IMG/VR virus record: IMGVR_UViG_3300026518_000008 | Location: 29,164 to 93,163 of that record | Length of the DNA stretch: 64,000 nt | Strand: one strand, 5' to 3' | DNA from: a virus | Part shown: positions 1-64,000 of the stretch, piece after piece | Numbering within the stretch: position 1 is the stretch's first letter | Layout: each line of letters starts with the position of its first letter | Notes under the pieces: model-generated | What the model saw: the letters and a program-made list of their open reading frames with translations, nothing else | What the model was told of the DNA's origin: nothing | The model's database searches: none | Program-made: the position numbers and the translations under genes

Positions 1-14
1 GATTCAGTTTCATA

Positions 15-23
15 TGATATACT
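15..23 (+). promoter_or_regulatory. Extended -10 promoter for the first gene
   Basis: TGATATACT fits an extended -10 element (TGnTATACT) 30 bases upstream of the start codon at 54. The longer string ATATGATATACTAT recurs on the minus strand at about 2045-2058, ahead of the Rep-like operon, so the two units may share the same promoter type. Confidence 0.5.
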
Positions 24-53
24 ATCATTATATTTACATATAGGATTATTATC

Positions 54-593
54 ATGAGTGAGTTTACAGAGTATCGCAGACTAGGTTCTGCTTGGGCTAG
101 ACCAGTTACCGCATATGATTGTACTGGAGAGGGAATCGAGAGGCTAGAGTCGATAGGAGTATCTATTTCACCAGCAGATCTTGATGCAGGATCACCTAGA
201 ATTGGTGACATGATATGCATGAATCCATCTAATTATGCAGATCAGTGGCTAGTAACTCACGATTACTTTCAGGAGAACTTCGAGCATATTGCCTCTGGTT
301 CTGATGTATTGCATACAGGATCTCAGATTGGTGTTCGCAGAGGCTCACTTGATTCAGTGAATAGCGAGCGTTTTTACAGAGGGCTACGATTCGAGTTTAG
401 CGGTAGCTCAGATGACTTTATTGAGATATCTACATCTGGAGTTCGTACGCTATTTGGAGCTAATTCACAGATGGCTGACGATGCCTATACTAGATCGCTT
501 GAGGATGCTATTAGAGACTACATATCTCGCGTTGATGCTGGAGAGATACTTTCTACTAACACATATGAGAAATTTAGAGAGCTACTTAGTTAG
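54..593 (+). CDS. Hypothetical phage protein, 179 aa
   Basis: Function not recognised. The start at 54 follows AGGATTATTATC, an acceptable ribosome site. The middle part (about residues 48-75, G-D-M-I-C, then W-L-V-T-H-D-Y-F) resembles small phage proteins in which a short beta segment precedes a W-x-V-x-x-x-Y-F stretch; this is only a pattern impression. No signal peptide or membrane segment is visible. It is the only plus-strand gene before 3.9 kb and converges on the minus-strand operon, overlapping the stop codon of the next gene by four bases; a hairpin directly downstream probably ends both transcripts. A CTGGTTCTG copy of the dispersed motif lies at 295-303. Confidence 0.75.
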   Translation: MSEFTEYRRLGSAWARPVTAYDCTGEGIERLESIGVSISPADLDAGSPRIGDMICMNPSNYADQWLVTHDYFQENFEHIASGSDVLHTGSQIGVRRGSLDSVNSERFYRGLRFEFSGSSDDFIEISTSGVRTLFGANSQMADDAYTRSLEDAIRDYISRVDAGEILSTNTYEKFRELLS

Positions 594-985
594 GGTATCA
601 CTTGGTGATACGCATCTAATATCACATCTTCTTCGGCTTTGAAAAATTCAGTGCATCCATCGAATCTTTCTGCTGGTTCGTATCCATATATTTTCAGTAG
701 ATTGTGTATAGCTTTTTCATCTCCATATGGATCTTTTGATTTTCTATCTCGTTTTAGTCTAGACATTGGTACTACTTGATATGACAGATATATACTTCTG
801 AGCACTTGCATGAATCTATCTATACTTGACTTCCCACTAGCCTTTCCTATTTTGTATACTACATCTCCGTCCAGCTTAAATTTCATGCAGTATACTCTCC
901 CCTGGTTCTTAGGCGGTTTATCTGCTCGTCCACTAGCTCTATCTACATATTCTTCACTTGTACCTATCAGATTTGCTATTGACAT
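590..985 (-). CDS. GIY-YIG-like (T5orf172-type) protein
   Basis: 131 aa. The segment R-V-Y-C-M-K-F ... V-V-Y-K-I-G-K-A-S (about residues 30-50), followed by an Arg on a helix (D-R-F-M) and a late E-x-F-F, follows the layout of the T5orf172/Mug113 branch of the GIY-YIG nuclease fold, where Y-K-I-G replaces the second YIG. Such proteins are small, and many are of unknown target; nuclease activity is not assured. It is the last gene of a minus-strand operon that starts with a Rep-like protein at 2006 and begins seven bases after the zinc-ribbon gene ends, so translation is probably coupled. The ribosome site is weak. Confidence 0.6.
   Translation of the reverse strand: MSIANLIGTSEEYVDRASGRADKPPKNQGRVYCMKFKLDGDVVYKIGKASGKSSIDRFMQVLRSIYLSYQVVPMSRLKRDRKSKDPYGDEKAIHNLLKIYGYEPAERFDGCTEFFKAEEDVILDAYHQVIP
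595..611. terminator. Hairpin between convergent genes
   Basis: GTATCAC, a TTG loop and GTGATAC form a perfect 7-bp hairpin at the meeting point of two convergent genes, inside the last codons of the minus-strand one. It could stop transcription from both sides. There is no long T run, so termination is inferred from position. Confidence 0.45.
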
Positions 986-991
986 ATACTA

Positions 992-1216
992 CTACTGTTC
1001 AGAACCAGTGGTGATGAGCTCAGCTGCTTCAGATGGTACTATCCAGGATATCTCGTTGAGACCTTCAGGTATTGACAGAGACTCACAGTTTGGACAAGTT
1101 AGGATACTTACCAGCAGTGGTTCACCAGATGGAGACTCTATATCTAGCTTTGATATCAGATCTGCTTCCATATCAAATCCTAGACGGCAATGTGGGCACA
1201 CATATATATTACTCAT
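992..1216 (-). CDS. Small zinc-ribbon protein, 74 aa
   Basis: Two CxxC knuckles, C-P-H-C near residue 7 and C-P-N-C near residue 41, would bind one zinc ion as in a zinc ribbon. The start is preceded by AAGGAATGGAAT. It lies in the middle of the 2006-590 minus-strand operon. A nucleic-acid or protein-docking role is typical of such ribbons, but nothing here fixes the partner. The dispersed CAGAACCAG motif falls in its 3' end (1000-1008), coding the C-terminal G-S-E-Q. Confidence 0.7.
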   Translation of the reverse strand: MSNIYVCPHCRLGFDMEADLISKLDIESPSGEPLLVSILTCPNCESLSIPEGLNEISWIVPSEAAELITTGSEQ

Positions 1217-1226
1217 ATTCCATTCC

Positions 1227-1472
1227 TTATAGTATTAGTCCCAGACTCGGACTTTCTTTGAGCAGTTTTGCTTTCTCAACTGCTTCCTGCTCTTGTTGTT
1301 CCAGCCACTTCTGTCTGGCTAGATCATATACCATTCTTACTCCGTTTATTATATCTACTGTTATCCAGCATATATCTTTCCATTCAGAGTCTATGTATGC
1401 CCATCTAGGCAATTCATCCATTTGTTTGAGTAGTCTTGGTTTCATATTGTGGATTATACCACAACATTTCAT
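1227..1472 (-). CDS. Hypothetical protein, 81 aa
   Basis: Unrecognised, Trp-rich small protein ending in a charged helix (W-L-E-Q-Q-E-Q-E-A-V-E-K-A) that may be coiled coil. The start is uncertain: ATG at 1472 has no clear ribosome site, and a second ATG at 1445 follows a promoter-like inverted repeat, TGTGGTATAATCCACA (1448-1463), which contains a perfect TATAAT. If that promoter is real the shorter form would be made from a nearly leaderless transcript. Operon partner of the genes on either side. Confidence 0.6.
   Translation of the reverse strand: MKCCGIIHNMKPRLLKQMDELPRWAYIDSEWKDICWITVDIINGVRMVYDLARQKWLEQQEQEAVEKAKLLKESPSLGLIL
1453..1463 (-). promoter_or_regulatory. TGTGGTATAAT promoter-like element inside an inverted repeat
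   Basis: The minus-strand sequence TGTGGTATAAT is identical to the element upstream of the giant virion gene (59963-59973). Here it sits inside TGTGG-TATAAT-CCACA, a short palindrome that could be an operator overlapping the -10 box. Confidence 0.4.
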
Positions 1473-1478
1473 ATTTGA

Positions 1479-2006
1479 CTAGTCGTCTCGTTTTATCATA
1501 TGTTCTTGATCACAGCTTTGATTCCACTGATAGATTGCTTGCAGTTTTCTTGTTGATATTATCATTAGCTGGTTTGCCATATATTGAGTCTTGTTTAGCT
1601 TTATCGCTAGACCTTTCTCTTTGAGCAGCTTCATACCTTTTCTGAATGCCTGAGCATAAGCATCAGATTCCCAGTATTTTGCTGGTATATAGCTTATTCC
1701 ATCAGAGTACATTTCGTCAGTGATTTCGTCTCGTACCCACCTAGATGTCCGTCTTAGTGTTAGCAGAGCAAAATGCTCACGCTTTGTCATCTCATATGTT
1801 GCCTCTAGAGGGTCTATCGCTTCTAGTCCTGATCTAATATTTTTTGCTCCTGATCCTACCATATAGTATGATATATTTACATCTAATTCTTTTATTATTT
1901 TTACGCCATGACCTTTAGGTATGTCTAAGGTTACATTGTGTATACTTTTATTACTACTCACTAGTAACACCTCGCTATCGGAGATGTCAGTCTCCGATTC
2001 TTTCAT
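1479..2006 (-). CDS. Rep-like winged-helix protein, 175 aa
   Basis: Probably a DNA-binding replication-initiator-type or regulator protein. The central part has helices followed by a wing ending in Y-M-A-N-Q-L-M-I-I (about residues 145-155), the layout of RepL/RepA-type plasmid initiators where a Y-M-x-N-P strand closes the winged helix. The minus-strand protein at 3229-2753 has the same closing strand (Y-M-V-N-P-M-V-F), so the two appear distantly paralogous. It heads a four-gene operon. Its promoter region carries TTTGGTCA palindromic sites, consistent with autoregulation. The assignment is from pattern only; a transcriptional regulator is the alternative. Confidence 0.5.
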   Translation of the reverse strand: MKESETDISDSEVLLVSSNKSIHNVTLDIPKGHGVKIIKELDVNISYYMVGSGAKNIRSGLEAIDPLEATYEMTKREHFALLTLRRTSRWVRDEITDEMYSDGISYIPAKYWESDAYAQAFRKGMKLLKEKGLAIKLNKTQYMANQLMIISTRKLQAIYQWNQSCDQEHMIKRDD

Positions 2007-2044
2007 TTTATTTTATCTTCTCATTAATTTTTTTTACATATAAT

Positions 2045-2053
2045 AGTATATCA
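2045..2053 (-). promoter_or_regulatory. Extended -10 promoter of the Rep-like operon
   Basis: On the minus strand TGATATACT, identical to the element at 15-23, lies about 40 bases ahead of the start codon at 2006. The TTTGGTCA operators lie directly upstream of it. Confidence 0.5.
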
Positions 2054-2055
2054 TA

Positions 2056-2101
2056 TTTTTGGTCAACTTCTGACCAAATCGTATATGTTTTTGGTCAACT
2101 T
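2056..2101. promoter_or_regulatory. Palindromic operator plus repeated half-site
   Basis: TTTGGTCA, five bases, TGACCAAA forms a palindrome at 2058-2078. The 14-mer TTTTTGGTCAACTT occurs at 2056-2069 and again at 2088-2101, 32 bp (three helical turns) later. The arrangement suits a dimeric repressor binding over the promoter of the Rep-like operon. Confidence 0.5.
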
Positions 2102-2433
2102 TTGGTTTTGGATATTCCGTGCTACACGATGCTGGGCAGGAATTCCCTATATTATAGAATATATTATAGAACAGCATATCTACGTTCGCATGACTACGCA
2201 TGCTCACAGTTCATCTCTCCGAGGGAGACTGTGGGATACTATTTACCTTATCTATGAGGTATATTCAGAACCAGGGGAGATGGACTACTACAGATTTCAG
2301 AGTTTAGTTATTTAGTGGTCCAGATCTGATTTCAGCTCAGACTGGTATAGGCTGGACATTTTTTGTTTCCAGACTTAATCTGGTCAGCTGGCTATTGACT
2401 TGCCTAGATGTTTGCAGACTTGGATAACATCCT
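2102..2433. other. Non-coding stretch with a nested hairpin
   Basis: No gene seen. It contains a direct repeat of TATTATAGAA (about 2152-2173), a nested hairpin at 2205-2233 (CACAGT paired with ACTGTG, enclosing CTCC/GGGAG), a CCAGA/TCTGG hairpin near 2370 and one CAGAACCAG copy near 2266. It may be the leader or terminator region of the minus-strand transcript. Confidence 0.4.
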
Positions 2434-2580
2434 TTACGGATCTTTTGCCTTGTAGCAATAGCAATCGTTGCATCTTTTGTCCATCTCTATACTTAAGTGC
2501 ATTCTATTACACCAGTTGTTACTACTTAGACCGTTAAGATCAACCATATACATACACTTCTTGCAGGCTTGCTTAGTCAT
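2434..2580 (-). CDS. Small cysteine-rich zinc-binding protein, 48 aa
   Basis: The reading frame starts with ATG at 2580 after AAAGGAAAATCC, a good ribosome site. It encodes C-K-K-C near residue 6, then C at 24 and C-N-D-C-Y-C near residues 37-42, enough for a zinc site. The rest is basic and polar, suggesting nucleic-acid binding, but no family is recognised. It lies alone between the two Rep-like genes. Confidence 0.6.
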   Translation of the reverse strand: MTKQACKKCMYMVDLNGLSSNNWCNRMHLSIEMDKRCNDCYCYKAKDP

Positions 2581-2752
2581 GGATTTTCCTTTGACTCACA
2601 GTCGGCTTTGAACCAGTCGCAGTCTTATATTATTGTATCTACTTTGATCTTAGCTTTGGCTTTGGCTCACAGCTAACTTCAGACTTTGTATATGCATTCA
2701 TCTCCCTGGTTCTGACTTATTACAGAGGTAGTCCTTGGTAGGCTGCCGCAGG

Positions 2753-3229
2753 CTAGATGTTCTCTAGATCACTTAGTTGTTCTTTCCATATCATTTGAGC
2801 TTCTTCTCTTTGCTCATTAGATCTGATTCTTTTACCAGTGAATACCATTGGATTCACCATATACACTCCAGTATCTAGTTTGATTGTTAGTCTGTCCGGT
2901 CTCACTTCTTCAGTGCTCTTGAGAAATGTTGTCAGCTTCTGTCTTGATACGTCTAGATCTTTCGCTAGCTTTCCTATGTTTGATATTCGTATTTCATTTT
3001 GCTTGTCTGCCATCTCCAGCAGTATTCTGAATATCCGTATGTCTTTTGATGACTTACAGATTTGTTCTTGTATTTCGAATAGGTTCATTGAGTTTATCCT
3101 TGATGTTAGATTTTTTATGCTATAATATTTTTTAGAAACTTCATGTGTACCACTTATTCGGTGCAGTTCTCCGGTATCTGGATTCATAATATCCAGATCC
3201 ACCTTATATACTTCATTTTTTTCGAGCAT
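2753..3229 (-). CDS. Rep-like winged-helix protein, 158 aa
   Basis: Contains a helix-turn-helix (I-S-N-I-G-K-L-A-K-D-L-D-V-S-R-Q-K, about residues 78-95) followed by a wing that ends G-V-Y-M-V-N-P-M-V-F-T-G-K, the characteristic closing strand of RepL-type plasmid replication proteins; a Lys/Arg/Glu-rich tail follows. The N-terminal beta part (about 1-35) is unassigned. A promoter and a 19-bp palindrome lie just upstream, so autoregulation is likely. The neighbouring plus-strand region has iteron-like repeats and DnaA boxes. A replication initiator is the preferred reading, a repressor the alternative. Confidence 0.5.
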   Translation of the reverse strand: MLEKNEVYKVDLDIMNPDTGELHRISGTHEVSKKYYSIKNLTSRINSMNLFEIQEQICKSSKDIRIFRILLEMADKQNEIRISNIGKLAKDLDVSRQKLTTFLKSTEEVRPDRLTIKLDTGVYMVNPMVFTGKRIRSNEQREEAQMIWKEQLSDLENI

Positions 3230-3243
3230 TTCTCATCCTTTAC

Positions 3244-3262
3244 TGACAACTGTCAGTTGTCA
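3244..3262. promoter_or_regulatory. 19-bp palindromic operator
   Basis: TGACAACTG, one base, CAGTTGTCA: a perfect 9-bp inverted repeat between the -10 box (3268-3273) and the start codon (3229) of the Rep-like gene. The position suits a repressor that blocks transcription start. Confidence 0.6.
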
Positions 3263-3267
3263 AATGT

Positions 3268-3276
3268 ATTATACCA
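3268..3276 (-). promoter_or_regulatory. Extended -10 promoter
   Basis: Minus-strand TGGTATAAT about 40 bases ahead of the start codon at 3229, matching the extended -10 consensus. Confidence 0.5.
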
Positions 3277-3833
3277 GTTACCACATAGAATGTCAATATG
3301 TCTCGTAGTCATGGTACTTGCAGAGGATTTGGTCTTTGTTGGCTATTTATATAGTCATATAGACTTGGTATAGACTTTGACTCAATTACTATCACTATAC
3401 TTATAACTGTCTTCATATATATATTTATATAGACTACAGATCTTTGGTTCTGAGGTAGAGTCATCATTGTAATTGTTCAGACCGAAGGTCAGGGCCGACC
3501 GCTTTAGGTCACGTGTAGAGGCTTACAAATTTTTTTGTGTGTATATTTTTTTGTGTGTACATGTTAGAATAAAAATTTGTGCGTACATATTGGCAGGGTT
3601 TCGCTTCAGGCACATTTCAGATCAAAGTACCCCCCACTACTATTATTCCCTTCTGCACTCATTTTCACCACCTCATCTACATAGAGTTCGGCTTCTGTCT
3701 TCCTATCTTTGGTTCTTAGTTATTCCTTTCTCTGCACACAGTAATCAGCTCTTGTCCATCCTTTGGTTCTGAGGTATTACCTAGTTGTACTGCTACTATA
3801 GCCTTTCGTGTAATAGATATATGTACATTCATT
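3277..3833. other. Non-coding region, possible replication or control region
   Basis: No convincing gene in about 550 bases. It holds three copies of TTTGTGYGTAYAT (separate entry), a poly-C run near 3632, three imperfect copies of the dispersed motif as TTTGGTTCT (about 3439, 3707 and 3760), and CTCTGCACACAG near 3729, a string repeated near 4699 in the next non-coding block. It divides minus-strand from plus-strand genes, a usual site for divergent control or an origin. Confidence 0.45.
3534..3588 (+). repeat. Three iteron-like repeats TTTGTGYGTAYAT
   Basis: Copies start at 3534, 3550 and 3576 (spacing 16 and 26). The consensus is TTTGTG-Y-GTA-Y-AT. Short direct repeats near a Rep-like gene resemble plasmid iterons, but the region is low in complexity and three copies are few. 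Confidence 0.35.
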
Positions 3834-3858
3834 GTGAATGTATACGACTATCACAATC
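3833..3858. promoter_or_regulatory. Hairpin and T7-promoter-like string upstream of the 3897 operon
   Basis: TACATTCA-TTG-TGAATGTA forms an 8-bp hairpin just ahead of the operon. It is followed by ATACGACTATCAC, which shares ATACGACT with the T7 promoter. This may be recognised by the phage's own T7-family polymerase, but only this single copy was noticed. Confidence 0.3.
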
Positions 3859-3896
3859 CAGTACCATCGAGTACATTATTCTGTAGGAGGAATATC

Positions 3897-4262
3897 ATGA
3901 GCTATAATACTCAACAAACTCAAGTCTCTAAAAAGAGCACTCCATTCGTTAAAACATCTAGCGGTCATTCAATAAACTATACAGGTCTAAAGCCTTCTGA
4001 AGGTTTATCTGTGTCTTTAGCTTTATCTGTTGACGCAGACGGCAACACCATTAAGTCTTTGGACAACAATGGTACAGAAACTGTATCATTTCGTAACTCG
4101 TTCTCAGACGGCGACTTGTTTACATATATTCCTGTTGAAGACGTTGGTACTAAGAAGTCAGTGAAGTTGCTTGTCGATTCTAACGGAACTAAGTTTGCAT
4201 CGTTTACTGTGCAGAACACTATCATTATCAATGAGGCGGGTGCTAAACCTGCTTCATTGTAG
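3897..4262 (+). CDS. Probably abundant beta-rich phage protein, 121 aa
   Basis: The start at 3897 is chosen for the strong site GTAGGAGG seven bases upstream; an in-frame start at 3834 lacks one. Function not recognised. The sequence is Ser/Thr-rich and predicted mostly beta (alternating V-S-L-A-L-S-V and V-K-L-L-V-D-S), with no cysteine and no membrane segment. Codon choice (GAC, AAC, CGT) differs from most window genes and suggests strong expression. It is first of a three-gene operon (3897, 4273, 4554) closed by a terminator at 4660. A structural or DNA-binding role is possible but unproven. Confidence 0.75.
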   Translation: MSYNTQQTQVSKKSTPFVKTSSGHSINYTGLKPSEGLSVSLALSVDADGNTIKSLDNNGTETVSFRNSFSDGDLFTYIPVEDVGTKKSVKLLVDSNGTKFASFTVQNTIIINEAGAKPASL

Positions 4263-4272
4263 GAGGTGTACT

Positions 4273-4554
4273 ATGCCAGTTGAATTCAGCTTATTTAGTA
4301 TAATCGCTATTGTATTACTATTTTGGTTCGTATGGTCTCAATTGAAGTCCAGCAAAACTATCCAAGTTGTTGCTACTAGCATCCAAGACCAGGTTGAACT
4401 TGGTGCTAAATGGTCTCAGGCAACTATGGTTGACACTGCTTCTAAGTCCAATATGTCTCGTGCAATCGAGCTAACAGAGAAGCGTGATGAGCTTACACAG
4501 CTCAACATCACCAAAGCTTCAGTATCTAAAATCCGTGAAGAGTGGGGTATATAA
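4273..4554 (+). CDS. Single-pass membrane protein, 93 aa
   Basis: Starts at 4273 after GTAGGAGGTGT. Residues about 6-21 (S-L-F-S-I-I-A-I-V-L-L-F-W-F-V-W) form one membrane helix, followed by an amphipathic, probably coiled-coil cytoplasmic part and the tail K-I-R-E-E-W-G-I. The protein at 5967-6203 has the same layout and ends M-I-R-E-E-M-G-I, so the two are paralogues sharing a C-terminal motif. The stop overlaps the start of the next gene (TAATG), giving translational coupling. Role unknown; a membrane anchor or host-takeover protein would fit. Confidence 0.7.
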   Translation: MPVEFSLFSIIAIVLLFWFVWSQLKSSKTIQVVATSIQDQVELGAKWSQATMVDTASKSNMSRAIELTEKRDELTQLNITKASVSKIREEWGI

Positions 4555-4652
4555 TGTATCCTATTATCATATCAGTAGTCCTTATCGGGCTACTAATACT
4601 TATCGGAGTTACTGTATCAAAGTTGGTCGACATGGACTCACATCCATTTTGA
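4554..4652 (+). CDS. Membrane peptide, 32 aa
   Basis: ATG overlaps the stop of the previous gene. About 20 of 32 residues are a hydrophobic helix (I-I-I-S-V-V-L-I-G-L-L-I-L-I-G-V), followed by a short polar tail. It directly precedes the terminator. Unknown function; coupling to the upstream single-pass membrane protein suggests a joint role. Confidence 0.55.
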   Translation: MYPIIISVVLIGLLILIGVTVSKLVDMDSHPF

Positions 4653-4659
4653 CTATTTC

Positions 4660-4692
4660 AGCGTCCCTTCGTTGGGATGCTTATCTTTTTCT
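4660..4692 (+). terminator. Rho-independent terminator
   Basis: AGCGTCCC pairs with GGGATGCT (8 bp, one G-T) around a TTCGTT loop, followed by TATCTTTTTCTTTT. It ends the 3897-4652 operon. Confidence 0.8.
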
Positions 4693-5180
4693 TTTCCTCT
4701 CTGCACACAGCAGTTATTCGTTTATATATTATGTATCTTTTGATTTCTATATTTCGCTATTTGCTTGAGTTCGTTTATTTTAAGTTCTCCTTTGCACACA
4801 CGGTCGAGAGAACCACAAGAGTACACTACAAGTTTTTTGTGTTTGCAGTTTTCGTCCCTTTCGTGTGTTGGTATTGTTTATTATTTTATTATGTGTTCGT
4901 TGTTCTACCAGTATGTTATCTATGGATAGATATGGTTATATATTTGAACCAGAACCGAACCAATAGAAATTGATATTCACACTCAGAATTGAGTTATTCA
5001 CATGTTATTCACATCTACTTATGTATGTAGAATATGCCGGTATAGAGGGCATTATAGGTCTTTTTCAATTCCTACTCTTACAGCTTCACTTCTACTCCAG
5101 AAACACAAAATGTGAATAACTCTATAAACACAAACGTACATATCTCAACAGAGAACCAACACACACCAAAGGAGACAACA
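4693..5180. other. Non-coding region with DnaA boxes
   Basis: No supported gene in about 490 bases. The sequence is very AT-rich with the shared string CTCTGCACACAG (4699), and includes three DnaA-box matches in 4994-5119 and an AT-rich spacer, features expected of an origin. Confidence 0.45.
4994..5119. promoter_or_regulatory. DnaA-box cluster, origin candidate
   Basis: TTATTCACA occurs at 4994-5002 and 5005-5013, and its complement TGTGAATAA at 5111-5119. All three match the bacterial DnaA box TTATNCACA. A further partial copy (ATATTCACAC) lies near 4973. The cluster lies in an AT-rich non-coding stretch near two Rep-like genes, suggesting host-DnaA-assisted initiation. Confidence 0.45.
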
Positions 5181-5408
5181 ATGGCACTATCATCAACAGC
5201 TAGAGACTTCAGACTAGCATACATTCAATACATGATCTCAGAGGCTATGTCTACAACTAATATCGAGGACCAAGACAAAATAGCTAGAGAGATCCAGGCT
5301 TCATCACTACAATTACCATTCAGAGAATTAGTAGACATGGCCATATACGACGGATTAATCGACTCATTCGATGACATATACACAGAACCAGAGGGAGATA
5401 TACTATGA
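5181..5408 (+). CDS. Hypothetical early protein, 75 aa
   Basis: The start at 5181 follows AAAGGAGACAACA; an in-frame upstream ATG at 5112 has no ribosome site. An acidic, probably all-helical protein (T-A-R-D-F-R-L-A-Y-I-Q-Y-M-I-S-E-A). Unrecognised. It overlaps the next gene by four bases (ATGA) and carries a CAGAACCAG copy read as T-E-P-E-G near its end. Confidence 0.65.
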   Translation: MALSSTARDFRLAYIQYMISEAMSTTNIEDQDKIAREIQASSLQLPFRELVDMAIYDGLIDSFDDIYTEPEGDIL

Positions 5409-5494
5409 TACACAACATAGACACAGTAATAACAGGCTACACAGTTGCAACAGTATTATTCTTAACTACAATATACTTTGCCTATTCACTATAA
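5405..5494 (+). CDS. Membrane peptide, 29 aa
   Basis: ATGA overlap with the previous stop. One hydrophobic helix (T-V-I-T-G-Y-T-V-A-T-V-L-F-L-T-T-I-Y-F) makes up most of it. Followed directly by the ribosome site of the next gene. One of several tiny membrane peptides in the early region. Confidence 0.5.
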   Translation: MIHNIDTVITGYTVATVLFLTTIYFAYSL

Positions 5495-5504
5495 GGAGAT
5501 AACA

Positions 5505-5711
5505 ATGAACCAGAAACCAATCACAGCTCAAGACAAAGTCACATTAGACATGTACATGGCATACATCCATCCAGACGAGAATTTATTCTCAGACACAGAA
5601 ATTATGGAGTCCATACTTCGTATACAGCAGATAGTTGGAGACAGACTTGAGGTAGACACCATGACTAATGCAGAGCTTTATGCAGCACTAGATATTCTTG
5701 TAGCTGCATAG
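5505..5711 (+). CDS. Hypothetical protein, 68 aa
   Basis: Starts at 5505 after AAGGAGATAACA. An acidic helical protein with an even spread of hydrophobic residues (I-M-E-S-I-L-R-I-Q-Q-I-V). No motif recognised. Third gene of the 5181-5711 operon. Confidence 0.6.
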   Translation: MNQKPITAQDKVTLDMYMAYIHPDENLFSDTEIMESILRIQQIVGDRLEVDTMTNAELYAALDILVAA

Positions 5712-5966
5712 ACCTATGTACACATACAACAATATTCGATTCGCTACCAAGCTGGATCGAGACACATATTATATCCGTATGGAGCTCTACCTCAGAACCA
5801 GAGGCTAGACTACATACCAAATCTTACAACGGGAGGAATTTGATTATGAATTCATTTGACGATCAGTACGACGAAGATTCTAGATTAATCTTTTGTCAAG
5901 GGTAGATACTACCATCATGCTTTGACCTGAAAAGGTCTTCAACTAATTACCATACAGGAGATAGAT
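5712..5966. other. Intergenic region with tiny frames and a GAAA-capped hairpin
   Basis: Two very short frames are visible: 30 codons from 5716 without a ribosome site and 19 codons from 5845 with GGGAGGAATT upstream. Neither can be supported as a gene. At 5924-5937 GACCT-GAAA-AGGTC forms a perfect tetraloop hairpin, perhaps a weak terminator or a structured promoter. A CAGAACCAG copy lies at about 5793. Confidence 0.4.
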
Positions 5967-6203
5967 ATGGAATCATCATTTGCATTTGGAGTAATACTCC
6001 TAGTTCTCGCATACTATGGCCGAAAAATGGCACAATTGTGGATGCAGGACAAAACATCACAACTTGAAGAGGCAGTCATGGAGTCTATGAAGACTCGACA
6101 ACCTCAGACACATCAGCTACATAATGATGTGAAGAAACTAAAATCTGACCAGGACGGCGTATGGACTACAGCCGAAATGATCAGAGAGGAGATGGGGATA
6201 TAG
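5967..6203 (+). CDS. Single-pass membrane protein, 78 aa
   Basis: Start after CAGGAGATAGAT. Residues 4-17 (S-F-A-F-G-V-I-L-L-V-L-A-Y-Y) are a membrane helix, followed by a charged helical part and the tail M-I-R-E-E-M-G-I. It is a paralogue of the 4273-4554 protein, which ends K-I-R-E-E-W-G-I. The conserved tail is probably a contact site for a shared partner. No family known. Confidence 0.65.
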   Translation: MESSFAFGVILLVLAYYGRKMAQLWMQDKTSQLEEAVMESMKTRQPQTHQLHNDVKKLKSDQDGVWTTAEMIREEMGI

Positions 6204-6351
6204 TCCTCATCTCAAATTACATCTATCATGTAGATAGACCAAATTACAATTCCTCCTACAGAATTCTTGGATTCATGATAGATAGACGCAACTACAGTCT
6301 TGGATGTATTGCATCCTAAATATTACATAAATACCATATAAGGAAAACACA

Positions 6352-6981
6352 ATGGCAACTAGAAAATCAAATAAAATAACACAAGTACAAAAGGCTGCGA
6401 ATAGTATAATAGAGTCTCGTAACAAATTCTTACAGACTAATCCATCGGCAATCAATTACAAACTTCGTACTGAGTCTATAGCTAAACTCAAAGAAATCAT
6501 TATGTCAGTTACAGAAATTGCAAACATGGACCAAAGTAAAATCGCTGGTCGTATCACAGCTGCATCATCAGCTCGTAATGAATATGGTCGCGTATCAGGT
6601 TTGATGAACTTGCTTGCAACAATCATCAATTGGCCTTCAGATAGTCGCAAACCAGACGGATTAAACGAAACTCGTCAAGAAATTCTAGATTCACTTGGAA
6701 TGGATTTCACTATTTTCGAGGACTTGAAATCTGCGAAGGGATACCATACTTTCACTACAGACGAGCACTCTATTGAGCCAGGAATAGAACCAGCATTCGA
6801 AGAGTACAATATGCTAGTAGAACTACTTGCTTCTGAACTTGGATTATCGGTAGTAGATGTCAATCTTGACGAAGATAAATGGCACAGAGATGAGGTAAAG
6901 GCTATTGAGTCAGCTCAGTCAGAACTTGATGCTATCACTGCAGAACTTGAGTTACATCAACAACTACATGGAGCAGCATAG
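6352..6981 (+). CDS. Hypothetical early protein, 209 aa
   Basis: Start after AAGGAAAACACA. Basic N terminus (M-A-T-R-K-S-N-K), then helical segments and an acidic C-terminal helix (E-S-A-Q-S-E-L-D-A-I-T-A-E-L-E-L). Codon use with many CGT and AAC codons suggests high expression. No family recognised. It lies just ahead of the RNA polymerase gene and is separated from it by a terminator-like hairpin, so it may be an abundant early protein, perhaps DNA-associated given the basic start. Confidence 0.65.
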   Translation: MATRKSNKITQVQKAANSIIESRNKFLQTNPSAINYKLRTESIAKLKEIIMSVTEIANMDQSKIAGRITAASSARNEYGRVSGLMNLLATIINWPSDSRKPDGLNETRQEILDSLGMDFTIFEDLKSAKGYHTFTTDEHSIEPGIEPAFEEYNMLVELLASELGLSVVDVNLDEDKWHRDEVKAIESAQSELDAITAELELHQQLHGAA

Positions 6982-6995
6982 CTATTCACCACTAC

Positions 6996-7046
6996 AGAAC
7001 CAGAGATAGATTGGACTATTTCCAGTCTTTTCTCTCTGGTTCTTTT
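6996..7046 (+). terminator. Terminator built from two inverted copies of the dispersed motif
   Basis: AGAACCAGAGA (6996-7006) pairs perfectly over 11 bp with TCTCTGGTTCT (7033-7043), with an inner TGGA/TCCA stem, then TTTT. Two opposite copies of the genome-wide CAGAACCAG element therefore form the stem. Confidence 0.65.
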
Positions 7047-7067
7047 GTAACACACTAAGGAGAAAAC

Positions 7068-8897
7068 ATGTTAAAATATATATTAGACAAAGCTCTATCA
7101 GAGTATGTCAAATCATTCATAAGTTGGGGCTCAGATACTACAGAGTCCTTCATTTCATCACTTGACAGATCACTTATATCTGGAGGTACTATATCCACAG
7201 TTCACATGGCTCAGGAACACGACCCAATCATTGTTAAAGATATTACTTATGCATTATCAGATATTGGATTTATCAAATCTTCAGTTCTATCAAAATATGC
7301 ATCAGTAGAGCTTATTGAGTCTAAATTATATGAATATGAATCAAAGTCGGAGATAGACTCGTATAAAGTTCATGAAAGATTCAAGTCTATGATATTGCGT
7401 AGAGATATTGAGCATTATCCAGCTACATTAGTCAGATCCAACGGAGTTATTAAGGAAACTGGACTATCTAGATTAGGCTTTGCTAAAGTAGCGAAGAATG
7501 ACTTTCAATTTGATACCATCAAATTATCAGAGTATAGAGAGCCAATTGTTCAAACTATAGTTAAATCTATACAGAAATCCGTAGAGAAGGGCAATATCAC
7601 AGATAAATTCTTTCTCAACGAGGCTAACTATCAAGTCATAGCAGAACTTGCAGTTGATTACTATATTGCAGATCCATCTCAACGATTCAATCTTGAACAG
7701 AACATCTCAGATAGTCGTGGCAGAGCTACATTTAAGGCTTTGAAACGCATCGGGAATCCTATTCAATTCAAAGATTTCAGAGCATTGCTTATAGTTCCAG
7801 AGCCAACAGTTATCAATGTATTCAGTAGAGATAAACTCAATGACATCTACTATTTTATAGCAGAACTCATTGGAACAGATGCTGATACTGTAGATGGCAA
7901 GTATATAGCAGGTAGAATGGCTTATGAGGCACGATCTCTACCTCAGATAGATCTTACTATGGAACATGACCGTACAGAGCTTCATGAGCTTATATGGCTT
8001 GAGCGTATTTATGACAAACTTGACGAATTAGACATTCAGCGTAGAATATTTTGGGATATACCACTAGAGGTAGACGCTTCTATGTCTATTAATCAGTATG
8101 TAGGAGCACTTACCAATGACGCTAGATTGTTATCTCGTACGAATGTTATCGGAGATACACTTACGGATCCATGGTATATAGAAGGAGTCAAACGCCTTCA
8201 TGGCAAATTTGTTGGAACTCCGGTGTTCTATGGATCATCTCAGGCAGCTACTACTTTGCTTAGAGCAAATGGAGTGACTCCAGACATGGATGAAGTTAGA
8301 GCTATCAATCAGGAATTCCGCAACGGAGCATTCGCGGTTACTAAAGCATTTAAAGATTGCGTCATAGACGGATATTCAAACCATGCACCAGCTATACAGG
8401 TACAAATTGCAGACGACACATTTAATGTTGAATGCAACAAATTTAAAGTAGCTGGATCAACTAGAATATTTACTACGGCATGGGACTCAGACTTGAAGAG
8501 AATCCGCACAGCGGTCACTCATGAACCTATACGCATTCCAGATTACGACAGATTCAAATTGTTTTGGGCTACATGTTTGATTCACAACCTTGATTCACAG
8601 GATTCTAATGCCATTGCACTTGAGATATCTACAGAGTTAGTTGATCATGAGAGTTTATCCAATTGGATTATTACTATACATGACGCAGCTTTAACATTGC
8701 CTGGGACATGTAGAGTTGTTCGTAACAAATATGCAAAACGACTTAAACGAGTCAATACAAACAGAGATGAGATCATATCTAACTTTAGAGCATCTATAGG
8801 TGCAACTAGTATGAAATCAGATGTATCATTTATGAAATTACATAGAATGGTAGAGCAAGCAGATGATGTAGAATTCAACGCATCGGCTATGAAATAA
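7068..8897 (+). CDS. T7-family single-subunit RNA polymerase
   Basis: DNA-dependent RNA polymerase expected to transcribe phage genes. All three palm/finger motifs are present. Motif A: D336-A-S with downstream S340, Q343, A347, D351 and N359, aligning residue by residue with the T7 motif around D537. Motif B: R376-x3-K380-x7-Y388-G389. Motif C: H538-D539-A. At 609 aa it is much shorter than T7 RNAP (883 aa); the reduced N-terminal part (about 1-230) resembles N4-type polymerases, though N4 splits the enzyme into two proteins and here it is one chain. Start after TAAGGAGAAAAC. Followed at 10 bases by a small conserved gene and a terminator. Phage promoters for it are not identified. Confidence 0.85.
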   Translation: MLKYILDKALSEYVKSFISWGSDTTESFISSLDRSLISGGTISTVHMAQEHDPIIVKDITYALSDIGFIKSSVLSKYASVELIESKLYEYESKSEIDSYKVHERFKSMILRRDIEHYPATLVRSNGVIKETGLSRLGFAKVAKNDFQFDTIKLSEYREPIVQTIVKSIQKSVEKGNITDKFFLNEANYQVIAELAVDYYIADPSQRFNLEQNISDSRGRATFKALKRIGNPIQFKDFRALLIVPEPTVINVFSRDKLNDIYYFIAELIGTDADTVDGKYIAGRMAYEARSLPQIDLTMEHDRTELHELIWLERIYDKLDELDIQRRIFWDIPLEVDASMSINQYVGALTNDARLLSRTNVIGDTLTDPWYIEGVKRLHGKFVGTPVFYGSSQAATTLLRANGVTPDMDEVRAINQEFRNGAFAVTKAFKDCVIDGYSNHAPAIQVQIADDTFNVECNKFKVAGSTRIFTTAWDSDLKRIRTAVTHEPIRIPDYDRFKLFWATCLIHNLDSQDSNAIALEISTELVDHESLSNWIITIHDAALTLPGTCRVVRNKYAKRLKRVNTNRDEIISNFRASIGATSMKSDVSFMKLHRMVEQADDVEFNASAMK

Positions 8898-8906
8898 GGA
8901 GCAAAC

Positions 8907-9218
8907 ATGCAAATCATTAATTTATGTCCACATACCATCAACGAGACTACTACTGGACGATCTTTCCCACCATCTGGACAGATTGCGAGAGTAAATGCAG
9001 TACAGAGTGAGGTATGTAAACGAAATGGTATACCTGTATACCATACCACATTTGGAGAGATAGCTGGACTTCCAGATAAACAGCCAGATACATTTTACAT
9101 TGTATCTGCTATAGTGCTAAATGCCACAGACAGAACAGATGTCATGGCACCAGGGAATATTCGTAGAGACGAGGATAAACAACCTATAGGTTGTCAAGGA
9201 TTCCGTTTAAATCAGTAG
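8907..9218 (+). CDS. Conserved phage protein of unknown function, 103 aa
   Basis: Belongs to a widely spread small phage/plasmid family marked by an N-L-C-P-H start, P-P-S-G and A-R-V, a central Y-I-V-S-A strand and the end R-D-E-x-x-x-P-I-G-C-x-G-F, all visible here. No enzymatic role is known to me. Start after AAGGAGCAAAC, 10 bases behind the RNA polymerase gene, so co-transcribed with it. A terminator follows at 9232. Confidence 0.75.
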   Translation: MQIINLCPHTINETTTGRSFPPSGQIARVNAVQSEVCKRNGIPVYHTTFGEIAGLPDKQPDTFYIVSAIVLNATDRTDVMAPGNIRRDEDKQPIGCQGFRLNQ

Positions 9219-9231
9219 ACATATCATAGCA

Positions 9232-9260
9232 TGAGCCTTCGGGCTTTTGCTTTTTTTTTC
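9232..9260 (+). terminator. Rho-independent terminator
   Basis: AGCC-TTCG-GGCT tetraloop hairpin followed by TTTGCTTTTTTTTT. It closes the RNA polymerase transcription unit. Confidence 0.85.
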
Positions 9261-9340
9261 TTCTCACAGGAGGGATAGAGAATTTATTTCTATTTTTTTT
9301 TCTTAACAGAGAGATAGAATATATTTTATGGAGGTATATC

Positions 9341-9793
9341 ATGTGGTATCAGAAATTATGGATAGCTATACCAATTACTATTGTTATTGCTTTTTTTTTC
9401 TCACTTATTCCTATTGCTATATGGCTTGGTATTTTTTTACTTTTTTATTTTTTTTTTACTAGAAATAATGATAAAAATAGAACAACAGATGAACTCAGAG
9501 AGAAATATAGACAGAATGCGTATGATACAGATAGTTACATTGACTATTCTAGAGTACCATATCAGTATTATGAGGCCTATAAAGATTACCTCAGAACCAG
9601 GGAGTGGCGTTCGCTTAGATTAGAAGTTTTAAACAGAGATTCTTTCAGTTGTGTTAAATGTGGAACAGAAGCTATAGATACTCCATTGCATGTTCACCAT
9701 ATACATTACAGAGGAATAGAGACGATGACATTTACACCAGATCAGCTAATTACCATTTGCCCATCTTGTCACAAATTAGAGCATCAGCATTAG
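9341..9793 (+). CDS. Membrane-anchored HNH endonuclease, 150 aa
   Basis: The N terminus (about residues 7-39) is two closely spaced hydrophobic segments with a run of Phe and Leu, so the protein should sit in the inner membrane. The C-terminal half is an HNH nuclease: C-V-K-C near residue 106, L-H-V-H-H-I-H-Y near 120 with the catalytic His, then C-P-S-C-H-K as the second zinc pair. Preceding W-R-S-L-R-L-E-V-L-N-R-D is typical of HNH domains. A membrane-bound nuclease in a phage could act on incoming DNA (superinfection exclusion) or host DNA; this is inference. The CAGAACCAG copy at about 9593 is read as L-R-T-R. Confidence 0.75.
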   Translation: MWYQKLWIAIPITIVIAFFFSLIPIAIWLGIFLLFYFFFTRNNDKNRTTDELREKYRQNAYDTDSYIDYSRVPYQYYEAYKDYLRTREWRSLRLEVLNRDSFSCVKCGTEAIDTPLHVHHIHYRGIETMTFTPDQLITICPSCHKLEHQH

Positions 9794-9872
9794 ATATCAT
9801 TTGTAGTACATTTAACGTACACATAGGATATAGTTTTTAACATACAATACCTTACATGATTAGGAGTTTTTT

Positions 9873-10052
9873 ATGGCTATTTTATCAGTTCAAAGAAAGA
9901 TTATAAAATTGTACTTTAAGGGTACCAGATTAATCAATATTGCAAGCATAGTTGGGCTTAGATTTGATGAGGTAGTAGATTGTATTGATGCATATCTTTT
10001 ACAGTCAGCTAAATATAATCAACATTATATTCCAAAGGAAAATAGACAATGA
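9873..10052 (+). CDS. Small HTH-like protein, 59 aa
   Basis: ATG at 9873 follows TTAGGAGTTTTTT. The segment I-I-K-L-Y-F-K-G-T-R-L-I-N-I-A-S-I-V-G-L looks like a helix-turn-helix. The stop overlaps the next gene by four bases (ATGA). Function unassigned. Confidence 0.6.
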   Translation: MAILSVQRKIIKLYFKGTRLINIASIVGLRFDEVVDCIDAYLLQSAKYNQHYIPKENRQ

Positions 10053-10231
10053 GCTATATATCTAGAGAGTATGTGCCATCAGCTAGGCAGATGTTTGTTT
10101 TGAACCGTGGTTCTTATATATCTTCTTTAGGAACTACACGGCAACCACTTACTATTAGTAGGGCTATCACATTGCTACGTAAACTTGAGATTGCATACAT
10201 AGAGAACACACTTGGATTGAGGACAGATTAG
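10049..10231 (+). CDS. Hypothetical protein, 60 aa
   Basis: Overlaps the preceding gene by ATGA and directly abuts the next one, so it belongs to the 9873-12167 operon. Mixed basic protein (I-S-R-A-I-T-L-L-R-K-L-E-I) without a recognised motif. Confidence 0.5.
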   Translation: MSYISREYVPSARQMFVLNRGSYISSLGTTRQPLTISRAITLLRKLEIAYIENTLGLRTD

Positions 10232-10774
10232 ATGAAATTAACATATAGAGATATGAATCAACTTAGAATAGGAGATATAGTTCAATATATAAATCCTACT
10301 CCAGATGGACCGAATACAGCAGGATTTAAACAAGGAGAGATATATATAGCAGACATTACTCTAAATTATTTCAATGATATAAAGCATATACATATATATG
10401 TTGATCGAGAGAGTAGCATCAATGCTCCAGCGACTAACTTTAGACTTCTCCAGACATATCCTGGTAGCTCAGCAGAGGTGGGAGATCTGTGCATATATAT
10501 GCGACGAGGAAATGGCCGTATTAAATATGGAGAACTATTTATAGTAACACATTTATTCCCAAGAAGTACTGGACATGACGTTGGATATGAACAGGGATTT
10601 TCTTGTGATATATCGTCATGTAGAGTTGTTTGCAGAGCAGCAGATATTGGTGCTACAAGATTAGATAACAACACCACAGAACCAGAGGGAGACGATACTA
10701 TATCTGATGCAGAGACTACACGAGTTACACATCTAACTCATAGAAACATAGGTACTATGTTTTACAAATCTTAG
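10232..10774 (+). CDS. Protein with two copies of a phage beta-barrel-like repeat
   Basis: 180 aa. Two copies of a domain with the pattern G-D-x-V/C-x-Y, then G-E-I-Y-I-A or G-E-L-F-I-V, then a closing N-F-R-L-L or C-R-V-V (about residues 9-72 and 78-135). The 11018 protein has two similar copies and the 14732 protein has one at its N terminus. The C-terminal end I-G-T-M-F-Y-K-S resembles E-S-I-F-Y-K-G of the 11018 protein, supporting paralogy. The fold suggests an SH3-like small barrel; target unknown. Confidence 0.65.
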   Translation: MKLTYRDMNQLRIGDIVQYINPTPDGPNTAGFKQGEIYIADITLNYFNDIKHIHIYVDRESSINAPATNFRLLQTYPGSSAEVGDLCIYMRRGNGRIKYGELFIVTHLFPRSTGHDVGYEQGFSCDISSCRVVCRAADIGATRLDNNTTEPEGDDTISDAETTRVTHLTHRNIGTMFYKS

Positions 10775-10786
10775 AGGAGATTATTT

Positions 10787-11005
10787 ATGTTAGATTATTC
10801 ACAGAGACTTGATCTCATACAACATATGACACATGAGGAGTTACAGGCGTTTGCAGTTACATTATCTTTATCAGATATTAATGGTGACTGGAAGCAGAAA
10901 TTTGAGTCAGCTATTGATAGCAGATTTACTAAGTTGTCACGCATTCATCCATTTAACGCAGAGCATGCAGAGATATCAGCTGGTGAATTTGAATCATCAT
11001 TTTAA
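10787..11005 (+). CDS. Hypothetical protein, 72 aa
   Basis: Start after AGAGGAGATTATTT. Helical N-terminal half and a polar C terminus ending E-S-S-F. Not recognised. It lies between the two repeat-domain paralogues in one operon. Confidence 0.6.
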   Translation: MLDYSQRLDLIQHMTHEELQAFAVTLSLSDINGDWKQKFESAIDSRFTKLSRIHPFNAEHAEISAGEFESSF

Positions 11006-11017
11006 AGGATAATTACT

Positions 11018-11815
11018 ATGAATAAACCAGTTGCAATATATAAACGCAGTGGAGAACCATGGACAGAGATAGAGGCAGAGATTGTTACCAGAAAATATGG
11101 CAGTAATGGTCAGATAGAAATCAGAGATTGGGGGCATATAGATCCAGAAGAAAAATACATGTATGTAGATGAAGATGGATTAATTGCATCATGGGATTAT
11201 ACTAACAATATAACTACAGAGGAATATGATATTAAATCTTTTGAGGATGAGTTGCATCTCCCTGGTTCTGAGACAGCTAGCAATTATGTTACATCAGAAA
11301 TTATTGACGCAAGGGATATCCCAGAGCATTCAGTGGTTTTATGCAATGAAAACAATTCTAATCAATTCATCTCAGGTAGACTTTATGTTACTAGAAATTC
11401 TACATCAAAAGATATAGTGAGGATTGAACTTGATAGTATTGGAGCTTATCTAAATGGATGGGGTCTCAACAAATTTAGACTTGTTAAGACTAGACCAAGT
11501 GATACTATATCGTCTGGAGATAGAGTTATATGCAAGAGAAATATTGGTTCGTTACGATATGGAGATATATTTACAGTAATGTCTGTTTCTGATACAGATT
11601 GCATACATCCTTTCGCAGCAGAGTGCAATTTCAGCAATTATTCACCAAACAGTAGCGAAAGTTGGCATGTAAATAATTTTAGAGCTTTAGTGTATACTGA
11701 CGATACAGTAGAGCATATAGGACAAAATTCAGATATAGACACAGAATATATTCCACCTGTGAAACCACTATATAAATTACAGAAAAGACGAGAGTCTATA
11801 TTCTATAAAGGATAA
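11018..11815 (+). CDS. Repeat-domain paralogue with extra N-terminal part, 265 aa
   Basis: The N-terminal region (about 1-75) is unique; two repeat domains follow, with S-V-V-L-C ... G-R-L-Y-V-T ... K-F-R-L-V and G-D-R-V-I-C ... Y-G-D-I-F-T-V ... N-F-R-A-L. It shares the domain and the C-terminal F-Y-K ending with the 10232 protein. Start after AAAGGATAATTACT. No catalytic motif is seen, so a binding role is likelier than an enzyme. Confidence 0.65.
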   Translation: MNKPVAIYKRSGEPWTEIEAEIVTRKYGSNGQIEIRDWGHIDPEEKYMYVDEDGLIASWDYTNNITTEEYDIKSFEDELHLPGSETASNYVTSEIIDARDIPEHSVVLCNENNSNQFISGRLYVTRNSTSKDIVRIELDSIGAYLNGWGLNKFRLVKTRPSDTISSGDRVICKRNIGSLRYGDIFTVMSVSDTDCIHPFAAECNFSNYSPNSSESWHVNNFRALVYTDDTVEHIGQNSDIDTEYIPPVKPLYKLQKRRESIFYKG

Positions 11816-11818
11816 AAT

Positions 11819-11998
11819 ATGCAACACTTAGCTACAATTACATCCATTTCAGACAAAACAGTAACACTTATATATCATTACGGAGGACTTGACTATACAG
11901 TTATGACTCCCAGATTTTTCTGGAAGAAGTCTTCATTAAGTGTTGGCGAGGAACTTGAACTTTTCATTGGAATGCCAAATCAATTTACGAAAGGATAG
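11819..11998 (+). CDS. Small hypothetical protein, 59 aa
   Basis: Begins four bases after the previous stop. Short beta strands (A-T-I-T-S-I, V-T-L-I-Y-H-Y) and an acidic turn. Not recognised. Its stop TAG lies five bases before the next start, with AAAGGATAG as that gene's ribosome site. Confidence 0.5.
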   Translation: MQHLATITSISDKTVTLIYHYGGLDYTVMTPRFFWKKSSLSVGEELELFIGMPNQFTKG

Positions 11999-12002
11999 CA
12001 TT

Positions 12003-12167
12003 ATGAATTCACAAATTTCAAACCTCAGATCAGCTTTACTATGTATTGGATATACTTCCAGACAGGTAGATTTAATTGCTAGAGGAGTGAGGGTTTCTAC
12101 TCTCAGTACAGGAATTGACAAGCCAGAGGATGGACAGTATTTATCTATCTCAGAACCAGAGTCGTAG
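12003..12167 (+). CDS. Small HTH-like protein, 54 aa
   Basis: ATG at 12003 after AAAGGATAGCATT. L-C-I-G-Y-T-S-R-Q-V-D-L-I-A-R-G-V-R-V-S looks like a helix-turn-helix. The C-terminal S-I-S-E-P-E-S is written by a CAGAACCAG copy. Possible small transcription regulator; unconfirmed. Confidence 0.5.
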   Translation: MNSQISNLRSALLCIGYTSRQVDLIARGVRVSTLSTGIDKPEDGQYLSISEPES

Positions 12168-12209
12168 GACTACCTACTCACATATAACATTATTATACAG
12201 GACATTATT

Positions 12210-12353
12210 ATGACACGCAATTCATTATTTACATTAGCAGGACTATCTACAGTTATGGGATCAGTTGGAGACATACTTATGCCTTCGAATTCTCCACTCA
12301 CACAGGATTCAGCTTCAGCTCTATCAGAGTCACAGCAGAGACATCTTGACTAG
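12210..12353 (+). CDS. Small protein, 47 aa
   Basis: ATG at 12210 after CAGGACATTATT. The hydrophobic N-terminal part (L-F-T-L-A-G-L-S-T-V-M-G-S-V-G) could be a membrane or signal segment, followed by a polar Ser/Gln-rich tail. Not recognised. Confidence 0.45.
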   Translation: MTRNSLFTLAGLSTVMGSVGDILMPSNSPLTQDSASALSESQQRHLD

Positions 12354-12380
12354 GTCAATGCTTCTCGTTCACAGAGACAG

Positions 12381-12515
12381 ATGAGACTCGATAGAGGACA
12401 TCATACAATTGCTATTGGAGAACGACGCTTGTTTCGCAACAAACAAAGAGCATTCAAAGCTTCGAATCGTTATTGTAATAACATTGGATCAGATGGCAGT
12501 ATCGTTTATACTTAG
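12381..12515 (+). CDS. Small basic protein, 44 aa, doubtful
   Basis: Frame from ATG 12381 with AGAGACAG upstream. Basic (R-R-L-F-R-N-K-Q-R-A-F-K). Supported only by position and composition. Confidence 0.3.
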   Translation: MRLDRGHHTIAIGERRLFRNKQRAFKASNRYCNNIGSDGSIVYT

Positions 12516-12534
12516 ATATTATTGCAGTGCAAAA

Positions 12535-12753
12535 CATCACCGGACTAGAGTGATGGTGTCTTTTTATGACGTCCTTTTAACTCATCACAGGAGCTATGTT
12601 CCTACATAGTACACACATAGTTCACTACTCCAGAGTTGTTAGATGTTTAGTTGAATGGATGGCCTGAATCACCCAGCTGCAGCCAAACTCGTTTAATTCC
12701 CAGATTAATTATGATCTGGGGACTTTATACATAAATTCGGTTATTTATGTATC
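12535..12753. other. Non-coding region with three hairpins
   Basis: CATCAC/GTGATG hairpin near 12538-12558 followed by GTGTCTTTTT, a likely terminator. Then CCCAGAT/ATCTGGG at about 12697-12720, and ATACATAAA/TTTATGTAT at about 12728-12753. The tandem hairpins separate the 9.3-12.5 kb operon from the next unit and may include a processed leader. Confidence 0.5.
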
Positions 12754-12814
12754 TGATCATATATTGGAGCTATCTTTGCAGATGGTTCTCATATATTATT
12801 ACAGGAGATTTATT

Positions 12815-13069
12815 ATGAATATTTATTTATGCTCACAGGATGAGAATTGTGATTATGATACTTACGACAGCTTTGTTTGTTATGCAGAAACAGAGGAGGA
12901 AGCCCGGAACCTATATCCTACTAGTCCTGATTACAATACAGAGCCAGAGTGGGATAAAATACCTTATCACTGGGCATCGACACCAGATAATGTTACAGTG
13001 AAATTATTTGGCACAGCACTCCCTGGTTCTGAAGCAGGAGTTATATGTTCATCATTTAACGCAGGGTAG
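12815..13069 (+). CDS. Conserved phage hypothetical protein, 84 aa
   Basis: Start at 12815 after CAGGAGATTTATT. The N-terminal pattern I-Y-L-C-S-Q-D-E-N and the end G-V-I-C-S-S-F-N-A-G match a small phage family that I recognise from other tailed phages but for which no function is known. The central A-E-T-E-E-E-A-R-N is a helix. A CTGGTTCTG copy codes P-G-S-E. Confidence 0.7.
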   Translation: MNIYLCSQDENCDYDTYDSFVCYAETEEEARNLYPTSPDYNTEPEWDKIPYHWASTPDNVTVKLFGTALPGSEAGVICSSFNAG

Positions 13070-13124
13070 CTACCATGCCTTTGATTTTGAACGAGAATAT
13101 TATACTTATATAAAGGAGAAACAT

Positions 13125-13238
13125 ATGACAGATACAATTGAAATCGTAGTTATGATAGGAGTTCTTGGTAACTTCATAGTTCAAATATATGACATAATTT
13201 GGTGCAGACATCACGATTGCGGAAGCAAAAACGATTAA
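13125..13238 (+). CDS. Membrane peptide, 37 aa
   Basis: ATG at 13125 after AAAGGAGAAACAT. Residues 6-24 (E-I-V-V-M-I-G-V-L-G-N-F-I-V-Q-I-Y-D-I) are hydrophobic; the tail has W-C-R-H-H-D-C-G with two Cys and two His. Unknown. Confidence 0.5.
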   Translation: MTDTIEIVVMIGVLGNFIVQIYDIIWCRHHDCGSKND

Positions 13239-13314
13239 TTATGATATAGTACAAATTAGATTTATTTAAGGAATTATTATAGAGAACATAATAACTGAAA
13301 ATGAAAATACATTT

Positions 13315-13635
13315 GTGTTAGTAGAAGAATTTGCAAAACGAGAGAAACAAGTATATCCTTCATCAGTAACATATAGAACATACGATAAATACCAGTGCAC
13401 AAATTTCGGAAACGAAACTTTTATACGAAGAGATATAAAAGGAAAAAGAAAACACTGTAGGTGTCAAAATACATTTACAGGAAACGAAAGATTATATTTC
13501 ATATGGAGAAGTATGATGCAGAGATGCGAAAATGAAAAACATCAATCATATGAAAACTATGGAGGAAGAGGTATTTCAGTAGATGAAGATAGCTGGAAAA
13601 ACTTTAAAATCTTTAAAAAATGGTCACTAAAATAG
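13315..13635 (+). CDS. AP2/HNH-associated homing-endonuclease-like protein, 106 aa
   Basis: The C-terminal half has the phage module R-L-Y-x-I-W-R-S-M-M-Q-R-C ... Y-x-N-Y-G-G-R-G-I-S-V ... W-x-x-F-x-x-F-x-x-W, found in many free-standing phage HNH/AP2 endonuclease-like genes. It stops just after that module, so it may be truncated. GTG at 13315 is the first standard start, but the only good ribosome site (AAGGA, 13269) fits ATA at 13279, in frame, where neighbouring genes have ATG; the start codon may have mutated. Codon use (AAA, GAA, CAA) differs from flanking genes and marks the beginning of an imported island. Confidence 0.55.
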   Translation: MLVEEFAKREKQVYPSSVTYRTYDKYQCTNFGNETFIRRDIKGKRKHCRCQNTFTGNERLYFIWRSMMQRCENEKHQSYENYGGRGISVDEDSWKNFKIFKKWSLK

Positions 13636-13661
13636 AAACAACAAACAATAGGTAATATGAC

Positions 13662-13733
13662 ATGGCAAATCTATATATTATCAATCAGTTTACTGTTTTA
13701 TTTATATTCATTGTAGCTGTTACAAGTATTTGA
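13662..13733 (+). CDS. Possible membrane peptide, 23 aa
   Basis: ATG at 13662 after ATAGGTAATATGAC. Hydrophobic segment F-T-V-L-F-I-F-I-V-A-V-T. Short and weakly supported. Confidence 0.25.
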   Translation: MANLYIINQFTVLFIFIVAVTSI

Positions 13734-13806
13734 ATATATATTAATCATTATATAGATGTTCTAATATATAAAATCGTTAGAAAGACAATTAAAAAGGACA
13801 ATAACT

Positions 13807-14646
13807 ATGAAGCAAATAGTAATAGATGAAAATTACGAAGGTGTAATATATAAGGGACATTGGTTTGAATTTGATGGAGATTTAATAATTGATGGTAATG
13901 TGATAATAAAAATAAATCTTCAAATAAATGGTAATCAAACAATAAATGGTAATCAGACAGTACATGGTAATCAAACGATTAAAGGCAACCAAACTATTAA
14001 GGGAAACCAAATAGTAAATGGTGATCAAACGGTTGAAAAAACTCAAGCAGTTAGAGGTAATCAAACGGTAAACGGAAATCAAATAGTTTATGGCTATCAA
14101 ACAGTTGATGGCTATCAAATAATTCGAGGTTATCAAACAGTTAAAAGTAACCAAATAATTAAAGGGTACCAAACAGTTAGTAATGATCAAATAGTAAACG
14201 ATAGTCAAAGGGTTGAAAGAATCCAAATAGTAAATGGTAACCAAATAGTAAATGGTTATCAGACAGTTGGATTAAATCAAACAGTTCGAGGCAACCAAAC
14301 AGTTGAGAGAGATCAAATAGTTAGAGGTCATCAATTCGTAACTGGTTACCAAATAGTAGACGGTAGTCAAATAGTTATAGGTGATCAAGTAGTAAATGGT
14401 GAAATGAAAATTTTAGGTATTAAAACTGCATTCTCTTTATCGTTAATGCAAGACAAATATCAACTACACTTTATGAGTAATTTAATAAAAATTGGTTGTA
14501 AAGAACAATCACCAAAAGAATGGGAAAATTTTACAGATGAAGATATAGCAATAATGGATGAGGGTGCTTTAGATTGGTGGAAAAAATGGAAAACATTTGT
14601 ATTAGTTACTCATAAAGAGTTAGTTAATGTATATAAGACTAAGTAG
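13807..14646 (+). CDS. Hexapeptide-repeat beta-helix protein, 279 aa
   Basis: Residues about 28-200 are roughly 29 tandem hexapeptides of the form (N/K/R)-G-(N/Y/D)-Q-(T/I)-(V/I), for example N-G-N-Q-T-V. A six-residue period with one aliphatic position is the signature of a left-handed beta-helix, though here the polar positions are unusually uniform. A non-repetitive C-terminal part (about 201-279) with W-E-N-F, E-D-I-A-I and W-W-K-K-W may cap it. The coding DNA is equally repetitive (GGTAATCAAAC), which invites expansion by recombination. Gln is CAA and Glu GAA, unlike most window genes, so transfer is likely. A host-surface or structural role is a guess. Confidence 0.7.
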   Translation: MKQIVIDENYEGVIYKGHWFEFDGDLIIDGNVIIKINLQINGNQTINGNQTVHGNQTIKGNQTIKGNQIVNGDQTVEKTQAVRGNQTVNGNQIVYGYQTVDGYQIIRGYQTVKSNQIIKGYQTVSNDQIVNDSQRVERIQIVNGNQIVNGYQTVGLNQTVRGNQTVERDQIVRGHQFVTGYQIVDGSQIVIGDQVVNGEMKILGIKTAFSLSLMQDKYQLHFMSNLIKIGCKEQSPKEWENFTDEDIAIMDEGALDWWKKWKTFVLVTHKELVNVYKTK

Positions 14647-14731
14647 ACTAGATGATTAGAAATACTATATGTATTTTATATGCATATAATAACGACAATG
14701 AACAATGGTTATATTGAAAAGGAGATACAAA

Positions 14732-16093
14732 ATGAGTAAATACTTATACGGAGACAATAGCAACATAATAGAGGGTAGTGTAGTAGAGTGCTTAATAGAC
14801 TATGATGACAAATTTACTAAAGGTAAACTATATATAGTAAAAAGTATTGTGCCTAAACAAGTAACTGATGACAAAGGATGCATAGACGAATTTTGTTCAT
14901 GGGATCATTTTAAACTAGTGCAAACAGCACCTGGTTCTGAAGTAAAACCAGATGATGATTATATAGAAATAAATAGTCTAAAGATTTTACAGGTATACAA
15001 AATGTATGATGAGTGGGTCACAGGAAATAGTGTACATGGAAAAGGGCCAGCAGAATATCATGAACGTAAAAACATTATCAAGCTATTAAAACAACAATCA
15101 CAAACTAAACGCACTGAATTCATAGAATGTAAGATTAGAGTAACACCTGGTACAGTAGAGGCTATTGCTGCAAAGTTAGATGAATATGGATTATGTAATA
15201 AACCTAAATGCAAAATAACTATATCTGACGATGTAGGAAGTTATTTTATTAATAACACCTACATAGGCTTTAACAGGAACGATAAAGTTGGTGAAAAGTT
15301 CTTCGAAGAACATAGATACAAAGAAGTCTATTGGGTAGATGGTGACTTATCATTTGAAAAACCTTCTATACAATTCACATACCCTATGTGGTTTAAATGG
15401 CACAATTCTCCAAAAGTAGTAAAGTTTACATCTATAGACTGTTATGAAGTAGTAATACCAGCAGAAGATACATATGCTATGGGAGTTGGAGAGATTGATT
15501 CTAACGCGTTGCCTCACACTGAGGACCAATGGGTACAGGTACCTGAACCGATAGCAGACTATGAGTACCCGTTATGGGTTCGCCATAACACAACTGGTAA
15601 TATTTATAAGTATGTGCGTTTGCAAACTTGTATATGGGAATGTTACAACAGTAGATATGAAGGCACAACACCTCATACCAATAACTGCTTTACACAAATA
15701 CCTGAACCAACTCCTAGCCATATACCGTATGAAGCACTACAAGATATTCCAAAGCAAACACCAATAGACTGCGTCTCAGACGCCAACACACCAAACATAA
15801 AGGATAACACAATGGAAACACAAATCACAGTAGCTATGACAGCTAAAGAGTATGCTAAATATAATAAATCTAACAGTACACCAATTAGAGTCAAAACTGA
15901 TTTAGAATTAGCTAAGAAACATTTAACGCAATGGTTCAACGCAAATGGAGCTGCATACCAATCGGCTAGATATCAATCATCTAAATCTGCCGAAAAAGAA
16001 CTACAGAGACCAGACCGCATAGGATGGACTTATCGCACATACACATTATCGGCATCTGAAACTACAGATATACCTACTAAATCATTGATTTAA
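14732..16093 (+). CDS. Large hypothetical protein with one repeat domain, 453 aa
   Basis: Start at 14732 after AAAAGGAGATACAAA. Residues about 12-70 match the repeat domain of the 10232 and 11018 proteins (S-V-V-E-C, G-K-L-Y-I-V, H-F-K-L-V). A second part (about 75-330) has two Trp/Pro-rich similar segments with Y-P-M-W-F-K-W-H and Y-P-L-W-V-R-H-N, followed by a basic C-terminal helical region (about 380-450). No family recognised. Codon use follows the 13.3-14.6 kb island. A CTGGTTCTG copy near 14931 codes P-G-S-E. Confidence 0.65.
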   Translation: MSKYLYGDNSNIIEGSVVECLIDYDDKFTKGKLYIVKSIVPKQVTDDKGCIDEFCSWDHFKLVQTAPGSEVKPDDDYIEINSLKILQVYKMYDEWVTGNSVHGKGPAEYHERKNIIKLLKQQSQTKRTEFIECKIRVTPGTVEAIAAKLDEYGLCNKPKCKITISDDVGSYFINNTYIGFNRNDKVGEKFFEEHRYKEVYWVDGDLSFEKPSIQFTYPMWFKWHNSPKVVKFTSIDCYEVVIPAEDTYAMGVGEIDSNALPHTEDQWVQVPEPIADYEYPLWVRHNTTGNIYKYVRLQTCIWECYNSRYEGTTPHTNNCFTQIPEPTPSHIPYEALQDIPKQTPIDCVSDANTPNIKDNTMETQITVAMTAKEYAKYNKSNSTPIRVKTDLELAKKHLTQWFNANGAAYQSARYQSSKSAEKELQRPDRIGWTYRTYTLSASETTDIPTKSLI

Positions 16094-16103
16094 TGGATAT
16101 GTC

Positions 16104-16349
16104 ATGTCAGTTGTATCAGAAGAATATTCAGACCTAATGCTTGATAGAGCATTTGAGCATAAACTTGAACAACAGGAAGAGAAGTTGCATAATCTTAATA
16201 TGTCATCTGATAGAGAATATGCTATTGAATATGTAATTGATAGATATCAACTTGCAGATTGCAGAGAATCTCTACGGTCAGCTATTGATTATCTTAATTC
16301 TTATGGATATGAATTATCGTTGAATGAACTTTTTGAAGATATATCATGA
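16104..16349 (+). CDS. Hypothetical acidic helical protein, 81 aa
   Basis: Starts after AATGGATATGTC. Mostly helical and acidic (E-H-K-L-E-Q-Q-E-E-K-L). Its stop overlaps the following ATG (ATGA-type). Not recognised. Confidence 0.6.
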   Translation: MSVVSEEYSDLMLDRAFEHKLEQQEEKLHNLNMSSDREYAIEYVIDRYQLADCRESLRSAIDYLNSYGYELSLNELFEDIS

Positions 16350-16498
16350 AAAGAAAATCATATATCACAAAAGGTAAAATAATTACTTCCTATATAGACA
16401 GAGAGGAGACTTTTGTAGTGATTCGTATACCATCTGGGAAAATCAATACATATTCTACTCGAACAAATGAAAAAGTTAGAGGTAAACATTATGCTTAG
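16346..16498 (+). CDS. Small basic protein, 50 aa
   Basis: ATG at 16346 overlaps the previous stop. Beta-rich, basic (K-R-K-S-Y-I-T-K-G-K). Not recognised. It overlaps the next start by eight bases. Confidence 0.5.
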   Translation: MKRKSYITKGKIITSYIDREETFVVIRIPSGKINTYSTRTNEKVRGKHYA

Positions 16499-16622
16499 AG
16501 ATTGGATTATGCTTACTAGCATATGGTTGTTTGGAGTTGCTGTTGGAACAGCTATGTGGGCTATCATTAATATTGAATATCTCACAAGAATTGCAGTAGA
16601 TATCTATAAAGGATATTTATAG
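16491..16622 (+). CDS. Membrane peptide, 43 aa
   Basis: ATG at 16491 with AGAGGTAAACATT upstream. One membrane helix (I-W-L-F-G-V-A-V-G-T-A-M-W-A-I-I). Part of a run of tightly overlapped tiny genes. Confidence 0.5.
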   Translation: MLRDWIMLTSIWLFGVAVGTAMWAIINIEYLTRIAVDIYKGYL

Positions 16623-16646
16623 CAATAATTATATAGAGGAATATAT

Positions 16647-16784
16647 ATGAAAATAGAGATTACTAGAGACTCAGAGACAGCAAAATGGAAATTCATCTAC
16701 AATGGTGAAACTATAACAGAGCAGAAAACATTATCGAAGTTGCTTCACAAGGCTCACAAATATATGAAGTCACAAGGATTATAG
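16647..16784 (+). CDS. Small basic protein, 45 aa
   Basis: ATG at 16647 after GAGGAATATAT. A beta hairpin then a basic helix (K-L-L-H-K-A-H-K-Y-M-K). Unknown. Confidence 0.5.
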   Translation: MKIEITRDSETAKWKFIYNGETITEQKTLSKLLHKAHKYMKSQGL

Positions 16785-16785
16785 T

Positions 16786-16854
16786 ATGAACATTTTGTTT
16801 TTATTATTACCTATTGTAACAATACTTTTTATAGTATTTATTATCGACGATTAG
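16786..16854 (+). CDS. Membrane peptide, 22 aa
   Basis: ATG at 16786 after AAGGATTATAGT. Almost entirely one hydrophobic helix ending I-I-D-D. It lies two bases after the previous stop and nine before thyX. Confidence 0.35.
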   Translation: MNILFLLLPIVTILFIVFIIDD

Positions 16855-16863
16855 GATGCTATT

Positions 16864-17706
16864 ATGAACACAACACACACACAGACAATAGCAGGAATTG
16901 CTTATTCAGAACCAGAGGTATGCTTACTTCATTCAACACCACTTGTGAATGCAGAGATTGCAGCTCGTACTGCTTATGATAGTTTTGACTTATCAGAACA
17001 TGAACAGGTTAGAGACTTTAATCATTACGCAGTACCGGATATCCCTGGTTCTAAGTTGTTACATCAGTTATCTCATGTATATTTCCATCATTCTGTATTA
17101 GAGCATATATCATTTACATTTGATATTTCCAATACATCTCGTGGAGTATTGCAAGAGTTATCTAGACACAGAATTGCTTCTTATACTGTGAGGTCTACTA
17201 GATATACGATGAGTAGAATCATTAATCTGTTTCTGGCTGATATGTTACACAACTATTCAAATACACATCCATCAGATTGGTTCCTCTCCGAGGGACTTAA
17301 TCTGAAGTTATTTGTTACCTCAGAACCAGAGTACAATTTTATTCAACTTACAGATATCTGGCAGAAATTAAAATATCAGTGGACACGAATAGGAGAGGAT
17401 GCATTCCTTGATCTATCTACTACAAAATCTATTCGTATTTCTTACGATGAGTATTCGCACAATCATGATCAATTTTATTCAGCAGCTATTCAGGCAAAAC
17501 AGAAGAGAAATGTTGGTGACAATTTCAAACACATAGTAAATGACAATTGGTCTACTGATTTAGTTATGACTATCAACCTCAGATCTCTGAAGAACTTTTT
17601 GGAACTTAGAGATTCTGGTGCTGCTTATTTTCAGATGCAATGGCTAGCAAAAACTATGAAGTCATATATTGATGATAGATATCTATCATTAATTGAGAGG
17701 AAATAG
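16864..17706 (+). CDS. thyX: Flavin-dependent thymidylate synthase
   Basis: Makes dTMP from dUMP with FAD, NADPH and methylene-tetrahydrofolate. The ThyX signature R101-H-R-I-A-S-x4-S111-T-R-Y is intact, and the upstream H-x-S-x-x-E-H-x-x-F-T-F substrate/FAD segment (about residues 76-87) is present. 280 aa is a normal length. Start after TAGGATGCTATT. It lies among small accessory genes, not next to the ribonucleotide reductase at 43.8 kb, but the two should cooperate in supplying DNA precursors. Two CAGAACCAG copies fall inside it (about 16903 and 17322), plus a near-copy at 17043. Confidence 0.93.
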   Translation: MNTTHTQTIAGIAYSEPEVCLLHSTPLVNAEIAARTAYDSFDLSEHEQVRDFNHYAVPDIPGSKLLHQLSHVYFHHSVLEHISFTFDISNTSRGVLQELSRHRIASYTVRSTRYTMSRIINLFLADMLHNYSNTHPSDWFLSEGLNLKLFVTSEPEYNFIQLTDIWQKLKYQWTRIGEDAFLDLSTTKSIRISYDEYSHNHDQFYSAAIQAKQKRNVGDNFKHIVNDNWSTDLVMTINLRSLKNFLELRDSGAAYFQMQWLAKTMKSYIDDRYLSLIERK

Positions 17707-17708
17707 AT

Positions 17709-17894
17709 ATGGAATTTTTAGATCTTGCTATCGCTATGTCACTATTTATATCTGGATTCAACTCATCAAGAGTTAATGTGTCTAGTTTTGCCATGGCTAT
17801 ACTTACAGTTGCTTTTGCATTTTCTATGTTTGTTATGTCTGCATTTTTTGCAGATAAATACATTCACTATATTATTACATTATTAGGAGATTAA
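17709..17894 (+). CDS. Small membrane protein, 61 aa
   Basis: Two hydrophobic segments (A-I-A-M-S-L-F-I-S-G and F-A-M-A-I-L-T-V-A-F-A-F-S-M-F-V-M). Start after GAGGAAATAGAT, two bases behind thyX. Unknown; holin-like shape but no lysis partner nearby. Confidence 0.6.
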   Translation: MEFLDLAIAMSLFISGFNSSRVNVSSFAMAILTVAFAFSMFVMSAFFADKYIHYIITLLGD

Positions 17895-17896
17895 TT

Positions 17897-18397
17897 ATGA
17901 TTACACTTACATCAGAGAACATCGAACTGTTAGAACATATATTGAACGAAGGACAAGTCACAGATAATGTCGGAGAGTATCAGAATATAGTATTTGGTAC
18001 AAGAGTAGACGATACTGGTGATTTTTATCGCATAGATACAGATGAGCTTCTTTCTTTTGATATTTATATGACAGATGACAAGAGACGTATTCTAGAGCTT
18101 GAGGCAGAAATTGCACAACTTAAAAGCATACAGGCATCAGTATGCTCTTCAGAGAACAGAAAAACACATATTCGACCTCAAGGTACACATCTGAAATCAG
18201 ACGAGGTATTGCAAATTGAGATGGATATGACGTCTGGAGTAAATAACAGATATATTGCTATTTCATATGGAATATCCGAGGCTACTGCATCTATTATTCG
18301 TAACGGGAAACACAAATTTTCTACATTTGGATTCAATATGGCTCAGAAAATTATGACACCCAGAAAATCTTCAGAGAAGAGTTCAGATGAGCAGTAA
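17897..18397 (+). CDS. Coiled-coil plus HTH protein, 166 aa
   Basis: Middle part (about 58-78) is a short coiled coil (R-R-I-L-E-L-E-A-E-I-A-Q-L-K). The C-terminal part carries a helix-turn-helix (N-N-R-Y-I-A-I-S-Y-G-I-S-E-A-T-A-S-I-I-R, about 115-135), typical of phage proteins with a recruited DNA-binding end. Likely a dimeric regulator. The gene overlaps the next by 11 bases. Confidence 0.55.
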   Translation: MITLTSENIELLEHILNEGQVTDNVGEYQNIVFGTRVDDTGDFYRIDTDELLSFDIYMTDDKRRILELEAEIAQLKSIQASVCSSENRKTHIRPQGTHLKSDEVLQIEMDMTSGVNNRYIAISYGISEATASIIRNGKHKFSTFGFNMAQKIMTPRKSSEKSSDEQ

Positions 18398-18701
18398 AAT
18401 ACCATTACATCCACTTATCACACCAGGTGACAATCAACACTATAATACTAGGCTTGATGGACAAAATTCTATTCTAGACTTAGAGTTAGAACTTACAGTT
18501 TGCCAGGCTATTGGAGCTTGCCTATGGAACATTCACAAATACTCCACTAGAACAAAAGGTCAGGATGATGCAGATTCTCGTAAGGCTGACAAATACAAAG
18601 AATATCTAGTAGAACTTGATCTGCTTAGTATTGACGGACTTGGATCTTGTAGAGTTATAAAAGCTTGGACTTATGCAGGAAAACAATGGAAATATATTTA
18701 A
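18387..18701 (+). CDS. DUF3310-like protein, 104 aa
   Basis: H-Y-N near residue 18, then V-C-Q-A-I-G-A-C-L-W-N-I-H-K-Y and D-S-R-K-A-D-K-Y-K-E-Y-L match the DUF3310 pattern (often annotated as phage nucleotide-kinase-like, with no proven activity). Helical. Start overlaps the upstream gene. Confidence 0.6.
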   Translation: MSSKIPLHPLITPGDNQHYNTRLDGQNSILDLELELTVCQAIGACLWNIHKYSTRTKGQDDADSRKADKYKEYLVELDLLSIDGLGSCRVIKAWTYAGKQWKYI

Positions 18702-18712
18702 AGGAACATTAC

Positions 18713-19141
18713 ATGAGAGTTATTATTAACAACGAACATTCAGATAGCGAGATACTACCACCAGAACTGGAGAGTATCATAGGATTTCAATTCGGTGAGG
18801 AAGTAAATATCCCAGTTGCTACATATAACGCTATTTTCAATCTTACATTTACGAATTCAGCTGGAATGCAACAGAACAGATTTAAAATCATAGTTATATC
18901 TATGGATGAATCACCAGAGGAAGTTGAGCAGAAGGCAGAGATAGATGCTGTAACTGCAGCTCAAGAGGAAGAGTTTGAACAGATTGTATTAACTCTTGAC
19001 AAATATGAGGCACTTCTATCAGGAGTTGCTACAGCTCATGCAAAACATGGTATCAGTACAGATTCTGCACCAAATTCTGCTATTGCATTATTTCTTCATC
19101 TAAATTCACCAGAGTTTACTACCTCAGAACCAGAGGAATAG
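18713..19141 (+). CDS. Hypothetical protein, 142 aa
   Basis: Start at 18713 after AAAGGAACATTAC. N-terminal half is beta (F-G-E-E-V-N-I-P-V, F-K-I-I-V-I-S-M), C-terminal half acidic helical. Ends T-S-E-P-E-E, written by a CAGAACCAG copy. No family recognised. Confidence 0.6.
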   Translation: MRVIINNEHSDSEILPPELESIIGFQFGEEVNIPVATYNAIFNLTFTNSAGMQQNRFKIIVISMDESPEEVEQKAEIDAVTAAQEEEFEQIVLTLDKYEALLSGVATAHAKHGISTDSAPNSAIALFLHLNSPEFTTSEPEE

Positions 19142-19144
19142 GAC

Positions 19145-19363
19145 ATGGACTTAATTGATAAAATTCAGGCTAGACGAGATGCGAATGAGATGGACTTTGG
19201 ATCTAAACCAAAGGCTAAACGTAAATCTCCTATTAAAATGGGAGCACAGCATGCTGCTAAGGTAACAGCTGTTAGAGCCGTCAGAGATGCGTTCGGACCT
19301 GGAATTGTTTCTGGTATACTTTCACTTCTTGTTAGAGATCAGATTACTAAGATAGGAAAATAG
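19145..19363 (+). CDS. Small basic protein, 72 aa
   Basis: Basic N-terminal half (K-P-K-A-K-R-K-S-P-I-K) and an Ala/Val helix with a hydrophobic C-terminal segment (G-I-V-S-G-I-L-S-L-L-V). It could bind nucleic acid or a membrane face. Unknown. Confidence 0.55.
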   Translation: MDLIDKIQARRDANEMDFGSKPKAKRKSPIKMGAQHAAKVTAVRAVRDAFGPGIVSGILSLLVRDQITKIGK

Positions 19364-19632
19364 CACACTCCTGGTTCTGATGGGTTGCAGTAGAAGGCTG
19401 TAATTAAATAGCGTCGCCGACTTAATCGGCGGAGCACCTTGCCCACACTATGTGAGAGATGAGTTATAAGACAGGAATAAAACCGCCTGCAGCTATAAGG
19501 TTCTTAGAAGTTAGCTTATTAAAGTGTAACCGGTCCACTTGTCTCTCATCGCCTGATTCATTTTGCAAAACGCATCACAGTCCCGTCCTATATGGACTCA
19601 CATTATATACATACATCTTGAAAGGATATAAT
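19364..19632 (+). ncRNA. Structured leader or small RNA, unassigned
   Basis: About 270 bases, richer in G+C than the surroundings, without a supported frame. CGCCGA-CTTAA-TCGGCG forms a strong hairpin near 19415. AGCTA/TAGCT near 19490-19516 encloses TAAG/CTTA. GATGAG near 19456 can pair with CTCATC near 19546. It immediately precedes a probably highly expressed gene, so a structured 5' leader or an independent small RNA is possible. Confidence 0.35.
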
Positions 19633-20004
19633 ATGTTAAAAGTGAACGAAACACTTAGCATCATGGTTGATGCAAACAAAGACGCTGGAGTTGATTCAGC
19701 AAAAATTATCGCAGGGAATATCCTTAACGATAGAGTGAATACGATTCTTATGAAAAACCTTCCTACTGGCATTAAACTTGTAGCAGGCTCATATCTTGAA
19801 TCTAATGTAGGTAAAGCGATTGTTGCTAACACCGTTGCTGGATTACTTATCCACACTATGCCAGAGAATGAGAAAGTTGCTATTGCCGCTGAGGCGATGA
19901 TTAAATCTGCATCATTAGCACTTGCTAGTTCTTTCAACATCGAAGAAATGATCAACGAGCTTCTTGACGGAGTTCCAGGTCTTACACCAGCTGCAGAGTT
20001 ATAG
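19633..20004 (+). CDS. Probably abundant helical protein, 123 aa
   Basis: Start at 19633 after AAAGGATATAAT. All-helical, Ala-rich (E-K-V-A-I-A-A-E-A-M-I-K-S-A-S-L-A-L-A-S-S-F), acidic C terminus. Codon choice (AAC, GGC, CTT, ATC) resembles the 3897 gene and points to strong expression. Followed by a 38-aa gene and a strong terminator, so it forms its own transcript. Function unknown; a structural or DNA-packing protein is conceivable. Confidence 0.65.
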   Translation: MLKVNETLSIMVDANKDAGVDSAKIIAGNILNDRVNTILMKNLPTGIKLVAGSYLESNVGKAIVANTVAGLLIHTMPENEKVAIAAEAMIKSASLALASSFNIEEMINELLDGVPGLTPAAEL

Positions 20005-20006
20005 TC

Positions 20007-20123
20007 ATGACTCTCGCAGAACGTCTAGCCGCGAAACAGGCTGAAGCAAAAGCATCAGGTTCAACAGAGATCAAAGTCGTTAAGACTACTTCACTGAAGA
20101 ATAATTCAGAATCAGGTAAATAG
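20007..20123 (+). CDS. Small lysine-rich protein, 38 aa
   Basis: ATG at 20007, two bases behind the previous stop. N-terminal Ala-rich helix (L-A-E-R-L-A-A-K-Q-A-E-A-K) and a basic tail. The same high-expression codon choice as the upstream gene supports it being real. Confidence 0.5.
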   Translation: MTLAERLAAKQAEAKASGSTEIKVVKTTSLKNNSESGK

Positions 20124-20142
20124 CTTTATCTATTTATATAGA

Positions 20143-20168
20143 CCTAGGGTTCTTCCCTGGGTTATTTT
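20143..20168 (+). terminator. Rho-independent terminator
   Basis: CCTAGGG-TTCTT-CCCTGGG (7 bp, one T-G) followed by TTATTTTATT. Separates the 19633-20123 unit from the E1/JAB cassette. Confidence 0.8.
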
Positions 20169-20244
20169 ATTCCACACTATTTTTATATATCAACTGATGT
20201 ATTTATTTATTAATATATCATTTTTTATATCAAAGGACACATAT

Positions 20245-21309
20245 ATGTATTTAGTAAAATACTTTAAAGATGAGATAAGACGCAGATATTTTGTTGATAG
20301 TAATAACAATTATGCTGCAAATATGATAGTTGATGAGAGATGTATAGTTTCTACATTATATAGTAGAGATATGGTTCAAAGAGATCACTATGTTATATCA
20401 GAATGGTTTTCTAATAAATATGGAATTAGACAACTTCCATTCAAATTTATGCTTCAGACATTGAATATCAGTGATAAAAAACTAAAATCCCTGGTTCTTG
20501 CAGTGAAACGAAAAAGACTAGAATTTGTTTTTGCAGGATTTGGAGGAACTGGTATGAATACTGCATATTGGTTACAGAAAATTCTTGACCATACAGGAGA
20601 TGTATACTTATTTAATAGCGTACATGTTTACGATGATGACGAGATTGAATTTTCAAATCTTTTTAGATTTCCACAGGATTTATCGTCATGTACAGAGAAC
20701 AAGAAAGCATTTATGTATACTAATAAAAACTCACTTGGTAGAAAGTATTATAAAGTAGCAGATACAATTAAATTTGTAAATCCATCTATTGAATATAGAT
20801 TTGCTAATGTAGAATTATTTGAACACACAGACTATACACATAGACTTTCGTTTGCAGACGATACTATTGTGTATGGAGCACCAGATCTTGCTACTCGAAA
20901 AGATGTTTCTCTTACTAATTGTAGATTCATAGCAGCTACTCATGGGGGAAATTCTTGCTCTATGACAGTACAGCCAGACATTGATGAGAACTTACAGACA
21001 GAGGGATATGGTGTAATACACTTGAACACATTTTTCTGGAATCAACTCGCTATGGCTATTGGACTTTTAGAGTTCCTTGCGGAGGACGATATTCAACAGA
21101 TAGAGACTACTGATATTAATTCAGATGGGACTCCTGTAATGAACCTTGATGGTACTACTTCTACAATACTTGCAGATGTGTCTAAATGGGATCAGGAAGG
21201 GCAAATATTTAAGTTCAGCTTTGAGGATTTTGTTGACTCTGGTTCATTTGGTAAAGCTTCCAGAATTCTTGATTTTAATATTACTAAAGACAATGGAGGA
21301 CGAGTATGA
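20245..21309 (+). CDS. E1/ThiF-like adenylating enzyme
   Basis: 354 aa from ATG 20245 (after AAAGGACACATAT). Rossmann-type nucleotide site G98-F-G-G-T-G103, then the E1/ThiF hallmark V-Y-D-D-D-E-I-E-F-S-N-L-F-R (about 128-141) and K153/K154. Later T-R-K-D-V-S-L-T-N-C and A-T-H-G-G-N-S-C-S-M-T-V align with the second half of MoeB/ThiF; the Cys here could be the thioester cysteine. The family activates a ubiquitin-like C terminus by adenylation. The next genes overlap or follow closely and include a JAB peptidase, so this is an E1-JAB cassette like PRTRC or Bil systems. The N-terminal 90 residues are unassigned. Confidence 0.75.
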   Translation: MYLVKYFKDEIRRRYFVDSNNNYAANMIVDERCIVSTLYSRDMVQRDHYVISEWFSNKYGIRQLPFKFMLQTLNISDKKLKSLVLAVKRKRLEFVFAGFGGTGMNTAYWLQKILDHTGDVYLFNSVHVYDDDEIEFSNLFRFPQDLSSCTENKKAFMYTNKNSLGRKYYKVADTIKFVNPSIEYRFANVELFEHTDYTHRLSFADDTIVYGAPDLATRKDVSLTNCRFIAATHGGNSCSMTVQPDIDENLQTEGYGVIHLNTFFWNQLAMAIGLLEFLAEDDIQQIETTDINSDGTPVMNLDGTTSTILADVSKWDQEGQIFKFSFEDFVDSGSFGKASRILDFNITKDNGGRV

Positions 21310-22454
21310 TATCATTTCAAAAACAAACAAGCACAATAGATCATGCTATCAAAAACACTGTTTTGGCTAAGTTAAATAGTGTTTTAGAGACATCTATGTC
21401 ACATACAAATCCAGATTTATATAATCCATCATCTAGTCTTGGCAAATCATTGTATCCAGTAGATATGACGCATGGACTTAGTACAGAAATAGGAATGTGG
21501 AGCAATTCCATGAAAGACGAGAGTTCTGTGCTTATTGATGCTATTGGTTCGGATACATTATCTTTTGGACCGGTTACACTGAGCGAGGGATTGTCATTGA
21601 TAAAAAATGAAATTACTTCTGGAACTTTCTATGGTGTAGTAGCTGTTAATAGCTTGACAAATGAACGAATAAATCCACTACATCCACTGATTGCTAAAGA
21701 GATATCTGAGAACTGGGATATTTACAAGGATCAGAAGTTTAATTTTTATATCTTTTCTGGAAATTGGAGGGGAGACCCAGATGCTGACCTTGAGTTATAC
21801 ACAAATAGTATAGTGCAGCTTTTATCAGAATACGGAGAAAGACAACTAATTTCATATGTTTCATCTACACTTGCCGTTGTTAATAATGACATAGAGATAC
21901 CTATAACATCAGATGAAAACGTTCAAGAAATATTGTATAACTACATGGACGGAAAAAGCATAGAATTAGTAGATTCTACATTATTAAAATTACCGAATGG
22001 AAATTCGCCATATTTTATTGTACCAGTGCAAATTGTTAGCGACGGAATTGCTTATCCTTACTATGGAACTTCATTGTTGCAGCAAGACATTCGCAATAGT
22101 GAGGATAGTGAAACAGAAGATCTATGGGGTACAGATTTGTCACCTATGGGATCTGCAAATATTGGAAATAATACAACTAATCCGACAGCATCTGAATTTT
22201 TCTCTGTATGTACTGGAGGACATGGCGTCGACGATTATGGTATGGCTACTATAAATCAGAGCAATCTTCAGTCTCCTATGAATTCTGAATGTTTATCTCC
22301 AGAATGGAGAGAATATGTAGCAGCTTGTCTCAACATTAGCTATGAGATATTTGACTCATTACTAGATTCCACTCCACAAAAAATACTTACTAGAGCAGAT
22401 TTTGATACTATACCAGAATGGTTAGAACATTTATCTACATTACATTTACATTAA
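21306..22454 (+). CDS. Possible E2-like (PRTRC-B-like) protein, 382 aa
   Basis: Overlaps the E1-like gene by four bases (ATGA). The C-terminal part has P-Y-F-I-V-P, then A-Y-P-Y-Y-G-T-S-L-L and F-F-S-V-C-T-G-G-H-G (about 245-310), the order of features in PRTRC protein B, which is an E2-like conjugating fold with a V-C-x-G cysteine. The N-terminal half is unassigned. The E2 reading rests on pattern and position between E1 and JAB genes and should be treated as a hypothesis. The alternative is a cassette-specific substrate or scaffold. Confidence 0.4.
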   Translation: MISFQKQTSTIDHAIKNTVLAKLNSVLETSMSHTNPDLYNPSSSLGKSLYPVDMTHGLSTEIGMWSNSMKDESSVLIDAIGSDTLSFGPVTLSEGLSLIKNEITSGTFYGVVAVNSLTNERINPLHPLIAKEISENWDIYKDQKFNFYIFSGNWRGDPDADLELYTNSIVQLLSEYGERQLISYVSSTLAVVNNDIEIPITSDENVQEILYNYMDGKSIELVDSTLLKLPNGNSPYFIVPVQIVSDGIAYPYYGTSLLQQDIRNSEDSETEDLWGTDLSPMGSANIGNNTTNPTASEFFSVCTGGHGVDDYGMATINQSNLQSPMNSECLSPEWREYVAACLNISYEIFDSLLDSTPQKILTRADFDTIPEWLEHLSTLHLH

Positions 22455-22466
22455 AGGATTGTACAC

Positions 22467-23750
22467 ATGGCTTATCATATAAATACATCTAGACACAACG
22501 CTACTCCAACTCAGAAGAATGCATCAGTTTGCTCTGTACCAAAGTATGACTTTGTAGGAAAAATTCACACCACATCTACTGGTGATCTTTTTGGAGTGCT
22601 TTTACTACAGCAGGAAACTCTTGACGAGATATTCGAGCAGAGCGGACCACTTGCTGTATCGAATGAATTTCAGTTCCACTATACATCATTAGTTGGGAAA
22701 CTTCAGAACCAGGGGCAGGAGCTCTATATTAGTATTCCACTTGTATGTTACAACTACAAACAGACGGTATCTGGAGCTCACATTGGATTCAACCTTGAGG
22801 ACACTGAGACTATGTCAGATGATACTCTTGAGATCGCACAGATGAAGGCTGCAGAATTTCTTAGTACAGATACTCGTACTCAGATAGAGTCTATCTTTGG
22901 AGAACTTGATTGGCATGTTGCTACACTACAGACTATGCACAGACATCCAGGAGGTTCATCTCAGGGATTCTCAAGTACAGATCTTATGACAGATCCAGAC
23001 AGAGCTGGAATTGTATTTCCACTTAATGAGTCTATTGAGAAATCTATCAGTTTTTCATCTATTATGTATGTGCAGAATGGATCGTGTAGACTTGCTCATA
23101 CTGAGGTTCGTACTGCACTTGGTTCAGCTTCAGAGAAGAGTGGAATACTATACAGCAATGGTAGATCTATTACTATTGTTGCTGGATATGATTCTACGCC
23201 TACAGAGCTTGATACTATGTTTGGCATACCTGGATACACATCTACAGATACTGTATATTTTGATGACATGCCTACCACTACAGATATACCTCAGCAACTT
23301 ACATCTATAATGAGAGAGTCCTCTTTTAGGCCAGAGATATTTATTGATGAAAATCATTTATCCACTGAGACTACTTACTATGGGAAGCAGAGAAAACCTT
23401 TGATTAAACAATCAGAATTTACAAAATCCACAGATAGCTTTCAAAATACTAACCAGCTGAGCTTATTTAGTAGAGGACTTGAAGATGACATCGTATTTGA
23501 TCAAGATGAATTATATGAAGATTATATAGATCCATTAGATCAGGATTCATCTGGAATGTATACACAAAATCCATTTGAGCTTGATCATATGGACAGAGAG
23601 ATACTTACAGATGCACTTAGAGATGAACTTGCAGATATTACATATTGCGGAACCAAGAGTCATGTTTTCACAGAACGAGAGATTGCTCTCAAGCCTGAAC
23701 ATGAGATCTGGAGATTATCCAGAACTCACAAATTACTAAAACCACTATAG
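22467..23750 (+). CDS. JAB1/MPN (JAMM) metallopeptidase, 427 aa
   Basis: Start after AAAGGATTGTACAC. The zinc motif is complete: H158-x-H160-P followed by S169-x-x-D172, preceded by W-H-V-A-T-L-Q; the N-terminal strands (about 28-50) match a JAB core. JAMM enzymes cut after a ubiquitin-like C terminus. The domain covers about residues 25-210; a long acidic, probably flexible C-terminal region (about 290-427, many Asp/Glu) is extra and may bind partners. Third gene of the E1 cassette. No separate ubiquitin-like protein was recognised in the window. Confidence 0.75.
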   Translation: MAYHINTSRHNATPTQKNASVCSVPKYDFVGKIHTTSTGDLFGVLLLQQETLDEIFEQSGPLAVSNEFQFHYTSLVGKLQNQGQELYISIPLVCYNYKQTVSGAHIGFNLEDTETMSDDTLEIAQMKAAEFLSTDTRTQIESIFGELDWHVATLQTMHRHPGGSSQGFSSTDLMTDPDRAGIVFPLNESIEKSISFSSIMYVQNGSCRLAHTEVRTALGSASEKSGILYSNGRSITIVAGYDSTPTELDTMFGIPGYTSTDTVYFDDMPTTTDIPQQLTSIMRESSFRPEIFIDENHLSTETTYYGKQRKPLIKQSEFTKSTDSFQNTNQLSLFSRGLEDDIVFDQDELYEDYIDPLDQDSSGMYTQNPFELDHMDREILTDALRDELADITYCGTKSHVFTEREIALKPEHEIWRLSRTHKLLKPL

Positions 23751-23760
23751 GACATATATT

Positions 23761-24651
23761 ATGGCTACAACATTTCAAACATTGTATGGTTCAGATGATT
23801 TGTTTTTTACACCAGAACACCAATTTGGTATACGACGTTCAGAATTAGCTGATGCAACATCTAATTCTGATACAACTACAGAAAATACATCTATTCCTGA
23901 CCCAATTGATACTAACCAATCAGAACCAGGTGAGATGATTCCGTATGACACTTCACGAGATATTACATCATTGATTACAGAATTTCATGATCATCATGAC
24001 AGGCTAGAAGGTGATGCATATGTATTTGATGCAGAGATGCTATCAAATACTAGACTCCAGAATTTCCTTATGACTATTGATCATAGGGCTAGACCAGAAC
24101 AGAGAAAGATTACTATGCCAGATATGAGCAGAATTATTGAGCATGGGCTATCTATGATTGTAGATGGATATGATCAACTTGAGTATAGAGACTGTTCTAA
24201 AGTATTTCATTTTAATAACGGAGATGTACTGCTCAGAGTATCTGGATTCATCAATAGAGCTACTGAAACTATTGAAATTATTCGTTATACGAAGAAATTC
24301 AAAGTAGACCGCATGATTGATGATGTCCAGGCAAGACGAGTATTTGATTATTCGTTATATGCATCAGCATTTCTACTAGCATCAAGATATCCAGCTATTG
24401 GAACTATGATTAAAACAATTCATGAGCATTTTGGTGAATTTCATATCACTGAGCATTTCCCGTATATATCCAGCAATAATACTATTGAGTCAATACTTGA
24501 GGCATATATATCTGATATCAATTCTGGAGAATTGCCACCAGAGTGCGAGGACAAATGGACCACTCGGGCTGGAGTTAATTCTCGTTGTGAGAAATATTGT
24601 TCAGTTAAAGATATTTGTCCATTTTACACTCCTACTCACGCTGGTTCTTAG
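23761..24651 (+). CDS. Cas4-like protein with degenerate catalytic site, 296 aa
   Basis: The C terminus has the four-cysteine pattern of Cas4/AddB-type iron-sulfur nucleases (C-x14-C-x3-C-x5-C, about residues 265-290). The expected PD-(D/E)xK core G-x-I-D ... I-x-D-Y-K reads G-F-I-N-R ... I-I-R-Y-T-K, so both acidic residues are replaced and nuclease activity is doubtful. It follows the JAB gene by 10 bases and is co-transcribed with the E1/JAB cassette. The 31194 protein has the same cysteine end. Possibly a DNA-end-binding, non-catalytic partner. Confidence 0.55.
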   Translation: MATTFQTLYGSDDLFFTPEHQFGIRRSELADATSNSDTTTENTSIPDPIDTNQSEPGEMIPYDTSRDITSLITEFHDHHDRLEGDAYVFDAEMLSNTRLQNFLMTIDHRARPEQRKITMPDMSRIIEHGLSMIVDGYDQLEYRDCSKVFHFNNGDVLLRVSGFINRATETIEIIRYTKKFKVDRMIDDVQARRVFDYSLYASAFLLASRYPAIGTMIKTIHEHFGEFHITEHFPYISSNNTIESILEAYISDINSGELPPECEDKWTTRAGVNSRCEKYCSVKDICPFYTPTHAGS

Positions 24652-25370
24652 ATAGTACAGCTGGGTGTCGTTTCAGTCGACTTCTTAAGTAGAAAGTGTT
24701 CTCCCCAGCACATGTATTAATTCATTTGCGAGATAATATTCGTATCCTGCTTAGTGTGCGTGGTAGATACACAGAGCATTTTTCCATTTGGCAACTATTT
24801 ACCATTTGGAAGAACACTACAGAACCAGAGTGATGATCATCCCACAGAGAACTCATAGGAGTTTTGTTTGGGTCGATTCATATCAGTCCCTCTAACCTTA
24901 GACAGGAAGAGAAAAGAATATGCGTGTTTAGTATCAGAATTTATGCGTTAAGAAAACTGAGATGTTAATTTGTGATATTGAGTTGTAACTGCAAAACAAA
25001 AATATTAATTGGGAATATTTATATTACTAGAACGAGTCAGTGTGGCATTGCGTCTACACATACAATTCTAGTCTCCAGAAAGATGCCCAGCTGGAGTAGC
25101 GATATGAGTCTATTTATATATACTTAGTATTCGCTATATATTTTTATATATGTCTCAGCTAAACCCACACCTTATTTAAACATAGGATGGATAGCTTACT
25201 GGCAGTGCAAGTCTGTCCTGAGTACACCAAAGTCTTAATATATAATCTATTCTTGCAGAATACAGATACAACTAAACTGATTATATTTGTGGTAGTAGTA
25301 TGCCGTGAGAATATAAAATATTGCCAATATTAATACTGCTATTAAGTTTTTAGTGTAACAACACGCCTAT
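24652..25370 (+). other. Long non-coding region, probable structured RNA
   Basis: About 720 bases without a supported frame. GCTGGG near 24660 can pair with CCCAGC near 24704. ACTAGAA near 25029 pairs perfectly with TTCTAGT near 25069 and encloses a GTGT/ACAC stem; CTCCAG/CTGGAG follows at about 25074-25097. The hairpin AGAGAACTC/GAGTTTT at 24846-24865 recurs at 25896. It leads into the tRNA locus and may be the long 5' part of the same transcript. Confidence 0.4.
24846..24866 (+). repeat. Repeated hairpin AGAGAACTC-GGAGTTTT, copy 1
   Basis: AGAGAACTC, loop ATAG, GAGTTTTG. The same string with loop ACG lies at 25896-25916, so the two copies flank the structured RNA and tRNA region. Confidence 0.4.
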
Positions 25371-25383
25371 AACTATAGAACAT

Positions 25384-25492
25384 GAATCATTAGCTTACAC
25401 ATTGGTAAATCGGATCGGTATTTGTGGAACCAAGATTTCCTAAGGAGTGCATCCTTGTAGTTAAGACACTGGTTCGAGTCCAGTATGGTTCT
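25384..25492 (+). tRNA. tRNA-like sequence, unresolved
   Basis: A T arm (ACTGG, TTCGAGT, CCAGT at 25468-25484) is followed by ATGGTTC, which pairs with GAATCAT at 25384-25390 (seven pairs, one G-T). The enclosed 109 bases hold a poor D stem, a TTGTGGA loop-like string and an extra AAGGA-GTGCA-TCCTT hairpin, so no normal cloverleaf could be drawn. A half beginning GTACCAT (25508) can also pair with this 3' end at six of seven positions. Identity unknown; no CCA is encoded. Confidence 0.35.
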
Positions 25493-25507
25493 CTATAAAC
25501 ACTTTAT

Positions 25508-25540
25508 GTACCATTAGCTCAGTCTGGTAGAGCACTGTTT
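25508..25540 (+). tRNA. tRNA 5' half without a certain partner
   Basis: GTACCAT-TA-GCTC-AGTCTGGTA-GAGC-A is a textbook acceptor strand plus D arm, followed by CTGTT. The T arm 77 bases downstream ends in CGGGCCC, which cannot pair with GTACCAT. The best available 3' partner is upstream (ATGGTTC at 25485, six of seven pairs). Confidence 0.4.
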
Positions 25541-25546
25541 CTATTA

Positions 25547-25583
25547 GTATAGAACGACGGTTCGAATCCGTCCGGGCCCACCA
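25547..25583 (+). tRNA. 3' half of a permuted tRNA (partner at 25674)
   Basis: Anticodon-stem strand (G)TATAG, short variable loop AAC, T arm GACGG-TTCGAAT-CCGTC (25556-25572), acceptor CGGGCCC, A73 and an encoded CCA. CGGGCCC pairs perfectly with GGGCCCG at 25674-25680, and GTATAG pairs perfectly with CTATAC at 25701-25706. The bases just upstream (CTATTAG) would make a canonical anticodon loop, with U33 and anticodon AUU. The 3' half therefore precedes its 5' half in the genome. Confidence 0.6.
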
Positions 25584-25586
25584 TAT

Positions 25587-25668
25587 GTGCCATTAAATTT
25601 GTATCGGTAGCATTATACGCGAGATAATTCGCAAAGGACCAGAGTTCAATTCTCTGGATGGCACACCA
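25587..25668 (+). tRNA. Linear tRNA-like gene between the permuted halves
   Basis: GTGCCAT (25587) pairs with ATGGCAC (25658), followed by A and CCA. The T arm is CCAGAG-TTCAATT-CTCTGG. ATTAT-ACGCGAG-ATAAT would be a 5-bp anticodon arm with anticodon GCG, but position 33 is C and the D stem is weak, so identity is uncertain. It is the only unit here with acceptor strands in normal order and perfect pairing. Confidence 0.5.
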
Positions 25669-25673
25669 CATTA

Positions 25674-25710
25674 GGGCCCGTAGCATGAGCGGTTCATGCA
25701 CTATACATAA
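25674..25710 (+). tRNA. 5' half of a permuted tRNA (partner at 25547)
   Basis: Acceptor GGGCCCG, TA, D arm GCAT-GAGCGGTTC-ATGC, A26, then CTATAC as 5' anticodon stem. Both stems match the 3' half located 91 bases upstream (7/7 and 6/6 Watson-Crick pairs). The 3' half that follows in the genome (25765) does not fit it in register. Confidence 0.6.
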
Positions 25711-25764
25711 TTTATTTTAAAAACCAGTGACTAGTATATACAATAGACTTAGCACCATAACCAA

Positions 25765-25802
25765 GTTTTAGGTCGGAAGTTCGAGTCTTCCATCGGGCGC
25801 CA
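25765..25802 (+). tRNA. 3' half of a permuted tRNA (partner at 25810)
   Basis: Anticodon-stem strand GTTTT, canonical variable loop AGGTC, T arm GGAAG-TTCGAGT-CTTCC, acceptor ATCGGGC, G73 and an encoded CCA. ATCGGGC pairs perfectly with GCCCGAT, which lies seven bases downstream of the CCA. Confidence 0.65.
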
Positions 25803-25809
25803 TTTATAT

Positions 25810-25845
25810 GCCCGATTAGCTCAGTTGGTAGAGCAGAAATTTAAA
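25810..25845 (+). tRNA. 5' half of a permuted tRNA, ends at a terminator
   Basis: GCCCGAT-TA-GCTC-AGTTGGTA-GAGC-A is a perfect acceptor strand and D arm, followed by GAAAT, which can pair with GTTTT of the upstream 3' half (three Watson-Crick and two G-U pairs). No T arm follows; a terminator begins nine bases later, so the only possible 3' half is the one upstream. Joining would give a loop TT-NNN-AA; the anticodon depends on the processing sites (ACC if the 3' half supplies it). Confidence 0.65.
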
Positions 25846-25853
25846 CATGAATT

Positions 25854-25895
25854 ACAGGGACAAATACGGTATATTTTGTCCCTGTACCTTTTTTT
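25854..25895 (+). terminator. Rho-independent terminator of the tRNA locus
   Basis: ACAGGGACAAA (25854-25864) pairs with TTTGTCCCTGT (25875-25885), 11 bp perfect, followed by ACC and seven T. It ends the tRNA transcript directly after the last 5' half. Confidence 0.9.
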
Positions 25896-25916
25896 AGAGA
25901 ACTCACGGAGTTTTCT
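25896..25916 (+). repeat. Repeated hairpin AGAGAACTC-GGAGTTTT, copy 2
   Basis: AGAGAACTC, loop ACG, GAGTTTTCT: a 9-bp stem with one G-T, sharing its sequence with 24846-24866. It lies in the leader of rtcB. Confidence 0.4.
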
Positions 25917-25948
25917 CAAATTAGGTACAGCACAATAAAGGAATTAGA

Positions 25949-27241
25949 ATGAGACAAGATATAGAGGAACGCATTAATGCTACTAAAGTTCCATACAAAA
26001 TATATGCAGAGTTTGTCGAAGACAAAGCTGCAGAACAATTTGCAAATTGCCTAGAGCAGGAGTCTGTAGTGCAAGGAGCTCTCATGCCAGACACACATGC
26101 CGGTTACGTTGCACCTATCGGTTCTGTACTAGCTACAAATGGTACTATTTTCCCATCTTTCGTTGGATACGACATCGGATGCGGCATGAGCTCTATCCGT
26201 ACTAATATCCAATACAAATCAGTCTCAACAGAACAACTAGAGGCTATTAAAAATCAGATTCTTAGAGATATTCCTATTGGTTTTGAGAGACATTCTAAAC
26301 CTAAGACACATATCGTAGAAAGATTTCCTATGACACCTTTTGCAAAGGACGTGTTACGCACCACTGGTTCTTATCAGTTAGGCACACTTGGCGGAGGGAA
26401 TCATTTCCTTGAAATAGGATATGACAATGACGAATATTTAAATATAGTTGTTCACTCAGGTTCGCGTGGTGTTGGACATAAAATTGCCACTAAATATATG
26501 AAAGAGGCTGCAATTCAATCAGTAGACGAATCTAGATATAGAAAAGAATTTGATGAGAAAAATAAAGCTTGGCTAAATAAAATTTTAAACAGCAAATCAT
26601 CTCCAGCTAATGACAAATTACAGGATAGATACGACAAAGCTAAAACTGAATTTACTTATCGTCGCACCAGAGCTAGAGTATCGAATATTGAGGATGCGTA
26701 TCCATTAGATAACACATCAGAACCAGGGATGGGATACATGCAGGATATGAACATGGCATTGGAATTTGCTTTAGAGAATAGAGAGCTAATGATAGGTAGA
26801 TCAGTAGCTGCTATTGCTAAAGTTCTTGGCCAGGATATTTCTACTTCTCGCTTTATCAATCGAAATCATAACCATGCAGAACTAGTAGATGGTAGATGGA
26901 TACATCGCAAGGGAGCCACTCAGGCTGCAGATGGTATGATTGGAGTTATACCAGGAAACATGGTAGATGGCTCGTTCATAGTTAGATGTAGAGGTAGCTC
27001 AGATTCTATGAATTCATCATCTCATGGAGCAGGTAGAGTTTTATCTAGACGAAAAGCCAAGGATACTCTTGACCTAGAGGAGTTTATTTCTAGCACAGCT
27101 CACCTAATAGCGAACCATTCTGATTCAAACCTAGACGAATCTCCACTTGCATACAAAAATATTTTTGATGTAATGGAACAGCAGTCAGACTTGGTTAAGA
27201 CACTAGACAGAATTGTACCAATTATAAACATTAAAGGGTGA
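25949..27241 (+). CDS. rtcB: RtcB-type 3'-phosphate RNA ligase
   Basis: Joins RNA ends with 2',3'-cyclic phosphate or 3'-phosphate to 5'-OH ends, using GTP and manganese; the enzyme heals cleaved tRNAs and ligates spliced tRNA halves in archaea and metazoa. All signatures are present: M-P-D-T-H-A-G-Y, G-Y-D-I-G-C-G-M (metal Cys), L-G-G-G-N-H-F-L-E, H-S-G-S-R-G-V-G-H, N-H-N-H-A-E, H-R-K-G-A-T and S-H-G-A-G-R-V-L-S-R, with His and GTP-linkage residues conserved. 430 aa is normal. Start after AAAGGAATTAGA. It lies 50 bases after the terminator of the permuted tRNA locus, which suggests its substrate. The rIIA-like gene follows at four bases. Confidence 0.93.
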   Translation: MRQDIEERINATKVPYKIYAEFVEDKAAEQFANCLEQESVVQGALMPDTHAGYVAPIGSVLATNGTIFPSFVGYDIGCGMSSIRTNIQYKSVSTEQLEAIKNQILRDIPIGFERHSKPKTHIVERFPMTPFAKDVLRTTGSYQLGTLGGGNHFLEIGYDNDEYLNIVVHSGSRGVGHKIATKYMKEAAIQSVDESRYRKEFDEKNKAWLNKILNSKSSPANDKLQDRYDKAKTEFTYRRTRARVSNIEDAYPLDNTSEPGMGYMQDMNMALEFALENRELMIGRSVAAIAKVLGQDISTSRFINRNHNHAELVDGRWIHRKGATQAADGMIGVIPGNMVDGSFIVRCRGSSDSMNSSSHGAGRVLSRRKAKDTLDLEEFISSTAHLIANHSDSNLDESPLAYKNIFDVMEQQSDLVKTLDRIVPIINIKG

Positions 27242-27245
27242 AATT

Positions 27246-29303
27246 ATGATAGACAACAGAATAGAAACAATTACACATACGAACGCACCAATCCAGGATT
27301 TTAGTATAGCAATGAACGCAAGCATGTTTCAGATGTTAACAAAAAATGTTTACACCAATGTTATTGCTGCAGTAATCAGAGAATGGAGCACCAATGCTAT
27401 TGACGCATGTATTGCAGCTGGAGTTTCACCACGATTTGATGTACATCTTCCTACGATAGCATCACAAGTTTTTTCAGTTAGAGATTTTGGTACTGGTCTA
27501 TCATCAGATGATGTACACGGACTGTTTTCAGCTCTTGGAGCATCTACAAAACGTGAGTCAAATCAATATAACGGTACTTTTGGAATTGGCCGTATGGCTG
27601 GACTAGCATACACTGATATGTTTACTATTGAATCATTTTTCAATGGAACATTATCTACATATGTTGTATCTATACAAGATGGAATTCCGAATATGATATC
27701 TATCAATGATACAGATACAGATCTTCCAAATGGAATGAGATTATCTATTGATGTTAGAGAGTATGATATAGATAGGTTTACTAGTGAAGCTAGAGATATA
27801 TATCAGTATTTTGACACTAGACCAGATACGAATATCCAGCTTGAATATCAAGATTATTCATCAAATCTATCAGGAGATGGATGGTACATTATTAATACAA
27901 ACGTTAGAAATTACAATCTTAATTTAGTTATGGGAAATGTTTTATATACTGTATCAACATCGCAACTTAATAAAGAAGCTAGAGATGTTCTTGAAATACA
28001 TGGCTTAGTGCTAGATGTACCTATTGGATCCGTATCTATTACTCCTGGTAGAGAATCGTTGAATCTTGATAATACTACTATTACATATTTAAACAATAGT
28101 TGCAAACATGTAATAGATCAATACGAAGAACAGTTGACTAATTTAATATGCAGTTTCGACAAAGACTTTGACAAAATTATTGCATATAGCAAATATATAA
28201 CAAGGCTTGGATGGAACTTGCAAAATAGATTTAAAAATATTAGTATAGACTACAGCACACTCTATGTTAAAAACAACTGTTTGCGTTCAATAAATATGGA
28301 AGTAGGTGTGTATTATTTTAAAAATGGATTTAAGAATATTAAATCAGTAAATGAATATATACACATAACGAATAGCACTATATTCTGCATTGCAGATACA
28401 AGAATACATATTGTTGAATCTATTAAAAAATATCTATTAGAAACAAATAATAATTTTGTAGATGTATATATAGTAAAGCCAAATAGGTGGAGTAGTGATC
28501 CAGAGGACATTAAGTCTCATGTTCAATCATCTATAGAATTATTTGATGAAATTGGAATAAAGAATTACTTTAAAACATCTGACTACTCAGTGGAGAATAT
28601 ACAACGCAAGAAGTCAGGTAAAATTTCAACTATAGATTTCATGTTTGAAAACAAATATGATACAGAACCTATATCTAAAAAAGGAGTAGAGATATTATCT
28701 ATAGATACTGGACCATTCTATTATATAGAAACTTCTGGATTTAAACCTATTAGTATGACTCCAGATGAATTATCATTGCATATGAGAGCTGCTAAATTTT
28801 ATGATAACATAAATTCTACAAATACACGAATAGTTGGTGTGCCAAAATCAGCATTACGAAATACTGTTGATGACGATAGATTCATTCCATTGGCTGGAGC
28901 ACTTGATGATATATTTTCAGAAATGACTATGCCTAAATATTTTAACGATATTGGACATGAGAATTCGTTTATCCTATATGATAACAGAATACATAGATAT
29001 ACAAATCTAAATTTGCCAGATGAACTTATTGAGTTTATTACTGAGCACAAAAAATTCTTTGAACAAAACAGACAATGTATATTACCTGCAAATGCTGTTG
29101 GGATTAAGGATAGATTTGGATGCAATGTATCATCTCCTAATTCTAAGTTGTCACTTGAGGACGTGATGGAGAAATATCCATTATTTATGTATATACTTGA
29201 TACATTCTATAGAGATGGTTTGTATTTATCTATGGAACAGATAGAAAACTATGTACAGACTATATATGAAGCAGGAGACGAAGATGAGCAAAATGACCAA
29301 TAA
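27246..29303 (+). CDS. rIIA: rIIA-like GHKL ATPase, 685 aa
   Basis: The N-terminal third is a GHKL ATPase: E-W-S-T-N-A-I-D-A-C (N box, about residue 46), V-R-D-F-G-T-G-L-S (G1) and N-G-T-F-G-I-G-R-M-A-G (G2). Length and the adjoining rIIB-like gene match T4 rIIA (725 aa). In T4, rIIA/rIIB protect against the RexAB exclusion system; the mechanism is unclear. Four bases behind rtcB, overlapping rIIB-like by 20 bases. The C-terminal two thirds are Tyr/Asn-rich and poorly conserved, as in other rIIA proteins. Confidence 0.75.
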   Translation: MIDNRIETITHTNAPIQDFSIAMNASMFQMLTKNVYTNVIAAVIREWSTNAIDACIAAGVSPRFDVHLPTIASQVFSVRDFGTGLSSDDVHGLFSALGASTKRESNQYNGTFGIGRMAGLAYTDMFTIESFFNGTLSTYVVSIQDGIPNMISINDTDTDLPNGMRLSIDVREYDIDRFTSEARDIYQYFDTRPDTNIQLEYQDYSSNLSGDGWYIINTNVRNYNLNLVMGNVLYTVSTSQLNKEARDVLEIHGLVLDVPIGSVSITPGRESLNLDNTTITYLNNSCKHVIDQYEEQLTNLICSFDKDFDKIIAYSKYITRLGWNLQNRFKNISIDYSTLYVKNNCLRSINMEVGVYYFKNGFKNIKSVNEYIHITNSTIFCIADTRIHIVESIKKYLLETNNNFVDVYIVKPNRWSSDPEDIKSHVQSSIELFDEIGIKNYFKTSDYSVENIQRKKSGKISTIDFMFENKYDTEPISKKGVEILSIDTGPFYYIETSGFKPISMTPDELSLHMRAAKFYDNINSTNTRIVGVPKSALRNTVDDDRFIPLAGALDDIFSEMTMPKYFNDIGHENSFILYDNRIHRYTNLNLPDELIEFITEHKKFFEQNRQCILPANAVGIKDRFGCNVSSPNSKLSLEDVMEKYPLFMYILDTFYRDGLYLSMEQIENYVQTIYEAGDEDEQNDQ

Positions 29304-29934
29304 AATTAGGGTTAAATTTACATTATCTAGCAATAATGTTATTGTATTCATTGACGGAACTAAATTTTATTCAGATACATCACATAACAATTTCAAAAAT
29401 ATAACAGAGCTACTGTCAGACTGGAGAGAGACTAAAAAAAAAGTCAGTAAACTTAGATCATTATTTATTGTTCCAGAGGATGTATCTAGATATATTGGTA
29501 CGGAATTACAATTAGATCACCTTATGAATCTTATTTTTAGAGGAATTGTTCTTCCACAATATTTTTATAAACTTGTACTGTATATGATTGCAAATGATTT
29601 TGATATTGGTATACTCATTAGATTACTTAACAATATATGGATATCAGATGCAGACACACACATTGTGTTACAGTTTATAGATAGAAGACATATGGCAATT
29701 ACGCCAGATGGATGTTTTCTTGAAAAAACACATAATGGAAAAAATATGATTGTAGAAAAAATAAATCCATTAGATATTACACGATGTAATAGAGAAATAT
29801 TAGAAGCATCAAGCACGCAGTTTATTGCTTGTTGTGAATCATACGACGATATAGACATTTATAACAAACCATCAGTTATTATTGATGACAACTATGATAA
29901 TTTATACAAAATTTACACAGGAGATATATTATGA
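29284..29934 (+). CDS. rIIB: rIIB-like protein, 216 aa
   Basis: Start at 29284 after GCAGGAGACGAAG; it overlaps the rIIA-like gene. A segment V-F-I-D-G-T-K-F-Y ... S-H-N-N-F-K-N-I-T-E-L-L (about 22-45) mirrors the T4 rIIB stretch around I-T-V-D-G-V-T-Y ... H-S-N-F-Q-E-I-L, and I-T-P-D-G-C-F near residue 140 mirrors I-T-E-D-G-Y-F. Shorter than T4 rIIB (312 aa), lacking its N-terminal HTH. Assignment from these strings and gene order. Confidence 0.6.
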   Translation: MSKMTNKIRVKFTLSSNNVIVFIDGTKFYSDTSHNNFKNITELLSDWRETKKKVSKLRSLFIVPEDVSRYIGTELQLDHLMNLIFRGIVLPQYFYKLVLYMIANDFDIGILIRLLNNIWISDADTHIVLQFIDRRHMAITPDGCFLEKTHNGKNMIVEKINPLDITRCNREILEASSTQFIACCESYDDIDIYNKPSVIIDDNYDNLYKIYTGDIL

Positions 29935-30290
29935 TTATATACAGACACATTCGTAGAAAGAGTTGTGATTTTTTCGACACAAAAGAGTATACGATTGCAG
30001 CAGAACTTAGAGACGGAGCATACTATATCGGCATTGCTACATGTTCACCACGAGATACATATTGCAAAAAAACTGGACGAGAGATTGCTAGATCTAGACT
30101 TAAGTCATCAGAGCAGAAGATCACACTTGATGACCTCAAATTGGAGGTAGATATTTCAGAGTGCAATATATTTACACATGAGTATACCAGCAATTTCATT
30201 GGATCACTATCTATAGAGGATTTCTCTATACACCATGTCTTATCACTTGCTCATGATACATTTATTGATAACAACAGTAGTGTATTATGA
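29931..30290 (+). CDS. Conserved phage hypothetical protein, 119 aa
   Basis: ATGA overlap on both sides. Segment I-G-I-A-T-C-S-P-R-D-T-Y-C-K-K-T-G-R-E-I-A (about 33-54) with three Cys and G-R-E-I-A resembles small proteins of other large phages of unknown function. Operon with rIIA/B-like and the nuclease gene downstream. Confidence 0.6.
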   Translation: MIIYRHIRRKSCDFFDTKEYTIAAELRDGAYYIGIATCSPRDTYCKKTGREIARSRLKSSEQKITLDDLKLEVDISECNIFTHEYTSNFIGSLSIEDFSIHHVLSLAHDTFIDNNSSVL

Positions 30291-31183
30291 AAAAACCTAT
30301 AAACAATTATGAGACAGGAGATGGTATCATTCCAGATGGAATGATAAAACTAAGTCCTTCAAGATTTGAGAGATTCTTCTCGAAACCACATGAGTGGTTC
30401 AGAGAATTGATCATGCAGGAGGGTGGGTTCGATGGTAATTCTGGGTCCAACATTGGGAATATTATCCATGCTACTGCAGAGGCAGAGGCTACAGGTCAGA
30501 CACTTACTGATGACGAGATTCAGGAGTTCATAGACAGCTTGCCAGAGTTAGTTGACGAGAAACATCCATGGATGAATCTTGAGCATCATGTCATTAGAGC
30601 AGCTTATCCAGACATGCAGGAGCTTATTCGCGAGTTTGTAAGAGAGAATCTACCTACATCTACAGAGGGATATATCTGGAGACAGATTACTCCACGAATT
30701 GTAGTTGCTGGTTCTTACGATGCATACAGAGTGAATCCTATGACAGGAAATTATATTGTGACCGACTACAAGACTACTGGAGAGAAATTACCTCCGAAGT
30801 CAATGAGTTACTCTCACAAATTGCAGCTTTATATGTATGCTTGGATGCTTCGCAAACAGGGCATTATGGTAGACGCTATCGAAATAGTATATATTACTAG
30901 ATTCCATTCAGGGGCACCAGCTAAAATTTCAGAGAAGACAGGGAAACTTGGAAAGCCTGGAAGAGATTATCCAGCTACGCTTACACCGATTATGTACGAA
31001 TTTACAGACAGAGATATGACTTTTATATCTGACTTGATAAAACTTGGAGCTGAGTCACTTGAGTATTTCATTGATCATCCAGAGGCAGCATACATTATTT
31101 TTCGAGACTACCGTCTCAAAGGAACAGACTTCTCCAGATACTTGACAGATATAGTGGACGGCGGAGTTTACGACGATTTTTAG
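30287..31183 (+). CDS. PD-(D/E)XK nuclease of the RecB/Cas4 type, 298 aa
   Basis: Predicted DNA exonuclease. Motif G-N-I-I-H (about residue 55), G-S-Y-D-A-Y (metal Asp, about 143) and I-V-T-D-Y-K-T-T-G (D-x-K, about 158), then L-Q-L-Y-M-Y-A-W-M-L (QxxxY), all intact. No cysteine cluster, unlike the 23761 and 31194 proteins. The N-terminal L-S-P-S-R-F-E-R-F is typical of this family. It lies before the replication helicases; a role in recombination or host DNA breakdown is likely. Confidence 0.8.
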   Translation: MKKPINNYETGDGIIPDGMIKLSPSRFERFFSKPHEWFRELIMQEGGFDGNSGSNIGNIIHATAEAEATGQTLTDDEIQEFIDSLPELVDEKHPWMNLEHHVIRAAYPDMQELIREFVRENLPTSTEGYIWRQITPRIVVAGSYDAYRVNPMTGNYIVTDYKTTGEKLPPKSMSYSHKLQLYMYAWMLRKQGIMVDAIEIVYITRFHSGAPAKISEKTGKLGKPGRDYPATLTPIMYEFTDRDMTFISDLIKLGAESLEYFIDHPEAAYIIFRDYRLKGTDFSRYLTDIVDGGVYDDF

Positions 31184-31193
31184 AGGAGACATT

Positions 31194-31928
31194 ATGTCAG
31201 ACACATCAGATATATATAAGAGTAGCTTTGAAGGACTATTTCATTTACCACAGGCACCAAATGAAAAGATTCTTCTAGCTTCTGAACTAGGATCAGAGCT
31301 TCTTGTCTCATATTTACGCAGAACCAGCGGAGGGGAATATTTACAACATTTCTCAGACATGTTTACACAAGTTTTGAGAAATGCTACTGGATATAATTGC
31401 TCATGGTTTTCAACTAAGCTAGAGAATGGTTGGGATATTCAGTCAGAGATCAGTTACCTAAATCACGATGAAAAAGTTGCATGCCTTTCAATTGTACTAT
31501 CCACGAATCGTATACTTGAGCTTCAGAAGGCAGATACATCTCATCCCCTGGTTCTGGAGTTATCAGTAATGAGATACATAGCTGACAAATATAAGACTAC
31601 AAATTCATCAGTGTACAAATTCATCATCATAGCTTTTGATAGACTATATACTGATTACAAATCTATGCCTACTCAGGCTATCACATATATAGAGCCAGAG
31701 TTACTTAGTATTGCAGAGACAGAGAATAGACTCATTGAGTATACTGACCAACTTCAACACTACATTGATACATGCACACTTCCACCTCGTTGCACAGATA
31801 TCAAATGGCATAGACGTCGAGGGAAATCCATCAATATGACTTGTCAGAGATGTCCAGTCAGGAATTCATGTCCGCATACGAATTCATTTACACACACCAA
31901 TGCTACATTGGATAATATTATTTTTTAG
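31194..31928 (+). CDS. Cas4-like cysteine-cluster protein, 244 aa
   Basis: The C terminus (about 200-235) has C-x16-C-x2-C-x5-C, the arrangement of Cas4-type Fe-S nucleases, preceded by L-P-P-R as in the 23761 protein (L-P-P-E). The nuclease core is hard to find: I-L-E-L-Q-K-A-D-T at about 112-120 stands where I-x-D-Y-K-T is expected, so catalysis is doubtful. It directly follows an intact PD-(D/E)XK gene lacking the cluster, hinting at a two-subunit split of functions. Confidence 0.55.
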   Translation: MSDTSDIYKSSFEGLFHLPQAPNEKILLASELGSELLVSYLRRTSGGEYLQHFSDMFTQVLRNATGYNCSWFSTKLENGWDIQSEISYLNHDEKVACLSIVLSTNRILELQKADTSHPLVLELSVMRYIADKYKTTNSSVYKFIIIAFDRLYTDYKSMPTQAITYIEPELLSIAETENRLIEYTDQLQHYIDTCTLPPRCTDIKWHRRRGKSINMTCQRCPVRNSCPHTNSFTHTNATLDNIIF

Positions 31929-31939
31929 GGAGATCCATT

Positions 31940-32347
31940 ATGGACCAATTACCAGAACATGTACTAAAGAACAAAGAGAGACAGAAATTTGACTCAGTAA
32001 AACACAAGATTCGCATTATGCAGGCTTTCGTTGATGGCAGGCATATTATTTGCAAATCTAGAGAGACTCTTGAGTCATCTCCAGACAGAACACCATCATG
32101 GAATTGGGAGACGCATTCATATATGATTGCACACGACAACTACTCTCCGAGAGGCACTATTTACCCTACCGATTATGATACTCCAGAACCAGTGGTGATG
32201 GATCTTGACCAGAGATATGAGCTTCCAGATGAGTTACCTGTTGTTTCTTCATCTAAGACATTGGATGAGAGATTTGCAGAGATTGATAGAGAGTACAATT
32301 CTAGACAGATTGGATTCTGGTCTACAGTTAGATCATTTTTTTCATAG
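31940..32347 (+). CDS. Hypothetical phage protein, 135 aa
   Basis: Central part (about 22-60: A-F-V-D-G-R-H-I-I-C-K-S-R ... W-N-W-E-T-H-S-Y) resembles a small phage family with a D-G-x-x-I ... W ... Y pattern and no known role. Start after AGGGAGATCCATT. Located just ahead of the intein-bearing helicase. Confidence 0.6.
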   Translation: MDQLPEHVLKNKERQKFDSVKHKIRIMQAFVDGRHIICKSRETLESSPDRTPSWNWETHSYMIAHDNYSPRGTIYPTDYDTPEPVVMDLDQRYELPDELPVVSSSKTLDERFAEIDREYNSRQIGFWSTVRSFFS

Positions 32348-32356
32348 GAGACTCAT

Positions 32357-35137
32357 ATGAGCACTTTTACTTTACGTCCTCACCAGCAACATGCTGTAGA
32401 TGAAACAATTGCAGAACTTGCATTTGGATCATCTGAGGTAGTTATTGATGCACCGACATCTTTTGGGAAAGAGCAACCATATACAGAGCCTGTTCTTACT
32501 CCAGATGGATTTATCCCGATGGGTCAGCTTTCAGTTGGCAGCAGGGTTATTGGTTCAGATGGGCAGCCAATCCTTATCACTCATATACATGAGCAGGGAT
32601 GGAAAGATGTGTACGAGATATCATTTCGAGACGGTAGCTCAGTACGTTGTGGACTTGATCATTTATGGAGAATATCTAAATATGAGAAGAGACAGCAGGA
32701 TGGCATTTCAGAGTCATATTTGAAGTATGACACGAAATCTATTTCAGAATTGTTGAATTATTCAGAGAATTCCCAGCGTAGATTTTTTGTAGATTTACCT
32801 TCTCCTGTTCTCACTGGGCACAGTGATTTACCTATTGACCCATATGCACTTGGATTATTGCTTGGAGATGGATCTTTTACATGTAGCACTATTGGTTTCT
32901 CAAATAGAGATGAGCATATCATAGATGCACTTTTTGATGCTATTCCTTCCAGAGACAAACTTGGATATATAGGTTTTAGAGACGATGGATCTAAGGTTGA
33001 TATGAATATTATCAGCAGAACATCTGGAAAGACCAGGAGCGATACTTCACTTATTCTTGAGTCACTAGAATTGCTTGGAAAGAAGTCTACAGAGAAATTT
33101 ATTCCAAATCAGTATATGACCTCTTCATATATAGATCGTATGAAATTACTACAGGGTCTTATTGATACAGATGGCCACTGGCAGACAGGCACTCTGAATG
33201 AATATTCATCTTCGTCTAGAGAGCTTGCATATGGAGTAGTTGATCTAGCTAGAAGTCTTGGCATATATGTTACTATATCAGACAGAATCCCGGTCTTTAA
33301 AGATACGAATGGACAGAAAAAGAATGGTTCTAGAAATTATAGAGTATTTTTAAATTTTGCTCGAACCAAGAAATCTATTATATCTATTAGATCGTTAGGA
33401 TACAGAGAGAATAGTAGATGTATTACAGTGGATAGCACAGATCACCTATATATCACTAAAGATTTCACACTTACCCACAACTCGTCAGTAATTGCTGGAC
33501 TTTGTCGAGATATGGATGCAGAGGATATAGTTATCCTTGTCAATATTACAGAGCTTATAGATCAGATAGCTGAGCACTTAGATTATTTAGGACTGAGTTA
33601 TTCTATCTTGAAGGCTGGACGAGAGTCAGAGTTTGTACACGGATCACGTATACATATTGCTATGTCTCAAACATTGTTTTCACGCATTGACAAGATTGAC
33701 TTATCTTGTGATGTCATCATACAGGATGAGGTTCACAAGGAGTTTTCTACGAATCGCACGCAGACTATTCTTGACAAATTACAGCCTGATTCTCGTATTG
33801 GATTATCAGCTACACCATACGATGCCAAGAATTTCAAACTTGGAGATTCTACTATTATACAGACATTATCTGTTCAACAGTTGCAGGATGATGGATATTT
33901 AACACCAGTAAGATATTTTATTCCTAAATGGTCAGAGCAGGTTGATTATTCGTCAGTTAAATCCACAGGAGCAGACTATACTATATCAAAACTAGATGAG
34001 AAAATTGCTACTCATCAGCATATAGAGCAGTCATTACGTTCTATGAACTTACTCGATGCAAAATCGAAGAAAACTATTGTCTTCTGTTCATCTATAGAAC
34101 AGTGTGAGTTAGTTACAGCAGCCATGAGAGCAGATGGATATGCAGTTGAGCAGGTTCACTCTAAACAGAGCAAACAGGACAATGAGAATATCATTTCAGC
34201 TTTCAGAGATTGCACATTATATACACCTGGAGTTAAGGCCAGACAAAATGATGCAGAGCGAACACTATTTGAACAGGATAACATTCACTCTGGTTCTGAG
34301 GTGTCAGCACTAGTATCAGTGTCAAAACTTTCTACAGGTTTCGATGTCAAGGATATTCAGCTTGGAGTATTGATGAGACCTACTAAGGTATTATCTCTAT
34401 TTATCCAGCAGGTAGGTAGGCTAATTCGTACAGCACCAGGAAAAAAATATGCAGAATTATTAGATCTTGCTCAATGTACATCCAGATTTGGATTTCACAC
34501 GACACAGTTTACTCCGCTGGAGCATTCTGGAAACATAGATCTTGATAGAACACGCAAATTATTATCTGACTCAGAGATGGAACTCAAACATCTTGCTCAG
34601 ACTCTACCAGATGATGGAGATGAGTTACAGGAATTTGATTTTGAGAAATACGCACTCAGTATTCAGAAACTAGCTGCCAAAGAGAAATTGCTTCTTGAGA
34701 AAAAGAACGATATAACTACTTGGACTATGAAAGAGTTAGCCTCAACTTATGACTACACTGATAATATACAAACAGTAATTGCTATTGGTGCAGAGATTTA
34801 TACACGCAAGTTTGGATCTCCTATATCTAAGAAGGGATATGCATATAGCTATGATCCAGAATGGATATCAGAAGGAGCATTAGTCGCATTCTCTAAATAC
34901 CCAGAAAAGAAGAGACAGTGGCTCAAGGCTTACAAGACTAGGTGTCGCAATATTATTAAGCAGGAGAAGAATTTCAATTCGTTGAAATTCTTTATAGATT
35001 GGTTAGTTGAGAGATACGAATCAGAGCTTATCCGATATGAGACAGATGACTATACAGATACATCAACACCTCAGAACCAGAGCTATGGATATCTTCCACC
35101 AGCTATTGAGATTGATGATGATGAGATTCCTTTCTGA
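32357..35137 (+). CDS. SF2 DEAD/DEVH helicase interrupted by an intein, 926 aa
   Basis: ATP-dependent nucleic-acid helicase. Extein motifs: Walker A A-P-T-S-F-G-K|S-S (split by the intein), D-E-V-H (Walker B), L-S-A-T-P (motif III), I-V-F-C-S-S (IV), T-G-F-D-V and Q-Q-V-G-R-L-I-R (motif VI). After splicing the protein has 589 aa, a normal size for phage UvsW/RAD25-like helicases. Start after TAGGAGACTCAT. It belongs to the 29-38 kb replication/recombination block. ATP binding is impossible before the intein leaves, so activity depends on splicing. Confidence 0.88.
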   Translation: MSTFTLRPHQQHAVDETIAELAFGSSEVVIDAPTSFGKEQPYTEPVLTPDGFIPMGQLSVGSRVIGSDGQPILITHIHEQGWKDVYEISFRDGSSVRCGLDHLWRISKYEKRQQDGISESYLKYDTKSISELLNYSENSQRRFFVDLPSPVLTGHSDLPIDPYALGLLLGDGSFTCSTIGFSNRDEHIIDALFDAIPSRDKLGYIGFRDDGSKVDMNIISRTSGKTRSDTSLILESLELLGKKSTEKFIPNQYMTSSYIDRMKLLQGLIDTDGHWQTGTLNEYSSSSRELAYGVVDLARSLGIYVTISDRIPVFKDTNGQKKNGSRNYRVFLNFARTKKSIISIRSLGYRENSRCITVDSTDHLYITKDFTLTHNSSVIAGLCRDMDAEDIVILVNITELIDQIAEHLDYLGLSYSILKAGRESEFVHGSRIHIAMSQTLFSRIDKIDLSCDVIIQDEVHKEFSTNRTQTILDKLQPDSRIGLSATPYDAKNFKLGDSTIIQTLSVQQLQDDGYLTPVRYFIPKWSEQVDYSSVKSTGADYTISKLDEKIATHQHIEQSLRSMNLLDAKSKKTIVFCSSIEQCELVTAAMRADGYAVEQVHSKQSKQDNENIISAFRDCTLYTPGVKARQNDAERTLFEQDNIHSGSEVSALVSVSKLSTGFDVKDIQLGVLMRPTKVLSLFIQQVGRLIRTAPGKKYAELLDLAQCTSRFGFHTTQFTPLEHSGNIDLDRTRKLLSDSEMELKHLAQTLPDDGDELQEFDFEKYALSIQKLAAKEKLLLEKKNDITTWTMKELASTYDYTDNIQTVIAIGAEIYTRKFGSPISKKGYAYSYDPEWISEGALVAFSKYPEKKRQWLKAYKTRCRNIIKQEKNFNSLKFFIDWLVERYESELIRYETDDYTDTSTPQNQSYGYLPPAIEIDDDEIPF
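32471..33481 (+). mobile_element. Class 3-type intein, 337 aa, in the SF2 helicase Walker A motif
   Basis: Inserted between G-K and S of the P-loop. Residue 1 is Glu, not Cys/Ser/Ala. The WCT triplet of class 3 inteins is present: Trp66 in block B (D-H-L-W), Cys317 in block F (R-C-I-T-V) and Thr335 in block G (T-H-N). Ends His-Asn, with Ser as +1 residue. Two LAGLIDADG-type motifs (L-G-L-L-L-G-D-G and Q-G-L-I-D-T-D-G) make it a probable homing endonuclease. Confidence 0.85.
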
Positions 35138-35208
35138 TTCACTTTTGATTAAGCATTATCTCAGCTACATATTATTATACTTCTATCCCATTTTACACGA
35201 GGACACAC
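35138..35208 (+). other. Short gap before the primase gene
   Basis: 70 bases, no structure seen except the ribosome site CGAGGACACAC of the next gene. Confidence 0.4.
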
Positions 35209-37347
35209 ATGAGTGATTTATATCCACACTTACAGAACGATTTTCGACCAAAATCAATATCTATGATGTTTGACTATTTCCAAGACATGGCAGAATACAA
35301 TTTCATACCAGAACTACTCGAATCTACATTATTCTTCAATACAGCTTGTGCATTACAGTTAAAGAATACTCGTATTACGAGAGAGACAAACAAGGGTACT
35401 AAATATATTATACCGAATTTCATGTCTATTGTACTTGGTGCACCAGGAATTGGCAAGGACTTCTCTCTTGAGCTTACATCAGAGCCATATCAAGGAATGT
35501 TTGACAGCTTTATTGCGAGAGCAGAGGCTTTTATTATGAATCCAAATAATAGGAACGAGAGAAATGAACTTGAAAAGAGGTACATTAAAATATCGAACAT
35601 CTATCAGACAGTATCATCGTCTGGTCAGGCACTACAGAAGTCAGCTCAGGTTATTAGTGATCTAGGCTTTGGATCAGTCAACGTCACAACTACAGAGCTT
35701 GGCGATGACCTAGGACAGATAGGCGAGATATTCACAAAACTCAAACAGGCTTATGATTCAGGAGTCTCAGAGGGAGCATCTATTGTTTCAGATGGAGGAG
35801 ACAACTACTTCACTGTTAAAAACATTGCATACAATTCAATGCTAATGGGCTCACCTGCAAAATTCGTACTCAAACCACAGCTTAAGGATGATTTGCTTTC
35901 CCATTATGTGTCAGGCGTAGCTAGACGATTTTTTATATTCCATAACGATGATTTTCGAAAATCAGAGAATAGAAATCAGTATTTCGAGCAGATGCTTAAT
36001 ACAGAGATTACGCATGTCCAGAATTTTTTCCATGAATTGAGATCTCACATCAATCATACTAGAGAGATAGTATTGCCACCAGATGTCAGAAAGTATCTTG
36101 TAGATTGGGACATAGAGAAAGAGATTATGCGTGAGAACTCTGAGTCACTAATATCAGATGACATAGGTTCACCACGAAAAATAGAAAGACTTGCAGGAAT
36201 CATTGCAATGCTAGACTTATCAGATACTATTACATTTGAGCATATGCAGTATGCTATTGATTATTCCTCTAGAGTAGATACTACAGCAGAGGAATCTGTA
36301 AAGATTAAACCGACTTATGAGCAGATTTACGATTTACTAGCAAAGAGAGGATTTGTTTCTCGTACAGAACTTATTAAAGAGATACGTGGATTGAATATGC
36401 GTACACTTGATGACGAGATGTCACTTGCTACAGAATTTGCAAATGAACTTGGAAATTCTATTCTTGAGAAACAGTATGATGGTATTGTAAAATACAGACT
36501 TGAGATACTTACTGAGACAAAACTCAACGGTATCATTATATCTACGAATGATGATCCACGACCAACTATTGCTATAAATTGGAAACGCAAACAGGGAGCA
36601 TTTGAAGGATTACACAAAATTGTATGTTCTAATCTACGATATTCTGCAGGAACATTTGAGAATGGGCACATTACAGATAAAAATTATCTACCAGAGCAGA
36701 ATCTTATTATTATTGATGTAGACGATGGACTTAGCATAGAGGATACTAAAAATCTTTTTAAAGGAACAAAATATCTTATTGCTACTACGAAGTCCCATCA
36801 AATAGAAAAGAATGGTATAGTTTGTGATAGATTTAGATTGATACTTCCAACTATATCAAAATTCCATCTTAAACCAACTGTATATGCAGAGACATATCTT
36901 AATATTCTTTCCTCTCTTGGAATGTCAGCAGCGGATACAAAATGCCAGAATGCCAGTAGATGGTATTATGGTGTCGAGGATGCAAAATATTGGTACAATC
37001 CAGATCCTGATGCAGAAATGATTGATATACGCCCATTTATCAAAGACTCGTCAGAGAATCATACTGGAGCTAGTAATGTCGACAAATTCATTGCATCTAG
37101 TCGTGCAGATGGACTTTCTCATGGAGAGGATCAGGCTAGACTTGATGGAGCTTATCGCTGGTTCTTGAGTAGAACTACTACTGGTACACGTAATGATATG
37201 ATATTTTCTTTTGGATGTATGGTAAAGGAACAATATCAATCAGTTTCATATGAGTCTGAAGTTCGTAAATTCAACAGTATGATTTCTGATTCATTACGAG
37301 AGTCAGAGATTGCTACTATATTAAATTCTATATCTAGGAGGATATAA
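35209..37347 (+). CDS. ATPase-primase fusion (AEP-type), 712 aa
   Basis: Likely replication primase. N-terminal half: P-loop V-L-G-A-P-G-I-G-K-D (about residue 80, with Asp after the Lys) in a DUF3987-like ATPase context. C-terminal half: I-I-I-D-V-D-D-G (about 498), T-T-K-S-H-Q and F-R-L-I-L-P-T (about 530-550), then C-Q-N-A-S-R-W-Y-Y-G, the order of motifs in archaeo-eukaryotic primases (metal DxD, sxH, basic finger). ATPase first and primase last is the reverse of many primase-helicases. It overlaps the next gene by one base. A helicase function of the ATPase part is possible. Confidence 0.65.
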   Translation: MSDLYPHLQNDFRPKSISMMFDYFQDMAEYNFIPELLESTLFFNTACALQLKNTRITRETNKGTKYIIPNFMSIVLGAPGIGKDFSLELTSEPYQGMFDSFIARAEAFIMNPNNRNERNELEKRYIKISNIYQTVSSSGQALQKSAQVISDLGFGSVNVTTTELGDDLGQIGEIFTKLKQAYDSGVSEGASIVSDGGDNYFTVKNIAYNSMLMGSPAKFVLKPQLKDDLLSHYVSGVARRFFIFHNDDFRKSENRNQYFEQMLNTEITHVQNFFHELRSHINHTREIVLPPDVRKYLVDWDIEKEIMRENSESLISDDIGSPRKIERLAGIIAMLDLSDTITFEHMQYAIDYSSRVDTTAEESVKIKPTYEQIYDLLAKRGFVSRTELIKEIRGLNMRTLDDEMSLATEFANELGNSILEKQYDGIVKYRLEILTETKLNGIIISTNDDPRPTIAINWKRKQGAFEGLHKIVCSNLRYSAGTFENGHITDKNYLPEQNLIIIDVDDGLSIEDTKNLFKGTKYLIATTKSHQIEKNGIVCDRFRLILPTISKFHLKPTVYAETYLNILSSLGMSAADTKCQNASRWYYGVEDAKYWYNPDPDAEMIDIRPFIKDSSENHTGASNVDKFIASSRADGLSHGEDQARLDGAYRWFLSRTTTGTRNDMIFSFGCMVKEQYQSVSYESEVRKFNSMISDSLRESEIATILNSISRRI

Positions 37348-37814
37348 TGAGGTTACAAAATTTATGCACAATAGAGGATGATACATTGTCTGGACCTATG
37401 AGTCCTATACTGCTTATGCAGGAAGCAACACGTCAGATGGATGATAAATACAGAGGAATTTGCAGAGTACATTGGGATGACGACAGATACATGCAGTTAG
37501 TTGATGAGGATTCAGGATTAGATACAGTAATTTATCTCTCTGGTTCTGATGAGAACATACGATTGTCAATGTTCGTTGATACAGGCATAGGAGCTGTTCC
37601 GGTAGCTATTCACTTTATTGGAGATGAGACTATCTTTACTCCAGTATATACAGATGATACTACACTTATTCATCCACCAGAACAAGACATACTAAATGTA
37701 TTCAAATCTGTTTCTGACGACATGTCAGTTATTATTCCTATACAGCAGGATCATACACTATCAGAAAAAAAACATAAAAATGACTTTAGATGGTATCCAT
37801 TTGGAAAACATTAG
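37347..37814 (+). CDS. Hypothetical acidic protein, 155 aa
   Basis: TAATG overlap with the primase gene and AGGAGG upstream. Acidic, beta-rich (T-V-I-Y-L-S-G-S-D-E), basic last 20 residues. No family recognised; tight coupling suggests a replication accessory role. Confidence 0.6.
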   Translation: MRLQNLCTIEDDTLSGPMSPILLMQEATRQMDDKYRGICRVHWDDDRYMQLVDEDSGLDTVIYLSGSDENIRLSMFVDTGIGAVPVAIHFIGDETIFTPVYTDDTTLIHPPEQDILNVFKSVSDDMSVIIPIQQDHTLSEKKHKNDFRWYPFGKH

Positions 37815-38180
37815 AAATCTATATAGAATTACTATTTACCCTAACTATTGGTTTACTACAGAACCAGTGGTGGAGTAGATATATTACTTTCCATTAAGGC
37901 TAGTTATTTCATTTTTTTTTAAAATGTTTTCCTTTTTCACTAGTCTTACTGGAGACTAATCACCTCCATGGCTTGATACACCAGAAGGTATCCCCATGAT
38001 GTACGTGGTAACTCATTTATGCATTTAGTGAGCTATAATCACTTTTGGCCTATGATGCTACACAGCAGATAGTTGAGCCATGATCAACTACATTGTGCAG
38101 TCTAGATTGATTATCTAGGCGTATTTTATTCATCAATAGAAAAGCATCAAAGCTTTATGATATTGAGAGAGGAGCCTATT
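37815..38180 (+). ncRNA. Non-coding region with several hairpins
   Basis: About 365 bases without a supported gene. GATAC/GTATC near 37976, TAGTTGA-GCCATGA-TCAACTA near 38070 and CTAGAT-TGATT-ATCTAG near 38103 form perfect stems, and a T-rich tract lies near 37911. It separates two replication gene groups; it may hold a terminator, a promoter and a small RNA. Confidence 0.35.
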
Positions 38181-38855
38181 ATGGCTATAGTAACGAGTAT
38201 TGCTGGACCAAGTGGTTCAGGCAAGACCAGATCTCTGAAAAACCTAAATTGGGACGAGACGTTCGTCATTAGACCAAACAAGAAACCTTTGTCTTTTCCT
38301 AGATCACATTTAGTTGTGAAACCGTGGGACAAGGAATCGAAGACTGGTCAATTTGCTTATGTAGATAGTTACGCTCAGGCAGAAGCTATTATTACTAAGC
38401 TACCTGGATATGGGAAGAAATGCATCATCATAGATGATTCTACCCACTTCATGACAGATCAGTTTATGTCTACCATTGGAGAGAAAGGTTATGACAAATT
38501 TAATGAGATGGCATTCAACTATTATCACTTAGTGAAAACAGCAGAAGCTCTCCCTGACGACGTCAGAGTATATCTAATTAACCATGTTGAGCTAGATCAG
38601 AACGGTAATACTAAGATCAAAACCATTGGGAAAATGTTAGACGAGAAGGTAGATATACCATCTTTTATTACAGTTTGTCTTGGCGCTATGAGAACAGCAG
38701 ACGGATGGAGATTTCGTACACAGACTACTGGTAGAGATTTTTTCAAAACACCAGAGGAAATGTTTTCAGAAGAGTTGATCGAGAACGATCTTAAATTCGT
38801 AGATGATACGATCAAAGAATACTACGGAATCGTAGATACATCAGCAGGAGATTGA
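38181..38855 (+). CDS. Sak4-like P-loop ATPase, 224 aa
   Basis: Walker A G-P-S-G-S-G-K-T (about residues 8-15) and Walker B C-I-I-I-D-D-S (about 85-91) in the layout of the phage RecA-like Sak4 recombinase/annealase family. Start at 38181 after GAGAGGAGCCTATT; an in-frame ATG at 38157 lacks a ribosome site. The SSB-like gene lies 0.2 kb downstream, as is common for Sak4, supporting a role in single-strand annealing recombination. Confidence 0.75.
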   Translation: MAIVTSIAGPSGSGKTRSLKNLNWDETFVIRPNKKPLSFPRSHLVVKPWDKESKTGQFAYVDSYAQAEAIITKLPGYGKKCIIIDDSTHFMTDQFMSTIGEKGYDKFNEMAFNYYHLVKTAEALPDDVRVYLINHVELDQNGNTKIKTIGKMLDEKVDIPSFITVCLGAMRTADGWRFRTQTTGRDFFKTPEEMFSEELIENDLKFVDDTIKEYYGIVDTSAGD

Positions 38856-38856
38856 T

Positions 38857-39069
38857 ATGATTATCAGTTTATCGACCGAGGAAATTACCTCATTAGTAAA
38901 GAGCCATATCTCTGAAATGGGCATCAAGGGAAACCTAGATGTATCATTTAAGAGCAGCAGAAGTGGTACAGTAGATGCTAGTATAGAGATTACTACAGCA
39001 TCAGTAGAAGCAGAGTCAGTTGTATCTGACACAGCTACAGAGCCATCATATGACTCTTTGATCAAATAG
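38857..39069 (+). CDS. Hypothetical protein, 70 aa
   Basis: Begins two bases after the Sak4-like stop with CAGGAGATTGAT upstream. Ser/Thr/Glu-rich, weak beta pattern. Unrecognised; between recombinase and SSB-like genes. Confidence 0.6.
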   Translation: MIISLSTEEITSLVKSHISEMGIKGNLDVSFKSSRSGTVDASIEITTASVEAESVVSDTATEPSYDSLIK

Positions 39070-39081
39070 AAAGGATCAACA

Positions 39082-39732
39082 ATGTTAACAGATTTAATTG
39101 GAACTAGTAAGGAAGCATTAGACAACGCAACAGGTGAAGTAGGAAAGGATTTTAAACCTTTTCCAGCAGGAGTATATAGAGGAAAAATAAAATCTATCCA
39201 GGTCTATACGAACAATTTCGGTTCAAACTCTATGAGATACACAGTTACTATCACGAACGCAGACGGAGAAGAACGTGATGTTCAGCACATCAATGACATA
39301 AACTCCAAACTAAAAGATGATAAAGACAATGGTGGATATGCAAATCGTTTCAAACAGTACATGTATGCTACAAATACAGCTGATTCAGACTTATCTAAGG
39401 CTAAAGGAGAGGGAACTATCAACTCATTTGGTAAAGAGTATAAGTATGATGTTATCAATGGTATGAACGACAAGCCACTTCTAGTTGAGTTGCTTTTACG
39501 CAATGATACGAACAAGGCAGAAGGACAGCCATTCAAATACAGCAATGCTATTGCAAATGTACTTGCTACAGATGGGACTGATGCATCTGGTGATGATAAA
39601 AAAACTGAGTTCGCAGAGAAATGTGAGAAAACTCCAGTAGTTGATTATGCAGGATATATCAAAGGTGGAGCTAAGGCTTCTACTACTGCTTCTGATGAGC
39701 AAAAGGCTGCAGCTGCAGATTCTGATTTCTAG
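39082..39732 (+). CDS. SSB-like protein, 216 aa
   Basis: Probable single-stranded DNA-binding protein of the phage OB-fold type. An OB-like beta region (P-A-G-V-Y-R-G-K-I-K-S-I-Q-V-Y ... M-R-Y-T-V-T-I) is followed by a helical/loop part and a low-complexity linker, ending in A-A-D-S-D-F; an acidic tail with a final Phe is the protein-docking tip of many SSBs and T7 gp2.5. Start after AAAGGATCAACA. Neighbours (Sak4-like, RusA, helicases) fit. Confidence 0.65.
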   Translation: MLTDLIGTSKEALDNATGEVGKDFKPFPAGVYRGKIKSIQVYTNNFGSNSMRYTVTITNADGEERDVQHINDINSKLKDDKDNGGYANRFKQYMYATNTADSDLSKAKGEGTINSFGKEYKYDVINGMNDKPLLVELLLRNDTNKAEGQPFKYSNAIANVLATDGTDASGDDKKTEFAEKCEKTPVVDYAGYIKGGAKASTTASDEQKAAAADSDF

Positions 39733-39743
39733 AGGATACAAAC

Positions 39744-40181
39744 ATGAGCACCTCCGTTACAGGAGATCTGCTCTTCAAAACAGTTGTTCCACTAGCTAAA
39801 TTCAAGAGCAGATCTAAGAAGACTGGTAAAACTACAGAACAGCTATGTACATTGAACAATTACTCCAGATGGGGTAGATTTGGAAAGGCCGAGATTAAGG
39901 CTCAGTACAAATCACTCATACAGGAATTTTTCATACCAGAACCAGACGATAATGCAGAGCCATTAGGTAGCATCACTTTGGTTTATTCTATACTTAGACA
40001 CAATAAACGCAAGATTGATTCTGATAACATCATTCACAATATCAAATGGATCTCAGACCTATTACAGGACATGGGATGGATATCAGATGATGACCAGGTT
40101 ACACTTGTTATCAGACCATCTATTTACATACAAGGCTTATCTGAGACTCAGTTTCAGCTTATGGCATACATTAGTGACTAG
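39744..40181 (+). CDS. rusA: RusA-type Holliday-junction resolvase, 145 aa
   Basis: R-K-I-D-S-D-N-I-I-H-N-I-K (about 88-100) followed by L-L-Q-D-M-G-W-I-S-D-D-D-Q-V matches the RusA signature (D-x-D-N and the D-D pair that bind metal). Resolves recombination junctions or debranches DNA before packaging. Start after AGAGGATACAAAC. Slightly longer than E. coli RusA (120 aa). Confidence 0.85.
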   Translation: MSTSVTGDLLFKTVVPLAKFKSRSKKTGKTTEQLCTLNNYSRWGRFGKAEIKAQYKSLIQEFFIPEPDDNAEPLGSITLVYSILRHNKRKIDSDNIIHNIKWISDLLQDMGWISDDDQVTLVIRPSIYIQGLSETQFQLMAYISD

Positions 40182-40185
40182 ATTT

Positions 40186-40208
40186 GAACCAGAGCATACC
40201 TCTGGTTC
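40186..40208 (+). terminator. Hairpin from two inverted copies of the dispersed motif
   Basis: GAACCAGAG-CATAC-CTCTGGTTC, a perfect 9-bp stem directly behind rusA. Only a short T run follows, so termination is uncertain. It shows again that inverted copies of the CAGAACCAG element form hairpins. Confidence 0.5.
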
Positions 40209-40406
40209 TTGTGTAGACATATATATAGGACAGGAACTTATCTATTCATAGATAATTATGTAGCTTTTCACATTTCATACAATGGAGTTACATATTGTAG
40301 AACCATTCCATTTGAAGATGATATTACTAAGTTTTCAGCACTCATAGATATATCTAGAGACAAACATATCATAGATAGAGCATCTAGATCTAAACACATT
40401 TTATAA
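40209..40406 (+). CDS. Possible protein, about 65 aa, start unclear
   Basis: Open frame with plausible sequence (D-N-Y-V-A-F-H-I-S-Y-N-G-V-T-Y) but only a TTG start at 40209 inside a hairpin; an ATA at 40248 has AGGAAC upstream. It could be a decayed or unusually started gene between rusA and the UvrD-like helicase. Confidence 0.3.
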   Translation: MCRHIYRTGTYLFIDNYVAFHISYNGVTYCRTIPFEDDITKFSALIDISRDKHIIDRASRSKHIL

Positions 40407-40440
40407 TCATATAGAATACACAAATTATAGGGAGCCACAG

Positions 40441-42990
40441 ATGGCACTTACCACAGAACAACAGGACGCGGTAGATTTATTCCAGCATCCAGATACCAAG
40501 ATTTTACTTATTGATTCGGTAGCGGGATCTGGTAAACAGCAACCACTTACATCTCGAATTCTTACTCCATCAGGATGGACTACTATGGGAGATATCTCTA
40601 TAGGAGACATTATATCTAGCCAAGACGGTACTACTACGGAAGTAACACACATTCATCCTCAGGGGTTAAATCGAGTATATGTAGTTCATTTTATGGATGG
40701 CACTAGCGTAGAGTGTGGAGACAATCACATATGGAAGGTTTGGTCTATCCATTCACAGAAGTATTTAGAGCTTACTACTACAGAGCTAATGTCTAGGAAA
40801 CTGAAAGCAGTCAGTAGATCTTATATATACAGCACACCTCTTCCAGAGCCAGTGGAGCATCCAGAGCAGGATTTTCAGATTCATCCATATTTACTTGGGG
40901 CACTTATCGCAGATGGAGGCCTAGCAGCGAAACAGATCACTTTTCACACTAGTACAGAGGATAAATCTTTTGCATTAGAGAAAATTGGTCCATTACTGCC
41001 AGACGGAGTATCATTTGGATTATTTACTCAGACAAGCGAACATGGATATTCATATCGTATCAGACAGCCTATGCGAGATATTATCTCAGAGCTAGAGCTC
41101 AATGTATATTCCAGGGATAGATTCATTCCTGATGAGTACCTATTTTCATCTATTCAGCAGAGGAGAGACCTTCTTGCCGGACTAATGGATGCAGATGGAT
41201 CAGCTTCTTTGGGACGAAACAGAGTCACGTATTCTACATCATCTCTCCGACTAGCACAGGACATCATTAGCTTAGTCCAATCGTTAGGAGGATTAGCTAA
41301 ATTTGGGAAACCGGACTTTAGGAAATCTAATCCAAACTATACTGTATCGATTAAATTCAATTCATATAACCCATTCACATTACCTAGAAAGCGTGATAGA
41401 ATTTCACCTAGAATTCAGAATAGAGCGAAGAAATCTATCGTCAGCATAGAGGAAACTGATCGTTTTGTTGAGCAACAGTGTATCACCGTAGCTAATCCAG
41501 ATGGGTTATATATTACAGATCACTACACAGTTACTCATAACTCCTATACCTTAGAGGATATCGCAGCATTACCAGAGGTTAACTCAGGAATATGTATTGT
41601 TTACAACAAATCAGTTGCTGACGAGAATAAACTTTCTTTTCCATCTTATTTTCAGTCATCGACTATTCATTCACTTGCCTATCAGCACACGGTTAGAGCT
41701 TTTGGACTATCAGTTGGATTCTTCAATGCACGTGATGTTAAAGAGAAAGTCAGGTGGGAATACAAATCTGCTACAGTAGAGGCATTGCGAGGATTTTGTC
41801 TATCTAGACATCTCAAAGTTTCAGATTATTGTAGTGAGCAGCGTATAATTCCAGTAGTAGAGGACATGGTTACGAAATATATCAAACTCATGAAGGATGG
41901 TAAAATCCCAGCTACTCATGATTTTTATATGAAATATTTTCATATGCTTCTTGCGAATAACATTATACAGATTCCAGAGGTAGATGCATTGCTTCTTGAC
42001 GAATGTCAGGATAGCTTTGCTACTACTATCGAGATATTTAAACTTATTCCTGCTAGGAAAAAAGTTGCAGTTGGAGATCAGAGACAGGCATTATATTCCT
42101 TCAATAATTGTATCAATGGTTTCGAGGTGCTTGAGTCAGAACCAGGGGTGAGACTTTCTAATCTTACGAAGACTTTCCGAGTGAACGATGATGATGCACA
42201 GCTAGTACAGGATTTCATGCGACGACATTTGCATCAGCCAGACTACAGCTTCCGTGGGAATCATTATGATGACACAACTATCAAATCTAGAGCATTTCTT
42301 ACGAAGAACAATTCTGCCCTTATTGGGAAAATGATTGATCTTATGGACGAAGGTAGAGGCTTCAACTTATTGAGACCACCGAAGGCTATATTTGAACTTG
42401 TTATTATAATGCTTACTCTGAAACGTGGAGGTTTTATTCCGAATCCTGAGTTTAGACATTTACAGGACGATGTAGATGTGTGGTATGGATCAGAGTCTAT
42501 ACATATTGATTATAGATCTCCTATCGCATATATCGCCAGCATTCATAGCGATGATATACCTATTAAAACTGCAGTTAGACTTATTGCTGAGCATGGAGCG
42601 AAGACTATTTTTAAGGTATTTGACTATGCCAAACGTCAGTATGGTACGAAGAATCATGAGTGGACGCTATCTACCGTATTCACATCTAAGGGATTTACTT
42701 TTGACTATGTAGAGATCTCAGATGACATGAATATGGCTTTTGCTAAGGCTTATACTGAACATCATGAAGGGAAATTGTCAGAGTCTGGATTCAATGATAT
42801 ACTATATCAATACTATGTTATATGCACTAGACATCGTCATGAACTCATAAATGCAGTACATCTAGGAGGAGAGATTCCTTCTACCACAGATTACTATTTA
42901 CCCGACCTCGCATCTGATCAGAACCAGGAGGATGAGGATACTACAGATTCACAGTTTGCCAATGTTTTGGCCAATTTTCATTCAGTATAG
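40441..42990 (+). CDS. UvrD/Dda-like SF1 helicase interrupted by an intein, 849 aa
   Basis: SF1 DNA helicase. Extein motifs: V-A-G-S-G-K|S-Y-T (Walker A, split), T-I-H-S-L-A (Ia), L-L-L-D-E-C-Q-D (II), V-A-V-G-D-Q-R-Q-A-L-Y-S-F (III), F-T-S-K-G-F-T-F and Y-V-I-C-T-R-H-R (VI). After splicing 514 aa remain, similar to small phage UvrD/Dda enzymes. Start after GGGAGCCACAG. Likely replication-fork or recombination helicase, working with the SSB-like protein. Confidence 0.88.
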   Translation: MALTTEQQDAVDLFQHPDTKILLIDSVAGSGKQQPLTSRILTPSGWTTMGDISIGDIISSQDGTTTEVTHIHPQGLNRVYVVHFMDGTSVECGDNHIWKVWSIHSQKYLELTTTELMSRKLKAVSRSYIYSTPLPEPVEHPEQDFQIHPYLLGALIADGGLAAKQITFHTSTEDKSFALEKIGPLLPDGVSFGLFTQTSEHGYSYRIRQPMRDIISELELNVYSRDRFIPDEYLFSSIQQRRDLLAGLMDADGSASLGRNRVTYSTSSLRLAQDIISLVQSLGGLAKFGKPDFRKSNPNYTVSIKFNSYNPFTLPRKRDRISPRIQNRAKKSIVSIEETDRFVEQQCITVANPDGLYITDHYTVTHNSYTLEDIAALPEVNSGICIVYNKSVADENKLSFPSYFQSSTIHSLAYQHTVRAFGLSVGFFNARDVKEKVRWEYKSATVEALRGFCLSRHLKVSDYCSEQRIIPVVEDMVTKYIKLMKDGKIPATHDFYMKYFHMLLANNIIQIPEVDALLLDECQDSFATTIEIFKLIPARKKVAVGDQRQALYSFNNCINGFEVLESEPGVRLSNLTKTFRVNDDDAQLVQDFMRRHLHQPDYSFRGNHYDDTTIKSRAFLTKNNSALIGKMIDLMDEGRGFNLLRPPKAIFELVIIMLTLKRGGFIPNPEFRHLQDDVDVWYGSESIHIDYRSPIAYIASIHSDDIPIKTAVRLIAEHGAKTIFKVFDYAKRQYGTKNHEWTLSTVFTSKGFTFDYVEISDDMNMAFAKAYTEHHEGKLSESGFNDILYQYYVICTRHRHELINAVHLGGEIPSTTDYYLPDLASDQNQEDEDTTDSQFANVLANFHSV
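40537..41541 (+). mobile_element. Class 3-type intein, 335 aa, in the UvrD-like helicase Walker A motif
   Basis: Inserted at the same G-K|S position as the other intein. Residue 1 is Gln. WCT triplet: Trp66 (N-H-I-W), Cys315 (Q-C-I-T-V), Thr333 (T-H-N). Ends His-Asn with Ser +1. Two LAGLIDADG motifs (L-G-A-L-I-A-D-G-G and L-A-G-L-M-D-A-D-G-S). It is related to, but clearly diverged from, the intein at 32471. Confidence 0.85.
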
Positions 42991-43000
42991 GAAATATATT

Positions 43001-43321
43001 ATGACAGATAGATTATTGACATTAGACGAATGGGTTGATGAGTTTCAACCTATTCAGGGGACAGAGGGAGAGTTGTTCTTCTCTACATATGGAGAGTTTA
43101 TAGAAGAACTCAAATCTAGAGCAGATGAAATTGCTGCTCAGCATGGGACTAGAGAACATCAACACATATGGACTAGAGTAGACGGAGATTCAGGAAGACT
43201 TATTCTTTTGAATGGATGGCATACAGTGAATAGACTTGACTATTGTCTATCAGAACTTCCTTGGGGAGATGGTACAGATACTGACAGAGATGTTTATATC
43301 GAGGTAACTTATGAGGAATAG
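43001..43321 (+). CDS. Conserved phage hypothetical protein, 106 aa
   Basis: Start at 43001 after AGGAAATATATT. L-D-E-W-V-D-E-F-Q-P at the start, then H-I-W-T-R-V-D-G-D and G-W-H-T-V-N-R-L-D-Y ... P-W mark a small phage/plasmid family of unknown function that I recognise by pattern. Lies between helicase and nucleotide metabolism genes. Confidence 0.65.
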   Translation: MTDRLLTLDEWVDEFQPIQGTEGELFFSTYGEFIEELKSRADEIAAQHGTREHQHIWTRVDGDSGRLILLNGWHTVNRLDYCLSELPWGDGTDTDRDVYIEVTYEE

Positions 43322-43324
43322 TTT

Positions 43325-43471
43325 ATGATATGTGAGAATTGTGGAAAATACAATATTTACGCACAGGAATATTGTACTAATTGTGGTTTTGACTTACATT
43401 TTGGCATCCTGTCCACACCAGGTATTAGTCCATCTATTTTTTTACGAAAGGATTATTTATGGCAAACATAA
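43325..43471 (+). CDS. Small zinc-ribbon protein, 48 aa
   Basis: ATG at 43325 after GAGGAATAGTTT. C-E-N-C near residue 3 and C-T-N-C near 17 form a zinc-ribbon pair, then an unstructured tail. It overlaps the start of the HU gene by 13 bases, so translation may be coupled. Confidence 0.55.
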   Translation: MICENCGKYNIYAQEYCTNCGFDLHFGILSTPGISPSIFLRKDYLWQT

Positions 43472-43725
43472 ACAAATCGGCTTTAGCCAAATTATCAGGC
43501 GTATCAGTTTCTGACATTGAGTCAGTATTTTCACATATTGTTGCTTCAGTTTCTAATGGTGACGAGGTATCTATTCCAAAATTTGGTAAATTTATCTCTG
43601 CATTGCAGAAAGGTAGGACTGGTACAGTTCCAGGAACCACAAAGACTTATACTACATCAGACTCTAGAGTACCGAAGTTTAGACCTTCTAGCTCATTTAA
43701 AGAGTATATTGCATATGGTGCTTAA
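43459..43725 (+). CDS. HU/IHF-family DNA-binding protein, 88 aa
   Basis: Normal-length HU fold: N-K-S-A-L-A-K-L-S-G-V-S helix pair, D-E-V-S-I-P-K-F-G-K-F strand (about 37-47), a beta arm with P-G-T (HU arm tip usually N-P) and the end V-P-K-F-R-P-S-S-S-F-K matching V-P-x-F-x-x-G-x-x-L-K. Bends and compacts DNA. Start after CGAAAGGATTATTT. Confidence 0.9.
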   Translation: MANINKSALAKLSGVSVSDIESVFSHIVASVSNGDEVSIPKFGKFISALQKGRTGTVPGTTKTYTTSDSRVPKFRPSSSFKEYIAYGA

Positions 43726-43782
43726 TTATATATACAGGTTGGATGAGATATACTTCTCGTCCGCTTTCACAAAGGAACATAT

Positions 43783-46020
43783 ATGAATGTTACGAAACAT
43801 GATGGTTCATCAGAGCCATTAGATATTAACAAACTTACAAATAGTCTTGAATGGGCAGGAGATGGCTTACAGGTATCTATGTCTGATGTAGAGATGTCTA
43901 TGAATTTACATTTCTATGATGGAATTACTACCTCTGATATCCTAGATACTACTATCAAGACGTGTAGAGACTTATCTAGTCTAAAATCACCAGATTACGA
44001 CACTATGGGTGCTAGACTTGTTATGCAGAAACTGTATAAGGCTGCGTATCAGTCTACTACTCCAGTATCACTTATGGATTATCTAGACCAGATGATATCA
44101 GATGGATTTTATTCAGATGCAGTAACTGATTCATTTACAGAACTAGAGATTGATGTACTTAGTAGATACCTTGACAATGGTAGAGATTTTACATTTACTT
44201 TATCTGGTATAGAGAAATTTATTGACTCATATTTTATTAGAGGATGCAACGAGACACCACAGATGTTGTTTATGGCAGTTGCTATGGACACATTCAGAGA
44301 CTATCATACAGATAGACTTGACTATATCAAATTGCTTTATGACAAGTTATCTCGATTTGAGATTTCACTTCCATCACCTGAGATGACAGCATTGCGTACA
44401 GATTCCACTGATTACGCTTCATGTATCATTATTCGTTTTGGAGATATGATTCGTTCATGGACTGAGGGAAAATCAGCACTTATAAAACATACAGTTGCTT
44501 CAGCTGGAATTGGAGTAGATATTGCAGATGTGGCATCTGCAGGCGACCTTGTTAAGGATGGGAAGATTGTTCACTCTGGCAAGGTAAAACTTATGAGATC
44601 TTTAGACGCTGATATTCAGACTAGTTCTCAGATGAATCGAAGAGGACAAGCAGTCACATATGTTAACCTATTTGATCCAGAGATTCGTCATGTCTTATCT
44701 CTGAAATCACCTCGTACAGCTATTGAACAAAGAATTCAGGATCTGAAGCATGGTATCAAGATCTCAGGCTATCTCTATCATCGTATGGCACATGATATGC
44801 CTATATATTTATTCAGCTCTAGACAGTTTCCAGATGTACACAATTCATTTGGAACTAAGGATTCTCAGGAGTTTCAGATTGCATATGAGGCAGCTATTGA
44901 TACTGCACTTGCAGATAATCCTCTACACCCTTACATCTCTGGTTCTGAATTGATGGAACTATTTGCCTCAGAGAGATTTGAGAATGGTATATACTATATT
45001 ATGAATGTCGACCACTCGAATACGAATTCATCTTGGAAGAAAATTGTCCGTCAGGCAAATATCTGTGTTGAGTTCCTGTCGCCTATAGAGCCTATTGACG
45101 AGCAGTTTCCAGACAGACCAGACATTGGTGTTTGTGTATTATCTAACATCAATCAGGCTACTATATCTATTGAACAATTACCAGAGGCTTGTGATCTACT
45201 TGTTCGCATGCAGTCACATATTATGCTTCGTCAGGAGCATCCTACTTCTCAGGCTAACGCTTATGTTAAGACATATAGAGATATTGGTATTGGATTTGGT
45301 AGTCATGCCCATTGGCTTGCTAAGAATGGATGGAAATATGGTGAGCAAGATGCACTAGAGGCTCACTATCATTGGATGGAGGCATTTCAGTATCACCTTA
45401 TGCTTTCTAGTACATATCTTGCTGAGGAGCTTGGTAGAGCACCAGGATTTGCAGATACTACATATTCTGATTTAGTGATGCCACATGATCGTTGCAGTCA
45501 GTCAGCTATGGCAGAGCTATTTCCAGATGGAATTGAGTTGAGACAGGATTGGGATTACCTCAGAACCAGGATAGGGAGATTTGGCATGTTCAATTGTGGA
45601 TTCTCTATGGTCCCACCGGGTGAGACTAGTTCGATCATTGGAAACATGACATCAGGACTTGAGCCTATCAGAGACTTGATGACTATTAAATCTGGAAAAT
45701 CTATATCTATTAAACAGATTGCTCCAGGATATCCAGAGTTTTCCCAGTCATATGATACAGCTTTTGATAGAGAAATCACACAGGATTACTTACGACATGT
45801 AGCAGTAACACAGATGTGGATTGATAAATCTATTTCTGCAAATACATACTACAATCCAGAGCTATATCCAAATGGAAAAGTTCCAATAAAAACACTGATA
45901 AGAGATATATACTTTGGATATAAACTAGGTATGAAGACATTTTATTACAACAACGTAAAATCTCCAGATGAATTTACTATAGAACAGCATGCATGTGCAG
46001 GCGGAGGATGTGAGTTATGA
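43783..46020 (+). CDS. nrdA: Ribonucleotide reductase class I, alpha subunit
   Basis: Reduces ribonucleotides to deoxyribonucleotides. Active-site set: D-Y-A-S-C (redox Cys near residue 208), N-I-C-V-E-F (thiyl-radical Cys with Asn and Glu, near 427), C-V-L-S-N-I (second redox Cys) and the C-terminal C-A-G-G-G-C-E-L pair. 745 aa is normal. The N-terminal region is ATP-cone-like but short. Stop overlaps nrdB (ATGA). Start after AAAGGAACATAT. Confidence 0.95.
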   Translation: MNVTKHDGSSEPLDINKLTNSLEWAGDGLQVSMSDVEMSMNLHFYDGITTSDILDTTIKTCRDLSSLKSPDYDTMGARLVMQKLYKAAYQSTTPVSLMDYLDQMISDGFYSDAVTDSFTELEIDVLSRYLDNGRDFTFTLSGIEKFIDSYFIRGCNETPQMLFMAVAMDTFRDYHTDRLDYIKLLYDKLSRFEISLPSPEMTALRTDSTDYASCIIIRFGDMIRSWTEGKSALIKHTVASAGIGVDIADVASAGDLVKDGKIVHSGKVKLMRSLDADIQTSSQMNRRGQAVTYVNLFDPEIRHVLSLKSPRTAIEQRIQDLKHGIKISGYLYHRMAHDMPIYLFSSRQFPDVHNSFGTKDSQEFQIAYEAAIDTALADNPLHPYISGSELMELFASERFENGIYYIMNVDHSNTNSSWKKIVRQANICVEFLSPIEPIDEQFPDRPDIGVCVLSNINQATISIEQLPEACDLLVRMQSHIMLRQEHPTSQANAYVKTYRDIGIGFGSHAHWLAKNGWKYGEQDALEAHYHWMEAFQYHLMLSSTYLAEELGRAPGFADTTYSDLVMPHDRCSQSAMAELFPDGIELRQDWDYLRTRIGRFGMFNCGFSMVPPGETSSIIGNMTSGLEPIRDLMTIKSGKSISIKQIAPGYPEFSQSYDTAFDREITQDYLRHVAVTQMWIDKSISANTYYNPELYPNGKVPIKTLIRDIYFGYKLGMKTFYYNNVKSPDEFTIEQHACAGGGCEL

Positions 46021-47135
46021 TTTTTACAGATAAACCTATTGATTTTACCAAAGAACCATTATTTTTTGGCTCTGGACGAAATATTGCCAGAGTAGATCTT
46101 GATGTATTTCCAGAGATTAGATCACTCTACGAGAAACTCAGAGCCCAGCTTTGGTTTCCTACAGATTTCTCACTGAAACAAGATGCGATTGATTATGTTA
46201 CGATGTCCAAGGACAAGCAGTTGCTTTTTCTGAAGAATTTGAAATTTCAGACGCTTCTTGATTCACTTGCTACTCGTACTGTACTTGAGATATTCATGCC
46301 TATGACTACAAATCCTCAGCTTGAGGAGTGGTGGGTTCTGCATGGCTTCACTGAGTCTATTCACAGCAACAGCTATGCTGAGATCATCAAGGCTCTTCCA
46401 GTAGACGCTAGAGCGATCTTTGATGATATCATGATTAATCCAGCTATACTCAGCAGAGCAGAGAAGATTGTTGCTATATTCAATCATACAGTTACATTAA
46501 ATGCAGTTTATGCTACTGATAAAGCTTCTGATGGACTACATCTATTGAAATACAACACCGATGAGCACAAAAGATCTTTTCTTCTTTCTATATACGCGTT
46601 GAATATACTTGAGGGAGGGCTATTCCAGTCATCTTTCATTACATCATTTGCATTTGCAGAGAATGGACTCATGGAGGGTACATCAAAGATTATTGCTAAG
46701 ATTTCGAATGACGAAGGAGTTCATTGTGAACTTTCTTTCTATAGTCTCCAGCAATTATCTACTGATACTGCATGGTCACATATATTTCATGATGTTAGAG
46801 ATGATGCTATACAGATGTATAGAGATGTTTATTCAGCAGACCTTGAATGGGTAGATTATCTATTTCCAGACGGATCACAGATGTTAGGATTGAATGCTAA
46901 AATTTTGAAACAGTATATTGCGTTCAATATGAATAACTTAGTTAGTGTAGTTGGATTTGAGCCATTCCTTGAACAGATATTCAATCCTGTTACATGGTCT
47001 TCAAAATATACTGACATCTCGAAACAACAGATTGCACAGAATGAGTCAGACGGGAACTCATATCTTCTAGGAGTTATCGACAAAGACATGTCTAGAGACG
47101 ATTGGTCGGATATTACAGACATAATGGGATATTGA
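46017..47135 (+). CDS. nrdB: Ribonucleotide reductase class I, beta subunit
   Basis: Carries the di-iron tyrosyl radical used by NrdA. Ligands: D-S-L (about residue 81), E near the W-W pair, E-S-I-H with the following S-Y (radical Tyr, about 119), and E-N-G-L-M-E ... D-E-G-V-H (second ligand set, about 212-236). 372 aa is the family length. Translationally coupled to nrdA. Confidence 0.95.
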   Translation: MIFTDKPIDFTKEPLFFGSGRNIARVDLDVFPEIRSLYEKLRAQLWFPTDFSLKQDAIDYVTMSKDKQLLFLKNLKFQTLLDSLATRTVLEIFMPMTTNPQLEEWWVLHGFTESIHSNSYAEIIKALPVDARAIFDDIMINPAILSRAEKIVAIFNHTVTLNAVYATDKASDGLHLLKYNTDEHKRSFLLSIYALNILEGGLFQSSFITSFAFAENGLMEGTSKIIAKISNDEGVHCELSFYSLQQLSTDTAWSHIFHDVRDDAIQMYRDVYSADLEWVDYLFPDGSQMLGLNAKILKQYIAFNMNNLVSVVGFEPFLEQIFNPVTWSSKYTDISKQQIAQNESDGNSYLLGVIDKDMSRDDWSDITDIMGY

Positions 47136-47136
47136 T

Positions 47137-47286
47137 ATGACTGATACAGAGATTAGCATATTTTTATTCATTACGACTGCACTTTTTTTAATTATATTAG
47201 TTGTAGGATTTATCCTATATTTAGAACATAGACTCAGCACACATTGGAATGAGTCTACACATACACACACTAGGAATTTATTATGA
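47137..47286 (+). CDS. Membrane peptide, 49 aa
   Basis: ATG at 47137, two bases behind nrdB. One helix (I-F-L-F-I-T-T-A-L-F-L-I-I-L-V-V-G-F-I-L-Y), then a His/Thr-rich tail. Overlaps the next gene by four bases. Confidence 0.55.
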   Translation: MTDTEISIFLFITTALFLIILVVGFILYLEHRLSTHWNESTHTHTRNLL

Positions 47287-47714
47287 AAAAACATGATAGA
47301 CAAAAAATTGAGGCAATAAATGCATTGTTTAGCTTACTTTCTGACGCAGATACAGATGCAGATACAGATAAACTATCATCTAGATCAGATGAATCAGAGA
47401 TGACTTCTGAGGATTACATTAGATCTAAAAATGGAGAACATCAAGATTCTGATGATTGTCATGATGCATACGAATCTGGTTTTGCAGATGGAGTTGATTG
47501 TGTTGTTAATGATATGACTCGATACAATACAACACATACACTTCGAGATAAAATTCTTTATGAGATTTGGAAAAATGTTGGCAACGTACATCCATCTGAG
47601 ACAAAATTACTTGCAGAGTCATTATTGATTCTTTCTCAGTCAGATGCAATCAACGACTATTCACCATCCGTCCCCACTGGTTCTGATTGTGATGATACAG
47701 ATGAACAATCATGA
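47283..47714 (+). CDS. Hypothetical acidic protein, 143 aa
   Basis: ATGA overlaps on both ends. Asp-rich (A-D-T-D-A-D-T-D), with central C-H-D-A-Y-E-S-G-F-A-D-G-V, a helix. Unrecognised. The CTGGTTCTG copy near its end codes T-G-S-D. Confidence 0.6.
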   Translation: MKKHDRQKIEAINALFSLLSDADTDADTDKLSSRSDESEMTSEDYIRSKNGEHQDSDDCHDAYESGFADGVDCVVNDMTRYNTTHTLRDKILYEIWKNVGNVHPSETKLLAESLLILSQSDAINDYSPSVPTGSDCDDTDEQS

Positions 47715-48190
47715 CATCTCCGTATTCAGTATTTCAGTCTATTTATGACTGGAATCAGCAGGCTAGACTTCTCAATAATGCATACTCAGATACACTTGAA
47801 TCTGGATTTCAGATTGAGGAGGCACTTGAAGGATTCAGCGATTTATCGGAGTTAACTGCTTGTTTTAGTCACATATCAGATGCACATCCAGACAGTGGTC
47901 CTAGAGAACTTTCTCAGATCATTATGAAACTACTTCAGAACCAGGGAGATGAGATATCTGATGTAGACAGGTTTGACAAACATGTTGATGGAATAATATA
48001 CCACTTTGGATCTCTATTTAAACTTAGACTTACAACAACTTCAATTCTTGAGGGGATTGCAGTTGTTATTGATGCTAATCAACAGAAACTTAAGTCGAAA
48101 AGATCAGCTTCAGATGGCAAACTATTGAAATCAGCAGATTTTGTTGGACCAGAGCCTGAGCTTCAGGCCATCTTAGATTGTAGGGAATAG
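47711..48190 (+). CDS. Hypothetical protein, 159 aa
   Basis: Helical, acidic N-terminal part, basic patch K-L-K-S-K-R-S near 133. Unrecognised. Part of the nrdAB operon tail. Confidence 0.6.
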   Translation: MTSPYSVFQSIYDWNQQARLLNNAYSDTLESGFQIEEALEGFSDLSELTACFSHISDAHPDSGPRELSQIIMKLLQNQGDEISDVDRFDKHVDGIIYHFGSLFKLRLTTTSILEGIAVVIDANQQKLKSKRSASDGKLLKSADFVGPEPELQAILDCRE

Positions 48191-48192
48191 AT

Positions 48193-48435
48193 ATGGAGCA
48201 TTTTATTATTGGATTTGCAGTATTCTTCAATGGTGCAGTCATTCTTATGAAACTAAATCTTGCTAGATATTTTGACGCAGCATTTGACACAGCATTCTTA
48301 GTTGCGTTGAGCTATGTATTTGGGGGCAGTTTTGATGGTCTTGTTGCATCTACAGTTGCATCTGCATTAATGTCTATATTTCTATTCTTTTATCGTCCAA
48401 AATTTTTGGACGAAATTAGGAGGGAGCTTAGTTAG
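48193..48435 (+). CDS. Membrane protein with two or three helices, 80 aa
   Basis: I-I-G-F-A-V-F-F-N-G-A-V-I-L-M and A-F-L-V-A-L-S-Y-V-F-G-G-S and V-A-S-A-L-M-S-I-F-L-F-F are hydrophobic; the end P-K-F-L-D-E-I-R-R is cytoplasmic-like. Similar small membrane proteins occur in other phages and are sometimes called holin-like, without evidence here. Confidence 0.65.
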   Translation: MEHFIIGFAVFFNGAVILMKLNLARYFDAAFDTAFLVALSYVFGGSFDGLVASTVASALMSIFLFFYRPKFLDEIRRELS

Positions 48436-51400
48436 TATCTCAGTATATGAGGTACTATAGTACGCTCTACAGTATCCATTATTGGAGGCATATAGAATAG
48501 ATGAGTTGGGCCTTTTACAATTATTGATTTTTCTGCTATATCATCTGGATCATAGCCTATTGTTTCATCCATTAATTCCTGTCCCAATAATGCCATTAGG
48601 AATCTTACAGGTCTTTCTGTTACTCCATCTTTTATTACTTTCTGTATTCTCCATGCGTATTTCGTGAACATTGCTAGTCCCATGTCGTTTGCATATTGCA
48701 CTAGAGCACTATCTGGCTTTGTATAGTTTATGAACGCTTCTCGTATATTTACCATGAGCCTAGCTTTCATTTCATTCAGCTCTTTTGTATTCATTTTTCT
48801 ATTATTCTTTGTATAAAATCTTCTTTGAGCTCTTTCTTGTTCTAGATAGTATTGTGCATATCTTGCTACAAAATCTGACTTTTGAGTTCCATGCATCATT
48901 GCTTTAAACACCCATGTTTTCTCAGTTAGAAACATCCAGTTTCCAGCAAATTTTAATATCTCTGGAGCTCCTTCGAATTTCTCTCCCATAGCATTTACTA
49001 TTCTTGAGCTTGACTTCATATCTTCTAGGTTTGCATCTTCTGCGATTGGCTGGTACAGTCCCTCTTCTATCAGTTCATGAGCAGCATTTTCTTTCATATC
49101 TGACTTTAGCCTCATCATCTCTTTCATTTCAGCACTAGTTGCTATTCCAGAGTCTATTTTTGCTTGTAGTTTTACTACTTCTGCATTTGCTTTTGTATAC
49201 TCATTTATAGCTTTGAGACCATCTAATTGTAGTTTTGCTATAGCTATTGGACTATGTCCAAGTTGCACACTATACATCAGATTCGATATTATATTATTCA
49301 GTAGGACTCCTGGGGTTCTTATTATTATATCCACTTTAGATATAGCTACTATCTCCTTCCATATTTCCTCAGCCAATTTTATCATTGTTTTTATCACCCT
49401 AGGCATCATATTTACACCTTTGGCATCTATTATGCTAAGATCTCTTACACCGAATATATCCAGCAGCATATCTTGTCTTACATGCAGTCCTTTTTTGTAT
49501 ATTATATTTCCGCCTTCATCTGTTTCTTCCATTTTATCTATCTGCTTTTTTATGTCCGTAGGTAGAGCATTATATATTTTTCTTATCGATTCATCATTTG
49601 AGTACTTACTTACTTTTATATAGTTGTGTCCATTTCTACCAGCTTTATATCCAGTATAATTTTCTTCCATATCTAGCTTCATTTCTTCAAATGCTATTTG
49701 ATTGATCTTCCTTGACTCTTCCATATCCGTCTCATGAGACCATATTCTTCCTACGCTCTCACCTATGCTTTGTTTTAGAGATAGATTTGTTTCTTTGAAT
49801 TCTGTTCCTATTTCATACCTCATATCTACTAGGCTTCCATATTCGTCATATACTGCTCTTGATAGATTATCTGATTCTAGTATTCCTATAGCGTTTCCAT
49901 TCATCATGCTTTCTACGTCGCTATTTATATCCATTGATGCTTTTGCTTTAGCTTGTTTTATTTTATTTTGTATATTATTATCACCACTCTTTAGTAGTAT
50001 CTCATATATTCCTATCCCGCCATCTTTGTCATCCGTGAACCTAACTGTACTACGGTTTAGGTTTTGGAGATGGTGTAGCCCATTGACATATATTGCCATT
50101 TCTCCCGTTGATGTGTCCCAGCTATCTTTTCCTAACTTCTCTCTCAACGTGTATCCGTTTCTTTCCATTCTACTTTTATCTTTTATACTTGCTATTTGTA
50201 CTGTTTTAAAATCATCTAACGTATCTCTTGAATATCCTTTTTTGTATCTCGCTATTCCTACAGCTTCGTATCTTCTTTTTGCCCCAGCTCTTGTTGATTT
50301 TATTGTATTTTCTACAGCTTCTCCATCTGATTTTATCAGCTCTGCAGTTCTCTGATTTACGCTTGGATCTGTATATTTTATATATTCCAGTGTTGCCAAT
50401 TGATCTACTAGTATTTCTATTTGCTTCTGGGTTTCACCGCCTCTACTTTGATATTTTGTTCCATGCATTTTTGATATTGCTTCTGCATTTATATGCTGTG
50501 CCTTTTTTGATTTTCCTGTCAGCATATACTTGCCTAGCCCATGTGCTTGTGCTATATAGTAGTTTGCTTTTCTTTTATTACTTGATATATCTTTTATTTT
50601 TTTCTGTATTTCTATTGCCATATTCCTTCTTGCTACATCATCACTCAGTATGTTCTCTACTTCGTCTATTCCTATTTGTTCAGATAATGCTCCTATATCA
50701 CCTTTTACTATTGTCCCATATAGAGCTTTCTTATCACTATTTTTCAGCTTCTTACTGAATTGTTCTGTTATTAATGCAGATATTGTTAATGCTTGATCTT
50801 CACGATGCTTATCTACTTGCAGTGACGCCAGCATCATTTTTTGCCATTTCTCAGAATACTGATCTATATCTCTAAAATGTCTCATTAGAGTTTGTATCGT
50901 TCCCTCTTCTTTCATCCCGAACATATGCATTATCTGAGTTAGTTCTCCAGTTAATGCTGGATTTGTTGTCAGCTGATACCAGTTTGCAGCTATCCATTTC
51001 ATTTGCTTCCATTTTGGTGCAGTTGGACTTGGTCTCTCAGTTAGAGCAGCTCTCTTTGCTGCATTCTCACCTTTGTGTTGCCATTTTATGAATCTATCTT
51101 GGATATTGTCTATAGCTGTAGTTATCTTTCCAATTCTATTCTCATTTAGCTTTTTCATTGCTACATTGTTTGCAGCTGATAGCTCATTGAACAGTTTCAT
51201 TGCAAGAGCATCACCTTTCATTCCTGGTTTAATATTGTACGCCTTATCCAGAACCAGGGAGATTAGTCTATGTAGATACTCTACTATTGTATCATATATA
51301 CTCATACCTTTTGTATCTACTTTGTCTCTCTTTACATCTATTTCAGATAGTGCTTTCATTACCTTTTCATTTGTTACCGAATGTACTACGAACTCTTCTA

Positions 51401-52457
51401 GTGAGTGTTCGCTACTATTTAGATAGTGCCATAGTGCTTCGGCTTGTCTATATTCAGCTTTATAGTTTATATTCACATCTGACATCAGCATCTCTGGAGT
51501 TATATACTTCATTGTTTTTCGTCTTAGTTTTATTAGTTCTGTTTTTATATGCTTTATTCCAGGTATATCACTTGCTAGAGCATATCCTATTGCCCCATGT
51601 CCTAATTCATGAGCATATGTTTCTGCTGCAGATTTCGTTCCATTTATTACAGGTCTTTCTTGAGTTAGCGAGAGATATATCCCTGGTTCTGAGTCGACTC
51701 TTATTGCACCTTTATTTTGTACTTGGATTGGATTATTGTCTATCATTACTGGCATATTTGGTATTACTTTTGATAGCATTGACGTCATATTCGATACGAA
51801 TTCTCGCAGATACTTCTCATGAGATTCATTTTCTCCAGTGCTGTCTAGTTCTATTAACTTGTCCATTACTTTATTCAACTTCTCTGGATCATTTATGTAT
51901 TCACTATTCAGTATTGTATCGAATGTTGTGTCGTGCACCCATCCAGTTCCGTCTTGACTTGGATCCGACATTCTAAATCTTTTTAGATCTTCTATATTCC
52001 ACTGAGATTTTGCACCATTTTTCCCATATCCATTTGAGTCTACATGTATATTTTTCTTTTTTCCACCAGGAGTTACATAGTCTATTTCGTATCCACCATC
52101 CATATCAGGTTGCACCATTGTTACCAATTGTACATCTTCACGCTTGTTGTCTCCAGTGTAGTATTGTCTTCTCACAGATATTGCTTCAGGGGCTTCACCG
52201 AGCTTTTCCTCATTCATTATATCTTCTGCTTGTGCATATTCTTCACTTGGGTTATTTCCACGATACATGCTTACACCTTGTTGTGAGGGATTACTATTTA
52301 CCTCACTTACTTGCTTATTCAGAACCAGTGGAGGTAGTTTTTTCATGAGTTCTGCTTTCTTCTCATTTATGTACAGCAGCTCCTCTGGAGTTGCATGTTT
52401 TGCTAATTTTGTCAGTTGGTTCATTGTGTATCTTATCCCGCAGCTTGCATTACTCAT
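48432..52457 (-). CDS. Large virion-associated protein with HExxH protease motif, 1341 aa
   Basis: The start at 52457 is chosen for TGGAG upstream; a GTG at 52469 also exists. Residues 278-292 read A-E-T-Y-A-H-E-L-G-H-G, a zinc metalloprotease motif, with a downstream L-E-E-F-V-V-H candidate third ligand (about 355). The rest is helical and Lys/Met-rich, as in internal virion or polyvalent proteins of podoviruses. The stop of the 2491-aa gene lies in the gap between the GTG and this ATG, so the two are coupled. Likely ejected with DNA or a virion-processing protein. Confidence 0.65.
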   Translation of the reverse strand: MSNASCGIRYTMNQLTKLAKHATPEELLYINEKKAELMKKLPPLVLNKQVSEVNSNPSQQGVSMYRGNNPSEEYAQAEDIMNEEKLGEAPEAISVRRQYYTGDNKREDVQLVTMVQPDMDGGYEIDYVTPGGKKKNIHVDSNGYGKNGAKSQWNIEDLKRFRMSDPSQDGTGWVHDTTFDTILNSEYINDPEKLNKVMDKLIELDSTGENESHEKYLREFVSNMTSMLSKVIPNMPVMIDNNPIQVQNKGAIRVDSEPGIYLSLTQERPVINGTKSAAETYAHELGHGAIGYALASDIPGIKHIKTELIKLRRKTMKYITPEMLMSDVNINYKAEYRQAEALWHYLNSSEHSLEEFVVHSVTNEKVMKALSEIDVKRDKVDTKGMSIYDTIVEYLHRLISLVLDKAYNIKPGMKGDALAMKLFNELSAANNVAMKKLNENRIGKITTAIDNIQDRFIKWQHKGENAAKRAALTERPSPTAPKWKQMKWIAANWYQLTTNPALTGELTQIMHMFGMKEEGTIQTLMRHFRDIDQYSEKWQKMMLASLQVDKHREDQALTISALITEQFSKKLKNSDKKALYGTIVKGDIGALSEQIGIDEVENILSDDVARRNMAIEIQKKIKDISSNKRKANYYIAQAHGLGKYMLTGKSKKAQHINAEAISKMHGTKYQSRGGETQKQIEILVDQLATLEYIKYTDPSVNQRTAELIKSDGEAVENTIKSTRAGAKRRYEAVGIARYKKGYSRDTLDDFKTVQIASIKDKSRMERNGYTLREKLGKDSWDTSTGEMAIYVNGLHHLQNLNRSTVRFTDDKDGGIGIYEILLKSGDNNIQNKIKQAKAKASMDINSDVESMMNGNAIGILESDNLSRAVYDEYGSLVDMRYEIGTEFKETNLSLKQSIGESVGRIWSHETDMEESRKINQIAFEEMKLDMEENYTGYKAGRNGHNYIKVSKYSNDESIRKIYNALPTDIKKQIDKMEETDEGGNIIYKKGLHVRQDMLLDIFGVRDLSIIDAKGVNMMPRVIKTMIKLAEEIWKEIVAISKVDIIIRTPGVLLNNIISNLMYSVQLGHSPIAIAKLQLDGLKAINEYTKANAEVVKLQAKIDSGIATSAEMKEMMRLKSDMKENAAHELIEEGLYQPIAEDANLEDMKSSSRIVNAMGEKFEGAPEILKFAGNWMFLTEKTWVFKAMMHGTQKSDFVARYAQYYLEQERAQRRFYTKNNRKMNTKELNEMKARLMVNIREAFINYTKPDSALVQYANDMGLAMFTKYAWRIQKVIKDGVTERPVRFLMALLGQELMDETIGYDPDDIAEKSIIVKGPTHLFYMPPIMDTVERTIVPHILRY
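48434..48456. terminator. Hairpin between convergent operons
   Basis: AGTATCTCA-GTATA-TGAGGTACT, 9 bp with one G-T, at the junction of the plus-strand block and the minus-strand virion block; probably bidirectional. Confidence 0.6.
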
Positions 52458-52458
52458 A

Positions 52459-55400
52459 CTATTCTCCACATTTCTTAGCTAGGTTTATATTTTTGCTTTT
52501 CGCTAGTTTTTGTATTATATCTTCTTTCTGCTTACCGTCTACTTGCGTACCTTTAGTTTTGTATCCAGTATTTTCTGTAAATACGAATTGCATTACATTG
52601 AGATTCTGTTTTGCCATATTATCTCTATTGCCTTGTATTTCTTTTGAGCTTTCTTCCATTATGCTGAGATGTTTTGCTACAGATTTTGATTTCCATTTTA
52701 CTTTTTTTCCACTATCGTCTATCCAGAATATTTTCTTTCCGCCAGTTGACTTTAGATTATCTTTTGCATTATCTGAGTTTATTTTTGCCAGTGGATTTAT
52801 TTTCTGCTCATGTGTTCCGTGCTTTTGCATATATTCACTATGTGCGATTATTGACTCTTTTAATGCATTTTTACTAGCTTCATACATGTTATATTGACTA
52901 TTCAGCACGCTGAACCACTTGTTTAGACTTCGTACTGCTGAGTGCATATTTGTCACGCCTCCTACAGCTGCATCGAATACTGGATTGATTCCATCGTTCT
53001 CATTGATTGTCATTGCCATATTTGCACCATCTATTGTCTGAGTTAGTCCTACTGCTGCTGCTGACATTGCTTCTGCTAGAGTTCTCTCTATCGACTGTAT
53101 GTTTATTGATGCTTGTTCTTCTCCTATGAGCTTTACATTTACATCTCTCATATCCTCTCTTGATTTTATCATTGAGTTGAATATTGCCACACCATCTTCT
53201 CTGCTAGTTGATAGTGGTCCAGCTACAATTGGGAATATCGCTCTTATTTCTGGTCTATTTGTTATTTTTTCTAGTTGAGCTATTGATATGTTTCCGCCTT
53301 TGCCTATTTCCATTTCTAGCACTTCCATATACATTCTCATTTGATATTTCGATGCATCATTCATTTGATTACTGTATTCAGCTGCTTGTCCTAGCTCAGA
53401 TTCTAATATCTCCGTGATTGCTTCTCCATATGTACTTCTTACTATTAATTCTAGTCTTTCTGCCAGCGGATACGATAGATTTGATTTGTCGCTATCTATT
53501 GAGTTGTTTCTCAGGAATTCTCTATATTCATTGTGATGACTTTCTGGTATTCCTAGCGAATTCATTATTATTTTTCCTTGCTTGCTTTCATTTACTATAT
53601 CATCTGGTACATTTTTCATCATTACTCTTGCTAGTGATTTTATTATTGAGTTCATTCCAGCTGAGTAGTTAAACGTCATGAACGGATCTTTTAGCAGCTC
53701 TCTCATTGATGAGTCTATTTCATCTACTATCTTTTCTTCGACTACATCAGAACCAGGGATGTAGGGTATTAGTGCATCGAGTTGTTTTTCGAATCCTTCA
53801 TATTCTTCTGTGTCTCCATTCTCTAATCCTTCAGCTCTTCTTTTTTTTATCCATGCTTTACCATTTGCTATTATATCTTTTATTGCTAATAGCTTTTGAG
53901 CAAGTCCTTCGTAACTATCCAGCTGACCAGGTCTTGACAGTATATCATTCGTACTCATCCCTGGTTCTGCATCAGCGTCTACTATTCCTACGCGTTTCTG
54001 CCATTCGCCATCTTCATCTTCTACCATACCTTGTGCTACTTTGATTGCAAATCCATTTGTCTTTCCATCTACTTCTAGCACTAGATTTGTATTGAACTTT
54101 CCATCTTCTTGCATCTGATATGCTTGTACTGCATTTAGTGCTGACATTATATGTCCTAGGTGATCTACTTTTATCTTCACTATTTCATTATTGTGTTTTA
54201 TCCCTATAGATTTTTCTCCAGATTTTATCGCAGACATTACTGTGCTTCGTAGTTTTTTTGCGGGTATGTCTAGTATTTGCTCTGCCAGTTCTTCTCTTTT
54301 TTTTGTTTCGATTCCATCTACTTTTATTCCGAACGCTTGACCTATGCCATAGAGGAATGCTTCTCTATGTTCATTGTTTGACATATCAGCTTCTGCGTAG
54401 CTCTCTTTTCCAGTTACTAGCCATCTTTGTATATGTTTTTGAGATTGAGGATCCAGTATATTGCCATCTAGGAACATTCTATTTGTTTTTGACACGAACC
54501 AGTCGAAATATATTTCATTATCTATTTCTCCAGATTCTATCTTTTGATATACTTCCTCTAGTCCATTCCATTCATTTTCCAGCTGGAAGTTCTTGCCTTT
54601 TTGTGCTTCTATTGTATCATGAGAGTATTTTTTTGATTTTTTCATTTGATCTACATTTTTCCACCCCATTATCTCTAGAGCTTTTTCTTTTCCTATCTCC
54701 ATTAGGTTTTGCATGCCGTTCATATCTATATTGTATTCTTGATTTGTTTGTTTGTTTACAGATTCTTGCATTGCAGGATATACATCAGAGTGAGGATTGT
54801 TTTTTACTTTTGATACATGATTTGTCATATCCTTTTTCTTTGTTCTATATGTTTTTATCATTTTGTCTACGCCAACTTCTGTGTCTAGTCTTTCTAGCTT
54901 TCTTTTTGCTAGCTTTGTCTCTCCTATCATATTGTATTCATCTGATATTTTTACCATAGGCATACTTGCATCTTTATTTATGGCATCTATTTCTTTTTTA
55001 CTTTTTCCTTGTAGTTGAGCTATATATTTTGCATTTACACTGCTTTGACTATGCTGTTTTATTTTACCTAGTGCTCTCATATTTTGGAACACCATCTCGC
55101 CTAGACCTTGTTTTATTGCTATGTAGTCTGCATTTTTTCCATTTGGATTCTGTATTATCCCTAGTTGTTTCATTATTGATTCACCAGCACTATTCGTGAA
55201 ATACTTCAGTGGAATTCCTTGTCCTAGAGTTTCCATTATATCTGCAGTTATATTTTCTTCATTTATACCATAGTAGCTAGCTATATCTTTAGGTCTTGCC
55301 ATTTGTATTCTACTCATGTTATTTGCTAGTATGTCTTGGGTTACTGTTGCTATTGCTCCTACTACATTCCAGTTCAAATCTCCGCTTGCATTATACAGTA

Positions 55401-58400
55401 GTGCTATCGCTGGATTGTCATACAGGGCGAATTTTGGATCTTGTATTTTTACGTCTTTGTTTGGAGTTATTCTTGGAGCAGGTATACTTTGTAGTAGATT
55501 GTTTCCAGTGATTACTGATTCTGACCATATCATACTATTTTCACCATGCTCAGCTATATTTATTGATCCTAGTGATGACTTACTTTTTCCTTCTTTAGTT
55601 GTTATCATATCAGGTATATATATATTTCTAGTCGTACGAATGTAGTTTCCATTTTTATCTTTTATGTATTGTCCATTTTTATCTTTTTCTCTGACAGACA
55701 TAGTTTTTTGTGCATCTCCATAATTATTTATTACTACAGAGTTTAGTCCAGTTGTCTTTTGACTATCTATCAGATCTTGTGTCTTGTACACTTTTCCTAT
55801 TTCTGCTTTGAGCTCTTTGACTCTTTTTATCATCTTGTCACGAGTTTTGAACAGTTTTGGTTTTGACTTTTGTATTGCATCTCTAGTATTTTTATTTGCT
55901 TTTTGTCTTGCATAGTCCATAGCTCGTTTTGAATTTATTGTTGCTTGTTTTTGTTGTATGTCTTTTATTCTTGCATTGATTTCATCTACTATTTTTTGTT
56001 GAGCTTTTGCTTTTTTGAGTATATTTCGTAGTTGTCCAGCTTTATCAGTGAATGCTTTCCATGCTTTATATCTTCCATCTTTTGTGAGCAGATCGTTTAG
56101 ATGTGCATATATCTCTTTTCCTAGTTTTTTTCCTAGTTGCGTTATTCTATCAGCTAGAGTATTGATTGACTTTGATTCATCATTTATTTCATTTGCTTTT
56201 TCTTGATTGAATCCTTTCATCATTCGCTTTGTATGGTTGTCCCATTTTAACATTGCTTTTTTTGCTTGATTCTTTATTGATTTGAGCTTTATTTTTTCTT
56301 TTTCCAGCTTTTTTATTTCAGCTTTATATTCATCGCTCAGCTTTTTTTGCTTTTCTTTGAATTCAGATTTTGCTTCTTTGCTATTTAGTCTTTCATATAT
56401 CTTCTGAGCATCTTCCAATAGTGAGTCTATCTGTGTATTTTTTGACTCTAGAGTTTTTCGTATCACCTCATGCTCTTTTTCTATTTTCTTTTCCAGCTCA
56501 TTTATTTCTTTGATTCTTTCTTCTGCTTTACTTAGTTCTACCTTTGGTTCTTCGGTTGGTTTAGTTTTAGTTTCTGTTTCAGTATCATTATTTGCTTCAT
56601 CTTTTATTTCTGTATTTATATCTGATTTTGTATCTGATTTTGTATCTTGATTGATTACTTCAGAACCAGAGGCACGAGGTATCATTCCAGTTGTGTCGCC
56701 TTCCATCTCTTCTAGCATTGGATTTGATTCTTGAGCAGTTGTTCTACCTTCGTATTTGTATCCCTGGTTCTGAGGTGATACTTCTTTTTTCGCATCATTA
56801 TCTTCTTTGTTGCTTATGTCGAGCTTGTCATGATTTACTGCTGATAGCATTAGGTCTTGCTCTTCTTTTAGTGCATTTATTACATTTTGCACAGAGCTAT
56901 TGCTTGCCCCTATACCTGCAGCCATCATTTGCCTAGTTGCTTCTTTTTTATTTGCAGTGCTTTGTTTTTTGTCAGTGCTATACAGCTCAGAGCTTAGATC
57001 AAGATCTGGAGATATCTTTCCTTCTTCTTGAGCTATTTTCATGTCTCCTATTGTTATAGTTCCATTTTGAGATACATAGTCAGACCCCAGTTGATCATGT
57101 GCTAGATCAGTCAGTGTTTCTCTCGCATTTAGTTGGAATTCTCCTTGATTTTTTCCATATATATCTTGATTTGAATATTGAGTTTTTATCATTGAGTCTT
57201 TAGACAGAGCATGATTGCTTTTATATATATCTATTGCATTTTGTATTTTTGGATTTTTAGACTTTGTTATTTTCATATACTCATATGGTTTTAGTCTATG
57301 TTCTTCTGCCATTGCTATTTGTAGTGCATTCTTATATGGTATTTGAGCTGCTTTTGCGAATGCCACTATATTATCATTCACTACGCTTTTTGCTTCTTCT
57401 TGGGCAGCAATGAGTTTATTGGTCTTATCTTGTTGAACACCAGCGAACCTATGCATTTCAGATTTCCACTTATTCTTTTCGTCTTCAGTTTCTGACTCCA
57501 TCATATTTTTATAGTAGTCAATATATCCTAGTCTATTTTCTCTTTTGAATCCATCAACTTCTACACGTTTTCCTACTTGTCTCATATCTTCTCTTAGGCC
57601 GACATATTTTTTTGCCATCTCCACAGAATTGTTGTATTCTTCTTCTTTCATACCGTTTTTTAGTGCGAACGATTTAAACTCATCCGTATCTATACTTTTT
57701 AGCTCTTCTCTTGTTCCCATTCCTAGCATTGCTTTACGTATTATATTGTCTGTTTCTCTAGGAGTTGCACCTTTTAGTATTTTGTTTATTTCTTCATAGT
57801 CTCCATGTGCAGTATTGTATGCAGCTTCTGCAACATATGGCATTGTTACACTATTGTCTACTCTATTTTTTATTCTGAGTAGTGCATCTTTTTCTGGACC
57901 ATCTTCCATTGCTACTATTTTTTGTTTGAGCTCTCTACTCTTTTTGAATCCCTCTAGTGGATCAGTTTGCCCAATAGATTCCATATCATATATATCTTTT
58001 CTTGTCTGATTTCCTAGATTTGACATTTGTAGATTGTCATCTTCTTCTATTGTTTGAGTATTTATTGCTGCTTGAGCTTGTTCTTCATTGTATTTTTCTC
58101 TTTCTTCTTGATTCATATTTGCTATCTTATCTTCTTGTGCATTTTTCTTTTTTTTGTCATTCATGTCTTTAACTGCTGGTATTACTTCTGCACCACCAGA
58201 TATTATTGCACCTGGACCCATTGCTGCTCCGAATGATTGGAACATCTCTCTTCCTAGTGTTCCATCGTAGAGTTCTTTTTCTGCATTTGTTCCAAATTTT
58301 TCACTGAATGATTGCACTATCTGCTGAGCTGTTTCAGTTATGCCTTCATATCCAGCCTTGCCAGATACCTTGAGTGCTTTTTGTGCGAATGTTTTTACTA

Positions 58401-59934
58401 GAGCTTTTGCCGACTTCTCTGTTCCATTTTCTATTACATTTCCTATTAGCTTTTGGACATAGTTTGTGTTTCCTATTAGCTCGTCTACACCTATTTTTTC
58501 TAGCCCCATTTGTAGAGCAGCTCCTACGCCAGCTTGCAGTCTTTTTAAATAGCCTATATCTGATTTACTTGTGTTTTTTTGTACTTCAGACATTGATTCA
58601 TTTGCCATACCTATTGTGGTTATTGCCATTCCGACTGGATTTCTTGTAGCTATCATATATACTGCACTTTCAGCAGCCCATTCTGGCCCTGCAGTTATCA
58701 TACCTTTCACTAGAGATCCTGCAGCATTCATAATATTTTCTGTATTTGGATTTTCAATCATTTTGTCATATGATTTTCCTAGGTCTTCTGTTGCTAGATT
58801 TGTTCTTGTATTATCATATCCATATTCTTGTGGAGTTTTATATTTGTCAGCCCATATAAAATCTCCATTTTTGACATATCCTTTTAATTCTTTATCCAGT
58901 ATTGCGTTTCTTTCTGCTTCAGTTCTATTTGGGTTATATACTTCATCAATATTTTTTCCTATCCTTATACCAGCATCAACTATTGCATCTCCGAATTCTG
59001 CTGCAGTTCTTCCTACGCCGAATTGTAGAGCATCTACTAGATTGCCTACCCTTGAACTACTTTGTACAGTATCTTTGAGCTGCATTTGTCTTAATTGCTC
59101 ATCCGTGTACCCTGACATACTCCCTGCGTTGTTTACTTCAGAACCAGGGATGTTGTTTCTTGCTTTATCTGGAGTAAGATTCATTCTAGGATCTATTGCA
59201 TGTTCTTGAGTTACATTTTCTCCAGCATTATTTCCTAGGCTTGCCATACTTCTGTTTGATCCAGATGCTAGCCCTTGATATAGGTTTGATTGTATTGGTA
59301 TGTCTAGAGGTATATATTGTTTTTGCCCATATTCATCCACAGTATTTCCAGTTAGATTCACTGGTTCTGCATTAGGTATGAATGGTGCCATCCATCTTTC
59401 TGTTCCAGCATCTTCTTTTGTTCTTGCTAGGTCTGATAGCTTTTGTATTGTTTGCATATTTGAGACATCAGACAGATCTTGATTCGTTACTTGGTCTATC
59501 GGCTTGCCTACTATGTCTGCTACTTGTTGTAGCTGTCCAGTTTTCCATCTACTTTTTGCTATCTCTTCTTTTGGAGTGTTGCTTCTTTCTGTTGTTATAT
59601 CGTATGTTCCATCTTTATTTTTATTATATAGATAGTGATATCCCTCTATTGCATCATAGTCATATGCATTTGGAGCAGTCACTTCCCTAGTTGATTTTCT
59701 TCTTTCTCCATCTATCTCTTGACTCTTTAGATATGGAGTATCTGCATCTGTCATCCCAGTCAGAGTATCTGGAGTCCAATTTGCTTTAGTCCTATCTGCA
59801 TCTGTCGCCAGAGCATCTACTTTTGATTTATTTAGGTTTTGTGCTTTTGATGATGATACTGGTGCTTCATTTAGAGCATCAATTGTCGTATCTACATTTC
59901 TTTGTAGGAGTTGTGCCAGAGAGTAATTTGCCAT
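52459..59934 (-). CDS. Giant internal-virion / polyvalent protein, 2491 aa
   Basis: Start at 59934 after CGAGGAAAAACCT.  No catalytic motif was recognised. A hydrophobic, Gly/Ala-rich segment (about 470-610, with T-E-T-A-Q-Q-I-V-Q-S-F and G-A-A-M-G-P-G-A-I-I) could insert in membrane. A long Lys/Glu coiled coil spans about 1110-1290. Very large, helical proteins of this kind, next to smaller ones, are typical ejectosome components of T7/N4-like phages (T7 gp16, N4 virion RNA polymerase). An RNA-polymerase domain like that of N4 was not found. Carries at least five CAGAACCAG copies. A promoter TGTGGTATAAT lies upstream. Confidence 0.65.
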   Translation of the reverse strand: MANYSLAQLLQRNVDTTIDALNEAPVSSSKAQNLNKSKVDALATDADRTKANWTPDTLTGMTDADTPYLKSQEIDGERRKSTREVTAPNAYDYDAIEGYHYLYNKNKDGTYDITTERSNTPKEEIAKSRWKTGQLQQVADIVGKPIDQVTNQDLSDVSNMQTIQKLSDLARTKEDAGTERWMAPFIPNAEPVNLTGNTVDEYGQKQYIPLDIPIQSNLYQGLASGSNRSMASLGNNAGENVTQEHAIDPRMNLTPDKARNNIPGSEVNNAGSMSGYTDEQLRQMQLKDTVQSSSRVGNLVDALQFGVGRTAAEFGDAIVDAGIRIGKNIDEVYNPNRTEAERNAILDKELKGYVKNGDFIWADKYKTPQEYGYDNTRTNLATEDLGKSYDKMIENPNTENIMNAAGSLVKGMITAGPEWAAESAVYMIATRNPVGMAITTIGMANESMSEVQKNTSKSDIGYLKRLQAGVGAALQMGLEKIGVDELIGNTNYVQKLIGNVIENGTEKSAKALVKTFAQKALKVSGKAGYEGITETAQQIVQSFSEKFGTNAEKELYDGTLGREMFQSFGAAMGPGAIISGGAEVIPAVKDMNDKKKKNAQEDKIANMNQEEREKYNEEQAQAAINTQTIEEDDNLQMSNLGNQTRKDIYDMESIGQTDPLEGFKKSRELKQKIVAMEDGPEKDALLRIKNRVDNSVTMPYVAEAAYNTAHGDYEEINKILKGATPRETDNIIRKAMLGMGTREELKSIDTDEFKSFALKNGMKEEEYNNSVEMAKKYVGLREDMRQVGKRVEVDGFKRENRLGYIDYYKNMMESETEDEKNKWKSEMHRFAGVQQDKTNKLIAAQEEAKSVVNDNIVAFAKAAQIPYKNALQIAMAEEHRLKPYEYMKITKSKNPKIQNAIDIYKSNHALSKDSMIKTQYSNQDIYGKNQGEFQLNARETLTDLAHDQLGSDYVSQNGTITIGDMKIAQEEGKISPDLDLSSELYSTDKKQSTANKKEATRQMMAAGIGASNSSVQNVINALKEEQDLMLSAVNHDKLDISNKEDNDAKKEVSPQNQGYKYEGRTTAQESNPMLEEMEGDTTGMIPRASGSEVINQDTKSDTKSDINTEIKDEANNDTETETKTKPTEEPKVELSKAEERIKEINELEKKIEKEHEVIRKTLESKNTQIDSLLEDAQKIYERLNSKEAKSEFKEKQKKLSDEYKAEIKKLEKEKIKLKSIKNQAKKAMLKWDNHTKRMMKGFNQEKANEINDESKSINTLADRITQLGKKLGKEIYAHLNDLLTKDGRYKAWKAFTDKAGQLRNILKKAKAQQKIVDEINARIKDIQQKQATINSKRAMDYARQKANKNTRDAIQKSKPKLFKTRDKMIKRVKELKAEIGKVYKTQDLIDSQKTTGLNSVVINNYGDAQKTMSVREKDKNGQYIKDKNGNYIRTTRNIYIPDMITTKEGKSKSSLGSINIAEHGENSMIWSESVITGNNLLQSIPAPRITPNKDVKIQDPKFALYDNPAIALLYNASGDLNWNVVGAIATVTQDILANNMSRIQMARPKDIASYYGINEENITADIMETLGQGIPLKYFTNSAGESIMKQLGIIQNPNGKNADYIAIKQGLGEMVFQNMRALGKIKQHSQSSVNAKYIAQLQGKSKKEIDAINKDASMPMVKISDEYNMIGETKLAKRKLERLDTEVGVDKMIKTYRTKKKDMTNHVSKVKNNPHSDVYPAMQESVNKQTNQEYNIDMNGMQNLMEIGKEKALEIMGWKNVDQMKKSKKYSHDTIEAQKGKNFQLENEWNGLEEVYQKIESGEIDNEIYFDWFVSKTNRMFLDGNILDPQSQKHIQRWLVTGKESYAEADMSNNEHREAFLYGIGQAFGIKVDGIETKKREELAEQILDIPAKKLRSTVMSAIKSGEKSIGIKHNNEIVKIKVDHLGHIMSALNAVQAYQMQEDGKFNTNLVLEVDGKTNGFAIKVAQGMVEDEDGEWQKRVGIVDADAEPGMSTNDILSRPGQLDSYEGLAQKLLAIKDIIANGKAWIKKRRAEGLENGDTEEYEGFEKQLDALIPYIPGSDVVEEKIVDEIDSSMRELLKDPFMTFNYSAGMNSIIKSLARVMMKNVPDDIVNESKQGKIIMNSLGIPESHHNEYREFLRNNSIDSDKSNLSYPLAERLELIVRSTYGEAITEILESELGQAAEYSNQMNDASKYQMRMYMEVLEMEIGKGGNISIAQLEKITNRPEIRAIFPIVAGPLSTSREDGVAIFNSMIKSREDMRDVNVKLIGEEQASINIQSIERTLAEAMSAAAVGLTQTIDGANMAMTINENDGINPVFDAAVGGVTNMHSAVRSLNKWFSVLNSQYNMYEASKNALKESIIAHSEYMQKHGTHEQKINPLAKINSDNAKDNLKSTGGKKIFWIDDSGKKVKWKSKSVAKHLSIMEESSKEIQGNRDNMAKQNLNVMQFVFTENTGYKTKGTQVDGKQKEDIIQKLAKSKNINLAKKCGE

Positions 59935-59962
59935 AGGTTTTTCCTCGAGTTATATTATGGAT

Positions 59963-59973
59963 ATTATACCACA
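59963..59973 (-). promoter_or_regulatory. TGTGGTATAAT promoter
   Basis: Minus-strand extended -10 about 30 bases upstream of the giant gene. Identical to the element at 1453-1463. Confidence 0.55.
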
Positions 59974-59991
59974 ATACCTTGAGGACTGGCT

Positions 59992-61707
59992 TTATCTTAT
60001 TATTGGATTTCTTTTTTTTGCTTTCACTTGAGTCATTTTTTCTATTGCTTGATCTATTGACATCAGTGGATTAATTTTCATTATAGCATCTATTGTTTTC
60101 TTTTCATCTTCTGTAGCATCTTCGTTGAGCCATTTTAGTCTTTGTTTTTGTGTCATCTTTGCTTTTTCTAGTTTAGCATTTTCTTGTGACATTTTACTAA
60201 ATATTCCTCCATACTGTCCACTATTTTTCATTTCTTCTATTTTTGGCATGTCTGGTACTATACTATTTATAAATTTCGCAATTTTTTCTTTCCCTGATGT
60301 ATGTTCTTCTTTCGGAACATCTCTGAATCCATCCAGAGAGAATGGATCTAGTGGCTTTGATATTGAATCTGGACTATTGTTTGTTACGTACTGTGCTTCA
60401 GTCGTATTTTTATTTGTTTCTGATGGATCATTATTTACATTACCGTCTTTTACTTCAGAACCAGGGATAGATGGGTTTTTCTTGCCTGTTGATGAGTTTG
60501 TTAGTATAGACATTAGTTCATCATATGCTTCTTGCTTTGGAGTCTTTCTTGTTGCATATTTTGCATTTACTGCCTTTATTGCTTTTCCTCTTTTTTTCAG
60601 CAGACTGGACAGCTTATTTTCTTGACTAGATACATTTCCTGGTATTATTTTCACACCAGTTTTTGATCTTGCTTGATACCCGTTATTTTTTAGTGTATTG
60701 ATATAGTTATTTTGATTTATCGCATCCCACTTTGCTTTTGCTTTACTGTCTGATGTATTGACATTATTTTCTTTGAACTTATCTAGTCTATCATTCATTA
60801 TATTTAGACCATCTGCTTTTGTTATCCAGCTACCATTGTCATTTTGTAGTGCATATTGGAATGCCTGATCTATCTGCTCTGGAGACCATTTTTGTTTCAC
60901 AGCTAGATTATTTATTTTATCAGATACTTCATTATATCCAATACCTGACCAGTCAGTTGTTTTTGATAGTATACCCTTCCATTTTTGATCTAGTAGTTTT
61001 CTGTCTATATCTGGGTTTCCAGTGTATCGTATTGATTTTCCAGCACCTTTTCCGTTTCCACTACTTTTTGCTGCATATGATGTAGATTTCAGAGCTTTAT
61101 CTGTTACTGAACCTTTGTTTATCAGAGATGCTTGTTTATTTGTTATATAATCTATATTTTCTAGCTCTGTTTTTTGTTGAGCAGCTAGGAGTGCCTTTCT
61201 GTTTGCATCTTTTATTACAGCAGCATCGTATCCTGTTTTTGCTAGAGTATATGCATCTTTATTTCCAGAGTTTAGAGCAGCAGTGAGTTTATACGCAGAG
61301 GATTGCAGATCATTTTCGTTCGTTAGTGCATCTAGCTTTCCACTTTTTAGTATTGCGTTTCCTAGTCCTGTCTCATCTACTTTTGGACCAGTTCCATTAT
61401 CACTAGATACTAGAGCAGCATTAATTGCATTTCCATACTGTTCAGCTTTTGAGTCAGCTCCTAGTAGTATATCTCTCACTTCTTGCTGATGTTTTTGTCT
61501 CAGCAGTTCTGGCTGGGCTAGACTCTTCTCTCTGTACGCTACATCTTCATCTCGTTTTTGTTGTGCTAGTGTAAATCTTTCTTTGTCTAGTCTTCTCGCA
61601 TCTATGTTTCTGAAACTATTCATTGCTGTTTGGAACATTATTGCAGGAGAATTATATGCATTTTGCACATTTGGTGCGTTAAAACTATATGGCTGATTTA
61701 TACTCAT
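59992..61707 (-). CDS. Internal virion-like protein, 571 aa
   Basis: Helical, Gln/Asn/Lys-rich, with a coiled-coil N-terminal part (about 40-80), a Gly/Ser/Lys-rich linker (about 218-230) and a flexible Pro/Asn-rich region (about 410-470). No enzymatic motif. Position between the giant protein and a 193-aa protein mirrors the T7 gp14-gp15-gp16 order, suggesting a gp15-like ejectosome part. Start after AAGGAAAAGAC. Confidence 0.55.
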   Translation of the reverse strand: MSINQPYSFNAPNVQNAYNSPAIMFQTAMNSFRNIDARRLDKERFTLAQQKRDEDVAYREKSLAQPELLRQKHQQEVRDILLGADSKAEQYGNAINAALVSSDNGTGPKVDETGLGNAILKSGKLDALTNENDLQSSAYKLTAALNSGNKDAYTLAKTGYDAAVIKDANRKALLAAQQKTELENIDYITNKQASLINKGSVTDKALKSTSYAAKSSGNGKGAGKSIRYTGNPDIDRKLLDQKWKGILSKTTDWSGIGYNEVSDKINNLAVKQKWSPEQIDQAFQYALQNDNGSWITKADGLNIMNDRLDKFKENNVNTSDSKAKAKWDAINQNNYINTLKNNGYQARSKTGVKIIPGNVSSQENKLSSLLKKRGKAIKAVNAKYATRKTPKQEAYDELMSILTNSSTGKKNPSIPGSEVKDGNVNNDPSETNKNTTEAQYVTNNSPDSISKPLDPFSLDGFRDVPKEEHTSGKEKIAKFINSIVPDMPKIEEMKNSGQYGGIFSKMSQENAKLEKAKMTQKQRLKWLNEDATEDEKKTIDAIMKINPLMSIDQAIEKMTQVKAKKRNPIIR

Positions 61708-61722
61708 GTCTTTTCCTTTTGC

Positions 61723-62304
61723 TTATGCTTGTGCGAATGCAGCATTTGCTGCTTTTGATACTCTTTGTCTTCTTTTATATTCTGCATCGTTCATTGAATA
61801 CTGTTGTTCTAGATTTTTTCTTTGATCATCTGACGTTTTTTTGTTGCTATTTATCATTTGATTTGTGAAATACAGTCCACCAATTCCACTAGCTATGTCT
61901 ACTGCATTTCCTAGATTGTCCATTGAGAACATACTGCTTTTACCTCCACTATCTGTAGTTCCATCAGATAGAGACTTTCCTAGACCTTCAAGTTCTCCTT
62001 GGTTCATTCCGTTTACTGAATTTGCAAATTCAGGATTATTCATATAGTTATCAGATAACTCTTGTGTAGTCATTGCTCTTGAGCCGCCATAAAAATTCCC
62101 TACTGTAGCAACTGGATGACTTCCTCCAGATATAGATGGATTTGTACTAAAATATGATCTATCTGTATTGTATCCTTTATACTCACCATGTCTATCGTTT
62201 TGTGCAATAAAATAATCAGATATATCTTTATCACTATATCCTCTCATTTTCATATTATTAATCAAATCACTAGTTCCTGTGTTCGTATCATCTATGCTTT
62301 CCAT
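61723..62304 (-). CDS. Internal virion-like protein, 193 aa
   Basis: Gly/Ser/Asn-rich N-terminal half, a hydrophobic segment (A-V-D-I-A-S-G-I-G-G-L-Y-F, about 132-144) and a basic helical end (Y-K-R-R-Q-R-V-S-K-A-A-N-A-A). Size and gene order resemble T7 gp14. First gene of the block; start after AAAAGGAAAAAGAT. Confidence 0.5.
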   Translation of the reverse strand: MESIDDTNTGTSDLINNMKMRGYSDKDISDYFIAQNDRHGEYKGYNTDRSYFSTNPSISGGSHPVATVGNFYGGSRAMTTQELSDNYMNNPEFANSVNGMNQGELEGLGKSLSDGTTDSGGKSSMFSMDNLGNAVDIASGIGGLYFTNQMINSNKKTSDDQRKNLEQQYSMNDAEYKRRQRVSKAANAAFAQA

Positions 62305-62340
62305 ATCTTTTTCCTTTTCTATGCTAATTTTATTGCAGCC

Positions 62341-62349
62341 ATTATATCA
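62341..62349 (-). promoter_or_regulatory. Extended -10 promoter
   Basis: Minus-strand TGATATAAT about 37 bases upstream of the start at 62304. It suggests the 193-aa, 571-aa and giant genes are also transcribed from here. Confidence 0.5.
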
Positions 62350-62382
62350 TATTTTTACTTTATCCCTGGTTCTGGAGTATGG

Positions 62383-64000
62383 CTAGAAATACTTGTGTGT
62401 TGCTCCATCTATGAGACCTTGTGTCATGTTGTATGGTACTTGGTCCATCTTCTCATTTATTTCTAGGAAATTATATGATTCGAAATTCCATTTTGTAACT
62501 GCATATTTCATTGCAGTTGGCATCTTATCCATCATGAGCTTTTGTTGATTAACCTTTTCTTGCATCTCACTTACTTTTTTATTATTGCTTTGCATTTGTT
62601 GTTTAGCTACATAGTCATAGATTTTCGATGAATAGTTGATAGTAGTAGATACTAGCTCTAGCGTACTCATTTCTGCATATTTTTCTAGTATAGCATCTAC
62701 ACCTTTATCTACTAAATTGTTTAGGATTTCATTTAGTCCTAGGAATGCACCTACATACCCTACAATTGTTAGCATGTCTCCATACATTGCTGCTGCATTT
62801 GGATTACCATATTCTGCTTCATTATATGTTAAAACTCCGAGAGATATGCTTACAGCTAGAGCGAGATATGCATATGCTGCTGCAACTTCAGGAGAAGTAG
62901 CTCCATCTGATAGTACAGTTGCTATTATAGCTATGAATAACAACAATATTCCTAACACCTGTTTCCATGGAGCTACTGGAGTTTTTTCGTAGTCAGTACC
63001 AATCATTTTCCCTACTTCATCAGAAAATTTAACTCCATTATGGTTTATCTTAGTTGCTTGACTTATCACTGCAGGTAGGCTATCTAGATATGATTTTCTC
63101 ACATATTGATTTACTATTGTATATGAATCGCTCATCTCATCATCACCATATTCTCTTGATTGTACGAATTTTTTTGAGTCTATTATATCATTTGACACTA
63201 GAGAGTACACTTCATTTTTTTGTTTAGTTAGTGCATACTCGTAGTTTACTCTAGTTGTACCTCCATATCCATCATCTTCTGTAATTGTAACTGCTTTTTG
63301 ATTATTAGTTCTAGTCTCTATTGCAATTGACACATTATAGTTTGATTTGAGTGAGTAGTCTATCGTAAACGAGTACCATTGTCCATATTTATTTTTGTCC
63401 TTTAGTGTACCATCACTATTCATTATTGCACCACGACCATTTGCATTTATATTTATATCATAGATCTCTTCATCGACATCTAGTAATGCCAGCCACTGAT
63501 CGTTATACTTCATATCATAGTCTATCTTTTCTACATTTGTTGTGTTGAGTTTATTCTTCAGTATTGCTATCTGATCTTTTGATTCTATATTTCTGTACAG
63601 ATCTATATCTGTATCTTTGAATGTGAATATTCTTTTTTTTGTAGTTGAGTATCTATTTACTACCGTAGTTATTTCTGCTATTGACGCATCTTGATGTGTC
63701 TTCCATGGTACTATTTTGTACCATAGCTGACTAACTCCTTTTAGACCACCATTTTCACTTTTCGCATTTATTTTATCTACACTTACACCTATAAGTTTAT
63801 ATATTTTTTTTGCTTGATCTGTCTCTACAGCAGAGCCTTTTCCATTGCTACCATTCCAGAATACGAATATGCTCATTACTTCCACATCAGAACCAGTGGG
63901 GAGTCCAGTAGCATCAGTATCTGGTACTAACATTGTTGGCCATGTACGCATGAACTCACGCTTAAATTTATTACCTCTTTTGTACCTAGAGAGCACAGGA
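62383..64000 (-). CDS. Virion-associated protein, open at the window edge (at least 538 aa)
   Basis: The frame stays open to the window end, so the N terminus is missing; a GTG at 63996 is probably internal. Beta-rich N-terminal portion with tail or neck-like sequence (W-Y-K-I-V-P-W-K-T-H-Q-D), then a hydrophobic region (about 320-440) with L-L-L-F-I-A-I-I-A-T-V-L and A-Y-A-Y-L-A-L-A-V-S-I-S-L-G, i.e. several membrane-type helices, and a short basic end. Unrecognised. The membrane segments suggest a role in DNA entry. Confidence 0.6.
   Translation of the reverse strand, partial: PVLSRYKRGNKFKREFMRTWPTMLVPDTDATGLPTGSDVEVMSIFVFWNGSNGKGSAVETDQAKKIYKLIGVSVDKINAKSENGGLKGVSQLWYKIVPWKTHQDASIAEITTVVNRYSTTKKRIFTFKDTDIDLYRNIESKDQIAILKNKLNTTNVEKIDYDMKYNDQWLALLDVDEEIYDININANGRGAIMNSDGTLKDKNKYGQWYSFTIDYSLKSNYNVSIAIETRTNNQKAVTITEDDGYGGTTRVNYEYALTKQKNEVYSLVSNDIIDSKKFVQSREYGDDEMSDSYTIVNQYVRKSYLDSLPAVISQATKINHNGVKFSDEVGKMIGTDYEKTPVAPWKQVLGILLLFIAIIATVLSDGATSPEVAAAYAYLALAVSISLGVLTYNEAEYGNPNAAAMYGDMLTIVGYVGAFLGLNEILNNLVDKGVDAILEKYAEMSTLELVSTTINYSSKIYDYVAKQQMQSNNKKVSEMQEKVNQQKLMMDKMPTAMKYAVTKWNFESYNFLEINEKMDQVPYNMTQGLIDGATHKYF

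Follow-up and report, generated by a model that had tools for sequence, protein, structure and literature searches.

A permuted tRNA-like array upstream of rtcB in an N4-like phage: candidate YrlA-type tRNA mimics with CCA ends

What is encoded by a run of tRNA-like halves that stand in inverted order, 3' half before 5' half, immediately upstream of a gene for the RNA ligase RtcB in a phage? The locus lies in a stretch of 64 kb, here called the window, from an IMG/VR virus record of 93,163 bases that may itself be a fragment. An initial annotation had read it as permuted tRNA genes in a phage, beside RtcB; the permuted order, the phage context and the RtcB neighbour are retained here, and the term "tRNA genes" is not. 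From its sequence the record is classed as an N4-like phage, by matches to a primase, to a Sak4-like protein and, in two adjacent frames, to the virion RNA polymerase, and these marker genes make a bacterial host likely. The polymerase match is split over window positions 48432-52469 and 52459-59934 (minus strand), in frames that overlap by 11 bases.

The rtcB locus and the order of the halves

Between the end of the upstream frame (24651) and rtcB lie 1.3 kb, in which the only listed frame of at least 60 amino acids is on the minus strand at 25519-25701; the approximately 730 bases upstream of the array (24652-25380) hold none of this length. The rtcB gene (25949-27241, plus strand) encodes 430 amino acids, matches PF01139 (4.7e-81) and has the conserved RtcB motifs, to which we presumptively assign a catalytic meaning. 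On its 3' side, at 27246-29303, lies a gene for a HATPase_c_3 protein of 685 amino acids (PF13589, 9.3e-07). The last 5' half runs, as had been described, directly into a terminator-like hairpin (25853-25895, plus strand; stem 25853-25886, -17.7 kcal/mol), whose seven T (25889-25895) end just short of the start of rtcB at 25949. This hairpin is absent from the output of the pattern scan for terminators because its loop has 10 bases and the scan accepts 3-8. A promoter scan returned three candidates against 5.7 expected in shuffles, and a T-arm-like, or 3' half-like, stretch at 25199-25229 was set aside as chance (2.2 bits with a linear model). Relatives of the two proteins that flank the array locus were searched and none was confirmed, the exact pattern of the unit called d-D below has no match in viral contigs, and thus neither search found a relative of the array locus itself. 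The near relative by primase is 83% identical in that protein, and its 24-kb contig, judged by coordinates, stops short of the locus.

The halves follow one another on the plus strand in the order P a A b B c C d D, with four 3' halves (a to d) and four or five 5' halves (A to D, and P). In the unit d-D, half d consists of an anticodon-side strand (25763-25769), a 5-base variable loop, the T arm (25775-25791), the acceptor strand ATCGGGC (25792-25798) and GCCA (25799-25802). A linker of seven bases, TTTATAT (25803-25809), leads from the CCA to half D, in which the acceptor strand GCCCGAT (25810-25816) is followed by a D arm that extends to 25834 and an anticodon-side strand (25836-25842). The unit b-C is built likewise from half b, with GTATAG on the anticodon side (25547-25552), a T arm (25556-25572), the acceptor strand CGGGCCC (25573-25579) and ACCA (25580-25583), and half C, with the acceptor strand GGGCCCG (25674-25680), a D arm and CTATAC (25701-25706). 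The initial annotation had quoted these acceptor and anticodon-side motifs, and all are found where it placed them. In permuted order, b-C forms 7/7 acceptor and 6/6 anticodon-side pairs, with the caveat that GGGCCC is its own reverse complement. Its linker of 90 bases encloses a further tRNA-like hairpin in linear order, B-c (25587-25668), with a 7/7 acceptor (GTGCCAT/ATGGCAC) and ACCA; the D and anticodon arms of B-c are weak and the linear model gives it only 22.0 bits, which makes it a poor tRNA. The unit a-A (25463-25536) comprises a T arm (25468-25484), the acceptor strand ATGGTTC (25485-25491) followed by TCTA, and a 5' half with GTACCAT and a D arm (25508-25533), and pairs in 6/7 acceptor positions in permuted order. 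A candidate 5' acceptor strand, GAATCAT (P, 25384-25390), pairs with half a in linear order through six Watson-Crick pairs and one GU pair.

When all acceptor strands are compared, three combinations give 7/7 Watson-Crick matches, two of them inverted (D-d and C-b) and one linear (B-c); A-c reaches 6/7. That the linear partners of these halves fail to pair had been claimed and holds for A-b (3/7) and C-d (2/7); the linear pair B-c had been left out. Similarly, an encoded CCA had been attributed to the 3' halves, and N-CCA follows three of the four (b, c and d), half a ending in TCTA. How often such matches arise by chance was estimated by pairing the halves of 67 distinct phage tRNAs with one another. 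Of the 4422 non-cognate combinations, 24 had 7/7 standard pairs, two had 7/7 Watson-Crick pairs and three combined a full acceptor with a full anticodon stem; the array leaves 20 half-by-half combinations open.

Covariance models and folding

Two covariance models were built from the same 25 ordinary phage tRNAs, one linear (R2) and one (R1) for which each tRNA was split in silico at the anticodon and its 3' half placed before its 5' half. R1 gives d-D (25763-25842) 68.4 bits with 21/21 pairs formed and no mismatch. It gives a-A 41.4 bits without an anticodon stem, and its two further matches in the array are poor (14.7 and 11.5 bits); b-C is not found as such, because its linker is too long for the model. 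R2 in turn scores a linear chimera of A and b (25508-25583) at 40.9 bits with mismatched stems, a body to which the Rfam tRNA model assigns 26.0 bits against a cut-off of 29. Since this linear alternative scores the same as a-A, a-A is not used as firm evidence. A linear search that yielded complete tRNAs with paired acceptors had been named as the outcome that would speak against permutation. Of the linear readings in the array, A-b has mismatched stems, and B-c has a paired acceptor at only 22.0 bits. ARAGORN in linear mode reports no tRNA in the window and Rfam no match at the gathering threshold, so that RNAs of this kind can escape a linear ARAGORN run. Outside the window, ARAGORN detects a tRNA-Gln and a tRNA-Ser in the record, and R2 a third, weaker tRNA (35.0 bits).

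R1 also scores tandem arrays of linear tRNAs, because there the 3' half of one gene precedes the 5' half of the next. Over 49 records of RtcB-carrying phages it returned about 424 matches (a sum, one record being scored only partly), and the three highest are 68.4 bits (d-D), 62.9 bits (phage G045) and 61.3 bits (phage G021). The fourth, at 52.7 bits, is the best tandem of linear tRNAs in these records. Ordinary tandems were therefore rejected as an account of the top three: they reach at most 52.7 bits and show mismatches in the acceptor or the anticodon stem, and the top three lie at 61-68 bits with no mismatch. For the remaining 32 of the 80 viral RtcB loci, R1 scored the flanking sequence at 31.3 bits or less. 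By this distribution d-D is exceptional and a-A is not.

Folding separates the two units in another way. The native fold of b-C has a z of -4.76, equalled by none of 200 shuffles, and in the transcript 25380-25895 its acceptor pairs have probabilities of 0.9-1.0 and its 6-bp anticodon-side helix 0.31-0.32; its minimum fold has a basal helix of 6+4 bp interrupted by a bulge. For d-D the z is only -2.08, with 5 of 200 shuffles equal to it, and the anticodon-side helix, of at most 7 bp, has a probability of 0.0 in the folded transcript. The unit b-C is sound by pairing and folding, and a-A is ambiguous by its model scores; the low helix probability and z of d-D count against reading the array as tRNA mimics.

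Permuted elements at other RtcB loci

The elements that rank next to d-D, L086 in G045 and L087 in G021, belong to phages that also carry RtcB. They share the anticodon stem ACAAT/ATTGT and their acceptors differ by paired changes (CATCCGC/GTGGATG and CGTCATG/CATGATG). L086 lies 115 bases past a gene with DUF2828 and DUF7788, and the G021 element lies downstream of a DUF2828 match on the same strand. This two-domain layout is probably that of Ro60 (TROVE plus vWA). Pfam vWA_Ro60 matches the gene under the cut-off (E 0.0025), and its relatives in other phages are annotated as Ro-like or Ro sixty-related. L086 aligns with all 114 positions of the Rfam YrlA model at 34.0 bits. DUF2828 occurs in three of the 49 RtcB-phage records (G001, G021 and G045). 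Among eight Ro-like phage loci that were fetched, one has an accepted permuted element beside the gene, Mycobacterium phage Chaser (L129), where a 32.2-bit element with two mismatched anticodon pairs follows an annotated Ro-like gene. An ACAGCA motif is found at the distal stem in L086 and L087; in L129 the motif and its stem form a neighbouring hairpin. These three elements resemble the array in having a permuted tRNA-like domain in a phage and differ from it in adjoining a Ro-like gene and lacking N-CCA, which is also absent from the permuted elements of two other phages, G046 and G036. In the literature, a paper that cites mycobacteriophage Y RNAs suspects that a Listeria phage, too, has Y RNAs close to its Rsr-like gene (PMC12282133), and jumbo phages are described as having TROVE proteins with a tRNA-like partner (PMC7824862).

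Several further observations concern RtcB phages. In G046, which lacks a DUF2828 match, the element at L094 1501-1600 (R1 42.7 bits) has an acceptor that continues into a perfect 13-bp hairpin. In G036, also without such a match, the element at L231 486-557 (36.9 bits) has a short acceptor loop; its YrlA score of 35.2 bits is the best of the 49 records, and a linear chimera is possible there too. The closest RtcB found is that of G001 (56%), in which hairpins with the ACAGCA motif lie upstream of the Ro-like gene (L230 1541-2140; two located by script, others by eye), and one of them seems to be placed at the anticodon arm of a tRNA-like domain in linear order. Of the 80 viral RtcB loci (L002-L081), 13 have a tRNA-Pro(TGG) no more than 700 bases from rtcB, and three of these 13 (L062, L063 and L065) look like near copies; the next most frequent tRNA is so placed in two loci.

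A cellular parallel comes from the Sulfurovaceae. R1 was run on 53 of 80 loci of RtcB relatives from cellular genomes and exceeded 50 bits at two. One of them, L191 (52.0 bits), was rejected for mismatched acceptor and anticodon pairs, as in tandem tRNAs. The other, L184 of a Sulfurovum genome (G049, 51.3 bits), is one of two tandem permuted domains and contains no ARAGORN tRNA. When 175 genomes of the family were searched at the DNA level, 17 gave matches, 13 of these over 29-32 bases only. R1 on six fetched loci identified permuted elements of 45-54 bits in G049, G212, G217 and G210, the last with one non-standard pair in the D stem; L237 and L242 were discarded as ordinary tRNA-Gln/tRNA-Met pairs. 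Tandem permuted tRNA-like domains lie on the minus strand at L234 1546-1679, L235 1535-1631 and L238 1535-1702. Their acceptor and anticodon-side stems show paired changes between genomes, and the acceptor loop has few bases, with little or no room for CCA. Neighbouring genes include a WYL regulator in G049 and Band_7 and RtcB in G217; no TROVE domain was found in G049. The YrlA model gives the best domain of three of these genomes 39.0-42.6 bits, below its cut-off of 69. Linear models also respond, and this counts against the permuted reading of these domains: the Rfam tRNA model has four matches across the junctions at 29.5-40.1 bits, over its cut-off of 29, and R2 gives L184 31.2 bits. These matches are probably chimeric in the manner of A-b, since in the best junction match the anticodon arm is passed over and 2/7 acceptor pairs are mismatched. 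The loci L234, L235, L236 and L238 are thus like the array in having tandem permuted units near RtcB, with no TROVE found in G049, and unlike it in their cellular genomes, their short acceptor loop and the adjoining Band_7 gene.

When nine permuted elements are aligned to R1, 98.3% of paired cells are paired and covariation is 0.810, against 0.222 in shuffled and at most 0.125 in slid alignments, in an alignment that is model-fitted and whose elements were picked by the same model. Shapes like those of d-D and b-C thus covary at other RtcB loci.

Decoding tRNAs, a relic or tRNA mimics

If the units were true permuted tRNA genes, their transcripts would be cut in the anticodon region, RtcB would seal the halves, perhaps into a circle, and RNase P and 3' trimming would then free the acceptor ends to yield a decoding tRNA. 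The anatomy of d-D invites this reading: all tRNA stems are present, the variable loop has five bases, TT and AA occupy their expected places in the loop, GCCA is followed by the linker of seven bases, and rtcB adjoins. One review puts the number of permuted tRNA genes at 34, from six algae and a single archaeon (PMC3978253). Like the array, the algal and Thermofilum genes place the 3' half upstream of the 5' half with a short intervening sequence (PMC3978253, PMC3218864), and CCA is encoded in Thermofilum, by two archaeal permuted tRNAs (PMC3218864). Those genes, however, have readable anticodons and a BHB-type junction. Joined with a 7-base loop, d-D permits only the anticodons ACC, AAC and AAA, which none of 355 linear tRNAs from the fetched loci (some overlapping) carries. 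U33 is present in d-D; b-C has A at this position, and in a-A the strands that should form the anticodon stem do not pair. The same enumeration would allow standard anticodons for L086 and L087, so that the test can also be passed, although a pass would be no proof of a tRNA. On the phage side, the tRNA splicing endonuclease (tRNA_int_endo, PF01974) has no match in the 93-kb record. On these grounds the term "tRNA genes" is not supported. The 90-base linker of b-C, which harbours another tRNA-like hairpin, and the service of the permuted shape as Y RNA elsewhere also argue against it. A phage with genuine CCA-bearing permuted tRNA genes, sealed by RtcB at the anticodon without an archaeal or eukaryal splicing endonuclease, therefore seems improbable, and among the literature matches listed, seen as titles and abstract openings (preprints outside the scope, few subscription papers), there is no report of permuted tRNA genes in a phage. 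Scarcely credible is a permuted, two-piece tmRNA: the Rfam model tmRNA_permuted gives 23.0 bits at 25556-25682, against a gathering score of 47 and over positions 36-95 of 213 only, and ARAGORN, which can detect tmRNA, finds none in the window.

The array may also be a functionless relic of CCA-encoding tRNA genes, in which tandem duplication and loss of outer halves put 3' before 5' halves. The degenerate B-c and the mismatched A-b, which keeps linear tRNA spacing, would fit such decay. So would the CCA kept at b, c and d, which points to an origin from tRNAs by its sequence, and the blastn search of the array region against the phage collection, which matched only short tRNA stretches in 12 records, among them the junction of a tandem tRNA-Arg/tRNA-Gly in a Vibrio phage. 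To place in one array two permuted units that each have a full acceptor and a matching anticodon side would nevertheless need repeated events, such matches being rare by chance (3/4422), and other RtcB loci keep this arrangement through compensatory changes. We consider a relic rather unlikely.

The best Rfam family in the stretch is YrlA (RF02553), whose two matches score 33.9 and 30.0 bits where the cut-off is 69; this model also matches below threshold in 13 of the 49 phage records and in nine of 14 control genomes. The initial annotation had made no mention of YrlA, whose architecture is permuted in the same way. YrlA RNAs carry a tRNA-like domain on a large Rsr-binding stem, and the tRNA-like part binds PNPase (PMC8394870); in some bacteria they are in an operon with rtcBA (PMC8394870, PMC7790460). 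As in YrlA and the Salmonella rsr-yrlBA-rtcBA locus, the array has a permuted T arm, acceptor hairpin and D arm with rtcB adjoining (PMC7790460, PMC8394870). This domain is present in d-D and b-C and is the part that the YrlA alignment covers. Filing the array under YrlA itself was tried by stem, partner and Rfam cut-off and rejected. The scores lie below the cut-off, there is no long Ro-binding basal stem at d-D or b-C, no ACAGCA motif with a stem occurs in 24600-26000, and TROVE (PF05731), DUF2828 (PF11443) and DUF7788 (PF25043) have no match in the 93-kb record, a possible fragment. The array differs further in its N-CCA and in having two or three units in a row. Y RNAs would not be expected to end in N-CCA, and its presence at b, c and d counts against a mimic; as a tRNA feature absent from the compared Y-type elements, it makes a tRNA origin possible, and less probably a tRNA function.

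The reading that we favour, with a probability of about 0.55, is that the array, at an RNA-repair locus, is a variant of YrlA-type tRNA mimics that lacks Ro and bears CCA, and that it works like the tRNA-like domain of YrlA without being YrlA in the formal sense. It draws on the R1 score of d-D, the pairing and fold of b-C, the lack of usable anticodons and YrlA as the best Rfam family, and equally on the same shape beside Ro-like genes (G045, G021 and Chaser), the tandems at Sulfurovaceae RtcB loci and the covariation of the nine elements. Overall, the array looks more like the tRNA mimics among Y RNAs than like decoding tRNAs, yet it keeps the CCA ends of tRNAs. As mimics, the array would give rise to short YrlA-type permuted tRNA-like noncoding RNAs without a Ro-binding stem, terminated just 5' of rtcB, which would not decode. 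Their CCA is explained if, as we propose, phage tRNA genes that encode CCA were the source of the 3' halves. They could bind proteins that recognise tRNAs, as a decoy for an anticodon nuclease or another tRNA-cutting defence, or PNPase as YrlA does, and RtcB would re-ligate the real tRNAs that were cut. A decoy, in preference to a PNPase tether or a scaffold for RtcB, is a tentative guess. The possibility that YrlA inhibits a nuclease that cuts tRNAs has been raised (PMC7790460), and a phage decoy beside RtcB would, by analogy, fit this idea.

The array widens the range of permuted tRNA-like RNAs to an RtcB locus of a phage in which no Ro gene is recognised. Together with the Sulfurovaceae domains and the Ro-carrying phages, it suggests one theme, that of tRNA mimics beside RNA repair. 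If the RNAs act as decoys against defences that cut tRNAs, decoy and repair enzyme would be combined in one phage; if they mature to tRNAs instead, the phage RtcB would serve in tRNA biosynthesis.
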